Shown one piece after another: positions 1 to 47,598 of a stretch of DNA of 47,598 nucleotides. The position numbers and the translations under genes were made by a program. How positions within the stretch are numbered: the stretch's first letter is position 1; each line of letters begins with the position of its first letter. Origin of the DNA: Nitratireductor sp. ZSWI3 (GTDB lineage: Bacteria > Pseudomonadota > Alphaproteobacteria > Rhizobiales > Rhizobiaceae); NCBI RefSeq assembly GCF_024655565.1, contig NZ_JANKOF010000029.1, positions 1 through 47,598 on the forward strand. The letters run 5' to 3'. The notes under the pieces are model-generated. The model did not search any database. It had not been told where the DNA came from and saw only the letters and a list, made by a program, of their open reading frames with translations.

Positions 1-132
1 AAGATAAAGGTACCGCCTCCGGGAGGTGGCCAGGTCCTTGTCTGCACATCGGTTTTCCAGGAGGCTCCTCCCAGCGCCCGGAGGGTTGGGCGTGCAAGTC
101 ACTGATTTTTCTGGAACGGCCCGGAGGTCGGC

Positions 133-2103
133 ATGAAGGATGACGAGTTCAGGCCGGAACTCGGCCGAATACGGTCGCGTGGTTCGAAAGCAGGCAAGCG
201 CTATGCCGGTCAGGTCCGCGCTGCGATTAACCGGGCCGGCGGCAGGCCCGCGCGTGGCGCGCGTTTTATGGGCAGCCGGACGGGACGCGGCGGGGCGGCT
301 GCAGCACTGCTCAGATCGCGTGATCGCCATGCCGCCTTTCGCCAGCGCCGGGTCATCGTCAAGGCACGCATTGTCAGGCTGGCCGGCAAGGGCCTGGACG
401 GCGCCCGCGCGCACCTGCGCTACATCCAGCGCGACGGCGTCACCCGGGAAGGCGAGCCGGGCAAACTCTACGGCGCCGAGCAGGATCGTATGGACGGCAG
501 GGAGTTCCTGGATCGTGCGGACGGCGACCGGCATCAGTTCCGGTTCATCGTCGCGCCCGAGGACGGCATCCAGTATGACGACCTCAGGCCGCTCACGCGC
601 CGCCTGATGGCGCAGATGGAAGAGGACCTGGGAACGAAACTCGACTGGGTTGCCGTCGATCATTTCAACACCGGTCATCCCCACACCCACATCATCGTCC
701 GCGGCAAGAACGACCGGAGCGAAAATCTCGTCATCGCGCGGGAGTATGTTTCGAGCGGCATTCGGGAGCGAGCGGCCGAACTGGTAAGCCTCGATCTCGG
801 TCCCCGAACCGACCGCGAGATCGAGCAGCATCTACGCCAGGAAATGGAGCAGGAACGCTTCACCAGCATCGACCGCCAGCTGCTACGCACGCGCGACGAC
901 GATGGCGTCGTCTCGCCGTCCGGCCGCGACACATTCCGTCAAACGCTTCATCAAGGTCGCCTGCGCAAGCTGGAACGCATGGGTCTGGCCGAGGAGACCG
1001 GGTCGGGTCGCTGGCGTCTGAACGATGATCTGGAAATCACCCTGCGCCGCATGGGGGAGCGCGGGGACATCATCAAGACCATGCACCGCGAGCTGACCGG
1101 AAAGGGACTCACCCGCAGCGCCGCCGACTGTGTGATCCACGATCGATCCAGCGAGCCAGCCCAGTCCGTCGTCGGCCGCGTTGTCGCGCGAGGACTCGCG
1201 AACGAACTTGATGACCGGCATTACCTCATCGTCGATGGCGTGGACGGCAGGAGCCACTACATCGACATCGGCAACGGCGATGCGACGGAACCGACACCTG
1301 ACGGCTGCATCGTGCGCGTTACGCCGAGGAGCACCGAGCCCCGGCACGTTGATCGCATCGTCGCCGAAATCGCCGGTACCAATGACGGGCGCTACAGCAT
1401 CGATATTCATCTGAAGCACGATCCGTCCGCCACCGAACGCTTCGCCGAAACACACGTGCGCCGGCTGGAGGCGATCCGGCGCGCGACCACTGGCGTGGAG
1501 CGCGAGCCCGACGGCACGTGGATAATCGCACCGGATCATCTCGAGCGCGTCGCGGATTACGAGCGCCAGCGGACCAGGGTCGAGCCTGTCACCGTCGACA
1601 GGCTCTCCTCATTGCCACTGGAGCAGCAGGTGGATTTCGACGGCGCCACCTGGATCGACCGTGAGCTGGCTTCCGGTAGCCCCGAACCCTTGCGTGATGC
1701 CGGGTTCGGGCGCGAGGTACGCCAGGCCCAGGGCCGTCGGCAGCAGTGGCTCGTCGCTCAGGGATTTGCCCGGAGGGAGCAGGACCGTCTTGTCTATCGC
1801 AACGACATGCTGCGCGCGCTGCACTGGCGCGAGCTGAATCGCGTCGCCAGCCAGCTCTCGAAAGAGCTCGGTCTTGCCTATGCCGAGCCGCGCCCCGGCG
1901 AGATTGTCGAGGGAACTCTCCGCCGCTCGGTCGAACTGGCCAGCGGCAAACACGCCATAATCGAGAAGTCTCGCGAGTTCACGCTGGTGCCGTGGCGATC
2001 GGTTCTAGATCGTCACATCGGCAAGGAGGTCTCCGGCGTGGTGCGGCGGGAGGGCATCTCCTGGACGATCGGACGGCAGAGGAGCGGGCCCAGCGTTTCG
2101 TGA
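133..2103 (+). CDS. rlxS: DUF3363 relaxase/mobilization nuclease (RlxS family), 656 aa
   Basis: This is the conjugative relaxase that nicks the transfer origin and pilots the single strand to the TraG coupling protein. The histidine metal-binding signature is visible as HFNTGHPHTHIIV near residues 177-189, preceded by the relaxase fold that begins near residue 75. The remaining ~450 residues match the DUF3363 type of VirD2-like relaxases found in alphaproteobacterial ICEs. The N-terminal 75 residues are basic; Tyr24 in GKRYAGQ is a candidate nucleophile, but I cannot confirm it. The start is supported by GGAGG seven bases upstream. Its usual partner traG is ~17 kb away because of a defence cargo insertion. 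I see no frameshift or internal stop. Confidence 0.9.
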   Translation: MKDDEFRPELGRIRSRGSKAGKRYAGQVRAAINRAGGRPARGARFMGSRTGRGGAAAALLRSRDRHAAFRQRRVIVKARIVRLAGKGLDGARAHLRYIQRDGVTREGEPGKLYGAEQDRMDGREFLDRADGDRHQFRFIVAPEDGIQYDDLRPLTRRLMAQMEEDLGTKLDWVAVDHFNTGHPHTHIIVRGKNDRSENLVIAREYVSSGIRERAAELVSLDLGPRTDREIEQHLRQEMEQERFTSIDRQLLRTRDDDGVVSPSGRDTFRQTLHQGRLRKLERMGLAEETGSGRWRLNDDLEITLRRMGERGDIIKTMHRELTGKGLTRSAADCVIHDRSSEPAQSVVGRVVARGLANELDDRHYLIVDGVDGRSHYIDIGNGDATEPTPDGCIVRVTPRSTEPRHVDRIVAEIAGTNDGRYSIDIHLKHDPSATERFAETHVRRLEAIRRATTGVEREPDGTWIIAPDHLERVADYERQRTRVEPVTVDRLSSLPLEQQVDFDGATWIDRELASGSPEPLRDAGFGREVRQAQGRRQQWLVAQGFARREQDRLVYRNDMLRALHWRELNRVASQLSKELGLAYAEPRPGEIVEGTLRRSVELASGKHAIIEKSREFTLVPWRSVLDRHIGKEVSGVVRREGISWTIGRQRSGPSVS

Positions 2104-2428
2104 ATGTCAGACTGGTGATTTGCCTGTAACCAAAGGCGAATTCGCCAGCCCAGCTTCGGATATCCGCTACACGCCCTCAAATCGATCGCAGCTATCCCAC
2201 AAACCGTTCCCGAAACCCGGCCTCAGAACAGAGTAGCGGCGACTGGCATATCGGAGGACCTCCAACGGTCGGGATTGGGACGTTGGTACTATCCCGCTGA
2301 GCGCAGTTAACGGCAGCTTGTAACATCCATGGCCGCTGGGGCGACATTCCCGTCAAGCCGAGTGAACCGCCTTCCTGGCTCCGTTCGGCCTTCCTGAACG
2401 CGGAGAATGCGGCAGCTAGGTAAACTAA
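2104..2428. other. Non-coding gap between rlxS and the tail of the Ssp operon
   Basis: The 325-base region lies between the end of rlxS (+) and the end of sspH (-), so the two genes converge on it. I see no ORF with a convincing start, no repeat and no strong hairpin followed by a T-tract. It should contain the left junction between the ICE core and the defence cargo. No direct repeat shared with the right flank (18644-18964) was obvious by eye. Confidence 0.5.
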
Positions 2429-5400
2429 CTAGAGAAGCTCTCCTGAGATAATGGTACGTGCATATTGATCGAGTTCCTCGGTGGAGGCGAACGGCACCTG
2501 CGCGACGAAATATTCTTCGCCGGAGGGTTTGTCAGTCAGCCTGGCCGCAATGTGCCCCTTGCCAAGAAGGCGTTCGGCACCGCGCATACCGAGCGCAAGG
2601 TTCGAGCCGGCTTCGCTTGCCACCTTGAGTATCAAGCGATTGCCCAAATTGTCGCGAATGCCCGGTGGAATAGCATCCTGGGCGGCGCGCTGGGTGATCA
2701 TTATGACGTGAATTCCACAGGCGCGCGCCTTCGATGCCAGACGGGTCATCGTACTCTGGATGACCTTGCGGTATTCGTCCGACCCAGCCATCCAGTCGGC
2801 CATCTCGTCATGAATGACGAACAGGTAGGGAAGGCGATCCTCCGGCTCAACGAGCGCGTTATACTCGGCGATCTTAGGTACGCGCTTGGTCTTGATCAGT
2901 TCGTATCGCCGGTCCATCTCGTAAACGATCGTCTCGAGGACCTTCTTGGATTCTTCCTGGTCGGTGATGATGTCTTGCGCCATATGCGGCGCCTCACTGA
3001 TCCAGGGGAAGTCAACACCCATCTTGGGATCGATCAGGTAAAGCTTTAGCTTGTCCGGCGTATTAAGCGCGATCATTTGCAGGAGGAGATTCTGGGTCAG
3101 AACGCCCTTTCCGCTGCCGGTCTCGCCGGCAATCAACGTGTGCGGGGAGTGTTCGTCATTGCCACCGTAAGCCCCGCGCAGGTTGAGCCAGAGCGGATCG
3201 CCGGTGTCTTCACGTAGGCCTATGAGAAAGTTCGAGATCTCCTCGGGCGCCGAGCTGGGCCATTTGGCTTCGAGCCAGACCCGCGCCAGATCCACGACCC
3301 GTCGCCTTTGCGCAGCGACAAAAAGTGAAATGCGCCCGAGCCCGGTCCGAATATCGGTCACGTCGAGCCCGTGCGTTGTCTTGAGCTCGAGTAGTTTGGG
3401 CGTGAGCTTGCCCACCGTCAGCGTATTGTGGCCAGCAAAATTGACGAGCACGCCGTTAGGCGTCGAAATCGTCCGCGGCTCGGCAAAACGGGCCGTCATA
3501 CCGAAGTCGGTCAGTGCCGCCTGCAGATTGACCGCGGTCACATCGGCAAAGGCGGCTTCGGCCTCTTTCTGATCATCGTAGCCCTTGCGCGTCGCAACCT
3601 CCCTTAGGACGTCCTCAAGAGTGGGCGGCAATCCCGGATTGGGTTCGATCACCGGTTCCGGTGCAGCATCTTCTTCGACATGAGGATCTACGACGACGTC
3701 CTCATCAACATCGAGGCCTTTGCCGACCGAGGCGTGGAGTTGGTCATCGATCGACGCTGCCTCCTGATTTGTCGGCGCCGTCTCGTCCTGCCTGACGTTC
3801 GGTGGTTCCTCAAAGCGCCTTTCGGGCAATACCGAGGTCCGTCCGCCATCTACTGCCGGGATGGTGGGGGCGGCAACGGAAGGATCCCTCAGGTGCTGCA
3901 TGAGATGGGAGAAACTGCGCTGCTTGATCGTGTGCTGGAACACCGCGTCGTTCTTTTCCGATACCTTAACTCCGATCGTATCGGGTAGGGCGACGTCGTC
4001 GTGGACGACAACGACTGAGCGGCCGTCGACACGATACTCGATATCGCCGCCCGCGATGGCCTGCCGGAAGGCTTCGAGCTCGTCGTTGCTCGCGAAAAAA
4101 TGGATATAGTCGGGACGCAGGGACATCAAAAACAGAAGCTGCCGGCCCCAGGCCCGTTTGGCCATTACGTCCTTTTGGATGACGAAATTCGCCTCAATTG
4201 TTGCCAGCGTCGAGACGACTTGATCGGTGCTTGACTTGGCTTCCATCGCCTGGGCGTTCTGCCCAACGCATTTGGCCTCGACGACGGTCATGTCGACTAC
4301 GAACCGGCCATCTTGATTGTTGATCGTCAGAGCGAGGGTATCTGCCATTCTGCCCTTGAGACCAAAGAACGCCTGGTTGTCGTCGAGTGAGAACCAGGCG
4401 GGCTTGTGTCCGTTCTTGGTTTTTTCAGCGTTGACGAGCGCGGTGGCTGCGGCGAGTCCCATGATTTCTCGCGCAGTCGTCCGCGACTTTGCCGAGGAGA
4501 GGATCTTCTGGCCACAAACCTCGACAACAGTGTTGATGACCGTTTGCGAGAGCGCCTCGGCGTTCTGGCTCAGAAACGTGTCTGCCATGCTCTCGAAATC
4601 GAGGCGCAGGTGGCGCAAGAGGTTCTGGCTCGGCTCGCGCGATGACACAAGGACGCGCATTTCGACATCGGGGAGCTGGACGTCCCTGATGACCTTGATG
4701 CCGTTGGCCGAGAGCATCTGCCGGCTCGACATTGTATCGACGCTGATCACCCATTCCCCGAGCTCATGGGCCCGGCGAATGGTCCGGCTGATGTCCTGGT
4801 TGTCCCAATCGACCTTCTGGATGGGAACGATCCGCTTGTCGGCGGGGATAACGAGGGCGTTTTTTTCATCGGCCACATAGCAAAGGTCGGTGAACTGCGC
4901 CGCGGCTCGCGGTGGCCGCGAGGCGGTCATGAAGACTTCGATGGACTGCGTCGCGATATTGCCCATGGTATCGGAGTCAGTGCGCCGGCGGGGGAGGGCC
5001 GCATTCCTAAAATCGATATCCTCGGCCAATGTCTCAGCGGCGCCATCGACCAGCTCCCAGGTCATCGTCGCGTGTTTGAAAAAGGCGTTGTGCAAATAGA
5101 CAACGTCGATATTGCTGCGTCTTCCATCGACCGGCGTCTCGCCCTTGCCAACCCCGACGCGCAGTCGCGAGAGGAATCCCTCTGTGACGTCATCGAGATT
5201 GCTGCCGCTCAGGCGTGTATTTTGCTTGGCATAGACCTCGCGGAGTCTCTCGGGGCTGTCATGGGTAATGAGTAGGCTCGCCCGCAGATGACTTTTTTGG
5301 GTCATGCGCTTTTCGAGGTCCTTTGCAACCAGGCCCGCCAAGCTTACGGCGTCCGCGTTATAAAGTGCCGTCGAGAAGTTGCCCTCTTCGTGCGGATTGA

Positions 5401-7810
5401 GTTCGATAAAGCGGTCGGACGCCTGCATGAACTGCTTGCAGGCGATCTCGGCCGTGGTTTCGAGCATCTGCTCGTTGGATTCGGGGGAGTCGACAGGCAC
5501 CGCAAGGCTGTATCCGCCACAATCCTCCACCGTTACGAAGGGCGTGAGGTCGAGCGAAATCACCTTAGGGAAGAACCATTGCCCAAAGATTCCCTGCTGC
5601 TCGTCGGTCGCACGCTCGAGACCATCGACCGAGGCGTGTTCGTTGTGAATGGCGTCCTCGACGAACCGCGCGAGATCCCTTGACTTGGCCTTGCGCTCAA
5701 GAAGGCGCAACGGATGCCAGGCGGGGATAATCGCCGCGAGCCGGTTTGTCGCTGAAACGATCGCAAATTCGACGATCGGCCGCAGCAGCCGCTCGCGCAT
5801 GGCGTTGGTATGCGACAGGTGCGTACGCGCAACCTGGCACAGCGTGCCAAAGGTCCGCGCCTGGTCCTCAATGAGGTCGGATGCGTAAAGCGTTTCGGGA
5901 TGGTCGTAGAGATGTAGAAGGGCCTTGGAAAAGGCTGACCGAAACGCCGTCAAGGCTTGTGCAACCGCATCGCGCGCGTTCGCATCGATGGTCCGCGCAA
6001 CGACGGCCTGGTCGAGCTGCTCAAAAAGGATCGTGAATTGATCGCTTTCCTTCGGATGATCGGCCGGGTTGGCCATCAAACCACGCTCACCGCCGGACAC
6101 ATCGATAAAGCTCGAGGTGTCAGAAAGAGACGCCGGCATGCCGCCCACAGCGCCACTCTGTTTGAGGGAGAACGGCTTTGTCACGTACCGAATGACACCG
6201 TCGGCAGCGTCCTTCTTGAATTCCTCGATGTCTTCAGGCCAACTCAGCGCCATGCTCTGGAAGCCCGGTTGCCAGAACGCGCGCACCTGAGTCGAACTGA
6301 TGCCCTCGTCCGTTTGAAGCCGCAACTCAAATTCGATCTGGTTCGCTGGCGCGCCTCTACCGGTGTTTTCCCCCTTGGCCTCGAGCCATTTCCCGAAGTC
6401 GAGTTTCACGGTATCGCCCACGACACCCTGGAGAAGACGTCCCTCGAGCCGCAGCAAATTGACAAGGCGAGGATTGAGCCCGGTCCAAGCCGACGTCTTT
6501 TCCCCGTTCTTGATCTTAATCAGGATGACCGCGTTCGAAGCGATCGCTCCATCCTCGGACGCATTCTTGATCAGGAGCGAGCGGATGCCCTTGACGAGGG
6601 TCGAAAGAAGATCGGCTTCCTTGACCTCCTCGGTAAACAGGTGCCGTCGCCAGTGTTCATAGAGCTTCTTGTCGGTGTGGGTGCGGATGGCGTCCTGCCA
6701 CTGGGCAAAGAACTCTTGGTCCTGTTCGGGCGTAGTGGACCCCGCCTCGAGCTCTGTGAGGTAGGTTTCGCACTCTTTCTCGCAGTCAGGATACTCTTCG
6801 CGAATAAAATCGCGCGTGCGCAGACTGAGCGGCTGCGCTTTCTTTCGCGCCTTGATGGCAAAGACCGACTTGCCGAAGTCATTCCATTCGACGTCCTCGC
6901 AAAAGCGCTCCTGGCTCTTGCGCCAGTCGCCATGCCTTAGGTACTGGCGATCTTCGATGAGCTTTTCAATGGCATCGGCCCCAGTACTCTCATCGGACTT
7001 ATACTCGGCGCGGCTGGCGGCGATATGATTGAGGATCGGCTCGATCTCGAGCCGCACTTCCTTGCTGTCGAGGAGGTAAGGGATCCCCGAAAGATCCCGG
7101 TCGGCCGTCCGGAACAGGCCCCGAAAATCGGCAACCAGCCGGCCTTGGTCGCCGCCAAGCTGCGGAATGGTGCCAAAGCAGGATTTGGGCAGTCGCAGGG
7201 CCGGCGCTGAGAGGCGCAGCCTGTTGGCCAAGGTATGCTCTGAGAACGAGGCAAAACGCCGGACGAACTCAGCGTACTGGTCGAGCTCCTTTGTGATGCC
7301 GGACTGGTCGAGACCCCTGAGCATCGAGCGGATCCAGGTTCGCTGCTCTTCGCCCTTGAGCGCCTCGCCCATTCGTTCGAGGATCACCTCGAGCCAGAGC
7401 TCGTGCTTGTCTTGGATCGCGTTGCGATCGAGCCGGGTCACCTGCCCAAGACTAGTACCAACCGTGTCGCGCTGATCGTCGGTTACCGCGAAGACGATGA
7501 CATCGGCATTGTCGAGATGCCGAAAATGGACGGCGGGCTTTTCGGACACGAACCGGGGATCGAGCACGTTGCAGAGCGTCTCGTCGATATCGGACGCGAT
7601 CGCGAGCGTGACCTTCTTGCCTTCGATCTCGGCATAGTTGTTGGCGACGGCCAGAAGATGCTCGGGGTGCATACCGACAAGCTGCAGGAGAACGCGGGCG
7701 TCCTTGCGCTCGGCTTCCTCGCGAACCATACCCCAGACGACCCGTCCAACAAGATCGGCGCGTTCTTTCTGGTGTTCCCGAGCGGCTTGTGTCGTTGTGA
7801 TCGCGTTCAT
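2429..7810 (-). CDS. sspH: SspH-like giant FtsK/HerA-type DNA translocase, 1793 aa
   Basis: This is the last and largest gene of the Ssp operon. The C-terminal ~250 residues are a clear FtsK/SpoIIIE-type motor: Walker A GETGSGKG near residue 1560, Walker B with YLFVIHDEMADW near residue 1665, and an ITQRA sensor-like segment after it. About 1500 residues precede the motor and contain no enzyme motif I can name with confidence. Size, position and the C-terminal motor match the DndH/DptH and SspH restriction proteins of phosphorothioate systems. In SspFGH systems the complex damages DNA that lacks the PT mark. The ATG follows the sspG stop by nine bases, so translation is probably coupled. The SspH name rests on context and size, not on a database match. 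Confidence 0.75.
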   Translation of the reverse strand: MNAITTTQAAREHQKERADLVGRVVWGMVREEAERKDARVLLQLVGMHPEHLLAVANNYAEIEGKKVTLAIASDIDETLCNVLDPRFVSEKPAVHFRHLDNADVIVFAVTDDQRDTVGTSLGQVTRLDRNAIQDKHELWLEVILERMGEALKGEEQRTWIRSMLRGLDQSGITKELDQYAEFVRRFASFSEHTLANRLRLSAPALRLPKSCFGTIPQLGGDQGRLVADFRGLFRTADRDLSGIPYLLDSKEVRLEIEPILNHIAASRAEYKSDESTGADAIEKLIEDRQYLRHGDWRKSQERFCEDVEWNDFGKSVFAIKARKKAQPLSLRTRDFIREEYPDCEKECETYLTELEAGSTTPEQDQEFFAQWQDAIRTHTDKKLYEHWRRHLFTEEVKEADLLSTLVKGIRSLLIKNASEDGAIASNAVILIKIKNGEKTSAWTGLNPRLVNLLRLEGRLLQGVVGDTVKLDFGKWLEAKGENTGRGAPANQIEFELRLQTDEGISSTQVRAFWQPGFQSMALSWPEDIEEFKKDAADGVIRYVTKPFSLKQSGAVGGMPASLSDTSSFIDVSGGERGLMANPADHPKESDQFTILFEQLDQAVVARTIDANARDAVAQALTAFRSAFSKALLHLYDHPETLYASDLIEDQARTFGTLCQVARTHLSHTNAMRERLLRPIVEFAIVSATNRLAAIIPAWHPLRLLERKAKSRDLARFVEDAIHNEHASVDGLERATDEQQGIFGQWFFPKVISLDLTPFVTVEDCGGYSLAVPVDSPESNEQMLETTAEIACKQFMQASDRFIELNPHEEGNFSTALYNADAVSLAGLVAKDLEKRMTQKSHLRASLLITHDSPERLREVYAKQNTRLSGSNLDDVTEGFLSRLRVGVGKGETPVDGRRSNIDVVYLHNAFFKHATMTWELVDGAAETLAEDIDFRNAALPRRRTDSDTMGNIATQSIEVFMTASRPPRAAAQFTDLCYVADEKNALVIPADKRIVPIQKVDWDNQDISRTIRRAHELGEWVISVDTMSSRQMLSANGIKVIRDVQLPDVEMRVLVSSREPSQNLLRHLRLDFESMADTFLSQNAEALSQTVINTVVEVCGQKILSSAKSRTTAREIMGLAAATALVNAEKTKNGHKPAWFSLDDNQAFFGLKGRMADTLALTINNQDGRFVVDMTVVEAKCVGQNAQAMEAKSSTDQVVSTLATIEANFVIQKDVMAKRAWGRQLLFLMSLRPDYIHFFASNDELEAFRQAIAGGDIEYRVDGRSVVVVHDDVALPDTIGVKVSEKNDAVFQHTIKQRSFSHLMQHLRDPSVAAPTIPAVDGGRTSVLPERRFEEPPNVRQDETAPTNQEAASIDDQLHASVGKGLDVDEDVVVDPHVEEDAAPEPVIEPNPGLPPTLEDVLREVATRKGYDDQKEAEAAFADVTAVNLQAALTDFGMTARFAEPRTISTPNGVLVNFAGHNTLTVGKLTPKLLELKTTHGLDVTDIRTGLGRISLFVAAQRRRVVDLARVWLEAKWPSSAPEEISNFLIGLREDTGDPLWLNLRGAYGGNDEHSPHTLIAGETGSGKGVLTQNLLLQMIALNTPDKLKLYLIDPKMGVDFPWISEAPHMAQDIITDQEESKKVLETIVYEMDRRYELIKTKRVPKIAEYNALVEPEDRLPYLFVIHDEMADWMAGSDEYRKVIQSTMTRLASKARACGIHVIMITQRAAQDAIPPGIRDNLGNRLILKVASEAGSNLALGMRGAERLLGKGHIAARLTDKPSGEEYFVAQVPFASTEELDQYARTIISGELL

Positions 7811-7819
7811 GGAAAGAAC

Positions 7820-9448
7820 CTACTCGGAACCGAGGTAAACATTGGAAACAAAGGCGCAGTCGTCCGAGAGGCGTTTTACGTATCCGAGCCCCGTCAGCCG
7901 CCTTTCGAATGCTCTGACGTTCTCTTCGAAAGAGGAAATGTCGCACGGCGGCACGGCAAAAGCCTCCCGTGACTGAACCGGGCCAATGACGAACCCGTAG
8001 CGCTCGTAGAGTTCCTCGAGGAAAGCCCCGATCGTTTTTGGTTCCTTGACCACGGCGAGGACGAGCGCCTCAAGGAAATCGTCCGACGATGCAAACCAAG
8101 TCCCCGCGCTCCGGCGCGCAACGACGAAGCCCGAATTGGTCCCAAGCGGGCTCACCATCGTCGAGATATTGTTTCGGCTGCGCCGCTTGGCGTCATGAAT
8201 AAAGGCGTTCAACCAGTCCTCGGGCTTGCGCTGGGCCTCGGACTTTGCGCCCCACTTGCCGGCGCTGAAGGCGCGCTGAACAACTTCGAGTGCCTGGGCC
8301 GATCGCATGGCGGGATCGGGTTGGCGCAATGCGGCTTGCCAGGCCGGCGCAGAAGCGATCTTTTCGCGGATGAAGGCTTCGACGGCATCCTCGATCACCT
8401 GGCGGTGCCGGCGGAGATAGGACTTTGAAACGTCCCTGAGGTTCGCATCGCGCCCCCCGAGCATATCGAGCGGGATGGGATCGACCTTTTCATTGCCGGC
8501 AACGACCTGGGCCCGCTCGGCAAAGTACCGCATCAGATTGAGCGCGGTGATGCGAAAGAGAGGCTCGAACTTTTGTGGCGTGGGGAGCCGGTCGAGCTCG
8601 AGGATCGAGAGCCAGTCCTCGCCCATCCGGTCATAGGCGGGATGGTGCCGCTTGGGCAGATACCCGATCTGGCCGCCCGTCGTGCGATCGGACCCGTCGG
8701 GGATGAACTTGGCCGCAATCTTGTTGACTGGGTCCTTGTTGACGAGGAAATGGTTCTTGATCGCCAGCGCGAGCTTATCGGCTTTGGACGAGCGGTTCAG
8801 CATCAAATAGACCATTTCGCCGCCGCGCCCAAAGAACATGCGATCGGCGACGAATTTGGGATCAACGTCATTGAGAATGAGATTGGCCCCGCGGGGAACC
8901 AGAAACCGCGACGTGTACCGCCGATTGTTGAGCACGTCGATCTCGAGGCCCTGCAGGATCCTTACGGCCTGGCGGGCATCTTCGAACCTGTCGCCAAAGC
9001 TTTTGCGCAAGAATTCGAAATTGATCGGCGCACTCGCCCTTACTTCGTTCCGGAACCCGCTGTTGAGCTCGGCAATCCACTGCGACATGCGCTCATTGGG
9101 CGACAGGGTCGGGTCCTTGGCAACGCGCTCGAGCGAGCGGTCCTTGAAAAGAACGTAGCGCAACGCGGCCGATTTGGTGACCGGCACGATGAAGTTCTCG
9201 TGTTCGTCGGCGGCCGAGACATTGTGATTGAAGATGCGCATCGATTCATAGGGGCGGCCGTCGTCTCCAAGCTGGAGGGCGCTGCAGATCGCGAGCACTT
9301 CAAGGACCAGGATGTAGGGAAGCTGCTCTTCAACGAACCGGTGACCAAAGATGGCTTCCTGGACCCACATCAGGGTGTCGGCGCCCTTGCCGTCTTCGCC
9401 CATATTGAGCTTGAGCGAGGGGGTGTCCTTCGTGAGCGTATCGAGCAT
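7820..9448 (-). CDS. sspG: SspG-like subunit of the PT-dependent restriction module, 542 aa
   Basis: I do not recognise a catalytic motif. It is a soluble protein without a signal peptide or membrane segment. Its start overlaps the stop of the upstream ATPase gene in a TGATG junction, and the downstream sspH starts nine bases after its stop, so all three are almost certainly made together. In the DndFGH and SspFGH complexes the middle gene is likewise a protein of roughly 450-550 aa without a recognised enzyme domain. The call is therefore by operon position and size. A residual possibility is a specificity or scaffold subunit unrelated to described SspG proteins. Confidence 0.65.
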   Translation of the reverse strand: MLDTLTKDTPSLKLNMGEDGKGADTLMWVQEAIFGHRFVEEQLPYILVLEVLAICSALQLGDDGRPYESMRIFNHNVSAADEHENFIVPVTKSAALRYVLFKDRSLERVAKDPTLSPNERMSQWIAELNSGFRNEVRASAPINFEFLRKSFGDRFEDARQAVRILQGLEIDVLNNRRYTSRFLVPRGANLILNDVDPKFVADRMFFGRGGEMVYLMLNRSSKADKLALAIKNHFLVNKDPVNKIAAKFIPDGSDRTTGGQIGYLPKRHHPAYDRMGEDWLSILELDRLPTPQKFEPLFRITALNLMRYFAERAQVVAGNEKVDPIPLDMLGGRDANLRDVSKSYLRRHRQVIEDAVEAFIREKIASAPAWQAALRQPDPAMRSAQALEVVQRAFSAGKWGAKSEAQRKPEDWLNAFIHDAKRRSRNNISTMVSPLGTNSGFVVARRSAGTWFASSDDFLEALVLAVVKEPKTIGAFLEELYERYGFVIGPVQSREAFAVPPCDISSFEENVRAFERRLTGLGYVKRLSDDCAFVSNVYLGSE

Positions 9449-11247
9449 CAGAGTTGCCCCTCCAGCGAGCCAATGACCCGCTCGCGCAGGGTTTCTTCAC
9501 TCGTATCCACGGCCTTGAGATCGGGCATTTCGTCGCCCTCGCTGTTTTGGATCGCACCGACCGACCGGATCTGGAAGCTGCGCACGTCCTGGAAGCACTG
9601 ATTGGAAAAGCTCATAGGCAGCGCACCGTCATGGACCCGCATCAGATACTCGAAGAGCGTCGGCGTCAGGGGAAGCGATGCAAGCGTGTGCTTTTGGGGA
9701 TAGGCGGCGTCGAGCTCAAGCCGCGGTGGGCGCCCCGGGTAGGACGGCGCGGCAAGCGCGAGCGAATAGGGCCGGCTGCGCCATGTGATCGGATTGGTCA
9801 CAAGGATCGGAATGTCGGCGCCCTTATAGACCCCAGAGGGTTGGGTCAGCCACAAGCTGTCGGCCGTTTCGGTCAGCGATCCAGTGAGCGCCCGGTTGAG
9901 ACCCTTGACGATCCTGGGGCGCGTCCAGAGAAACAGCTCCTGGTCCCGTTCGTCTTCGGCACGCAGAAGGTTGATGTAGAGGTCCCCGTAGCTGTGGACA
10001 GTCAGCTGCCAGGGGCTGGTTTCGCGCTTGTCGAGCGGGGCGTCAGGCCATTCGAAAAAGAGCCGGCGCCGCTGGGCCGTCAGCGCTTCGCGCAGTTCAC
10101 TGATCCGCTCGCTGGGATTTTCCTTGTAGTTCTCGCGCAGCTGGGCATAGCTTGCCGAGCCATATTGGGGATGGTCGACCGGGTCCGGCCGGTGATCGAC
10201 ATCGAGAAGCAAATCGTCAAAGAAGTTGTTAGTTTCGAACCCGATACCGAACTCATCGAGCGCGGCAAAGCCGGCATGCTGCATCCGGCGCGCGGCGGGA
10301 TGGTTTTCGCCAAAGACGTTGTTGTAGGGGTTTGTGCGATCATATTGCCCGGAAGCCGCCCTTTGAGCAGCCCGCGACGCGTTCATCAAGGGCGTCTGGT
10401 AGGGGGACGTCGTGTCACCCAAGAGCGCATTGACCACGAGTATGATGATCTGCCGGATCGAGAGATGCCTGTCGTCGGCAGCAGCGATTTCAACAAGCGC
10501 GCGAAGCCGGCTGCGCAGGGACGCCGGCTCGTTTTTGAGTAGAATCTCACGATTGATGAGGATCGGGCAGGCCTGCGGATCGGCAACGCACTGGCGGTAG
10601 TCCTGCCACCCAGGGTGCTTGCAGATCTGATCGATAATGGCGTCTATCGTTTCCGCGTGTGACCGGCGCGACATGTTGATGAGGCGGAAATGCCAATGCT
10701 CGGGCGTATCCTTGTCGTCACGCAACAGCTCGCGAAGTGCGGTCAGGATGGCCGGCCCGTCCGGTCCCGCGCCCATATGCGTCTCCCAAGTGCGCAGCAG
10801 ATGGCCGTCATTGACGCAAAGAACAAAGATTTCGGGAGAGGCGAGGTTCGAAAAGGCCGCGATCAGCTTGGGAATGAGCGCGGCCTTGTCCGCCGTTTCG
10901 ATCTCGCTCAGATCCTTGACGAACACGATCGAGCGGCCGGTCTCAGGATCGGGCCAGGTGACGGTATCTTCCGTATTGCCCCAGACCCTTGACGACCCGG
11001 AGAGTTTTTCAAGGACCTTGCGCGCCGTATAGGTCTTGCCGTCGCCTGCGGTCCCCGTGAGGATCACCGAGCGCGGAGTAGGCCCTCGAAGCGTCTCGAC
11101 GATATCATCGGAATGCATTTCAGGAATGGCGAGCGGCTCCACGCCCGCCTTTTCGGCGGCAGCGACGACGAACTCGTCGTACATGTTGTTGCCGTCAGAT
11201 GTCGGCCCGTACGCGGCCAGAAACTCGATGAGACCCGACTGTGCCAC
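9448..11247 (-). CDS. sspF: SspF-like P-loop ATPase, 599 aa, GTG start
   Basis: This P-loop NTPase has Walker A GTAGDGKT at residues 65-72 and a hydrophobic strand ending IVFVKDLSE at ~107-115 as the Walker B candidate. It resembles the DptF/DndF type of ATPase that opens the restriction half of PT systems. The start is GTG at 11247, chosen because GGAGGGG lies directly upstream and the first residues read MAQSGL. The 72-base gap from sspD is the only sizeable gap in the operon and holds a 9-bp inverted repeat, so sspFGH may have its own control. The stop overlaps the sspG ATG by one base. The SspF name is by analogy. Confidence 0.7.
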   Translation of the reverse strand: MAQSGLIEFLAAYGPTSDGNNMYDEFVVAAAEKAGVEPLAIPEMHSDDIVETLRGPTPRSVILTGTAGDGKTYTARKVLEKLSGSSRVWGNTEDTVTWPDPETGRSIVFVKDLSEIETADKAALIPKLIAAFSNLASPEIFVLCVNDGHLLRTWETHMGAGPDGPAILTALRELLRDDKDTPEHWHFRLINMSRRSHAETIDAIIDQICKHPGWQDYRQCVADPQACPILINREILLKNEPASLRSRLRALVEIAAADDRHLSIRQIIILVVNALLGDTTSPYQTPLMNASRAAQRAASGQYDRTNPYNNVFGENHPAARRMQHAGFAALDEFGIGFETNNFFDDLLLDVDHRPDPVDHPQYGSASYAQLRENYKENPSERISELREALTAQRRRLFFEWPDAPLDKRETSPWQLTVHSYGDLYINLLRAEDERDQELFLWTRPRIVKGLNRALTGSLTETADSLWLTQPSGVYKGADIPILVTNPITWRSRPYSLALAAPSYPGRPPRLELDAAYPQKHTLASLPLTPTLFEYLMRVHDGALPMSFSNQCFQDVRSFQIRSVGAIQNSEGDEMPDLKAVDTSEETLRERVIGSLEGQL

Positions 11248-11261
11248 TGCCCCTCCATGGC

Positions 11262-11286
11262 ACTGACGATGACATGGATCGTCAGT
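11262..11286. promoter_or_regulatory. Inverted repeat in the sspD-sspF gap: candidate operator or leader hairpin for sspFGH
   Basis: Two perfect 9-base arms, ACTGACGAT (11262-11270) and ATCGTCAGT (11278-11286), flank a 7-base spacer. The repeat lies just upstream of the sspF Shine-Dalgarno. On the minus strand a CATAAT hexamer (11298-11293), which could be a -10 element, sits immediately before it, so transcription would begin at about the edge of the repeat. No good -35 box was found. It is not the same sequence as the operators at the sspB/sspA promoter. It could be an operator, an attenuating hairpin or an mRNA stability element. Confidence 0.5.
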
Positions 11287-11319
11287 AAATTGATTATGTT
11301 CTACCGTAATACGCCTTTA

Positions 11320-12150
11320 TTACTTGTGGCAAGATAGGCACATCTTGGCCTGTCCGTAGAGATCGTCGATATCGATCGGCTCGCCGTCCGGGCGAAGCGG
11401 ATTGGGTTGCATTTTTGCCCGCGCCCGCTCGAGCCGCGCCTCGTGATCGCGCCGGACCTGTGCGACGCGCTCGGGCTGCTCGAGGTCCTCAAGCGACTCC
11501 CCATGGCTCCAGGTGAACGGCGAGCCATGCTCGAGCGCGTTCTTTTCGTACGCCTTGGCCTCCTCATAGGCCTCGGGATGACGTTCGCGCAGGCGGATCC
11601 ATTCGATCTTTTGCTGGAAAAAGCAGAAAGTGCAGCCACTGCGTGAGCGCCATTCATAATAGGCCGGCAGTCCAAGCCCCGACGCTTCGAGCAGCTCAAT
11701 GACCCCAGCCTTGTCGACCCCTGCCTCCCGAAAGGGCAGGCTAACCGTGAGGTTGTCCTTGGAGGAACTGTACCCTTCGCGATACGGTTCATCGGACCGT
11801 ATCGCGACATAGGAAACCACCTCGTCACCCGCATCGAGCATTGGGCGCACCCAGTTTTCGAACGGGCGCAGCTTGAGCATGCGGGTGCACCAACGTGATT
11901 GCGCCGAGGGTAGATAGGAATTGTACTGCTTGTGCCAGAAGTCGAAGTCGCGATCGGGATTGAGCCTCAGGATCGGCTTTCCTAAGACACCCTCGAGACG
12001 CCCTAGATAGTCATAGACCTCAGGCAGCTCCTTACCCGTATCAGTGAAAAAATACTCGATATCGAGATCTGGATGAGTATGCCGCATGTGTACGGCAAGA
12101 GCGGCGCTGTCGCGGCCGCCCGATAGGCCGAGTACGTGTCGCTGTGCCAT
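11320..12150 (-). CDS. sspD: SspD: PP-loop (PAPS-reductase-like) sulfur-transfer protein, 276 aa
   Basis: This member of the PAPS reductase/ATP pyrophosphatase superfamily has the PP-loop SGGRDS at residues 10-15. In DNA phosphorothioation such proteins (DndC, SspD) activate the DNA phosphate with ATP and hand on the sulfur. Cysteines are grouped as RWCTR (C88), CTFC (C173, C176) and CLSC near the C-terminus (C271, C274), consistent with an iron-sulfur or metal site. The ATG overlaps the sspC stop by one base (TGATG). The neighbours sspB, sspC and a desulfurase make the PT role much more likely than sulfate assimilation. Confidence 0.88.
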   Translation of the reverse strand: MAQRHVLGLSGGRDSAALAVHMRHTHPDLDIEYFFTDTGKELPEVYDYLGRLEGVLGKPILRLNPDRDFDFWHKQYNSYLPSAQSRWCTRMLKLRPFENWVRPMLDAGDEVVSYVAIRSDEPYREGYSSSKDNLTVSLPFREAGVDKAGVIELLEASGLGLPAYYEWRSRSGCTFCFFQQKIEWIRLRERHPEAYEEAKAYEKNALEHGSPFTWSHGESLEDLEQPERVAQVRRDHEARLERARAKMQPNPLRPDGEPIDIDDLYGQAKMCLSCHK

Positions 12151-15100
12151 CAGGCGCTGACCTCCCTGCGCGTTTCGATGGTCCGCTCGCCATCCTGATC
12201 ATTGATCAGTTGCGAGCTCAGCCGGGCCAGAGCAGCGAGAACAAGCTTGTTGTCCGCCCCGTCCAGGCTCGATTGCAGCCGTGCGACGATCGCATCGACT
12301 TCTTGATTTTCTGTGTCGTTGATGTCAAACGCGCCGTAGACCGGCATCGAGCTCCCCGCCACTCGAACCACCACGGCCATCGCTTCGCGCTTATCCGTGC
12401 GGCCCTTGACGTGGGCGAAGGCCTCAGCGCGGTTGAACGCCTGGCAGAGCTCTGCAAGCGCGAACGCGGCGCGATCGACATCCGCATCGGACCAGACACG
12501 TGGCGGTCGGCCAACGGCAAGCGAAGCCAGCCCTTCCATATCTTGATCGGTCGCGTGGAAATTGGCGATGCGCCCGACAAACGCCTCGAGCTTGAAGTCG
12601 CCCGCGAGATCCCGAATGTTTTCGGCGCGCGAGCGAAGATCCTCGATCGCTTTGGGGGATGGGTTCGGAACCTGCAATTCGTTGAGAACGTTCGCGCGCA
12701 TTCTATGCAGGAGCTCAGGATAGGCGCTCACAAGCTCTTCGAGCCCTTCGCGAACGTTGGCGATTACCTCGGTTGTGTCGGCATTCCCGGTCTCGCCGAC
12801 AAAAAGGCTCGGCAGGTCGTTAAAGATCAGCCTGTTGGGGTCATTGGCCTTCTTGAAGATGTTGCGCACCGCCGACGCATTACGCGAGAGTCGCATCGTC
12901 CTCTTGGTCCACGGAGAGACCCGGTCAAAGACCGCCACGAGACCACGCCCGACATCAATCGGCTCGAGATTGGTCAGCGCGTTGGTTCTGTCGAGGTCAC
13001 GCACAAGGTCTGCCAGTCCTGAAAGCAGGGACCGTGCGTTCTCGTTGAGGTCCATCCAGCGCAGGGCGATCAGTGCAGGGTCCTTGACGAGGTAGTCAAT
13101 GTCGAGGTCGTTGAATGCCGGCTGGAATATGGTCTCGCGATAGAGTGCCACGGACGCCGACATCGAGAGCATGAAGGCAACGCCCAGGATCGGCATGACG
13201 CCGCGCTTGAGCCCGAACGGCGCCGCGCCCCAAAGGTCGTAGAGTTCCGAAAGCGGAACCGCGCGATCAGCATTGGACTTGAGATAGTCCTCAGCGGCTG
13301 TCCACAACGGCGCTAGCCCGGCCGGGTCGTTTTCCACCTTGCGCGGATCGGCAAAGGCGTATCCCTCGCCGTCTCGTGCATGAAGGCCGGTCGTCTCAAG
13401 CATTGAGAGATAAAGTCCGCCCTCGGCCGGATACCCCTCGATACCGAGCCGCGGTTCGCGCGCCCGGGTGACCATGAGCTTGAGGAGGGCGTTCTGAGCG
13501 GCAACGGCGTTCGAAGAGGGCTTGATCCGGTTGATGAGCTCGTTGGGCAGGTGCGGTGTTTCGGGGTACCGGGCGTCCGCAAGGTCAGACGCCATTTCGC
13601 TAATCTGCCGTGACGCCAGGGTCCGCGGCTTATCTTCAGCGTGGAACCACTCGGCAACGCTCATGGCACGTTGGACCTCGCCCTCGAACTGGCCTTGGGT
13701 CGACGAAAGGCGCGCGTTGACTTCGCGACGCGCGACAGCGTCCCCCTGAAGGTCGGGCAACATGCGAACCTTTTCGAGTGCCTGGACCTCGAGGGCGAGC
13801 TTGACCACGAAATCGGCGTGTTGGGACACCCCGAGAACGATGTCCCACGCGAGGGCCTTGCGCGCAAGTTTGCGCATGTCCTTGGAGAGCCGCTCATAAC
13901 TTTCGCCCCCGTCGGGAACCACAAGGACGAATGCGCCAATCGTTCCGTCGGCCGGCGAGAATGCATCGAGGTAGCCCTCGACTTTGCTCGACTTGACGAG
14001 CTCGACGTCGAACCAGCGCAATGCGCCGGTGGCGTGGTAGTGCCGCTTGCACAGGACTGGCTGCAGACCCGAAAGCGAGCGGACAAGTCCCATGTCCACT
14101 TCTGGATGATCGGCAGTCTTGTCTTCAATCGCCGCTTCGATGTCGAAATCGCTGCCGGCATAAACGCCAAAGGCGTTGGTGAATTTTCGGAAGACGATCA
14201 GCGACCATTTGGTAAGCTGGGTCAGGGCGGCCTTTACGTCGCGCGAGCGGGCGCCAAGCACGCTCACTTCGAGCGCACGCCGGTCTGGAACTAGGCCGGA
14301 TTGATCCTTAAAGAGATCGATGATTGAGATGGTCTTGAGAAGGGCGATGTGCAGTTCATCACCTCCAAGCGCCGCGCACCGGTCGATGGCCTCAACCGCC
14401 ATCGCCCAGCGGTGACCATCGGGCGAGGAGAGAATAGCAGGCTCGAGGTTGACGCGAAGATAGTCCCAGAGCCGGGCAGGCTCATAGAGATCGCCATCTT
14501 CCCCGCTACCGAGGAATTCGCGGAAACCAAACGGCTCGGCCGAATTGAGGAAACCGAAGACGCTGCGCTGGTTCTGCCCAAACCGCCGCCGAGAGATTGG
14601 ACCGAGAAGGGCGGCCGTCACTGGATGCAGCGGCCAGCAGGACCTCAGGAGATCAACAATCGCCTCGGACGCTCCAGCACGATTGGCAACGATGACCTCA
14701 CCAACCGCACGGGCGGCCGGAAGGTGTTCCGCCGATGGCGGCGTTCCTGAAATGGCCCGCGACAGGATCGATATTTGCTCCTCACCGCCGACATTGACCG
14801 GCAGGTCGACGAAGCGGCCATGGATCTTGGTCCAGTCATCGCGCAGGTCGCGAGAGAGCCGGGTGGCATATTCGTCAAAACCCTGGTGCAGGATACCGAT
14901 GAAGACCAGCCGGCCATTGCTGCGTGACGCGAGTTCGGCAATCTGCTGCAGAATATGGACGTCGCCGACACCGCGTGCCGCGGCCTCCAAGAGCTTGCCC
15001 ATCTCGTCGATGAAAAGAATGAGCCCTCCGTGGCTTGCAGGCTTTTCCTGAGCCAATGCCGAGAGTGTTTTGAGAACGCGGGCTTCATCCCATTCGCACG

Positions 15101-15515
15101 GCTCGGCATATTCCGAGCGCTCGATCGCTTCACCGATGATGCGGACAGGGTCATCCTTGCGCCCAACCGCACCGAGAATCCGCCATCCCTTCTTTCTGGG
15201 CGGCAGCTTTTCCCACAGAACCTCGGCAACGTCCCGCCCGACAATCTCCGCGGCCTCTTCGCGCAGGTCCTTCTTGCCGTTCATGAGCGCGCTTAGTGCG
15301 ATCACAAGGCTTGACTTGCCGCTGCCATAGGGACCCGTCCACGTGAAGGCGGCTTGGCCTGTGTCAGAGACGTGGTGCGCAAGCCTCTTGAGGATCTCGA
15401 CCGACGAAGGCGGGCACACAAAGCCGCGCAGGGCATCCGTATCGCCAAGATCTGTATCGATCCGCACGGCCCGTTGGAAACGCGGCTCGATCGAAACGTG
15501 GTCAATGAGGCTCAT
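12150..15515 (-). CDS. sspC: SspC: large P-loop ATPase of the PT modification module, 1121 aa
   Basis: Walker A GPYGSGKS is at residues 61-68 and Walker B LILFIDE at about 165-171, so the N-terminal third is an ATPase domain. The remaining ~850 residues carry no motif I can name. The architecture resembles large BrxC/DUF499-like ATPases, but the operon (DUF4007 gene before it, PP-loop gene after it) identifies it as SspC, the ATPase that works with the SspB nickase and SspD. Both junctions with its neighbours are one-base TGATG overlaps, so the three proteins are probably made in balanced amounts. The start is fixed by the sspB overlap and by the position of the ATPase core. Confidence 0.85.
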   Translation of the reverse strand: MSLIDHVSIEPRFQRAVRIDTDLGDTDALRGFVCPPSSVEILKRLAHHVSDTGQAAFTWTGPYGSGKSSLVIALSALMNGKKDLREEAAEIVGRDVAEVLWEKLPPRKKGWRILGAVGRKDDPVRIIGEAIERSEYAEPCEWDEARVLKTLSALAQEKPASHGGLILFIDEMGKLLEAAARGVGDVHILQQIAELASRSNGRLVFIGILHQGFDEYATRLSRDLRDDWTKIHGRFVDLPVNVGGEEQISILSRAISGTPPSAEHLPAARAVGEVIVANRAGASEAIVDLLRSCWPLHPVTAALLGPISRRRFGQNQRSVFGFLNSAEPFGFREFLGSGEDGDLYEPARLWDYLRVNLEPAILSSPDGHRWAMAVEAIDRCAALGGDELHIALLKTISIIDLFKDQSGLVPDRRALEVSVLGARSRDVKAALTQLTKWSLIVFRKFTNAFGVYAGSDFDIEAAIEDKTADHPEVDMGLVRSLSGLQPVLCKRHYHATGALRWFDVELVKSSKVEGYLDAFSPADGTIGAFVLVVPDGGESYERLSKDMRKLARKALAWDIVLGVSQHADFVVKLALEVQALEKVRMLPDLQGDAVARREVNARLSSTQGQFEGEVQRAMSVAEWFHAEDKPRTLASRQISEMASDLADARYPETPHLPNELINRIKPSSNAVAAQNALLKLMVTRAREPRLGIEGYPAEGGLYLSMLETTGLHARDGEGYAFADPRKVENDPAGLAPLWTAAEDYLKSNADRAVPLSELYDLWGAAPFGLKRGVMPILGVAFMLSMSASVALYRETIFQPAFNDLDIDYLVKDPALIALRWMDLNENARSLLSGLADLVRDLDRTNALTNLEPIDVGRGLVAVFDRVSPWTKRTMRLSRNASAVRNIFKKANDPNRLIFNDLPSLFVGETGNADTTEVIANVREGLEELVSAYPELLHRMRANVLNELQVPNPSPKAIEDLRSRAENIRDLAGDFKLEAFVGRIANFHATDQDMEGLASLAVGRPPRVWSDADVDRAAFALAELCQAFNRAEAFAHVKGRTDKREAMAVVVRVAGSSMPVYGAFDINDTENQEVDAIVARLQSSLDGADNKLVLAALARLSSQLINDQDGERTIETRREVSA

Positions 15516-16489
15516 CAGGCGACCCTCCGCACGATATCGGTATCGTAGTCATGCCCGAGGATAGTGAGCGCCTCGACCTGATCGATCGCACGTCGCCGAA
15601 TTACCTGCTTAAGGCCGGCCGTCTCCGACCATTGGAGCGCGCCATTGGTTGCGTCTTCAAGTTCGGACAGCCGATCGACGAGGTCGGATTCTTCGAGCAG
15701 GAATACCCGTCCGGGCGAACCCGGCTCATGCGCAATGGCCTCGAATGAAAGTGTGTTGCGCAGGGCAGCACCGCCGGCATACCGATCCCAGAAATCGATC
15801 AGCGCAAATACGAACGCCCCCGCGCCGAGGGTTGGCTTGGCCCCGCGAACCATGCGAAAGCCATCCTTCTTGCCCGTGGGCCGAATGAGACCAAGCTCGA
15901 CAAGCGGAGACTCGAGGTCGTCCTCGTGGGAAGATTTGCTCGATTTGTACTTTGGGCAATAGCTGCGCACTAAGCAGTCGACGTCGCGCTTGACTGTGGG
16001 TTCGGAGATCCTCATCCAACCGGGCGCCTCCTTGGCGGCGGCGAGTACGGATCTCAAGAGCAGATCGCGGTCGAAATTGACGAAGGGCAGGTGCCCAAAC
16101 GCCCAATACCACGTCGTGCGCATTGGCCGTCCGGCAAGATTCCAGTGCGCAATCCATGCGGTGGTAGGCGATTCCATGAACGGATCCCAACCGCCGTTCC
16201 CAAAAAGCGCGTTCCCCAAGGGCGTGACGCTGATGTGACCATCGGCGTCGGCTGACGAAATCATATCGGCCGCCTCGGCCCAAAACCGGATGGAAGTGAC
16301 CATGTTTTTACCAACGCCGAACTTTCCGATCGCGTCGTCACCAAGGAATATGGTCCGGTTGTTGGAGATCGATTCGTTCTCGAGAACCGCGTCCACGGCC
16401 TTTTTGAGCCAACCGTATTTGAGCGGAAAGGTCTCGTGACCGGAAAACTGCGGCCGGTAATCCGGCGCGAATAGAGGCCCCCGCGACAT
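15515..16489 (-). CDS. sspB: SspB: DUF4007 DNA-nicking protein of the PT system, 324 aa
   Basis: The N-terminal FSGHETFPLKYGWLKK segment (residues ~15-30) and the following NxxxFLGDDAIGKFGVGKNMV region are characteristic of DUF4007. SspB is described as the nicking component that, with SspC and SspD, installs single-strand phosphorothioates. It is the first gene of the six-gene minus-strand operon. The start at 16489 is supported by AGGAG six bases upstream; that Shine-Dalgarno partly overlaps one of the two palindromic operators (16499-16515). A candidate promoter is TTGACC (16548-16543), 17 bases, then TAGTGT (16525-16520). The only alternative role I considered is a BREX type 4 component, which is disfavoured because pglZ and brxL are absent. 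Confidence 0.88.
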   Translation of the reverse strand: MSRGPLFAPDYRPQFSGHETFPLKYGWLKKAVDAVLENESISNNRTIFLGDDAIGKFGVGKNMVTSIRFWAEAADMISSADADGHISVTPLGNALFGNGGWDPFMESPTTAWIAHWNLAGRPMRTTWYWAFGHLPFVNFDRDLLLRSVLAAAKEAPGWMRISEPTVKRDVDCLVRSYCPKYKSSKSSHEDDLESPLVELGLIRPTGKKDGFRMVRGAKPTLGAGAFVFALIDFWDRYAGGAALRNTLSFEAIAHEPGSPGRVFLLEESDLVDRLSELEDATNGALQWSETAGLKQVIRRRAIDQVEALTILGHDYDTDIVRRVA

Positions 16490-16498
16490 GAATCACTC

Positions 16499-16515
16499 CT
16501 GGATGGATCATCCAG
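16499..16515. promoter_or_regulatory. Operator copy 1 at the sspB start: CTGGATG-GAT-CATCCAG
   Basis: Perfect 7-base arms surround a 3-base centre. The site covers the predicted sspB transcription start (~16513) and touches the Shine-Dalgarno, a position typical of repression. The same arms recur at 16553-16569. No DNA-binding regulator gene is seen in the cluster, so the binding protein is unknown. Confidence 0.75.
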
Positions 16516-16519
16516 GGTG

Positions 16520-16548
16520 ACACTAGAGGGGCCTCGACATATGGTCAA
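16520..16548 (-). promoter_or_regulatory. Candidate sigma-70 promoter of the sspBCD(FGH) operon
   Basis: On the minus strand TTGACC (16548-16543) is followed after 17 bases by TAGTGT (16525-16520). The -35 element and spacing are good; the -10 element is weak. It lies between the two operator copies and fires toward sspB. Confidence 0.45.
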
Positions 16549-16552
16549 TGAA

Positions 16553-16569
16553 CTGGATGGTGCATCCAG
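16553..16569. promoter_or_regulatory. Operator copy 2 upstream of sspA: CTGGATG-GTG-CATCCAG
   Basis: The arms are identical to copy 1 with a different 3-base centre. The two centres are 54 bp apart, close to five helical turns, so dimers bound at both sites could sit on one face of the DNA. This copy ends 19 bases before the sspA ATG and would cover the expected -10 region of sspA; a TCGACA hexamer at 16534-16539 is a possible -35. Confidence 0.75.
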
Positions 16570-16588
16570 ATCGGGCATGGAGGGGTTA

Positions 16589-17725
16589 ATGAACCGAATC
16601 TATCTCGACAATCACGCCTCGACGGAGGTCGACCCGCGCGTGGCACAGGCAATGGCCGAGGCCGGCTTTGGCAATCCTCATTCCGATCACGCTGTGGGAT
16701 GGGAAGCCGCCGCCAAGATCGACGAAGCCCGCGCCGGCATCGCAATGCTGATCGGTGCAAATCACGAAGAGATCATTTTCACCTCGGGCGCCACCGAAGC
16801 CAACAATCTCGCGATCCTCGGCATGCGCAGAAAGGCCGCCGAGGGGCGCAACAAGATCATTCGCAGTGCCATTGAGCACAAGAGTGTCATTGCGGCCTGT
16901 GATCACCTGCGCGCCGAATGGGGCTTTGAAATCACGGTCCTGCCGGTTTCAAGCGAGGGGATGGTTGATCTCGACGCGCTCGAGGCAGCCTTGGATGAGC
17001 GGACCGCTCTTTGCACGGTCGGGTTCGTCAACAATGAAATCGGCACCATTCAGGATGTTCGATCGATTGGCCGCCTTTGTCGCGATGCTAGCGTGCCGCT
17101 CCACACCGACGCCGTTCAGGCCCCGCTTGCAGCTGACATCTCAGATCTTGCGCGGTGGTGTGATCTCATCAGCCTGTCCTCGCACAAGATGCATGGTCCC
17201 ATGGGAGTTGGTGCCCTTTTTATTGCCGGCGATATTCAGCACGCGATTGCGCCCATTATGTTCGGAGGTGGTCAGCAGAGCAGCTTGCGTCCGGGGACGC
17301 TGCCCCTGCAGCTCTGCGTTGGTATGGGGACCGCAGCGCAGCTCTGCCTGAAAAATGAGGTCTGGCGCAACAACATCACGCAAACCCGCGACGCATTCCT
17401 TGATGAACTACGGGCCCTCGGCATGCAGTTCCATCTCAATGGCCCGGAGCCCGGCCCATTTCGCCACCCTGGAAATGCCAATATCAGCTTTCCCGGCATC
17501 GAAGCAGATGAGCTCATCGGCCTCCTGCAACCCCAATTGGCCGCATCGTCGGGTTCGGCCTGCACTGCGGGGACGATCGAGCCGTCGTACGTCCTTACAG
17601 CGCTCGGGCTTCCAACTGATCAGGTCAGGTCCGCGGTTCGCTTTGGATTTGCCATGAAAATGGATCCCGCAAAAGCCCGAGAAGCTGCACTCTTGGTCAG
17701 CGATGCCGCTGAACGATGCACCTAA
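16589..17725 (+). CDS. sspA: SspA: cysteine desulfurase supplying sulfur for DNA phosphorothioation, 378 aa
   Basis: This is a PLP-dependent NifS/IscS-type cysteine desulfurase. It moves sulfur from cysteine to its own catalytic cysteine and on to SspD. The PLP lysine is K200 in SSHKMHGP, the histidine H98 lies in EHKS, and the catalytic cysteine is C325 in SSGSACTAG. Length fits the family. The start at 16589 is preferred over an in-frame ATG at 16517 because GGAGG lies five bases upstream, the protein then opens MNRIYLDNHAS as in homologues, and an operator occupies the intervening DNA. It is transcribed divergently from sspB, and the shared twin operators suggest joint control. Confidence 0.9.
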   Translation: MNRIYLDNHASTEVDPRVAQAMAEAGFGNPHSDHAVGWEAAAKIDEARAGIAMLIGANHEEIIFTSGATEANNLAILGMRRKAAEGRNKIIRSAIEHKSVIAACDHLRAEWGFEITVLPVSSEGMVDLDALEAALDERTALCTVGFVNNEIGTIQDVRSIGRLCRDASVPLHTDAVQAPLAADISDLARWCDLISLSSHKMHGPMGVGALFIAGDIQHAIAPIMFGGGQQSSLRPGTLPLQLCVGMGTAAQLCLKNEVWRNNITQTRDAFLDELRALGMQFHLNGPEPGPFRHPGNANISFPGIEADELIGLLQPQLAASSGSACTAGTIEPSYVLTALGLPTDQVRSAVRFGFAMKMDPAKAREAALLVSDAAERCT

Positions 17726-17902
17726 TGGGTAGGGGCCCCATCTGCGGTTGAATACCACCACTCAGGGATTCTCGATCGGCAGTGTCTGTAATGGTAGCCT
17801 GAAGCGAAGCCCGTTTGCGCCCAATACTTCTTCGCGGGTGGCCGTCTCCATGTGGGATAAGATCATCGGGACGCTTCAGGAAAGCACAGGCGAACCGCCA
17901 AT

Positions 17903-18643
17903 CTACTTAAATACCGCCTCCGTCTTCGACTGAACCGCTCCGGACAGCTTCTTAATCGTCACGATTACATGTCGAAAGTACGCGCGATCGATGACAAGCT
18001 CCTCGCCAGCTTCGCCGCGCCTTCGATCTCCAGCCTTCTCGACATAGAGCTTGTTAATCTGCCCATTGTTGTGAATGATGATGTCGCGGGAAGCTTTAAT
18101 CTCGATGAAATCCTTGACCGTCTCCGGGTCAAGTTCGATCGAGAGTACCTTCGCCACCCTATCAAGGTACTCAGATGGCTTCCCAAACATCAGTCCTTCG
18201 CATTTCAGGGCGACAAATCGCCGGATCACATCCTCACGTCGCTCGCTCTCTAAGAACAGTTCGAGGGGAATTCCTGCCCTATCAGAAAGTAACCCGAGCT
18301 TCTGCGGATAAGCGCAGGCGACAATGGATATTGCGTCCTGCAGGAATGCCTCTGCACGTGATACCATCGAGACAATGTTGGTCTCAAATATGCCCCGCTG
18401 ATGTTGTACGGAGAAGACCAGTCCGATGTCTTCATCCCGGCGCTTGCTTACTGCGGTCGAATTACCTTTCGGAACTCGATAAGGCTTCTTCGCCCTACTT
18501 CTAGAAGCGCGAAGCGAATTTGCCCGCTTCTCGAGCTCGGGACGGAGTAGTTCGGTCAAAATCCAAGTGTCGTTCAGGTATCGAAAAAGCCTCAGGTGCT
18601 TTCGGTAGATTGCAACCGATACTTGGCTTTCCCTGGCCACCAC
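17903..18643 (-). CDS. HEPN-motif protein of unknown function, 246 aa, GTG start
   Basis: No family is recognised outright. The C-terminal half contains FIEIKASRDIIIHNNG (near residues 180-195), an R-x4-H motif followed by asparagine, which is the active-site signature of HEPN ribonucleases. The N-terminus is basic. The GTG start is supported by GAGGGGG four bases upstream on the minus strand. It converges on sspA with a 177-base gap and has no overlapping partner, so it is a stand-alone gene at the right edge of the cargo. HEPN proteins are common RNases or toxins in defence islands; whether this one helps the Ssp system or is an independent effector is inference. Confidence 0.6.
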   Translation of the reverse strand: MVARESQVSVAIYRKHLRLFRYLNDTWILTELLRPELEKRANSLRASRSRAKKPYRVPKGNSTAVSKRRDEDIGLVFSVQHQRGIFETNIVSMVSRAEAFLQDAISIVACAYPQKLGLLSDRAGIPLELFLESERREDVIRRFVALKCEGLMFGKPSEYLDRVAKVLSIELDPETVKDFIEIKASRDIIIHNNGQINKLYVEKAGDRRRGEAGEELVIDRAYFRHVIVTIKKLSGAVQSKTEAVFK

Positions 18644-18964
18644 GTTTCCCCCTCGTAGTGATATTGTTCAGACCGCCCTTATTGCTGCCGCGAGGGGCAT
18701 CACGCAAGCGTGCGATTCCACTGCGAGCAGTCCAAAGCCGCTATGCGGTTTACTGCCCGACCACGCCGACAGTTGGGCGCGCTAGGAATGACGGCTTTCG
18801 GCCCCATTCGGGAACATGCCTTCGATTGGCCGCATTGGCGTAACCAGGCAATCAAAGCCGGAAAATATCCGCTTGATCGCACCTGATCGTACATAGGGGC
18901 ACTTCGATTTCCTGACATTCGGCATCATTCTTGTTCGGTCTGCCAAAACACCGGAGCCGCGCTG
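18644..18964. other. Non-coding gap between the HEPN-motif gene and traG
   Basis: The 321-base region separates two diverging genes and must hold both promoters and the right junction of the defence cargo. I see a short direct repeat of TGATCG (18870s-18890s) but no clear sigma-70 box, operator-size palindrome or ORF. Confidence 0.5.
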
Positions 18965-20995
18965 ATGACACCGACGAAGCTCCTTATCGGCCAAATCGCT
19001 GTCGTGTTCGCCATCGTCATCCTTGGCGTATGGGCCGCCACGCAGTGGTGCGCCGATATGCTGGGCTATCAGGAGCAACTCGGCTCGCCATGGTTTGTGG
19101 CGGCCGGCTGGCCGATCTACAAGCCGTGGAAACTGTTCGTTTGGTGGTTCCAGTTCGAGGCCTATGCGCCGGAGGTCTTCAACAAAGCCGGCATGCTGGC
19201 CGGCGCCAGCGGCTTTATGGGCTGCGCCGCCGCGATCGCCGGCTCGCTTTGGCGTGCCCGGCAGCGCGGGCTGGTCACGACCTATGGCTCCTCACGATGG
19301 GCTGTGAAGCGTGAAATCGAGAAGGCTGGACTGTTTCGGCCGGCCGGCGTGTTTCTCGGCAAGCTGCAAGACCGCTATCTGCGCCATGACGGGCCGGAGC
19401 ATGTCATGGCCTTCGCGCCGACGCGCTCGGGCAAGGGTGTGGGTCTGGTCGTGCCGACGCTTCTTTCCTGGACAGGCTCGGCGGTGATCCACGACATCAA
19501 GGGCGAGAATTGGCAGCTGACTTCCGGCTGGCGCTCGAAGTTTTCGCACTGCCTCCTGTTCAATCCGACCGATTCACGATCGGCCCGCTACAATCCGCTC
19601 CTGGAAGTGCGCAAGGGTCCGCACGAGGTTCGCGACGTCCAGAACATCGCCGATATCCTGGTCGATCCGGAAGGCGCGCTGGAACGGCGGAACCATTGGG
19701 AAAAGACCAGCCACGCCCTTCTGGTCGGCGCCATCCTGCACGTGCTCTATGCCGAAGAGGAGAAGACGCTCGCCCGTGTCGCCACCTTTCTGTCGGACCC
19801 GCAGCGCTCGTTTGCCGCGACGCTCAGGCGGATGATGACCACCAATCATCTCGGCACCACGGAAAAGCCTCAGGTCCATCCGGTTGTCGCCTCGGCTGCG
19901 CGCGAGGTGCTGAACAAATCGGAGAACGAGCGCTCTGGCGTCCTGTCCACAGCGATGAGCTTCCTCGGGCTTTATCGCGATCCGACCGTGGCGACGACGA
20001 CATCCGCCTGCGACTGGCGCATTGCCGACCTCATGGATGCAGACCGACCGGTCTCTCTCTATCTCGTCGTGCCGCCTTCGGATATTTCGCGCACCAAGCC
20101 GCTGGTGCGGCTGGTGCTCAATCAGATCGGCAGGCGGCTAACGGAGCGACTGGAGGGTGATCCGAGGAAGACTCGCAAACACCAGCTTCTCATGATGCTG
20201 GACGAGTTCCCGGCGCTGGGAAGGCTCGATTTCTTCGAAACCGCACTTGCCTTCATGGCCGGCTATGGCATCCGCGCCTATCTGATCGCGCAGTCACTCA
20301 ACCAGATCTCCAAGGCCTATGGCGAGAACAACGCCATTCTCGACAACTGCCATGTGCGGATCGCCTTTTCCTCGAACGACGAGCGCACGGCCAAGCGCAT
20401 CTCGGACGCGCTCGGCATGGCGACGGAACTGAGGGCCATGCGCAACTATGCCGGCCATCGACTGGCGCCCTGGCTTTCCCACGTGATGGTGAGCCGTCAG
20501 GAGACGGCCCGGCCGCTGTTGACACCGGGCGAGGTGATGCAGTTGCCGCCCACCGACGAATTGGTGTTGGTCTCCGGCCTGCCGCCGATCCGCGCGAAGA
20601 AGCTGCGATATTACCAAGACAGAAACTTCACCGAGCGCGTGCTCCTTTCGCCGGTTCTGGGCGGCGGCCCCTATATTGATTGTCCCGCGCGGCGACCCGA
20701 CGATTGGCGCGGTCAGGTGCGCGGCGTGGACCGCCGTCTTGCCGCCGACGACGAGAGCGCCGACGCCGCGTCCGACAACGAAGGCGGCGTCCAACAGCAG
20801 CGTCATCCGGGCCTGCCCGGAGAAAACGAAAGGAAAGCCGAACAGCCTGATCAGGGCGACCTGTTCAAGCCCGCCGACGATGGCGGCGAGACGGTCGCCG
20901 ACAGGCAAGTCATGGACCGGATTTCCAATGCCGCCCGCGCCTACGGCATCAACGAGGGCATGGGTGACGACAAGGACGTCCTGCCCGGTTTCTGA
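18965..20995 (+). CDS. traG: Conjugative coupling protein TraG (VirD4 family), 676 aa
   Basis: This inner-membrane ATPase links the relaxase-DNA complex to the type IV secretion channel. Hydrophobic segments are visible at residues ~6-25 and ~75-95. Walker A PTRSGKGVG is near residue 150 and Walker B LMMLDEFPALG near 409. The ~90-residue C-terminal tail is acidic and low in complexity. It opens the conjugation operon; the downstream RHH gene follows after ~115 bases. Length and motifs are typical of P-type TraG proteins. The gene is intact. Confidence 0.95.
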   Translation: MTPTKLLIGQIAVVFAIVILGVWAATQWCADMLGYQEQLGSPWFVAAGWPIYKPWKLFVWWFQFEAYAPEVFNKAGMLAGASGFMGCAAAIAGSLWRARQRGLVTTYGSSRWAVKREIEKAGLFRPAGVFLGKLQDRYLRHDGPEHVMAFAPTRSGKGVGLVVPTLLSWTGSAVIHDIKGENWQLTSGWRSKFSHCLLFNPTDSRSARYNPLLEVRKGPHEVRDVQNIADILVDPEGALERRNHWEKTSHALLVGAILHVLYAEEEKTLARVATFLSDPQRSFAATLRRMMTTNHLGTTEKPQVHPVVASAAREVLNKSENERSGVLSTAMSFLGLYRDPTVATTTSACDWRIADLMDADRPVSLYLVVPPSDISRTKPLVRLVLNQIGRRLTERLEGDPRKTRKHQLLMMLDEFPALGRLDFFETALAFMAGYGIRAYLIAQSLNQISKAYGENNAILDNCHVRIAFSSNDERTAKRISDALGMATELRAMRNYAGHRLAPWLSHVMVSRQETARPLLTPGEVMQLPPTDELVLVSGLPPIRAKKLRYYQDRNFTERVLLSPVLGGGPYIDCPARRPDDWRGQVRGVDRRLAADDESADAASDNEGGVQQQRHPGLPGENERKAEQPDQGDLFKPADDGGETVADRQVMDRISNAARAYGINEGMGDDKDVLPGF

Positions 20996-21109
20996 ATTTC
21001 CATTGTCGGGCGCATCTCGGCGTAGATAAGGGCCATAAGCGAATCCAGGCATCTGAACGATGCTCGTTCCGCATCCGGCGCATGGGCGCCGGCAACCGGA
21101 ACGAGCCGC

Positions 21110-21523
21110 ATGAAGCCCGAACGCATCCGTCATCAGTTTCTCCTTGATTCCGAGCTGAGCGCGAAGCTCGATCGGCTCAGCCGCAATCCCTCGACCACCA
21201 AGTCGGAGATTGTGGCAAAGGCGGTCGAGGCCTTCCTCGAGCAGCGCGGCGAGAACGAGCTCGATCGGCGCTACGGCCAGAGGCTCGACCGTCTTTCGCG
21301 CGACCTCGACCATGTCCGCCGCGATGCCGAGATGATCCTAGAAAGCCTGGCGCTCTTCATCCGCTTTTCCATCACGCTTCACGCCCACACGCCGGTTCCG
21401 GACAAGGCGACACAGGCGATCGCGCAGGAGCGCTTCCAAAAATTCGTCGAGCAGGTCGGCCGCCAGATCGCCTCCGGAAAGCGTTCGCTTCATGAAGGCG
21501 ATGGCGGGGGAGAAGAAGGATGA
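21110..21523 (+). CDS. CopG/RHH-type regulator preceding trbB, 137 aa
   Basis: The N-terminal segment IRHQFLLDSELSAKLDRLSR followed by a TTKSEIVAKAVEAFLEQ helix is a ribbon-helix-helix fold of the CopG type. The rest is helical and ends in a Gly/Glu-rich tail. It lies between traG and trbB, the usual place of such a regulator in alphaproteobacterial ICEs, and its stop overlaps the trbB start (ATGA). It may repress the tra/trb operon; no target site was identified. Confidence 0.8.
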   Translation: MKPERIRHQFLLDSELSAKLDRLSRNPSTTKSEIVAKAVEAFLEQRGENELDRRYGQRLDRLSRDLDHVRRDAEMILESLALFIRFSITLHAHTPVPDKATQAIAQERFQKFVEQVGRQIASGKRSLHEGDGGGEEG

Positions 21524-22488
21524 CCACGCATCCCGAGGCCGATCACCGCCGCCGCACCATGCTGCGCACCGCCATGGGTCAGGCGATCGCCGATGCGCTG
21601 GCCGATCCCTCCGTCATCGAGGTGATGGTGAACCCCGACGGCGCGCTGCGGCTCGACAGGCTGGGCAAGGGCCGAGTCGACACCGGTGTGCGCATGCATC
21701 CGACCGAAGCGGAACGGATCATCCGCCTGGTCGCCTCCCACGTGCGCGCCGAAGCCCATGCCGACAACCCGATCGTCAGCGCCGAACTGCCGTCAGGCGA
21801 ACGCTTCGAGGGACTGCTGCCTCCCGTGGTCTTGGCGCCAAGCTTCGCGATCCGCAAGCCGGCCGCCAAACTCTATACGCTCGTCGATTACGTCGCCGAA
21901 CGTATCATGATGCCGGTCCAGGCCGAGGCGCTGAGGAAGGCCGTCCGCGATCGCAGCAATATCCTGGTCGCCGGCGGCACGTCGTCGGGCAAGACGACAC
22001 TTGCCAATGCACTGCTCGCCGAAGTGGCCGAATGCGCCGAGCGCGTGATCCTGATCGAGGACACACGCGAACTGCAATGCGCGGCGAAGGATTGCGTTGC
22101 GCTCAGAACACGGCGTGGCTCGGTCACCCTTGCCGATCTTGTTCGCTCGACACTGCGGCTCAGACCCGATCGCATCATCGTCGGCGAGGTCAGGGGTGCG
22201 GAAGCCCTCGACATGCTGAAGGCCTGGAACACCGGTCATCCGGGCGGCATCGCTACTGTTCATGCCAATTCGGCGCGCTCCGCCCTCTACCGTATCGAGC
22301 AGCTCGCTCAGGAAGCCGTCGTCACCGTTCCCCGTCGTCTCATCGCCGAAGCCATCGATCTGATCGTCTTCATCGCCGGGCGTGGCTCATCGCGCCGCAT
22401 CGACGCGATCGCCGAGGTCACCGGTCTCGACGGAAATGGCGACTACGCCGTCACGCAACTCACGCTCCCGCAACTCCAGCAGTTTTGA
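21520..22488 (+). CDS. trbB: TrbB: conjugal transfer ATPase (VirB11 family), 322 aa
   Basis: This hexameric secretion ATPase powers pilus assembly and substrate transfer. Walker A GGTSSGKTT is near residues 150-158, the Asp box IEDTREL follows, Walker B is in DRIIVGEVRGAEALD, and the His box TGHPGGIATVHANS comes after. Length is normal for TrbB. It is translationally coupled to the RHH gene by a 4-base overlap, and trbC starts 11 bases after its stop. Confidence 0.95.
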   Translation: MTTHPEADHRRRTMLRTAMGQAIADALADPSVIEVMVNPDGALRLDRLGKGRVDTGVRMHPTEAERIIRLVASHVRAEAHADNPIVSAELPSGERFEGLLPPVVLAPSFAIRKPAAKLYTLVDYVAERIMMPVQAEALRKAVRDRSNILVAGGTSSGKTTLANALLAEVAECAERVILIEDTRELQCAAKDCVALRTRRGSVTLADLVRSTLRLRPDRIIVGEVRGAEALDMLKAWNTGHPGGIATVHANSARSALYRIEQLAQEAVVTVPRRLIAEAIDLIVFIAGRGSSRRIDAIAEVTGLDGNGDYAVTQLTLPQLQQF

Positions 22489-22499
22489 AAGGCAACTTC

Positions 22500-22808
22500 A
22501 TGCGTAAGAAGCTTCGCTTTCTATCGTCGACCGCCATCGCGTTTCTTGTCACGGTTCCGGCCCATGCGGCCGGTTCCGGCATGCCGTGGGAGGAACCGCT
22601 GCAGCAGATCCTGGAATCGGTGCAGGGGCCGGTCGCCAAGGTCATCGCGGTGATCATCATTATCATCACCGGCCTGACGCTCGCCTTCGGCGACACGGCG
22701 GGCGGCTTCCGCCGGCTGATCCAGATCGTCTTCGGCCTGTCGATCGCCTTTGCCGCTTCGAGCTTCTTCCTCTCCTTCTTCTCCTTCGGCGGCGGGGCGC
22801 TCGTCTGA
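22500..22808 (+). CDS. trbC: TrbC: pilin-like subunit (VirB2 family), 102 aa
   Basis: This small hydrophobic protein has an N-terminal signal peptide ending ...VPAHA (residues ~1-22) and two membrane helices (VIAVIIIIITGLTLAF and the segment after RRLIQIVFG). This is the layout of TrbC/VirB2 pilins. The start ATG at 22500 follows trbB directly. The stop overlaps the trbD ATG in TGATG. Confidence 0.9.
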   Translation: MRKKLRFLSSTAIAFLVTVPAHAAGSGMPWEEPLQQILESVQGPVAKVIAVIIIIITGLTLAFGDTAGGFRRLIQIVFGLSIAFAASSFFLSFFSFGGGALV

Positions 22809-23080
22809 TGGCGCCCGGCGAACAGCACATCGAGGGCTTCGAGATTCCCGTTCACCGGGCATTGACCGAGCCGATCCTGCTTGGCGGCGTGCCGCGTGCT
22901 GTGGCGATCCTCAACGGCACGGTAGCCGCGGCGATCGGGCTCGGGATGCAGCAATGGATCGCCGGCTTGTTGCTCTGGATCGCCGGCCACACGCTCGCCG
23001 TCTTTGCCGCCCGCCGCGACCCGGACTTCGCCAGCGTGCTCATCCGTCACCTCCGCCAGAAGGGTTGGCTCTCATGCTGA
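22808..23080 (+). CDS. trbD: TrbD: inner-membrane conjugation protein (VirB3 family), 90 aa
   Basis: The sequence starts MAPGEQHIEGFEIPVHRALT and has a pair of hydrophobic helices around residues 30-65, the VirB3/TrbD plan. It usually pairs with the TrbE ATPase. One-base overlap with trbC, seven-base overlap with trbE. Confidence 0.9.
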   Translation: MAPGEQHIEGFEIPVHRALTEPILLGGVPRAVAILNGTVAAAIGLGMQQWIAGLLLWIAGHTLAVFAARRDPDFASVLIRHLRQKGWLSC

Positions 23081-25524
23081 ATCTTGCCGAATACCGCAAC
23101 CGGGCCGACCGGCTTGCCGACCATCTGCCCTGGGCGGCCCTGGTCGCGCCTGGCATCGTTCTCAACAAGGACGGCAGCTTTCAGCGGACGTTCCGGTTCC
23201 GTGGGCCCGATCTCGAAAGCGCGACGGAAGCCGAGCTCGTCGGCATCTGCGCGCGGGCGAACAATGCGCTGAGACGGCTCGGCACCGGCTGGGCCCTGTT
23301 CTTCGAAGCCGAGCGCATCGAGGCGCTGGATTATCCGAACGCGCAGTTCCCCGACGCCGCCTCGTGGCTGGTCGACGAGGAGCACCGCGCGGCGTTCGAG
23401 GACAAGGTCGCGCATTTCGAGAGCCGCTATCACCTGACCTTGCTGTTCATGCCGCCACCGGATGGCCAGGCACGCGCCGAAAGCGCACTGGTCGAGTCCG
23501 ATCATTCTGAAGGGATACGGAACTGGCGCCAGGAGTTGACGCGATTCCGGGACGAGACCGACCGGGTCCTGGACCTCCTATCGGGCTTAATGCCCGAGAT
23601 GCGCGCGCTCGACGACGCCGAGACGCTGACATTCCTGCACGGCACGATTTCGACCAGGCGTCATCCGGTCGCTGTGCCGGAGACGCCGATCTATCTCGAT
23701 GGCGCGCTGGTCGATACGCCACTGACCGGCGGGCTGGAGCCGATGCTGGGTGATGAGCAGCTTCGCACGCTCACCATTCTCGGTTTCCCGAATACCACGC
23801 GGCCCGGAATCCTCGACGCGCTCAATCATCAGGATTTTGCTTATCGCTGGGTGACCCGTTTCATTCCCCTCGACAAGACGGAAGCCACGAAGACGCTGAC
23901 CAGGCTGCGCCGGCAGTGGTTTGCCAAACGCAAATCGATCGCGGCCATCCTGCGCGAGGTGGTGACCAACGAGCCGGTGCCGTTGGTCGACAGCGATGCC
24001 GACAACAAGGCGCTTGATGCCGATGCGGCACTCCAGGCCCTGGGCGGCGATCATGTCGGCTTCGGTTACCTCACCACCACGGTGACGGTCAGGGACGAGG
24101 ACCGCCAGGCCGCCGAGGAGAAGCTGCGCGCGGTCGAGCGCATGGTCAACGGGCTCGGCTTCACCACCATCCGCGAGAGCGTCAACGCGGTCGAAGCCTG
24201 GCTCGGCTCGCTGCCCGGTCACGTCTATGCCAATGTGCGCCAGCCGCTCGTCCACACGCTGAACCTCGCCCATCTGATGCCGCTGTCGTCAGTATGGGCC
24301 GGCCCGTCGCGCAACGAGCATCTGGGCAAGGTAACCGCGACGGAAGCTCCGCCGCTGCTCTTCGCCGAGACCAGCGGCTCGACACCGTTCCGGCTGTCCA
24401 CTCACGTCGGCGATGTCGGCCATATGCTGATCGTCGGGCCGACCGGCGCCGGCAAGTCGGTGCTGCTTTCGTTGATCGCCCTGCAGTTCCGCCGCTATGC
24501 CGGCGCGCAGGTCTATCTCTTCGACAAGGGCAATTCCGCGCGCGCGGCCACGCTCGCGATGGGCGGAGAACATCATGCACTGGGCGCCGACGGCTCATTC
24601 GCGTTCCAGCCGCTGCGCAACATCGACGACCAGACCGTCCGCAGCTGGGCCGCCGAATGGGTTGCCGGTCTGCTGGCGCATGAGAACGTCACCGTCACAC
24701 CGGAGGTGAAGGAAGCCGTCTGGTCGGCGCTCACCAGCCTGGCCACCGCTCCGGCGGAAGAACGCACGCTCACCGGCCTGTCGGTGCTCCTTCAGGTGAA
24801 TGCGCTGAAGGCGGCACTCATGCCCTATACGCTGGACGGCCCCTTCGGCCGGCTGCTTGATGCCGATGACGACCGGCTGGCGCTGTCGGACGTGCAGTGC
24901 TTCGAGACCGAGGAGCTGATGCATGAGGCCGGCGTTGTCCTGCCGGTGCTCACCTATCTGTTCCACCGGCTCGAGGCGCGGTTCGACGGGCGGCCGACAT
25001 TGCTCATCCTCGACGAGGCCTGGGTCTATCTCGATAATCCGCTCTTTGCCGCCCGCATCCGCGAATGGCTGAAGGTGCTGCGCAAGAAGAACGTTTCGGT
25101 GATCTTCGCCACGCAGTCGCTTGCCGACATCGCCGATTCTTCCATTGCGCCGGCGATCATCGAGAGCTGCCCGCAGCGTATCTTCCTGCCAAACGATCGC
25201 GCCGTGGAACCGCAGGCACGGGCGGCCTATGAGCGCTTCGGTCTGAACGAGCGGCAGATCGAGCTGATCGCCCGCGCCACGCCCAAGCGCCACTACTATC
25301 TGCAATCGCGCCGCGGCAATCGGCAGTTTGAGCTGGGTTTGGGTCCCGTGGCACTGGCGCTCTGCGGCGCCTCCGATCCGGCCGCGCAGACCCTCATCGA
25401 CACCATTCTTTCCGAGCACGGGCGGGACGGCTTCGCCTCCCGGTTTCTCGGTGCGCGCGGCCTCGGCTGGGCCGCCGAGCTTCTCGAGCAATTCCCTCAA
25501 CCAGACAAGGAGCAATCGTCATGA
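23074..25524 (+). CDS. trbE: TrbE: conjugal transfer ATPase (VirB4 family), 816 aa
   Basis: This is the large cytoplasmic ATPase of the mating-pair channel. Walker A GPTGAGKSVLL lies near residue 455 and Walker B LLILDEAWVYLDN near 643; a SVIFATQSLADI segment follows, as in VirB4 proteins. The start at 23074 gives MLNLAEYRNRADRLADHLPW, the normal TrbE N-terminus, and overlaps the trbD stop. The end overlaps trbJ by four bases. Full length, no disruption. Confidence 0.95.
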   Translation: MLNLAEYRNRADRLADHLPWAALVAPGIVLNKDGSFQRTFRFRGPDLESATEAELVGICARANNALRRLGTGWALFFEAERIEALDYPNAQFPDAASWLVDEEHRAAFEDKVAHFESRYHLTLLFMPPPDGQARAESALVESDHSEGIRNWRQELTRFRDETDRVLDLLSGLMPEMRALDDAETLTFLHGTISTRRHPVAVPETPIYLDGALVDTPLTGGLEPMLGDEQLRTLTILGFPNTTRPGILDALNHQDFAYRWVTRFIPLDKTEATKTLTRLRRQWFAKRKSIAAILREVVTNEPVPLVDSDADNKALDADAALQALGGDHVGFGYLTTTVTVRDEDRQAAEEKLRAVERMVNGLGFTTIRESVNAVEAWLGSLPGHVYANVRQPLVHTLNLAHLMPLSSVWAGPSRNEHLGKVTATEAPPLLFAETSGSTPFRLSTHVGDVGHMLIVGPTGAGKSVLLSLIALQFRRYAGAQVYLFDKGNSARAATLAMGGEHHALGADGSFAFQPLRNIDDQTVRSWAAEWVAGLLAHENVTVTPEVKEAVWSALTSLATAPAEERTLTGLSVLLQVNALKAALMPYTLDGPFGRLLDADDDRLALSDVQCFETEELMHEAGVVLPVLTYLFHRLEARFDGRPTLLILDEAWVYLDNPLFAARIREWLKVLRKKNVSVIFATQSLADIADSSIAPAIIESCPQRIFLPNDRAVEPQARAAYERFGLNERQIELIARATPKRHYYLQSRRGNRQFELGLGPVALALCGASDPAAQTLIDTILSEHGRDGFASRFLGARGLGWAAELLEQFPQPDKEQSS

Positions 25525-26246
25525 TGCGGCGCCATCTTCTCACGGGTTTGATCACCCTCTCCCTGGTCACCAGGCCGATTGCCGGCTTCATCCAGCCGGC
25601 CCTCGCCATCACCGTGTTCGACCCGTCGAATTATGCCCAGAACGTGCTGACGGCGGCACGCTCGCTGGAGCAGATCAACAACCAGATCCAGTCGCTGCAG
25701 AATCAGGCGACCATGTTGCAGAACATGGCGCGCAACCTGCAGCGACTGGATTTTTCCTCGCTCGGCCAGCTCACTGGCGCGCTCAACCGCATCGACGGAT
25801 TGATGATCCAGGCGGACGGTCTGAGTTTCGACCTCGACCGGCTGGAGGATGAGTGGCTAGAAAAGTATCCGGAAAGCTACGACGCAACGATCAAGGTCAA
25901 CGATCTGGCGGCGGCCGCACGCGAGCGCTGGCAAAGCGCCATGAAAGCCTTCCGCCAGACCATGCGCGTCCAGTCGCAGATCGTCGAGAACGTCCAGGCC
26001 GACGGCGATCTCCTTGCCGATCTCGTCAATCGCAGCCAGGGCGCCGTCGGCGCCCTCCAGGTGAGCCAAGCCACCAACCAGCTGATCGCGCTCTCGGCCA
26101 AGCAGCAGATGCAGATCCAGACGCTGCTCGCCACGCAGTACCGGGCGCAGGCCGAGGATGCGGCCCGCAAGGCGCAGTCGGAGGAGGCAGCGCGCGAGAC
26201 GACGCGGCGCTTCCTCGGCTCCGGCACGGCCTATTCCGGCAACTGA
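25521..26246 (+). CDS. trbJ: TrbJ: periplasmic conjugation protein (VirB5-like), 241 aa
   Basis: A signal peptide occupies residues ~1-29 (ends ...PALA before ITVFDP). The mature part is helical with glutamine-rich coiled-coil stretches (INNQIQSLQNQATMLQNMAR). This is the TrbJ pattern, a minor pilus or channel component. The gene overlaps trbE by four bases. Only 33 bases separate it from trbL, so the small lipoprotein gene trbK found here in many Trb systems is absent. Confidence 0.9.
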   Translation: MMRRHLLTGLITLSLVTRPIAGFIQPALAITVFDPSNYAQNVLTAARSLEQINNQIQSLQNQATMLQNMARNLQRLDFSSLGQLTGALNRIDGLMIQADGLSFDLDRLEDEWLEKYPESYDATIKVNDLAAAARERWQSAMKAFRQTMRVQSQIVENVQADGDLLADLVNRSQGAVGALQVSQATNQLIALSAKQQMQIQTLLATQYRAQAEDAARKAQSEEAARETTRRFLGSGTAYSGN

Positions 26247-26279
26247 TCGAAGCCTGACAGGCAAGAGGAAGGCGGCAAC

Positions 26280-27596
26280 GTGAACGACCTCGGCGTCATC
26301 GATCGCTTCATGGAGACCTTCATCCGCTATATCGACAGCGGGTTCGGTCTGCTTTCGGGCGATGTCGCCTTCCTCACCACAATCCTGATCGGGATCGACA
26401 TCACGCTGGCCGGCCTGTTCTGGTCGCTCGGCGACGAGCCCAACATTCTCGGCCGCCTTGTCCGCAAGGTGCTCTATGTCGGTGTCTTCGCTTTCATCCT
26501 GAACAGTTTTTCGAATCTTGCGGATATCATCTACCGGTCCTTTGCCGGGCTCGGGATCAACGCGTCGGCCGGCAGCCTGTCCCCCGACGATCTCCTGCAG
26601 CCCGGCCGCATCGCCGCAACCGGTTTCGAGGGTGCCTGGCCGCTGCTCGAGCAGGCAAGCCAGCTTCTGGGCTTCCCCGAGTTCTTCGGCAATGCGCTGA
26701 CCATCTTCGTGCTGCTTCTGGCCTGGTTCCTGGTCATCATCGCCTTCTTCATTCTGTCCATCCAGCTCTTCATCACCATTCTGGAGTTCAAGCTCACCAC
26801 GCTCGCCGGCTTCGTGCTCGTGCCCTTCGCACTCTGGAACCGCTCGGCATTTCTGGCCGAACGCGTGCTCGGCAATGTGATCTCCTCCGGTATCAAGGTG
26901 ATGGTGCTCGCCGTCATCGTCGGCATCGGCTCGACGCTCTTCGGCGAGTTCGCTTCCGCCCTGCAGGGCCAGGAACCGGACCTCGCCGCTGCCATGTCGC
27001 AGGTGCTGGGTGCGTTGGCGCTGCTTGGTTTGGGCATCTTCGGGCCGGGGATCGCCTCCGGTCTCGTCTCAGGCGCGCCGCAGCTCGGTGCGGGTGCGGC
27101 CTTGGGCACGACGGCAGCGGCGGCCGGTGCGACGCTCGTTGCCGGCGGGGCAGCCTACGCCGGGGCTCGCCTGGCCACCGGCGGCAGTCTGTCTGCGGTC
27201 CGGGCCGGCACTGCTATGGGGTCGGCGACAACGGCGGCCTATCGCTTCGGACGGGATACGTCGGGCGAAGTCGGTGTGGCAGGCGTTGCGGCCGGAATGG
27301 GCGGTGTTGCGCGGGCTGCCGGTGGCGCCGTCATGCAAAGCGCGCGATCCGCAGCTGCACCGTTCAGGCAGAGTGCCGATGCCGGGCGCGATGCCGCTTG
27401 GACCGCGACGGGCGGTGCGCCGACCAGCCGCGAACCTTCGGCCGGCACAACGGCCGATAGCGCCCCAGCCTGGGCAAGGCGGCTGCGCTCCGAACAGACC
27501 GCCCGTGCCCATCGCCACACTGCGATGCAGGCCGTCCGCGACGGCGATCGCCCAGGAAGCGGCGCCAATCCCTCCCTCACAGACAAGGACGACTAG
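26280..27596 (+). CDS. trbL: TrbL: polytopic inner-membrane channel protein (VirB6 family), 438 aa, GTG start
   Basis: Several hydrophobic helices lie in the first ~270 residues, followed by an Ala/Gly-rich region and a hydrophilic C-terminal tail rich in Arg, Ala and Ser, as in TrbL. The start is GTG at 26280 with AGGAAGG upstream; it gives MNDLGVIDRFMETFIRYIDS, the usual N-terminus. The stop TAG is immediately followed by the trbF ATG. Confidence 0.93.
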   Translation: MNDLGVIDRFMETFIRYIDSGFGLLSGDVAFLTTILIGIDITLAGLFWSLGDEPNILGRLVRKVLYVGVFAFILNSFSNLADIIYRSFAGLGINASAGSLSPDDLLQPGRIAATGFEGAWPLLEQASQLLGFPEFFGNALTIFVLLLAWFLVIIAFFILSIQLFITILEFKLTTLAGFVLVPFALWNRSAFLAERVLGNVISSGIKVMVLAVIVGIGSTLFGEFASALQGQEPDLAAAMSQVLGALALLGLGIFGPGIASGLVSGAPQLGAGAALGTTAAAAGATLVAGGAAYAGARLATGGSLSAVRAGTAMGSATTAAYRFGRDTSGEVGVAGVAAGMGGVARAAGGAVMQSARSAAAPFRQSADAGRDAAWTATGGAPTSREPSAGTTADSAPAWARRLRSEQTARAHRHTAMQAVRDGDRPGSGANPSLTDKDD

Positions 27597-28328
27597 ATGC
27601 TCTTCAAGAGACCTGTTCAGCGTTACGGGAAGACACCCGAACCCGTCACGCCCTACCAGAAGGCCGCTCAAGTCTGGGACGAGCGCATCGGCTCGGCCCG
27701 CGTTCAGGCCAGGAACTGGCGCCTCTTGGCCTTTGGCTGCCTGGCGCTGGCCACGGGCCTTGCCGGCGGGCTTCTGTGGCAGTCGTTGCAAAGCCGCGTC
27801 GTGCCTTACGTCGTCGAGGTCGACCGTTTCGGAGAGGCGCGTGCCATCGCCCCGGCGATCCAGGACTACGAGCCGTCCGATGCGCAGATTGCCTGGCATC
27901 TCGGTCGCTTCATTTCGAATGTCCGCTCCGTTTCCACCGATCCGGTGCTGGTGCGGCAGAACTGGCTGGCAGCCTACGATTTTGCCACCGACCGCGCAGC
28001 ACTCTTCCTCAACGAGTACGCCAAGGCCAACGACCCGTTCGGCCGGATCGGCACCCGCAGCGTCTCGGTGCAGGTGACCAGCGTAGTCAGGGCCTCCGAC
28101 AGCTCGTTCCAGGTCAAGTGGACCGAGCAGGTCTACGAGCGCGGCAGTCTCGCCAGCACGACACACTGGACCGCGATCCTCACCGTCGTGATCCGCCCGC
28201 CGAGCAACGCCGATCAGCTGCGCAGGAACCCGCTCGGCGTCTTCGTCAACGCCATTGACTGGTCGCGCGAGCTCGACAGCGTCGCACCCACTTCTCCGTC
28301 CCCGAAGGAGCCCGCCCATGAACAGTAG
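27597..28328 (+). CDS. trbF: TrbF: conjugation bridge protein (VirB8 family), 243 aa
   Basis: A short cytoplasmic N-terminus is followed by one membrane helix (LLAFGCLALATGLAGGLLW, residues ~38-56) and a periplasmic VirB8-like domain. Length fits. It begins right after the trbL stop and overlaps trbG by 11 bases, so it is part of the same coupled operon. Confidence 0.93.
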   Translation: MLFKRPVQRYGKTPEPVTPYQKAAQVWDERIGSARVQARNWRLLAFGCLALATGLAGGLLWQSLQSRVVPYVVEVDRFGEARAIAPAIQDYEPSDAQIAWHLGRFISNVRSVSTDPVLVRQNWLAAYDFATDRAALFLNEYAKANDPFGRIGTRSVSVQVTSVVRASDSSFQVKWTEQVYERGSLASTTHWTAILTVVIRPPSNADQLRRNPLGVFVNAIDWSRELDSVAPTSPSPKEPAHEQ

Positions 28329-29343
28329 AACTCCATCGCTCCGCGTCGTGTTGATCCTATCCGCGTCGGCTTTTGCCCTGTCCGCCTGTGCGTCGAAGAA
28401 GGTACCGCCGCCGGAGATTTCCTATGACGCTGCTGATTTCAAATCGGCGGCAATCGAGAAGGTGCCTGAGAAATCGGTGAAGATCGTCGAAGTTCCGAAA
28501 CCTCTGCCGCTGCCCGGCCAGTTGCAGCCCGAACCGAGCAAGGTCGTCGAGGACAAGCGCTTGCCCGAGGAGCGCGTCGCCGATGCCAACAAGGCCGCCA
28601 CCCAGGAACCCACGAAGCATGGCTATGTCAACGCAGTGCAGGTCTATCCTTATGCCGAAGGCGCTCTCTACCAGCTTTATGCGGCACCCGAGCGCGTCAC
28701 CGATATCGCCCTGCAGCCGGGGGAGACGCTCACATCCGTTTCTGCCGGCGACACCGTGCGTTGGGTGATCGGCGATACGGTCAGCGGCACGGGTGAGAAC
28801 CAGCGCACCCACGTGCTGGTCAAACCCTTCGCGCCGAGGCTCAAGACCAACCTCGTCATCACGACCGACCGACGATCCTATCACCTGCAATTGCAAAGCA
28901 CGGTGAAGACCGCCATGGCCGCGATATCCTGGACCTACAGCGAGGACCAGATCATCGCGCTACGCCGGCGAAATGCCCGCGCCGAGGCTGCTGCGCCGGT
29001 GGCGTCCAACGTGGCGCTCGCCGATATCCGCTTCCGCTATTCGATTGCCGGAGACACGCCTCCCTGGCGCCCCGTGCGTGCGTTCGACGACGGTCACAAG
29101 GTCTATATCGAATTCCCGCGCCGCATCGATCAGGGCGAGGCGCCGCCGCTCTTCGTGGTTGGCGCCAAAGGCGACAACCAACTCGTCAACTACCGCATGC
29201 GTGGCAACTATTACATCGTCGACCGCCTGTTCGCCGCGGCCGAATTGCGTCTCGGCACCAGGCCGCAACAGGTCGTGCGCATCACAAGGACGGACGGCAT
29301 GCCGCGGCGCCGTACCTCACTCTTCGGGCGCTGGAGCAGGTGA
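28318..29343 (+). CDS. trbG: TrbG: outer-membrane channel protein (VirB9 family), 341 aa
   Basis: The start at 28318 gives a lipoprotein-type signal peptide with LSAC (cysteine near residue 22), then a proline-rich linker and a VirB9-like C-terminal domain (VYPYAEGALYQLYAAPERVTDI..., FRYSIAGDTPPWRPVRAFDDG...). It forms the core channel with TrbI. An in-frame start 63 bases upstream lies inside trbF and is unlikely because it would put extra residues before the signal peptide. Confidence 0.93.
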   Translation: MNSRTPSLRVVLILSASAFALSACASKKVPPPEISYDAADFKSAAIEKVPEKSVKIVEVPKPLPLPGQLQPEPSKVVEDKRLPEERVADANKAATQEPTKHGYVNAVQVYPYAEGALYQLYAAPERVTDIALQPGETLTSVSAGDTVRWVIGDTVSGTGENQRTHVLVKPFAPRLKTNLVITTDRRSYHLQLQSTVKTAMAAISWTYSEDQIIALRRRNARAEAAAPVASNVALADIRFRYSIAGDTPPWRPVRAFDDGHKVYIEFPRRIDQGEAPPLFVVGAKGDNQLVNYRMRGNYYIVDRLFAAAELRLGTRPQQVVRITRTDGMPRRRTSLFGRWSR

Positions 29344-29353
29344 GGAGGCAGTC

Positions 29354-30571
29354 ATGACCGATACATCCGCTTCCCACGCTCCTCCCAAAGTCGATCCCGA
29401 GAGCCTGCAGCTGCGGGTTTCACCGCGCCGCACCGTGCGCTTCAAACGCGGTGTGATCATCGCCATCGCTGCTCTTGGTTCAGGGACCATCCTCGGCGTC
29501 ACCATGATGGCGCTGCAGGGACCGGCATTGCGCATCAAGGAGCAGGCCGAAGAACTCTACAACACCGAGCGCAAGCCGACGCCCGAAGGGCTTGAAACGC
29601 TTCCGGGAGACTATTCGCAGATGAAGCGGGAGACGCCGGTGCTGGGGCCGCCGCTGCCCGGCGATCTCGGCGGCCCCATTCTCGAACGTCAGCGCCAACT
29701 CGGCATCGCACCCGGGCAGGAGGTTTCCGACGAGGAGCAGCGCCTCGCCCAGCAGGCGATCCAGGCCCGCGAGTCGGAGGTATTCTTCCGGATCGAGAAC
29801 AGGACCAGGATGACCGATGCTGTCGGAACGGAAATAGGCGCCCGCGCGCAATCGGAAACGGTATTGCCACAATCAGAGGTCGGGCAAGCGCCGGCCTCCG
29901 TGGCACCAGCCGAAGGCGACCAGAACAACCAGCAGCGCAAGCTGGACTTTGTCAGCCAGCGTGACGCAAACGGGATCTACAATCCGCACTCCCTGCAGAC
30001 GCCGGCCTCACCCCATCAGCTGATGGCCGGCAGCGTGATTGCGGCGAGCCTGATCACCGGCATCAATTCCGACCTGCCGGGCCTTGTCGTCGCCCAGGTC
30101 ACCGAAAACGTCTACGACACGGTGACAGGCAGCATCTTGCTGATCCCGCAAGGCTCCCGCCTCATCGGCACCTATGACAGCGTCGTCGCCTTCGGCCAGA
30201 GGCGTGCACTCCTCGTCTGGCAGCGCATCCTGCTGCCCGACGGCTCGTCCATCGAGATCGAGAGTCTGCCCGCCACCGACACGGCCGGTTATGCCGGGCT
30301 CGAGGACGAGGTGGATTTCCATACATGGCGGCTGATCAAGGGCGTCGCGCTCGCCACGTTGCTCGGCGTCAGCACGGAACTGAGCCTCGGCCAGGATGAA
30401 AGCGACCTGGTTCGCGCCATCCGCGAGTCCACCCAACAGAATGTCAACCGCGCCGGCCAGCGCATCACCGAGAAGAATCTCAACATCCAGCCGACCATCA
30501 CCGTCCGCCCCGGATGGCCGCTGCGCGTCGTCGTCCACAAGGACCTCAGGTTGCGGCCTTACAGGGGTTGA
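29354..30571 (+). CDS. trbI: TrbI: channel scaffold protein (VirB10 family), 405 aa
   Basis: A cytoplasmic N-terminus of ~35 residues, one membrane helix (GVIIAIAALGSGTILGVTMM), a proline/glutamate-rich periplasmic linker and the conserved C-terminal VirB10 domain (LITGINSDLPGLVVAQVTENV..., IPQGSRLIGTYDS) are present. The start at 29354 has GGAGG upstream. It spans both membranes together with TrbG. Full length. Confidence 0.95.
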   Translation: MTDTSASHAPPKVDPESLQLRVSPRRTVRFKRGVIIAIAALGSGTILGVTMMALQGPALRIKEQAEELYNTERKPTPEGLETLPGDYSQMKRETPVLGPPLPGDLGGPILERQRQLGIAPGQEVSDEEQRLAQQAIQARESEVFFRIENRTRMTDAVGTEIGARAQSETVLPQSEVGQAPASVAPAEGDQNNQQRKLDFVSQRDANGIYNPHSLQTPASPHQLMAGSVIAASLITGINSDLPGLVVAQVTENVYDTVTGSILLIPQGSRLIGTYDSVVAFGQRRALLVWQRILLPDGSSIEIESLPATDTAGYAGLEDEVDFHTWRLIKGVALATLLGVSTELSLGQDESDLVRAIRESTQQNVNRAGQRITEKNLNIQPTITVRPGWPLRVVVHKDLRLRPYRG

Positions 30572-30583
30572 AGAGGAACGACC

Positions 30584-30856
30584 ATGGCTAATCTGAAACT
30601 CGGAAAGCTTCCCGACCGTGCACCCTCAAAGATCACCCTCACGGTCAGTGCTAAACTGAATCAGGCGCTCCGCGATTACGCTGCACTCTATCGTCAGACC
30701 TACGGCGAATCCGAATCTGTCGCCGAACTCATCCCCTTCATGCTTGAAGTATTCCTTGAAAGCGATCGAGGGTTTATTAAGGCCAGAAGAGAGGGTTTAC
30801 TGACCGCCGACGTGTCAGAGACATCGCGACGAAAGTCAGTTTATGGTTCTGAATGA
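30584..30856 (+). CDS. DUF2274 family protein, 90 aa
   Basis: The start MANLKLGKLPDRAPSKITLT is typical of DUF2274, small proteins that follow trbI in ICEs and plasmids of Proteobacteria. Function is unknown; the fold may be RHH-like. GAGG lies a few bases upstream. It is the last gene of the trb operon. The start of the broken PLD-like gene overlaps its end by 14 bases. Confidence 0.85.
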   Translation: MANLKLGKLPDRAPSKITLTVSAKLNQALRDYAALYRQTYGESESVAELIPFMLEVFLESDRGFIKARREGLLTADVSETSRRKSVYGSE

Positions 30857-31768
30857 CGAGACGGAGTTATGGTTGAGGGGCATCAATAAGCCGTCCTCGC
30901 AAAGTCGATCAGTAGATGTCGTGTTTGGGGCCGGTAGCAGACTGGCCGCCTTTGAGCTGACAGGCTGGATAGCGGACATTCGCTCAGCATCTCTGGGGAG
31001 ACACCCTTCCAGCTGACGGTCAACAAAGTCGAGCAGAATGGAACGGAATTCAGTTGGTTGCGACCGCAGCAGATACTGACATCTATTAACGATGTGTCTC
31101 GAGAGGAGCCGGGTTTGGTGGACCCCATTTATACCAATTTCATCCTGACGAACGCGCTCAAGGCCATCGACGGCGATGAGGAGGCACAGCGGTGGTTCGG
31201 GCAGAAGGAATTCAGGCTGGGTATTAGCGCCTACCAACAAGAACTTGAAAGGGAGATCGCGGGGCTAAAGCGCGAAGAACGAAACCCTAGACATCTCATA
31301 CACCTCATCGTTAGAGAAACGTCTGAGGCAAGACGGGATGCAATGAAGACCTTACGCCAGTGGCTGCGTGATGCGACTCAGATCGACCTCGTGGACCCGT
31401 ACCTCCTCACAAAGATCCCTCGCTGGGGTGCCACGGAGATAGCGACCTTCGCCAGTGATTTAGCTTCTATCCTGCCGAGAGGCGCCACTGTGAACATTTT
31501 CATCAACGGTTACAGCAATGACGTGCGCACAACTGTCTGGAAGAAGATCAAAGAGGGACGTACCGCGCGGCTGATCCAGACAGAACGATACCATGACAGA
31601 TTCATTGTCACAGACGCCGGTGTGAAGCTCATGGGAGCATCATTCAACGGCTTGGGTAGAAAGATCTCGGCACTAGTCGATCTCGACGATGAAGATGCGG
31701 CAGAAATCAGAGGAGGCGTCCAACGAGAGAGGTTAGTGGGAAAAAGACTCGCTGGTCCTCCATTCTAG
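30843..31768 (+). pseudogene. Phospholipase-D-like gene broken by an apparent single-base deletion (intact ~308 aa)
   Basis: Two overlapping reading frames together read as one protein. The first runs from ATG 30843 and stops at 31014-31016; the second is open from 30956 to the stop at 31766-31768. One extra G in the GGGG run at 30995-30998 joins them as ...RSASLG-ETPFQLTVNK.... The C-terminal part has YHDRFIV and, further on, MGASFNGLG, resembling the H-x-[KR]...G-S-x-N active-site motif of PLD-like nucleases or lipases. Taken alone, the longer fragment would need a TTG start at 31058 that has no upstream support. The cause may be a real mutation or a sequencing error. The location beside SIR2-HerA suggests a defence effector, which is inference. 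Confidence 0.65.
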
Positions 31769-32105
31769 GCGAGAACAGACGTTTCTGCGACCGACAGGCC
31801 AGGTGAGTAGTCCTGGCAACCGACCGCTTGGTTTAGTGAGAGTTCAGGTCTCGCATGGATCGGGAGCCAGCGACCCCGCGTTCCGCACACCGGACACGCG
31901 CATCAACGACCTCTACAATCAGCTCGCCAAGTGAATCGCAACGCATAGGCGCGACCGCGCGCTTGGGCGATTCAGCTGCGATCTCTTCCAGGTTCCAGAC
32001 GATGTCCGGGCAAGCAAAATCATTTGTCGGCGCCGGTCTCGTACCTAGAGGAAGGTATCCCTCAAAGAGAGGCGGCTAATTGCGAGATACGAAGCCGACC
32101 TCCTG
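31769..32105. other. Gap between two cargo genes, with a possible coding remnant
   Basis: The 337 bases lie between the PLD-like gene (+) and the herA end (-). One plus-strand frame is open across 31770-31934 and ends ...RTPDTRINDLYNQLAK followed by TGA, which reads like the C-terminus of a lost gene; no credible start or family was found. The rest (31935-32105) shows nothing I can name. Confidence 0.35.
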
Positions 32106-33944
32106 TTACGCGGCGGGCACGATATCCCGAAACCGAATAGTTGCGCTTCTCGGTTTCAGCTGTTCCTCCAGCGGACGTATAGCGAGCTTGAGCGGCATTT
32201 GCCCGGCGATTCCACTGAAAATGCACGTGCCGGTCGGCAACGTCGGAATGGATTCTTCGGTGAGCTTGTCGATGTAGGAAACCGCACTGGCGATTGATTG
32301 AAGGTCCTTCTGATTGATCAGCCGGTGAATGAAGTAATTGTGCGCCTGCGACGTGATCGTCGGCGATATATCGTTCGGGCGCTGGCTTGAGATGGTTACA
32401 AAGACCCCAAACTTGCGACCTTCCTTGATGATCTCCTCAAACGTTTCCAAGCGATAGTCCTTCCAACTCTCCGCCTCACGGAAAGACTCGCGCGATAGGA
32501 TGTTGTGGGCTTCATCGATCACCATGTTGAGCGTGTGGTTTGGCCCTAGCCTTTTGTGATCCTCATAAACCTTCTTGGCGACGAGAAGGGGGATCGTCTT
32601 CTTCATCTCCAAGTTCACACCGCCAAGCGCGATCACCACAACGTTCGACTCGAATAGGTTTCCTGCTGGGTCGTTGCTGAATACCTTGCGAATATCGGCT
32701 TGCTTGCTCTTCAGCTTGTTGATGGCAGGCGCGATGTGTTCGTTCTGCGCTCGGTTTGAAAGCACATCCCAGATGAGCTGCACATAGGCGAACGTGATCA
32801 GGTCGCTTACGGCGTCGTTGGCGAACTCGAAGCTGGCGACGTGACCATAGACAAAGGTTTCAGGGATCTGAGCCGGGGTAGATTTCAGGAACGTGTTCGT
32901 TCCCCTAATCTTGTACTCGCTCTGAACGTTGTGCCATTCGAGATCAGCGGCGAGCTCAATGCGTTCGCCATCAGCGTCATGTTCCGGCAATATCTGACGC
33001 AGGTAGTCCATGAGCAGGTCTACACGTATTTTATCGGACATCTGGAGAATCTGTGTGACCTGCAAACGCAGAGTATTGCGCATGTAGCCGATAGAGTCGG
33101 GGTTACCGAGTATCTTTTTCTGCAGATCAAGCGTGCGTTTCAGAAAGGGTTTTTGCGTTTTCTCAGTCGCGTCGGCGAGAATGCTGACGATTTCAATGTC
33201 GGCAAATCCGGCACCACCGAGTGGAATCTTGCCTCCGTTGTCGTTACGGGTGGACAACTCCAGAACCGCCTTGTGCTGCGTGAGGCAAGCGTCGCCAACA
33301 TATTCGTTGTTGAAGTCGAACAGGATGATCCGGCAATTGGATTCGAACGCAGCTGTATTGCGCGCGCGCATCCTGGCGACGAATTCCTGATAGAGCATCG
33401 CCAGCGTGTTGGATTTGCCACTGCCTGTATTGCCGAAGATGGCGATGTGGCTGTTCATCAGCCCGTCGACAGGCAGTGCGATGTCATACCCTTCGTATTC
33501 GGATTGCGCGACGTCGAGTGCAACACCGTCTTGCGCAATCAGGTTGTGAACCTGATGCACCTTTTCCTTAGTGAGAAGGAACGCCTCGTTCCCAACAAGC
33601 GGTAGTTCCTTGGTTCCGCCGAAGAAGTGTCCCTTGTGATCGAGGAAACCAACCAGTGAGACTGTCAGGATACGCTTACCATTTAAGTAGGCGAGCGTGC
33701 TCGACTTGCGATCTTCGGCCTGCGCGTTCTCGCCTTCAACCTTGCCGATGAGACTCAGAAAGCCTTTGCGAATATCGACATAGCTTCCAACCGCAATATT
33801 CCGCAGCACATCCCCGTCGAAGAACAACTCGGAGAGGTTCTTGTCGGTATCCACCGAAATGAAAACTTTTCGGCCTGTGACCGCCGAGACTTCGCCGACC
33901 CTTAGAGCAGCTTCTCGTGCGAGACGATCGGGTTCAAAAAGCAT
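32106..33944 (-). CDS. herA: HerA-like hexameric ATPase of a SIR2-HerA defence pair, 612 aa
   Basis: The N-terminal HAS-barrel region is followed by Walker A GNTGSGKS (residues 171-178), a long HerA/DUF87 domain, Walker B LNMVIDEAHNILS near residue 475, and an SQRPNDISPTI segment with the expected sensor/arginine-finger region. The start at 33944 (MLFEPDRLARE) is preferred over an ATG 135 bases upstream because it gives the normal N-terminus and overlaps the SIR2 stop by 11 bases. HerA partners of SIR2 form a large complex that degrades NAD+ and/or DNA on phage infection (reported for SIR2-HerA, also called Nezha). The gene is intact. Confidence 0.88.
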   Translation of the reverse strand: MLFEPDRLAREAALRVGEVSAVTGRKVFISVDTDKNLSELFFDGDVLRNIAVGSYVDIRKGFLSLIGKVEGENAQAEDRKSSTLAYLNGKRILTVSLVGFLDHKGHFFGGTKELPLVGNEAFLLTKEKVHQVHNLIAQDGVALDVAQSEYEGYDIALPVDGLMNSHIAIFGNTGSGKSNTLAMLYQEFVARMRARNTAAFESNCRIILFDFNNEYVGDACLTQHKAVLELSTRNDNGGKIPLGGAGFADIEIVSILADATEKTQKPFLKRTLDLQKKILGNPDSIGYMRNTLRLQVTQILQMSDKIRVDLLMDYLRQILPEHDADGERIELAADLEWHNVQSEYKIRGTNTFLKSTPAQIPETFVYGHVASFEFANDAVSDLITFAYVQLIWDVLSNRAQNEHIAPAINKLKSKQADIRKVFSNDPAGNLFESNVVVIALGGVNLEMKKTIPLLVAKKVYEDHKRLGPNHTLNMVIDEAHNILSRESFREAESWKDYRLETFEEIIKEGRKFGVFVTISSQRPNDISPTITSQAHNYFIHRLINQKDLQSIASAVSYIDKLTEESIPTLPTGTCIFSGIAGQMPLKLAIRPLEEQLKPRSATIRFRDIVPAA

Positions 33945-34977
33945 GGCCCTGCCCCGGCAAAATCGACGCCAAGAAGTTGTTAAAGCGATTGAAGTCGATG
34001 CTTTCTCCAGCGGCGGGCGCCACCACCGCCACGTTCCGTTGCTTGGAGAACTTAGCCTGGTAGCCTGCCGCTGATTCATGGTTGAAGGAGAAGACGATCA
34101 GCTGCGTTGTTGGGTTACGCAGCGCGCGCCGCGTTAAATCTAATAGGTGCTCATCTGCAAAGGAAAAGCCAAAGGCGATGAGCACCGTGTTCTCTTGATC
34201 CATCGCTTTCGAGAACAATCGGAGCAAGTCGTAGTAGACTCGCTCCATCAGGGTCGTATGGTGCTTTCGCAGATTGGGTAGGATCAAAAAGTGCTTTGAC
34301 AGGTACCCATTCACCTCGTTGATGTCCCCCTTTTGCTCGTCAGAGAGTTTCAGCACGGCGGTGGGATCGAAGACGATTGAGTCCGTCTTCCGCCGCCAAG
34401 ACAACGACCCGTGGAGCTTTACTAGATTGATCGTCGGTATCTCAATCTGTTGGCCGTACACCGGACCCGATCGGTAGGTGCGGTCAAAATAGCGCTCGGG
34501 CGTGAACATGAATTCGGGATTGAGGCTCGACGAGCGCTCGAATCCGTCGTTCAGGATCACCGACGGAACGAGACTCGACGCGTGCTCCAAGAACATGTCG
34601 TAGTTTGTGGTGAAGACGGTCGCTTGGCGGGGTAGGAGGATATTCTTTCGCGCAAACAATATGCGATCGATCGTTGTCAAAAATGCCTTGTAGCTCGCCA
34701 CCACACCGTGAACCGGGTCTTGCTCTGGCGCGACCGCCATCTTGGAATGAACAGCGTCGATCTGTTCGACAAAAGTCAGACATCTGCAGCTCGCAGCCTC
34801 TTCGTCGCCGTTAGCCAAGAGCGTGTCAATTTCGGTTTCGATGTTTCCTGCAACCGGGATGGCTGGGAAGGATGCTCCGGAGCCAATCAGGAAATTGATG
34901 TTCCCCGATTGGATGTAAGACTCCAGATACTTCGACGTGCTTTCTCCGTCCGCCGTTGTATGTAAAACATCGGCCAT
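33934..34977 (-). CDS. SIR2-like NADase, effector of a SIR2-HerA defence pair, 347 aa
   Basis: The NAD-binding SIR2 motifs are in order: GSGAS at residues 32-36, TNYD at 124-127, and KLHGS with the catalytic histidine H189. A GFSFADEHL segment follows at ~270-278, typical of defence SIR2 proteins. In this family the domain hydrolyses NAD+ rather than deacetylating proteins. The coupled downstream gene is the HerA ATPase. The promoter region upstream (34978-35050) shows no clear sigma-70 box. No extra domain is fused to it. Confidence 0.88.
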   Translation of the reverse strand: MADVLHTTADGESTSKYLESYIQSGNINFLIGSGASFPAIPVAGNIETEIDTLLANGDEEAASCRCLTFVEQIDAVHSKMAVAPEQDPVHGVVASYKAFLTTIDRILFARKNILLPRQATVFTTNYDMFLEHASSLVPSVILNDGFERSSSLNPEFMFTPERYFDRTYRSGPVYGQQIEIPTINLVKLHGSLSWRRKTDSIVFDPTAVLKLSDEQKGDINEVNGYLSKHFLILPNLRKHHTTLMERVYYDLLRLFSKAMDQENTVLIAFGFSFADEHLLDLTRRALRNPTTQLIVFSFNHESAAGYQAKFSKQRNVAVVAPAAGESIDFNRFNNFLASILPGQGHAF

Positions 34978-35375
34978 CCTATCCCCCGCCCCTACTTGAG
35001 CATTTTCGCGAGGAAGGCAGTTTAACCGAATTAGCGGCGGCGTCGAAGCCGCGTTTTTACCTAGTCCTTTTGGTCCCGGCCTTGAGCATCTCCGCCAAAT
35101 GCTCGGATGTCCGCATCTGTTCGGCGGCCATAATGGGTTATGACCGACATTGGGGCGCTGAGCCGCCGCGCGCTGCCCAGGGCAGGCATTGATCTGGCCC
35201 GGTCAGCATGTTCATCGGAACCTCTATTCGGCGCCAATAACTCGACCTTGCATCTCGCTGCGTTCACGCATTGTGCACTCTTCAACCGGTACCCTGCGAA
35301 ATTCGCAGAAAGTCTATAACTCCCTTGCAGCGGCGAACGAAGGTGGGCTCTCGAAAAGTCGCACAAGGCACTCGC
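34978..35375. other. Non-coding gap between the SIR2 gene and the integrase end
   Basis: The 398 bases contain no convincing gene. A short hairpin, GCGGC-GTCGAA-GCCGC followed by GTTTTT (35037-35058), has the form of a weak plus-strand terminator, but no plus-strand gene ends near it. The SIR2 promoter should lie next to 34978. Confidence 0.45.
35037..35058 (+). terminator. Weak candidate Rho-independent terminator
   Basis: A five-base GC stem (35037-35041 with 35048-35052), a six-base loop and a run of five T after one G are present. It has no upstream plus-strand gene in the window, so it may be a relic or chance. Confidence 0.25.
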
Positions 35376-36575
35376 CTATCCAATTTGCGTGTCTGCGCAG
35401 CCGTTCTGAAGTTTGCCCACGTAATCTGCCCACCATTGCATCATCCTGACCCGCTCTTCCCAGTGCTCCGCGCGGGCATAGGCGCGCCGGACGTCGTTGT
35501 TTTCGATATGGGCCAACTGTCGCTCAATCGCGTCTGGATGCCACTTGCCGCATTCGTTCAGCAAAGTTGACGCAGTTGCCCGGAAGCCGTGCGCCGTTGC
35601 CTCCTCCTTGCTATAGCCCATGCGACGCAGGGCAGCGTTGAGCGTATTGTCGGAAATTGGCCGGGAAGCCGATCGCACGCTTGGGAACAGCAGCGTTCCG
35701 GCACCGGAGATTTCTCTGAGCTCCTCCAGGACAGTGACAGCCTGCCTCGACAGGGGAACACGATGCGGTCGCCGCATTTTCGTTCGTGCTCCCGGGATAA
35801 TCCACATCGCCTTCTTGAGGTCGAACTCCTCCCACGCGGCGGCGCGCAACTCTCCCGGACGGGGAAACAGGAGGGCCATCAGCTTCAGGGCCGCACGCGT
35901 TACAAGCTGTCCGTCGAACGTGTCGATCGCCCGCAGCAAGGCGCCCAAGGCCTTCGGATCGGTGATCGCGGCACGCGGCGTGACCGTCGGTCTGATGAGT
36001 GCATCCCTCAGTGCGGATGTCGGGTCCATGTCGGCACGCGCGGTCGCGATCGCGTACCGAAAGACGCTGCCGATCGTCGACCGCAGTCGCCTCGCCGATT
36101 CGTACCGACCGCGTACCTCCACGCCCCGAAGGGCGGTAAGGATTGTCGCCGCATCGATCTCCCGTATGCACTTGTCGCCGATCGTCGGATAGGCGAAGTC
36201 GAGCAGCCACTTGACTTTGCTGATTGTTGCGTCGGCACGCCCCTCCTTCTTCAGTTTGTCGATATACTCCAGCGCGATCGAGCGAAAGGTGTCCTTTGCC
36301 GCGCCGACCTTGCGGGATTTGCGTTCCTGCGCGGGGTCGATGCCGGCCAGGAGCAGGCGCTTGGCGTCATCACGCGCCTGACGAGCCTCGGCGAGGGAAA
36401 TGAGAGGATAGCTGCCCAGCGCCAATAGCTTCTGCTTGCCGTCGAACCGGTATGCGAGGCGCCATAGCCGTGACCCGGTGGGCTGCACCCATAGCTGGAG
36501 TCCCCCGCCATCGGACAGCTTCCGGAGCTTGGAAGCGGGTCGGGCGTTTCGGCATTTCATGTCGGAGAGGGCCAT
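35376..36575 (-). CDS. Tyrosine recombinase (P4-type integrase, DUF4102 N-terminus), 399 aa
   Basis: The start MALSDMKCRNARPASKLRKLSDGGGL is the DUF4102 arm-binding domain of P4-like integrases. Catalytic residues are visible: arginine in FPRPGELRAAAW, HGFRATASTL (H-x-x-R), a second histidine in RQLAH, and the tyrosine in DVRRAYARAEHW. The start at 36575 is fixed by AGGAGG nine bases upstream; longer frames run through the tRNA-proximal region and are not plausible. It lies ~210 bases from tRNA-Phe, whose 3' end it should recognise for integration and excision. Confidence 0.93.
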   Translation of the reverse strand: MALSDMKCRNARPASKLRKLSDGGGLQLWVQPTGSRLWRLAYRFDGKQKLLALGSYPLISLAEARQARDDAKRLLLAGIDPAQERKSRKVGAAKDTFRSIALEYIDKLKKEGRADATISKVKWLLDFAYPTIGDKCIREIDAATILTALRGVEVRGRYESARRLRSTIGSVFRYAIATARADMDPTSALRDALIRPTVTPRAAITDPKALGALLRAIDTFDGQLVTRAALKLMALLFPRPGELRAAAWEEFDLKKAMWIIPGARTKMRRPHRVPLSRQAVTVLEELREISGAGTLLFPSVRSASRPISDNTLNAALRRMGYSKEEATAHGFRATASTLLNECGKWHPDAIERQLAHIENNDVRRAYARAEHWEERVRMMQWWADYVGKLQNGCADTQIG

Positions 36576-36788
36576 TTTCGGAACCTCCTGTTGGCTGGCC
36601 TCGATACCATCAGGATGCCAACTACCAACGGAAATACCACCCCTCCGCCTCGTTGGATCAAATCTGACCAAGCCTGCCGAAACACGCCTAAGCGCGCCGA
36701 ATGCGCTAGAAAAGAAAGAAAATTCAGATACTTGTTGAGATTTCTGCTTAGAAGCTTCGGCGAAAGGGAATGTCGGGAGAAGAGGGGA

Positions 36789-36805
36789 TGGTGCCCAGGG
36801 GCGGA
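36789..36805. other. Probable ICE attachment site (attL/attR) in the 3' end of tRNA-Phe
   Basis: The 3' end of the tRNA faces the integrase. In ICEMlSymR7A the attachment core is reported as the 3' end of phe-tRNA, about 17 bp. The limits given here follow that knowledge, since the partner copy is outside the window and no second copy was found inside it. Confidence 0.5.
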
Positions 36806-36864
36806 ATCGAACCACCGACACGCGGATTTTCAATCCGCTGCTCTACCAACTGAGCTACCTGGGC
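36789..36864 (-). tRNA. tRNA-Phe (anticodon GAA)
   Basis: The 76-base cloverleaf reads from 36864 to 36789 on the minus strand. The acceptor stem GCCCAGG pairs with CCTGGGC, the anticodon stem GCGGA with TCCGC around the loop TTGAAAA (anticodon GAA), and the T stem GGTGG with CCGCC. CCA is encoded. It marks the boundary between ICE and chromosome. Confidence 0.97.
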
Positions 36865-37016
36865 TTGCCATGGCCGCCGGCCGGATCGACCTGACCGGAG
36901 CAGCGCCGACGGGGTTGGTGCGCCGCCGGAAGCGCGTGGTTTATAGCACGAGATTTCCGGCTGGCAAGCGCCGCCCGGCGTTTTGTCGCGAGTTTTTTCA
37001 CGCCCGGGAAAACGCC

Positions 37017-37853
37017 TCACATGCGCCAGGAAAGAAGGCGCTTTTCGAGCTTGCCGATGAGCCAGGCGATGACGAGGCCGAGCACCGACAGCAGCGCCAC
37101 GCCGGCGATCAGCTGGTCGAGCGCGAAGAGCGCGCCGGCCATCAGGATATAGGCGCCGATGCCGAACTCGGCGCCGATCATCTCGGCCGCCACGAGCAGC
37201 ACGATGGCGATCGAGGCGGAGATGCGGAAGCCCGACAAGATCGCCGGCATGGCGCCTGGCACGATGATCTTACGCACGATCGACAGCCAGCCGAGGCCGA
37301 AGGATTGCCCCATGCGGATGAGCCCGCGATCGACATTGTCGACCCCGGCATAGGTGGCGATCACCGTCGGAAAGAAGGTGCCGAAGAGGATCGTCGCCAC
37401 CTTGGAGCCTTCGCCGATGCCGAACCAGATGATGAAGAGCGGCAGAAGCGCGATCTTCGGCACCGGGAAGAGCGCCGAGACGAGCGGCAGGAGGCCGGCG
37501 CGGGCCAGCGAGAACAGGCCGACGGCAAGGCCGACCGCAATGCCGAGAAGGCTGCCGAGCGTCCAGCCGAGGGCGAGGCGGTAGAGGCTCGCGCCGAGAT
37601 GCTTCCACAACATGCCGGTCTTGAAGAGATCGGCAAGGGCGGCAAAGGCGGCGGACGGGGCGGGCAGGGCGATCGGGCTGATGAAGCCGGAGCGCGAGCC
37701 GAGCTCCCAAAGGGCGAGGATGGCCAGGAAGACGACCGGCGCCACCGGGCCGAGCGGCCGGTGGACGAAGCCTCCGCCGCGGAACGGCACCGGCCGCTGC
37801 CCGGCATCGTCGGGCGTGTTTGCCGTATCGCGCGCCGCCGCCTCATGCGACAT
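37017..37853 (-). CDS. ABC transporter permease (nitrate/sulfonate/taurine family), 278 aa
   Basis: This is an integral membrane protein with about six helices and the permease loop (VATILFGTFFPTVIATYAGVDNVDRGLIRMGQSFGLGW...) typical of SsuC/TauC-type importers. The start at 37853 gives MSHEAAARDTANTPDD and overlaps the ATPase stop by 11 bases; the longer frame adds a low-complexity N-terminus with no support. It is the last gene of a three-gene importer. The substrate is not evident; the family takes up small organic anions, thiamine precursors and similar compounds. Confidence 0.88.
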   Translation of the reverse strand: MSHEAAARDTANTPDDAGQRPVPFRGGGFVHRPLGPVAPVVFLAILALWELGSRSGFISPIALPAPSAAFAALADLFKTGMLWKHLGASLYRLALGWTLGSLLGIAVGLAVGLFSLARAGLLPLVSALFPVPKIALLPLFIIWFGIGEGSKVATILFGTFFPTVIATYAGVDNVDRGLIRMGQSFGLGWLSIVRKIIVPGAMPAILSGFRISASIAIVLLVAAEMIGAEFGIGAYILMAGALFALDQLIAGVALLSVLGLVIAWLIGKLEKRLLSWRM

Positions 37854-38613
37854 CGGAGATCTCCCGATCGGCTTCGCGCGCTTCCTCGCGCATGATGTCC
37901 CAGACCCGCCTTTGCAGAAGCTCCAGCTCCGCCAGCCGGTCGACCCGCTCGGCAAGCGGCATATCGATCTCGACCACGTCGCGGATGCGGCCCGGCCGGC
38001 GCGACAGGACGATGATGCGGCGGCCGAGCCGGACCGCCTCGTTGAGATTGTGCGTCACATAGCAGGCGGAAAAGCGCTCACGGCTCCACAGCGCCACCAG
38101 ATCGTCCATCAGCAGTTCGCGCGTCTGGCTGTCGAGTGCCGACAGCGGCTCGTCCATCAGGAGGATGGCCGGCTTGACGGCCAGCGCCCTGGCGATCGCC
38201 ACGCGCTGCTTCATGCCGCCCGAGAGCTGGCGCGGCAGCGCCCTGGCGAAATCGGACAGATTGGTACGGGAAAGCACGTCGGCGATGATCGCCGCACGCT
38301 CGGATGCGGCGATGCCGTGGTCTTCCAGAACGAGGCTCACATTGCCCTCCACCGTGCGCCAGGGCAGCAGCGCGAAATCCTGGAAGATGTAGGTGAGAGG
38401 GTTGAGCGACCCTTCGGGCGCGGCGCCCGAGAGCAGGGCCGCCCCGCCGTCGGGCTTCTCCAGCCCGCCGGCGATGCGCAGCAGGGTGGACTTGCCGCAC
38501 CCGGAAGGGCCGACGATGCAGACGATTTCGCCGTCGTCCACCGTCAGCGAAACCCCGTCGAGGACGGTGGTGCCGCCGTAGCGGTGGCTGATGTCGTGGA
38601 GCGTGAGCTGCAT
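37843..38613 (-). CDS. ABC transporter ATP-binding protein (SsuB/TauB type), 256 aa
   Basis: Walker A GPSGCGKST (residues ~35-43), Q-loop YIFQDFALLPW, signature LSGGMKQR, Walker B ILLMDEPLSALD and the switch histidine YVTHNLNEAV are all present. It energises the adjacent permease, with which it is translationally coupled. Length and motifs are standard. Confidence 0.93.
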   Translation of the reverse strand: MQLTLHDISHRYGGTTVLDGVSLTVDDGEIVCIVGPSGCGKSTLLRIAGGLEKPDGGAALLSGAAPEGSLNPLTYIFQDFALLPWRTVEGNVSLVLEDHGIAASERAAIIADVLSRTNLSDFARALPRQLSGGMKQRVAIARALAVKPAILLMDEPLSALDSQTRELLMDDLVALWSRERFSACYVTHNLNEAVRLGRRIIVLSRRPGRIRDVVEIDMPLAERVDRLAELELLQRRVWDIMREEAREADREISDVA

Positions 38614-38661
38614 CGATCGGCAATCCGCCGCGCCTGCGCCGGCGCGGCCCGTCTTGTTCGG

Positions 38662-39678
38662 TCAGCGCGTCTCGACGAAGCTGGCGTCGACCAGCTTGTC
38701 CATCGTCGCGGTCGCCGGCGCCAGGCTCTCCGACTTGAACCATTCGAGCTGATCCTCGACGCTGGCGAGGCTGAGCGCGGCGTTCTCGTTGATGCGCATG
38801 GCGCCCGCCCGGATGCGCGGGTCGGCCTTCTCGAGCGGCTGATCGGAATAGACGTATTTGTGGATCATCGCCACGATGGCGGCCGTCTCTTCCTCGCTCA
38901 TCGTCTTGTCGACCAGCGCCGCGTTGTAATCGGCGATGCCCTTCGACAGGCCCGCCAGGAAGCGCTTGACGAGCTGCGGCTTTTCCTCCGTGTTCTTCGT
39001 CGAGGTGAAGACGGTGGTGACCTGGTAATTGTCGATATAGTCGGAGATCTTGCCGATCTCGATCACCTCGGGGCCCTTGGTCAGGCCATCGGCGATGTTC
39101 GGCACGATCGACCAGGCGTCGATCTGCCCGCTCTTCAGCGAAGCGATCACGGCCGGCACCTTCTGCAACGGCTTCACATGGATCTCGGACCGGGCAAAGC
39201 CTTCCTTGTCGGCGATCTTGTGGGCCATGTAGTGGAAGGAGGAGCCGGTGGTGGTGATGCCGAAGCTGCGGCCCTTCAGGGCGGCCGGCGCGGTGACGCC
39301 GTCATCGTGGGCGGCCTTGGAAACCAGGATCTTCTGGCCCTCGATCTCCGGCGTCTCCTGCAGCGCGCCGCCGATCACCTTCACCACGCCCTTGTCGGCC
39401 AGGCTGATCAGGCCGCCGGAGATCGCGGTCATGCCGAAATCCACGTCGCCCGAGGCGATCGCCACGGCCATGGGCTGCGCCGCCTGGAAGGAAACGAACT
39501 CGACCTCCAGATCCTGCTCGGAGAAATAGCCTTTCGCCTCGGCGATGATGCTCGGCGAATGCGAGGCGAGGGACAGAATGCCGACATGGATCTTGTCGGC
39601 CGCGTAAGCGTTGGCTGCAATTGCCGTCGCGCCGGCAAACACCAGCGCGCCAAAGGTCCTGCGTGAAAAGGTATGCAT
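38662..39678 (-). CDS. ABC transporter substrate-binding protein (NMT1/SsuA-like) with Tat signal, 338 aa
   Basis: The N-terminus has a twin-arginine signal (SRRTFGALVFAG) with cleavage expected after ANAYA, so it is exported to the periplasm. The mature part has the NMT1/THI5-like fold pattern (LASHSPSIIAEAKGYFSEQDLEVEFV, SGDVDFGMTAISG). It leads the importer operon in front of the ATPase and permease genes. The indolepyruvate oxidoreductase gene lies directly upstream on the same strand, so the ligand could be an aromatic or keto acid, but this is inference from position only. Confidence 0.88.
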   Translation of the reverse strand: MHTFSRRTFGALVFAGATAIAANAYAADKIHVGILSLASHSPSIIAEAKGYFSEQDLEVEFVSFQAAQPMAVAIASGDVDFGMTAISGGLISLADKGVVKVIGGALQETPEIEGQKILVSKAAHDDGVTAPAALKGRSFGITTTGSSFHYMAHKIADKEGFARSEIHVKPLQKVPAVIASLKSGQIDAWSIVPNIADGLTKGPEVIEIGKISDYIDNYQVTTVFTSTKNTEEKPQLVKRFLAGLSKGIADYNAALVDKTMSEEETAAIVAMIHKYVYSDQPLEKADPRIRAGAMRINENAALSLASVEDQLEWFKSESLAPATATMDKLVDASFVETR

Positions 39679-39760
39679 TTAATACTCCTTGTAATCTCCT
39701 ACCCGGGAGGCTCTTCGCACAGAGGCGGGGCCGGGAGCAAGCGAAACCGGGCGCCGGCCG

Positions 39761-42700
39761 TCAGCGGAGCTGAGCGTCCATCGCCGTCCGGACGCGCCTT
39801 GCGGCCTCCTCCTTGACGGGGCCGTAGCCGCGGATCTGCATCGGCAGCGCCAGCGTCTCGGCGAGCGCTGCCGCATTATCGGCGCCGAGCTTCTCAAGGG
39901 CCGTGTCCACGCAGGCTTCGTACCAGCCGATCAGCTCACGCTCCATGCGCCGCTCGGCCGTGCGACCGAACGGGTCGAAGGGCGTTCCGCGCAGGCGCTT
40001 CAGGCGCGCGAGCAGGCGCATGGGCAGCCGCACCCAGGGCCCGAAGGCGCGCTTCAGGGGGCGGCCGCGCGCATCCGTGCCGGCGGCGAGGAAGGGCGGG
40101 GCGAGATGATGGACGATGCGGTAATCGCCCTCGAAGTCGCGCGCCAGGCGCTCGGCGAAGCCCGTCTCCATGTGCAGCCGCGCCACCTCGTATTCGTCCT
40201 TGTAGGCCATGAGCTTGAAAAGCGAGCGGGCGACCGCCTCGGTCACCGCCGTCCCGCCCAGCGGCTGTTCGGCGGCGCGCACGCGCTCGACCAGCCGGCG
40301 GTAACGGGCGGCATAGGCGGCGTCCTGGTAGTCGACGAGGAAGGCCTCGCGGCGGCTGACGATCTCGTCGAGCGTCCTGCCGGTCTGCGGCTTCTCGCCG
40401 GTGAACGCGTCGAGCGCTTCGGGCCTGGCGGCGGCGAGGCGGCCGATCAGCAGGGCACGGTGGTTCCGCTCCACCGCCACGCCGTTCAGCACGATCGCCT
40501 GGCTGAGCGCGTTGAGCGAGACCGGCACCAGCCCTTTCTGGAAGGCGAAGCCGAGCATCATGACATTGGCGAAGACCGTGTCGCCCATCAGCTTCTCCGA
40601 AAGCCGGTTGGCGTCGACGGCGGCGAGGCTGTCGGCGCCCGTGACGTCCTCGAGCCTCGCCAGCCGCTCGGCCACCCTAAGGCTCGCATCGCGCTTGCGG
40701 ACGATGTCGCCGGTCGGCATCTCGGCGAGGTTGACGGCGGCGCGCATGCCGGGCCGGTAGCTTGACGATGCCTTCGGCGAGGAGGAGACGACGATGTCGC
40801 AACCGATCAGCGCGTCGGCCGCCGTCCGGTCGATGCGCACCTGGTGGATGGCCGAGGGCTTCGCGGCGAGGCGGACATAGGATAGAACGGGGCCGAATTT
40901 CTGCGCGAAGCCCGTGAAGTCGAGCACGCTGGCGCCCTTGCCCTCCAGATGCGCGGCCATGGTGACGAGCGCGCCGACGGTGACGACACCGGTGCCGCCG
41001 ACGCCGGTGATCAGAAGGTCATAGGGCGTATCGAGCGCCGGCAAGGCGGGCTCGGGCAGGCCGGCGGCGAGCCGCGTCAGGTCGATCTCCGTGCCGGTGC
41101 GCTTCTTCCGCGCCGCACCCTCGACGGTGACGAAGCTCGGGCAGAAGCCGTTGAGGCAGGAGAAATCCTTGTTGCAGGAGGACTGGTTGATCTTTCGCTT
41201 GGTGCCGAACTCGGTCTCCAGCGGTTCGACCGACAGGCAGTTCGATTCCACCGAGCAGTCGCCGCAGCCCTCGCAGACCAGTTCGTTGACGACGACGAAG
41301 CGCTGCGGATCCTCCATTTGGCCGCGTTTGCGCCGGCGGCGCTTTTCGGTGGCGCAGGTCTGCTCGTAGATGAGAACGGAGACGCCCTTGACCTGGCGCA
41401 GCTCGCGCTGCACGGCATCGAGCGCGCGCCGGTGGTGGATGGTGGTGCCGGCGGGAAAATCGCCGGCGTCGAATTTTTCCGGATGGTCGGAGACCAGCGC
41501 GATGCGCTCGACGCCCTCGGCGCGCGAGGTCTGCGCGATGCCTTGCACGCTCACCGGTCCGTCGACGGGCTGGCCGCCCGTCATGGCGACGGCGTCGTTG
41601 TAGAGGATCTTGAAGGTCATGTTGGCCTTGGCGGCGATCGCCTGGCGAACGGCCATCGAACCCGAATGGTACCAGGTGCCCTCGCCGAGATTCTGGAACA
41701 CGTGGTTCCTGCCGGTGAACAGCGAGGAGGCCGCCCAGTTGACCCCTTCGCCGCCCATCTGGATGAGCGACGTCGTCTCGCGGTCCATCCATGTCGCCAT
41801 GAAATGGCAGCCGATGCCCGCCAGCGCCTGCGACCCCTCGGGCACCCTGGTTGAGGTGTTGTGCGGGCAGCCGGAGCAGAAATAGGGGGTGCGGGTGGCG
41901 CCTTCGACCTGCAGCGTGATCGAAGGCTGCGCCAGGATCCTTTCCGCCCTGGCCACGAGGCCGAGGCCGGGGAAGATGCCCTCCAGCCGCCGCGCGACGA
42001 TGGGCACGAGCAGGCGCGGCGACAGTTCCCCGGTCCACGGGACCAGGCGCTCGCCGGTTTCGTCGCGCTTGCCCACCATGGCGTGCGGCTTGTGGCCCGG
42101 CCAGTCGTAGAAATATTCCTTGAACTGGCTTTCGATGATGCCGCGCTTCTCCTCGACCACGAGGACCTCTTCCTTATCCTTCACGAAGTCGAGCGCCGAG
42201 CGGCGGGCGAGCGGCCAGACCATGCCGATCTTGTAGATGTCGATGCCGAGCTTGCGGCACTCGGCTTCACCGATACCCAGAAGCCGCAGCGCTTCCATCA
42301 GGTCGAGATGCGCCTTGCCGGTGGTGACGATGCCGAAGCGCGCGTGGCGGACATCGTAGATATGGCGGTCGATCGGATTGGCCTCGGCGAAGGCGAAGAC
42401 GGCATGCTTCTTCGCCTCCATGCGCTCCTCGATCTGCGGGCCGGGCAGGTCCGGCCAGCGGTAGTGCAGTCCGCCGGGTGGCGGTGTGAAATCCGGCGTC
42501 TTGAAGAGGCGGGGGGCGGGCAGGTCGAAGGAGGCGGCGGATTCGACGGTCTCCGAGATCGCCTTGAAGCCGACCCACATGCCGGAAAAGCGCGACAGGG
42601 CGTATCCGTATTCTGCGAATTCGAGATACTCGCCGACGCAGGCCGGGTTCAGCGTCGGCATGAACCACGCCATGAAGGCGACGTCGGATTGATGCGGCAT

Positions 42701-43183
42701 CGAGGAGGAGACGCAGCCATGGTCGTCGCCGGCCACCACCAGCACGCCGCCATGCGGCGAGGAGCCATAGGCGTTGCCGTGCTTCAGTGCGTCGCCGGAA
42801 CGATCGACGCCGGGGCCCTTGCCGTACCACAGGCCGAACACGCCCTCGACCTCGCGCTTCGGATTGGTCTCCACCTGCTGGCTGCCGAGCACGGCGGTGG
42901 CGGCGAGGTCCTCGTTGACGGCGGGCAGGAACTCGATGCGCTTCTCTGCAAGATGCTTCTCGGCCTTCCACAGCTCGAGATCGAGGCTGCCGAGCGGCGA
43001 GCCGCGATAGCCGGAGATGAAGCCGGCCGTGTTCAAGCCGGCCGCACGGTCGCGGCGCGCTTGGTCGAGCACGGCGCGCACCAGCGCCTGCGTGCCGGTC
43101 ATGAAAACCCGGCCCTTTTCCTGGGTATAGCGATCCTCGAGCCGGTATTGCGCGAGATCACCAGCCTTGTGATGCACGGTCAT
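39761..43183 (-). CDS. Fused indolepyruvate ferredoxin oxidoreductase (alpha + gamma), 1140 aa
   Basis: This is a thiamine-diphosphate and iron-sulfur enzyme that oxidatively decarboxylates aryl-pyruvates to acyl-CoA and reduces ferredoxin. The N-terminal half is the pyruvate-ferredoxin-like domain; CSGCPHNTSTRVPEGSQ lies in the TPP-binding part; a cysteine cluster CEGCGDCSVESNC (about residue 640) precedes the C-terminal gamma-type domain (GVGGTGVVTVGALV). The start at 43183 is supported by GGAGGAG upstream and by the usual MTVHHKAGDLAQY... N-terminus; the longer frame reaches into the divergent promoter. Fused forms are common in Proteobacteria. It probably degrades aromatic amino-acid-derived keto acids. 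Confidence 0.9.
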   Translation of the reverse strand: MTVHHKAGDLAQYRLEDRYTQEKGRVFMTGTQALVRAVLDQARRDRAAGLNTAGFISGYRGSPLGSLDLELWKAEKHLAEKRIEFLPAVNEDLAATAVLGSQQVETNPKREVEGVFGLWYGKGPGVDRSGDALKHGNAYGSSPHGGVLVVAGDDHGCVSSSMPHQSDVAFMAWFMPTLNPACVGEYLEFAEYGYALSRFSGMWVGFKAISETVESAASFDLPAPRLFKTPDFTPPPGGLHYRWPDLPGPQIEERMEAKKHAVFAFAEANPIDRHIYDVRHARFGIVTTGKAHLDLMEALRLLGIGEAECRKLGIDIYKIGMVWPLARRSALDFVKDKEEVLVVEEKRGIIESQFKEYFYDWPGHKPHAMVGKRDETGERLVPWTGELSPRLLVPIVARRLEGIFPGLGLVARAERILAQPSITLQVEGATRTPYFCSGCPHNTSTRVPEGSQALAGIGCHFMATWMDRETTSLIQMGGEGVNWAASSLFTGRNHVFQNLGEGTWYHSGSMAVRQAIAAKANMTFKILYNDAVAMTGGQPVDGPVSVQGIAQTSRAEGVERIALVSDHPEKFDAGDFPAGTTIHHRRALDAVQRELRQVKGVSVLIYEQTCATEKRRRRKRGQMEDPQRFVVVNELVCEGCGDCSVESNCLSVEPLETEFGTKRKINQSSCNKDFSCLNGFCPSFVTVEGAARKKRTGTEIDLTRLAAGLPEPALPALDTPYDLLITGVGGTGVVTVGALVTMAAHLEGKGASVLDFTGFAQKFGPVLSYVRLAAKPSAIHQVRIDRTAADALIGCDIVVSSSPKASSSYRPGMRAAVNLAEMPTGDIVRKRDASLRVAERLARLEDVTGADSLAAVDANRLSEKLMGDTVFANVMMLGFAFQKGLVPVSLNALSQAIVLNGVAVERNHRALLIGRLAAARPEALDAFTGEKPQTGRTLDEIVSRREAFLVDYQDAAYAARYRRLVERVRAAEQPLGGTAVTEAVARSLFKLMAYKDEYEVARLHMETGFAERLARDFEGDYRIVHHLAPPFLAAGTDARGRPLKRAFGPWVRLPMRLLARLKRLRGTPFDPFGRTAERRMERELIGWYEACVDTALEKLGADNAAALAETLALPMQIRGYGPVKEEAARRVRTAMDAQLR

Positions 43184-43198
43184 GCGGCTCCTCCACAT

Positions 43199-43223
43199 CC
43201 GGTTTGGAACAATTCTAAACCGG
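43199..43223. promoter_or_regulatory. 25-bp palindrome, probable operator of the divergent Lrp/AsnC regulator
   Basis: The arms CCGGTTT (43199-43205) and AAACCGG (43217-43223) are perfect, and inside them GAA-CAA-TTC continues the symmetry with a single mismatched pair. It lies 16 bases upstream of the oxidoreductase ATG. Two further TGGAATT-containing sites occur at ~43230 and ~43262, as expected for a regulator that binds several phased sites. Confidence 0.6.
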
Positions 43224-43254
43224 AATGGATGGAATTTTGTGCCGTACTTGGCGA

Positions 43255-43260
43255 TATAAT
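43255..43260 (+). promoter_or_regulatory. TATAAT -10 box of the Lrp/AsnC gene
   Basis: A perfect TATAAT lies 71 bases upstream of the chosen start of the regulator gene. No matching -35 hexamer was found at 16-18 bases, so it may depend on an activator or act as an extended -10. Confidence 0.4.
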
Positions 43261-43325
43261 ATGGAATTCTGGTAGAACTTACCAATATGATGGGCAATTA
43301 TGAAAAACTTCGAGGAATTAAGAAT

Positions 43326-43805
43326 ATGTCCGACAGGCTGAGCGACCAGGACCGTCGTCTGCTAGACGCGCTGCAGGAGAACGGCCGGCTGTCGAACCAG
43401 GAACTGGCCGAGCGTGCCGGCATGTCCACCTCCGCCTGCTGGCGGCGTGTGAAGGCGCTGGAGGAAAGCGGGCTGATCGCCCAATACGCGGCGCTCATCG
43501 ACGTGGAGAAGGCGGGGCTCGGCTTCCAGGCCATCGTGCATGTGACGCTGACTCGCCACGATCACCGGCATGTCGACACGTTCATTGCCGAGATCAGGCG
43601 GCGGCGCGAGGTGCTCGACTGCTATTCGACGACGGGCGAGGCGGACTATCACCTGCGCGTCGTGTGCCGGGACCTGGCCGCCTACAACCGGTTCCTGGAA
43701 GGGTTCCTGTTCCGTTTGCCGGGCATCGCCAATGTGCGCACCAATCTGGTGCTGAAGGACATCAAGAAGCACAGCCCGGTGCCGGTCGAGGCGGCGCCCG
43801 GTTGA
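43326..43805 (+). CDS. Lrp/AsnC-family transcriptional regulator, 159 aa
   Basis: An N-terminal winged helix (LSDQDRRLLDALQENGRLSNQELAERAGMSTSACWRRVKALEESGLI) is followed by a ligand-sensing ACT-like domain with DCYSTTGEADYHLRVV. The start at 43326 gives MSDRLSDQDRR, the usual Lrp N-terminus; an earlier in-frame ATG at 43287 is possible. It is divergent from the oxidoreductase gene and very probably controls it in response to an amino acid or keto acid. Confidence 0.9.
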   Translation: MSDRLSDQDRRLLDALQENGRLSNQELAERAGMSTSACWRRVKALEESGLIAQYAALIDVEKAGLGFQAIVHVTLTRHDHRHVDTFIAEIRRRREVLDCYSTTGEADYHLRVVCRDLAAYNRFLEGFLFRLPGIANVRTNLVLKDIKKHSPVPVEAAPG

Positions 43806-43826
43806 CCGGCGGTCAGGCGGCGGCGC

Positions 43827-44633
43827 CTATTTCCCCAGTTCGATCGAGCGCTTCTTCGCCGCCGCGACGGCGTCCGTGACGAGGTCGAGCAGGCGGTTGC
43901 CGCCCATCAGCACGGACAGCGCGGCGGCGGTGGTGCCGTTGGGGCTCGTCACCTGCTCGCGCAGCCGCCCTGGCTCCTCGCTGCTCTCCTTGGCCAGGCT
44001 CGCCGCGCCGTAGACGGTCTGCATGGCGAGCAGCTTTGCCGTGTCGCGGGGCAGCCCGGCCTTCTCGCCGGCCGCCGTGAGACATTCGATGAAGTGGAAC
44101 ACATAGGCGGGACCGGAACCGGAGACGGCAGTCACCGCGTCCATCAGTTCCTCGTTGTCGATGCTCGTCACCGCGCCGCTCGCCGCCAGAAGGTCGGCGG
44201 AGAACCGCTGCGCCTCCTCGGTGACGTTGCGGTTGCAGAACAGCACCATCATGCCTTTGCCGATGGCGGCCGGCGTGTTGGGCATGCAGCGCATGACGGC
44301 GGCATGGCGGCCGAGGATCTCCTCGTAGGTGGCGGTTCCCGTGCCGGCAAGCACGCTGACGAAGGTCGCCTTGCCGGTGAAGCGGGCATAGGCTGGAGCG
44401 ACGTCGCGGATGGCCTGCGGTTTGACGGCGAAGACGATGAAATCCGCCCCGTCGGCAAGTTCGTCGGCGCTTTGCGCGACGGTGACGCCGAGCTTGGCGG
44501 CGCGCTCGCGCAGATCGGCATTCGGCTCGACCACGGTGGCGTCGGAGGAGGCGAGCTTGCCGGCCGCCATCCAACCCTTGAGCATGGCATAGCCCATATT
44601 GCCGCAACCGACGAGAATGACCGACTTGCCCAT
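43827..44633 (-). CDS. proC: Pyrroline-5-carboxylate reductase, 268 aa
   Basis: It catalyses the last step of proline synthesis, NAD(P)H reduction of pyrroline-5-carboxylate. The Rossmann motif VGCGNMG is at residues 8-14, and the C-terminal signature TAVSGSGPAYVFHFIEC is intact. Length is standard. It converges with the Lrp gene with a 21-base gap and has its own promoter region upstream. Confidence 0.95.
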   Translation of the reverse strand: MGKSVILVGCGNMGYAMLKGWMAAGKLASSDATVVEPNADLRERAAKLGVTVAQSADELADGADFIVFAVKPQAIRDVAPAYARFTGKATFVSVLAGTGTATYEEILGRHAAVMRCMPNTPAAIGKGMMVLFCNRNVTEEAQRFSADLLAASGAVTSIDNEELMDAVTAVSGSGPAYVFHFIECLTAAGEKAGLPRDTAKLLAMQTVYGAASLAKESSEEPGRLREQVTSPNGTTAAALSVLMGGNRLLDLVTDAVAAAKKRSIELGK

Positions 44634-44753
44634 GATGTTCCTCTTCGATGCACAGATTCAAGGACTTGCAGCGCCACGTGTCCAACTGGACGCACGCGCT
44701 GTAGAGGAATGCCGTGCCGCGGCGCCGAATGCAACAGGCACGCCGAAATCGCG

Positions 44754-46073
44754 CTACCGTTGGGTGCGGCCCGACACGCGGAAGCGGGCGGTGAGCCTCA
44801 ATCCCAGCACCGCCATGACGAACAACATCCAGACCGGGTCGGCGCGGCGGAAGAAGAAGCTTTCCAGGAAGGCGTTGAGCAGGGTGAAGGCGACGATCAT
44901 CATGAAGAGATCGGCGAGAAAGACATTCTCGCGGAAGAGCGGCACGCGCAGATAGTCGCGCAGCGGCACGATGACGAAGGTGACGATGGCGACGGCGAGC
45001 GCCGGCAGGCCCATGGCGATGGCAAGGTCGAGATAGGAGTTGTGGCCGTGCACGATGCCGCGGATGTCCCAGGCCCGGTCGAAGGGCTGGTCGGAGGTGA
45101 GCACCAGCTCGGTCAGCCAGAAACTTTCGAAACCGTAGCCGCGCCAGGGGTGCCTGGCGATCATCTCGCCCATGAACTCCCACAGCGCGGTGCGGCCCGT
45201 ATAGGTGAGGTCGGGCAAGGCGTGGTTGGCGAGTTCCTTGACCGGCTCGATGAAGACGATGCCGAGCGTCGCCACCGCCGTGCCGGCAAGTGCGGTCGCG
45301 ACGAGGAGCGGCACCAGGAAACGGAGGCCGAACAATCCCGGCAGGATGACGAGCAGGCCGGCGAGCGGCACGGTCCCGGCCGTCGTCTTGGAGCCCGTAT
45401 GGACCACGAAGACCATCGCCAGGAGGAACATCAGTGCGCCCGCGCCGTGCCAGCCGCGCCGCCACAGATAGATGCCGACGAAGGAGAGCGAGGCCATCAC
45501 CGGCCCGGCGATGTTCTTGTGCGTGAAGACGCCGCGCCACAGGCCGGCATGCTGCGCCTCCACCTCGCCGGCCTGGTGGATCGCCGCCTCGGGCACCAGC
45601 ACCAGCCCGAGATAGGACAGGCCGAGGATCGAGAAGCCGGCGAACGCCAGGACGCGCGAGAAGGCATCGGCATCGCGCGGCAGGGTGAGCACGGCGGCCA
45701 CGGAGAGGATGCCGATGAGCGAGAAAGCGGCGCTGCGCATCGTCACCGAGGGGGCAGGCGTGTTGAGGATGGACAGGAACAGGAAGCCGAGCAGCAGCAG
45801 CCACCACGGGCTGATGAGGGCGAGCAGGACGCGCCGGTCGGTGAGCGTCAGGAGAGCGACCAGCGAAAGGGCGCCGAGGCCGCCGAAGCCGAGCTGGTTG
45901 ACGATGTCGCCGCCGCTGCCTGTGAGCTCTGCGCCGGCCGGCTGGAACGGGCGGAACGAGATGATGAGCACGCCGAGGATCACGGCGGCGATAACCGTCG
46001 CCGGCTGTCCGGTGGCAACGAGGCGCGTCGTGAACGGCGCCTCAATTCTTCTCGGGTTCGCGATACTGCTCAT
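44754..46073 (-). CDS. O-antigen ligase/polymerase-like membrane protein, 439 aa
   Basis: This is a polytopic membrane protein with about ten hydrophobic helices and a large periplasmic loop containing PWRGYGFESFW and GIVHGHNSYLDLAIAMGLPAL, the O-antigen ligase/WaaL-Wzy family pattern. It is likely to act in surface polysaccharide assembly. Start choice is uncertain: MSSIANPRRIEAP at 46073 overlaps the glycosyltransferase stop by ~30 bases. The overlap with the glycosyltransferase upstream supports a shared pathway. Confidence 0.8.
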   Translation of the reverse strand: MSSIANPRRIEAPFTTRLVATGQPATVIAAVILGVLIISFRPFQPAGAELTGSGGDIVNQLGFGGLGALSLVALLTLTDRRVLLALISPWWLLLLGFLFLSILNTPAPSVTMRSAAFSLIGILSVAAVLTLPRDADAFSRVLAFAGFSILGLSYLGLVLVPEAAIHQAGEVEAQHAGLWRGVFTHKNIAGPVMASLSFVGIYLWRRGWHGAGALMFLLAMVFVVHTGSKTTAGTVPLAGLLVILPGLFGLRFLVPLLVATALAGTAVATLGIVFIEPVKELANHALPDLTYTGRTALWEFMGEMIARHPWRGYGFESFWLTELVLTSDQPFDRAWDIRGIVHGHNSYLDLAIAMGLPALAVAIVTFVIVPLRDYLRVPLFRENVFLADLFMMIVAFTLLNAFLESFFFRRADPVWMLFVMAVLGLRLTARFRVSGRTQR

Positions 46074-47040
46074 TGGCATAGCCGAATTCGGCCAGCACCC
46101 GGCCGAGGCCGACATAGACCGGGTACATGGCCGTTGACACGGAGCCGGTGGACGCCAGCCGCCCGAGGCCGCGCAGCGGCGACAGGCCGAGCAGCGCCAG
46201 GCTCTTGGTGAAGACCTTCAGCCTGCCGAAACCCTCGCCGGCACGCTTGCGCTGTTCCACGAGCGTCGAGATGACGCCATTGCGCAGGGCACGGGCGCGG
46301 ATCCAGTCTGCTTCGAGGCGCCGGGCCGGCACGCTCTCATGGATGACCGCCTCCGCGCACCAGGCAAGGCGGAAGCCTTTCTGCGCGGCGCGGCTCAGGA
46401 AATCGGAATCGCCGCCGCCCATGAAATTGAAGCGGAGGTCGAGGAACGGGCGCGGCATCGCCTCGAGAACGGGGCGGGCAATCAAAAGATTGCCGGAGGA
46501 ATAGAGCGCCGGCACGCGCCCGGTCGTCCCGTAGGGTGGCGCGAAGACCGGATGACGGGCCCACTTCTCGCGCCCTGGCGCGGAAAACACCGGCACCTGC
46601 GGGCCGCCGACGATGTCGGTGCCAAGGGTTTCGGCGGTGCTGCACAGGGCTTCCAGCCAGCCCGGCGTGGCGATCTCGTCGTCGTCGATCACGGCCAGAT
46701 GCCGAAACCGTGGGAAGGCCTCGAGCGCTGTCTCCCAGCCGGCATTGTAGGCGCAGCAATTGCCGCGCCGATGCGCGATGATGACGAGGCCGCGGAAGGT
46801 GCCGTCGGAGAAAAGCGGGCTGGCGGCGGCAGCGCCCGCACGCTGCTGCGCCTCGTTTTCCATGACGATCACCGCAAAGGGACGCTGCGTCTCCTGCATC
46901 GCCAGCGAGCGCAACGTCTCGAGAAGCTGCTCCGGACGCTTGAACGTCGGCACCGTGATGACGCACTCGATCTCGTCGGCCGCCAGATCAGGCGTGCGCG
47001 CGACGAGCGAAACGGACGGTTGTGCGCTGCTTTCGGTCAA
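46042..47040 (-). CDS. Family 2 glycosyltransferase, 332 aa
   Basis: The N-terminal nucleotide-sugar-binding region (ECVITVPTFKRPEQLLETLRS) and the acidic DDDE motif in HLAVIDDDEIATPG (residues ~113-123) define a GT-A fold, GT2-like enzyme. A FMGGGDSDFLSRA segment provides the later acidic motif. It has no signal peptide. It heads a two-gene unit with the O-antigen-ligase-like gene. The sugar and acceptor are unknown. Confidence 0.88.
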   Translation of the reverse strand: MTESSAQPSVSLVARTPDLAADEIECVITVPTFKRPEQLLETLRSLAMQETQRPFAVIVMENEAQQRAGAAAASPLFSDGTFRGLVIIAHRRGNCCAYNAGWETALEAFPRFRHLAVIDDDEIATPGWLEALCSTAETLGTDIVGGPQVPVFSAPGREKWARHPVFAPPYGTTGRVPALYSSGNLLIARPVLEAMPRPFLDLRFNFMGGGDSDFLSRAAQKGFRLAWCAEAVIHESVPARRLEADWIRARALRNGVISTLVEQRKRAGEGFGRLKVFTKSLALLGLSPLRGLGRLASTGSVSTAMYPVYVGLGRVLAEFGYANEQYREPEKN

Positions 47041-47324
47041 GGCATCGCCATGGCAAGAGTTGCGATGGCACCATAAGGCGTCGTGGCGATTAAGGGCACG
47101 TTAAACGCGCCGCTTCGGAGCCTTGTTTTCTGCCGGAACCCGGCTTCGCCGCCGCTCTCGATGCCCGGTCACCTCACGATCCGTCCCAATCGCTTGAGAT
47201 GTCGGTATGGATCGGATCGCTGCCGATTGATTTCCAAGTGAATGGGCCAGTTGCGACCATGAGCCATCGATACGGCGAAGCCTCCCCCGATCGTATCGAA
47301 AACCTCTCATGATCGGAGATTGTC

Positions 47325-47570
47325 ATGAAAACGCTTTTTGCAACTCTCATAGCCTCCTCGATGCTGGTCTTTCCGTCGATGGCCATCGAACCGGTGCCCG
47401 GCAGCATCACGGCCCGCGGATCCACTGCCTCCGCCTTGCAGAAGACGCCCATCGGCTCCGTGACTTTTCATGAGCTCTATGACAGCGGCAACACCTTCGT
47501 TGAAGTCTATGTCGTCGGCCCCGACCGGCGTCTTCAGCTGGTGAGCCGCACCCTGAAGAACAGCGGCTGA
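47325..47570 (+). CDS. Small exported protein of unknown function, 81 aa
   Basis: A signal peptide (MKTLFATLIASSMLVFPSMA) is followed by about 60 residues without a known domain (…VTFHELYDSGNTFVEVYVVGPDRRLQLVSRT…). GGAG lies eight bases upstream of the ATG. The opposite-strand frame at 47174-47452 is a shadow. The region 47041-47324 between this gene and the glycosyltransferase contains no other gene that I see. Confidence 0.6.
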   Translation: MKTLFATLIASSMLVFPSMAIEPVPGSITARGSTASALQKTPIGSVTFHELYDSGNTFVEVYVVGPDRRLQLVSRTLKNSG

Positions 47571-47598
47571 CGTCCGCTCCTCCCGAGCGCCCGCCGCC

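Follow-up and report, generated by a model that had tools for sequence, protein, structure and literature searches.

How a phosphorothioate defence cassette might govern its own expression is the question raised by a 47,598-nucleotide stretch of the Nitratireductor sp. ZSWI3 genome (contig NZ_JANKOF010000029.1, positions 1 to 47,598; hereafter the window), in which two palindromes of the same form lie between the divergent genes sspB and sspA. In the portions of the Ssp literature surveyed, neither an ssp operator nor SspB as a regulator is described (the founding Ssp paper may mention one), and the limits on Ssp self-expression and modification are left unexplained there. The form, distribution and position of the palindromes are considered below, together with the protein that would read them.

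The ssp cluster and its twin palindromes

The palindromes belong to an SspABCD-SspFGH phosphorothioate defence system, in which PADLOC matches SspA, SspB, SspC, SspD, SspF and SspG. The minus strand carries sspB (DUF4007; 15515–16489), encoding the DNA-recognition subunit and proposed operator reader, followed by sspC (AAA+ ATPase; 12150–15515), sspD (PAPS-reductase family; 11320–12150), the restriction-module genes sspF (9448–11247) and sspG (7820–9448) and, in the sspH position, an FtsK/SpoIIIE-domain gene of 1793 amino acids (2429–7810) that is named by position and size, not by family match. The cysteine desulfurase gene sspA (16589–17725) is divergent, on the plus strand. The window SspB matches the solved SspB structures 6juf and 6lb9 over residues 13–296 (E 3.3e-33); an AlphaFold model of SspB (three sequences; mean pLDDT 45.7) was discarded. 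The cluster is flanked, at 133–2103 and 18965–30571, by a DUF3363/relaxase-like gene and type IV secretion genes (coupling protein, T2SSE-family ATPase, TrbE/VirB4-like, TrbL, TrbI), a setting that resembles an integrative conjugative element (ICE).

The palindrome CTGGATG-N3-CATCCAG occurs at 16499–16515 (copy 1, sspB side) and 16553–16569 (copy 2, sspA side), with perfect 7-base arms in both copies, arms of 8 bases in copy 1 and a distance of 54 bp between centres, and these are its only two matches in the 5.2-Mb genome. Allowing up to three mismatches, the window holds six matches against 2.65 expected, a number reached in 2 of 100 shuffles, and only these two are exact. A sequence-only reading of this DNA had reported two exact palindromes at 16499–16569 with 7-base arms, 54 bp apart, as the sequence search bears out. 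That reading had also placed copy 1 over the sspB start and Shine-Dalgarno sequence, of which the second part holds for two bases of overlap (AGGAG, 16500–16496, minus strand) and the first does not, the start codon (16489–16487) lying outside the palindrome. The 8-base form CTGG-N9-CCAG is not rare in itself; one example lies inside sspC (14621).

Conservation upstream of related sspB genes

Relatives of SspB came from named genomes, from further genomes at family, class and phylum level, from plasmids and from viral contigs; scoring covered the sequence between 110 nt upstream and 9 nt downstream of each projected sspB start. For plasmids, 96 records matched and 25 of the 60 listed were taken, mostly by rank and skipping apparent near-duplicates, a choice made before any upstream sequence was seen; two distant plasmids, in which the motif is absent, were added later. 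Three matches in phage records (24–27% identity) were left out of the locus set. E. coli genomes searched with the Vibrio ssp stretch gave no match, and searches around G981, G727 and G507 returned only genomes already included, L077 being the G981 place again.

The exact CTGGATG-N3-CATCCAG was present in none of the 13 first relatives and was thereby ruled out as the conserved unit. CTGGA-N7-TCCAG was found upstream of sspB in 4 of these 13 and then in 6 of 7 relatives of another draw, often in two copies, and the shorter CTGG-N9-CCAG was adopted after the plasmid loci had also been viewed. Across the SspB-bearing loci compared, the conserved element is CTGG-N9-CCAG, often as CTGGA-N7-TCCAG, and conservation does not reach the inner bases of the arms. 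In the pooled set, 51 of the 54 loci with 37% or greater SspB identity to the window protein carry it close to the sspB start; they come from Alpha-, Beta- and Gammaproteobacteria as well as from plasmids and viral contigs. Far from being absent from all related sspB/sspA pairs, the outcome named by the sequence-only reading as its refutation, the palindrome thus recurs upstream of related sspB genes as CTGG-N9-CCAG, if not in the exact form first described, and the earlier proposal of an operator pair at the divergent sspB/sspA promoter gains support from this conservation.

The component counts are consistent with the pooled one. In the non-viral set, 38 of 41 loci at 37% identity or above carry the element, as do 33 of 36 after similar upstream regions are dropped. 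The identity cut was set post hoc to include L075 (37.6%); with a cut of 38% the count is 37 of 40, and below 38% the element is found in 1 of 16 loci, namely L075. Plasmid loci at 38% or above contribute 21 of 23, which is not a clean held-out test because CTGG-N9-CCAG was settled after these loci had been viewed. For the viral contigs the pattern was fixed in advance and was found in 13 of 15 loci, a held-out test in a set that was gathered with an alignment of operator-bearing loci, is uncontrolled for likeness to earlier loci and includes two pairs with identical upstream regions; the misses are the two most diverged SspB, and all 13 positive loci have SspB at 37% identity or above.

Chance accounts poorly for these counts. 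Among the 40 loci at 38% or above, 37 have a spacer of 9 and not one has a different spacer within 0–25, and when all 4-base inverted repeats with spacers of 0–20 are ranked, CTGG-N9-CCAG comes first (37 loci), followed by its own overlapping shifts (20 and 16) and then by a repeat in 7 loci. In 500 dinucleotide-shuffle runs of the same loci the mean was 0.10 and the maximum 3 loci. One other spacer (4) was present in the viral set, in 1 of 15 loci. Mapped on the SspB tree, the operator label changes 4 times, compared with 16.8 on average after shuffling, a clustering to which relatedness alone contributes and in which some long branches are placed unsurely.

The three exceptions at 37% or above are L064, with one base changed, L073 (Thermomicrobium), with no element, and L045, which carries TTGG-N9-CCAA twice. 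This form, with the outer base changed and the TGG...CCA core kept, is also present in L046 and L076, two of the 15 loci of the main set below 37%, none of which has CTGG-N9-CCAG; the latter is likewise absent below 37% from 2 of 2 viral and 2 of 2 distant plasmid loci. Control of this kind is therefore not general to the SspB family. At loci of 37% or above, operator copies are often extended to ACTGG-N9-CCAGT, with both the preceding A and the following T in 32 of 64 copies, the T belonging to the sspA stop codon in co-directional loci. Distant hosts share the sequence of the palindrome, its spacer and its placement close to orthologous start codons, as would be expected of the operator of a cassette-borne regulator, and it is almost certainly an operator of Ssp cassettes.

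Position at predicted promoters and at the 3′ end of sspA

In the window, the predicted sspB promoter TTGACC-17-TAGTGT (16520–16548, minus strand) has 8 of 12 consensus matches, below the scan threshold of 9, and the predicted sspA promoter GTGACA-17-TATGGT (16517–16545, plus strand) has 9 of 12; the two face and overlap each other. The operators start 4 or 7 bp past the −10 element of one predicted promoter each. Copy 1 lies at the predicted sspB transcription start, a site with equivalents in related loci, and copy 2 lies 7 bp past the predicted sspA −10 and 4 bp upstream of the predicted sspB −35. Copy 2 had been thought to cover the sspA −10 region, a placement that does not hold: the promoter-like pair occupies 16517–16545, so copy 2 begins at about the predicted sspA transcription start. 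Each window copy is thus predicted to cover the start of one of two facing promoters, these starts falling at about 16513 on the minus strand and 16552 on the plus strand.

Promoter geometry was scored across 13 divergent loci, by the best pair per locus without a chance control and leaving out L045, L071 and L087, which also have a divergent layout or twin copies. A TTGACC or TTGACG hexamer stands 4–8 bp past the sspA-side operator in 12 of the 13 (L028 is the exception), and the facing sspA pair scores 7–9 of 12 in 11 of them and only 5 in L042 and L055. Four divergent loci (L003, L004, L042 and L055) have the sspA-side copy only. The twin copies of ten loci are 54, 55, 57, 57, 57, 58, 58, 58, 59 and 59 bp apart, and further spacings are 55 (L087), 32 (L044 and L075), 38 (L071) and 29 bp (L093). 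These values rule out a constant helical phasing between copies, and the suggestion that the spacing reflects looping or cooperative binding is weakened, since the ten loci span 54–59 bp and not one helical phase. The 54-bp spacing of the window is inferred to follow from its promoter geometry.

Where sspA and sspB are co-directional, the site falls inside the coding sequence of sspA. At 37% or above it lies at the sspA 3′ end in 21 of 21 such loci (with the changed base in L064), immediately followed by the stop codon in 19. The codon that supplies the CT of CTGG has the form NCT in 20 of the 21 loci, whereas such codons make up 15–18% of usage in the same genes, and the third base preceding the CAG codon, the first C of CCAG, is C in 21 of 21 against 33%; these loci are related, and the codon counts are not independent trials. 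Such constraint on synonymous positions suggests conservation at the DNA level. The C-terminal SspA residues at the site (Thr, Ala or Pro, Gly, three variable residues, Gln) are partly conserved, so some of the nucleotide identity could be protein-level. In the 20 co-directional loci whose site is exact, the −35-like and the −10-like hexamer flanking the 17-mer each reach 3 or more of 6 matches in 15, the failures being L043, L054, L067, L072 and L074; the hexamers are consensus matches without a chance control, and the promoters are predicted, not mapped. Upstream of sspA in the co-directional loci, no 10-base operator with one mismatch or fewer was found, and few with two.

The proposed reader and its alternatives

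The 17-mers are proposed to be operators through which the ssp cassette, carrying its own regulator, controls its expression. Because the copies cover predicted starts in the window or fill the spacer between −35-like and −10-like hexamers in many co-directional loci, a bound protein would be expected to obstruct RNA polymerase, which makes repression the probable mode of control. Build-up of the product would then shut both promoters and cap the sulfur-modification machinery. The reader would be SspB, probably as a dimer and possibly with SspC or SspD.

SspB is named because it is the winged-HTH DNA-recognition subunit of the cassette and because each half-site contains CCA, so that TGG...CCA forms an inverted CCA pair. 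In the available accounts SspB has a triple winged-HTH architecture (PMC10853773), crystallises as a dimer (PMC9240713), is required for modification as a nickase (PMC7188994) and serves as the DNA-recognition component of the system (PMC10853773, PMC12707154). The triple winged-HTH description leaves the earlier statement that the cluster contains no recognisable DNA-binding repressor unsupported. The phosphorothioate motif of Ssp is given as 5′-CCA (PMC8092258, PMC8053081). CCA in a 4-base half-site could be a coincidence, the trimer being common; its invariance arises partly by selection, since copies were gathered with TGG...CCA patterns, and the portions of the literature examined contain no demonstration that SspB alone recognises CCA. 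A reader that is SspB or an SspB-containing complex is judged somewhat probable.

Gene content was compared by tblastn in 18 longer operator-bearing loci, using open reading frames of at least 70 amino acids and flanks of 6–10 kb. SspB, SspC and SspD were each found in 18 of 18, which makes them inseparable by this comparison, SspA in 17 (none near L059) and the commonest other gene family in 10. No linked dedicated regulator shared by all 18 loci was found within these limits. Restriction genes vary among the 18, and the operator therefore tracks the modification module. Several loci have features of their own. The SspF match of Devosia aurantiaca (L003, 11244–12945) is in three pieces in different frames, and the gene therefore looks frameshifted or misassembled; on plasmid pSM30-2 (L066, 7745–8667), the sspA annotation that precedes the operator is split in two; and gene families annotated at 14242–18629 of L052 as helicase, ATP-binding protein and phospholipase D family are shared with L025, L026, L027, L031 and L066. 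These families lie near sspBCD where SspFGH was not found and are possibly another Ssp restriction partner.

The sequence-only reading had offered an Ssp protein, an ICE protein or a host factor as the regulator. The first may well be right; an ICE protein is unlikely, given that the element accompanies ssp cassettes on different replicons and in different classes; and the third is the chief rival. A host-encoded or unlinked transcription factor shared by many proteobacteria, into which the cassette plugs, might read the operator, and three same-genus genomes that have no SspB do carry 2, 6 and 7 CTGGA-N7-TCCAG sites against 0–2 for a reversed control. However, 13 of these 15 sites are in open reading frames of at least 798 nt and one is in a frame of 213 nt, a placement that resembles chance matches in genes and speaks against a host regulon in these genomes. 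The one remaining site (L101 of G136, 1590–1606) is outside any open reading frame of at least 60 codons. The other two CTGGA-N7-TCCAG sites of the window genome are also inside open reading frames, and the element accompanies SspB through three proteobacterial classes, plasmids and viral contigs. To our knowledge, no widespread proteobacterial regulator has a CTGG-N9-CCAG consensus, and a host factor is considered rather unlikely. SspC and SspD are as universally present as SspB, and either might be the regulator without it, but SspB is the component to which DNA recognition is ascribed, and this alternative is improbable.

Two further explanations are given very little credence. One is translational control, with the copy beside the sspB start folding into a hairpin in the mRNA and masking the Shine-Dalgarno sequence. 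A strong RNA hairpin over part of the Shine-Dalgarno sequence is indeed predicted on the minus strand at 16487–16520 (copy 1 fold −17.3 kcal/mol, z −4.2), and positions 5/13, 6/12 and 7/11 are complementary in 31, 33 and 37 of 57 distinct copies against 22.5, 22.7 and 20.2 expected, an extra inner symmetry that fits a protein dimer too. Yet transcripts starting at the predicted sspB start, within copy 1, would hold only part of the hairpin; 26 of the 57 copies are non-complementary at 5/13; many co-directional copies occupy the gap from a −35-like to a −10-like hexamer; copy 2 does not fall in the sspB transcript; and no Rfam match was found in 16300–16800. The inverted CCA motifs would also suit preferred sites of SspB nicking or sulfur installation whose proximity to promoters is incidental, but position tracks promoter-like elements in two gene orders, which loading would not need. 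An autoregulatory operator read by SspB is favoured as the best overall reading, with moderate confidence.

This reading has partial precedents, as described in the sources consulted. In Salmonella Cerro 87, DndB binds two palindromic operators, TACG-N10-CGTA, in the dndBCDE promoter (PMC4507180), again a DNA-phosphorothioate system with two palindromic operators in its own promoter; there they are bound by a cassette-encoded protein, which for the Ssp cassette is proposed only, and sequence, spacer and protein all differ. DndB-type regulation is not indicated for the window, where the operator is not TACG-N10-CGTA and none of the eight proteins scanned matches DndB. In the Dnd case the half-site TACG differs from the modification motif GAAC/GTTC, while in the Ssp case CCA lies within the half-site. 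The CfrBI restriction-modification system likewise has divergent genes, overlapping promoters and its own modification motif in the control region (PMC12707154), but its methylation site, between facing promoters, acts directly on RNA polymerase binding, while a bound protein is proposed for ssp, whose half-sites each contain CCA. M.SsoII is a component of a modification system that doubles as a transcription regulator, its N-terminal region regulating its own system (PMC3978073), as is proposed for SspB; the former is a cytosine methyltransferase and the latter a nickase and recognition subunit. BrxR, a WYL-domain repressor of BREX, represses a phage-defence cluster and binds a repeat upstream of its own gene (PMC12707154). 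The ssp locus likewise has a repeat upstream of its proposed regulator's gene in a defence cluster, with repression proposed, but BrxR has a dedicated gene, of which no counterpart shared by the 18 longer loci was found.

Beyond autoregulation by SspB, sensing of the sulfur mark is possible. The operator would be an epigenetic sensor if SspB bound differently to unmodified and phosphorothioate CCA; the sulfur status of the promoter would then indicate how active modification is and would determine expression. This extension is speculative and rather doubtful; if true, it could help to explain why phosphorothioate occurs at only ~10–15% of CCA sites in Vibrio cyclitrophicus FF75 (PMC8092258, PMC8053081).

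A 17-bp element conserved in many hosts gives a signature with which to locate Ssp cassettes and to express them, and a conserved control site with the Ssp motif in each half makes it probable that this defence machine is self-regulating. If SspB is the reader, its natural operators could reveal part of its DNA specificity, and the target-recognition subunit of the defence would double as its own repressor.
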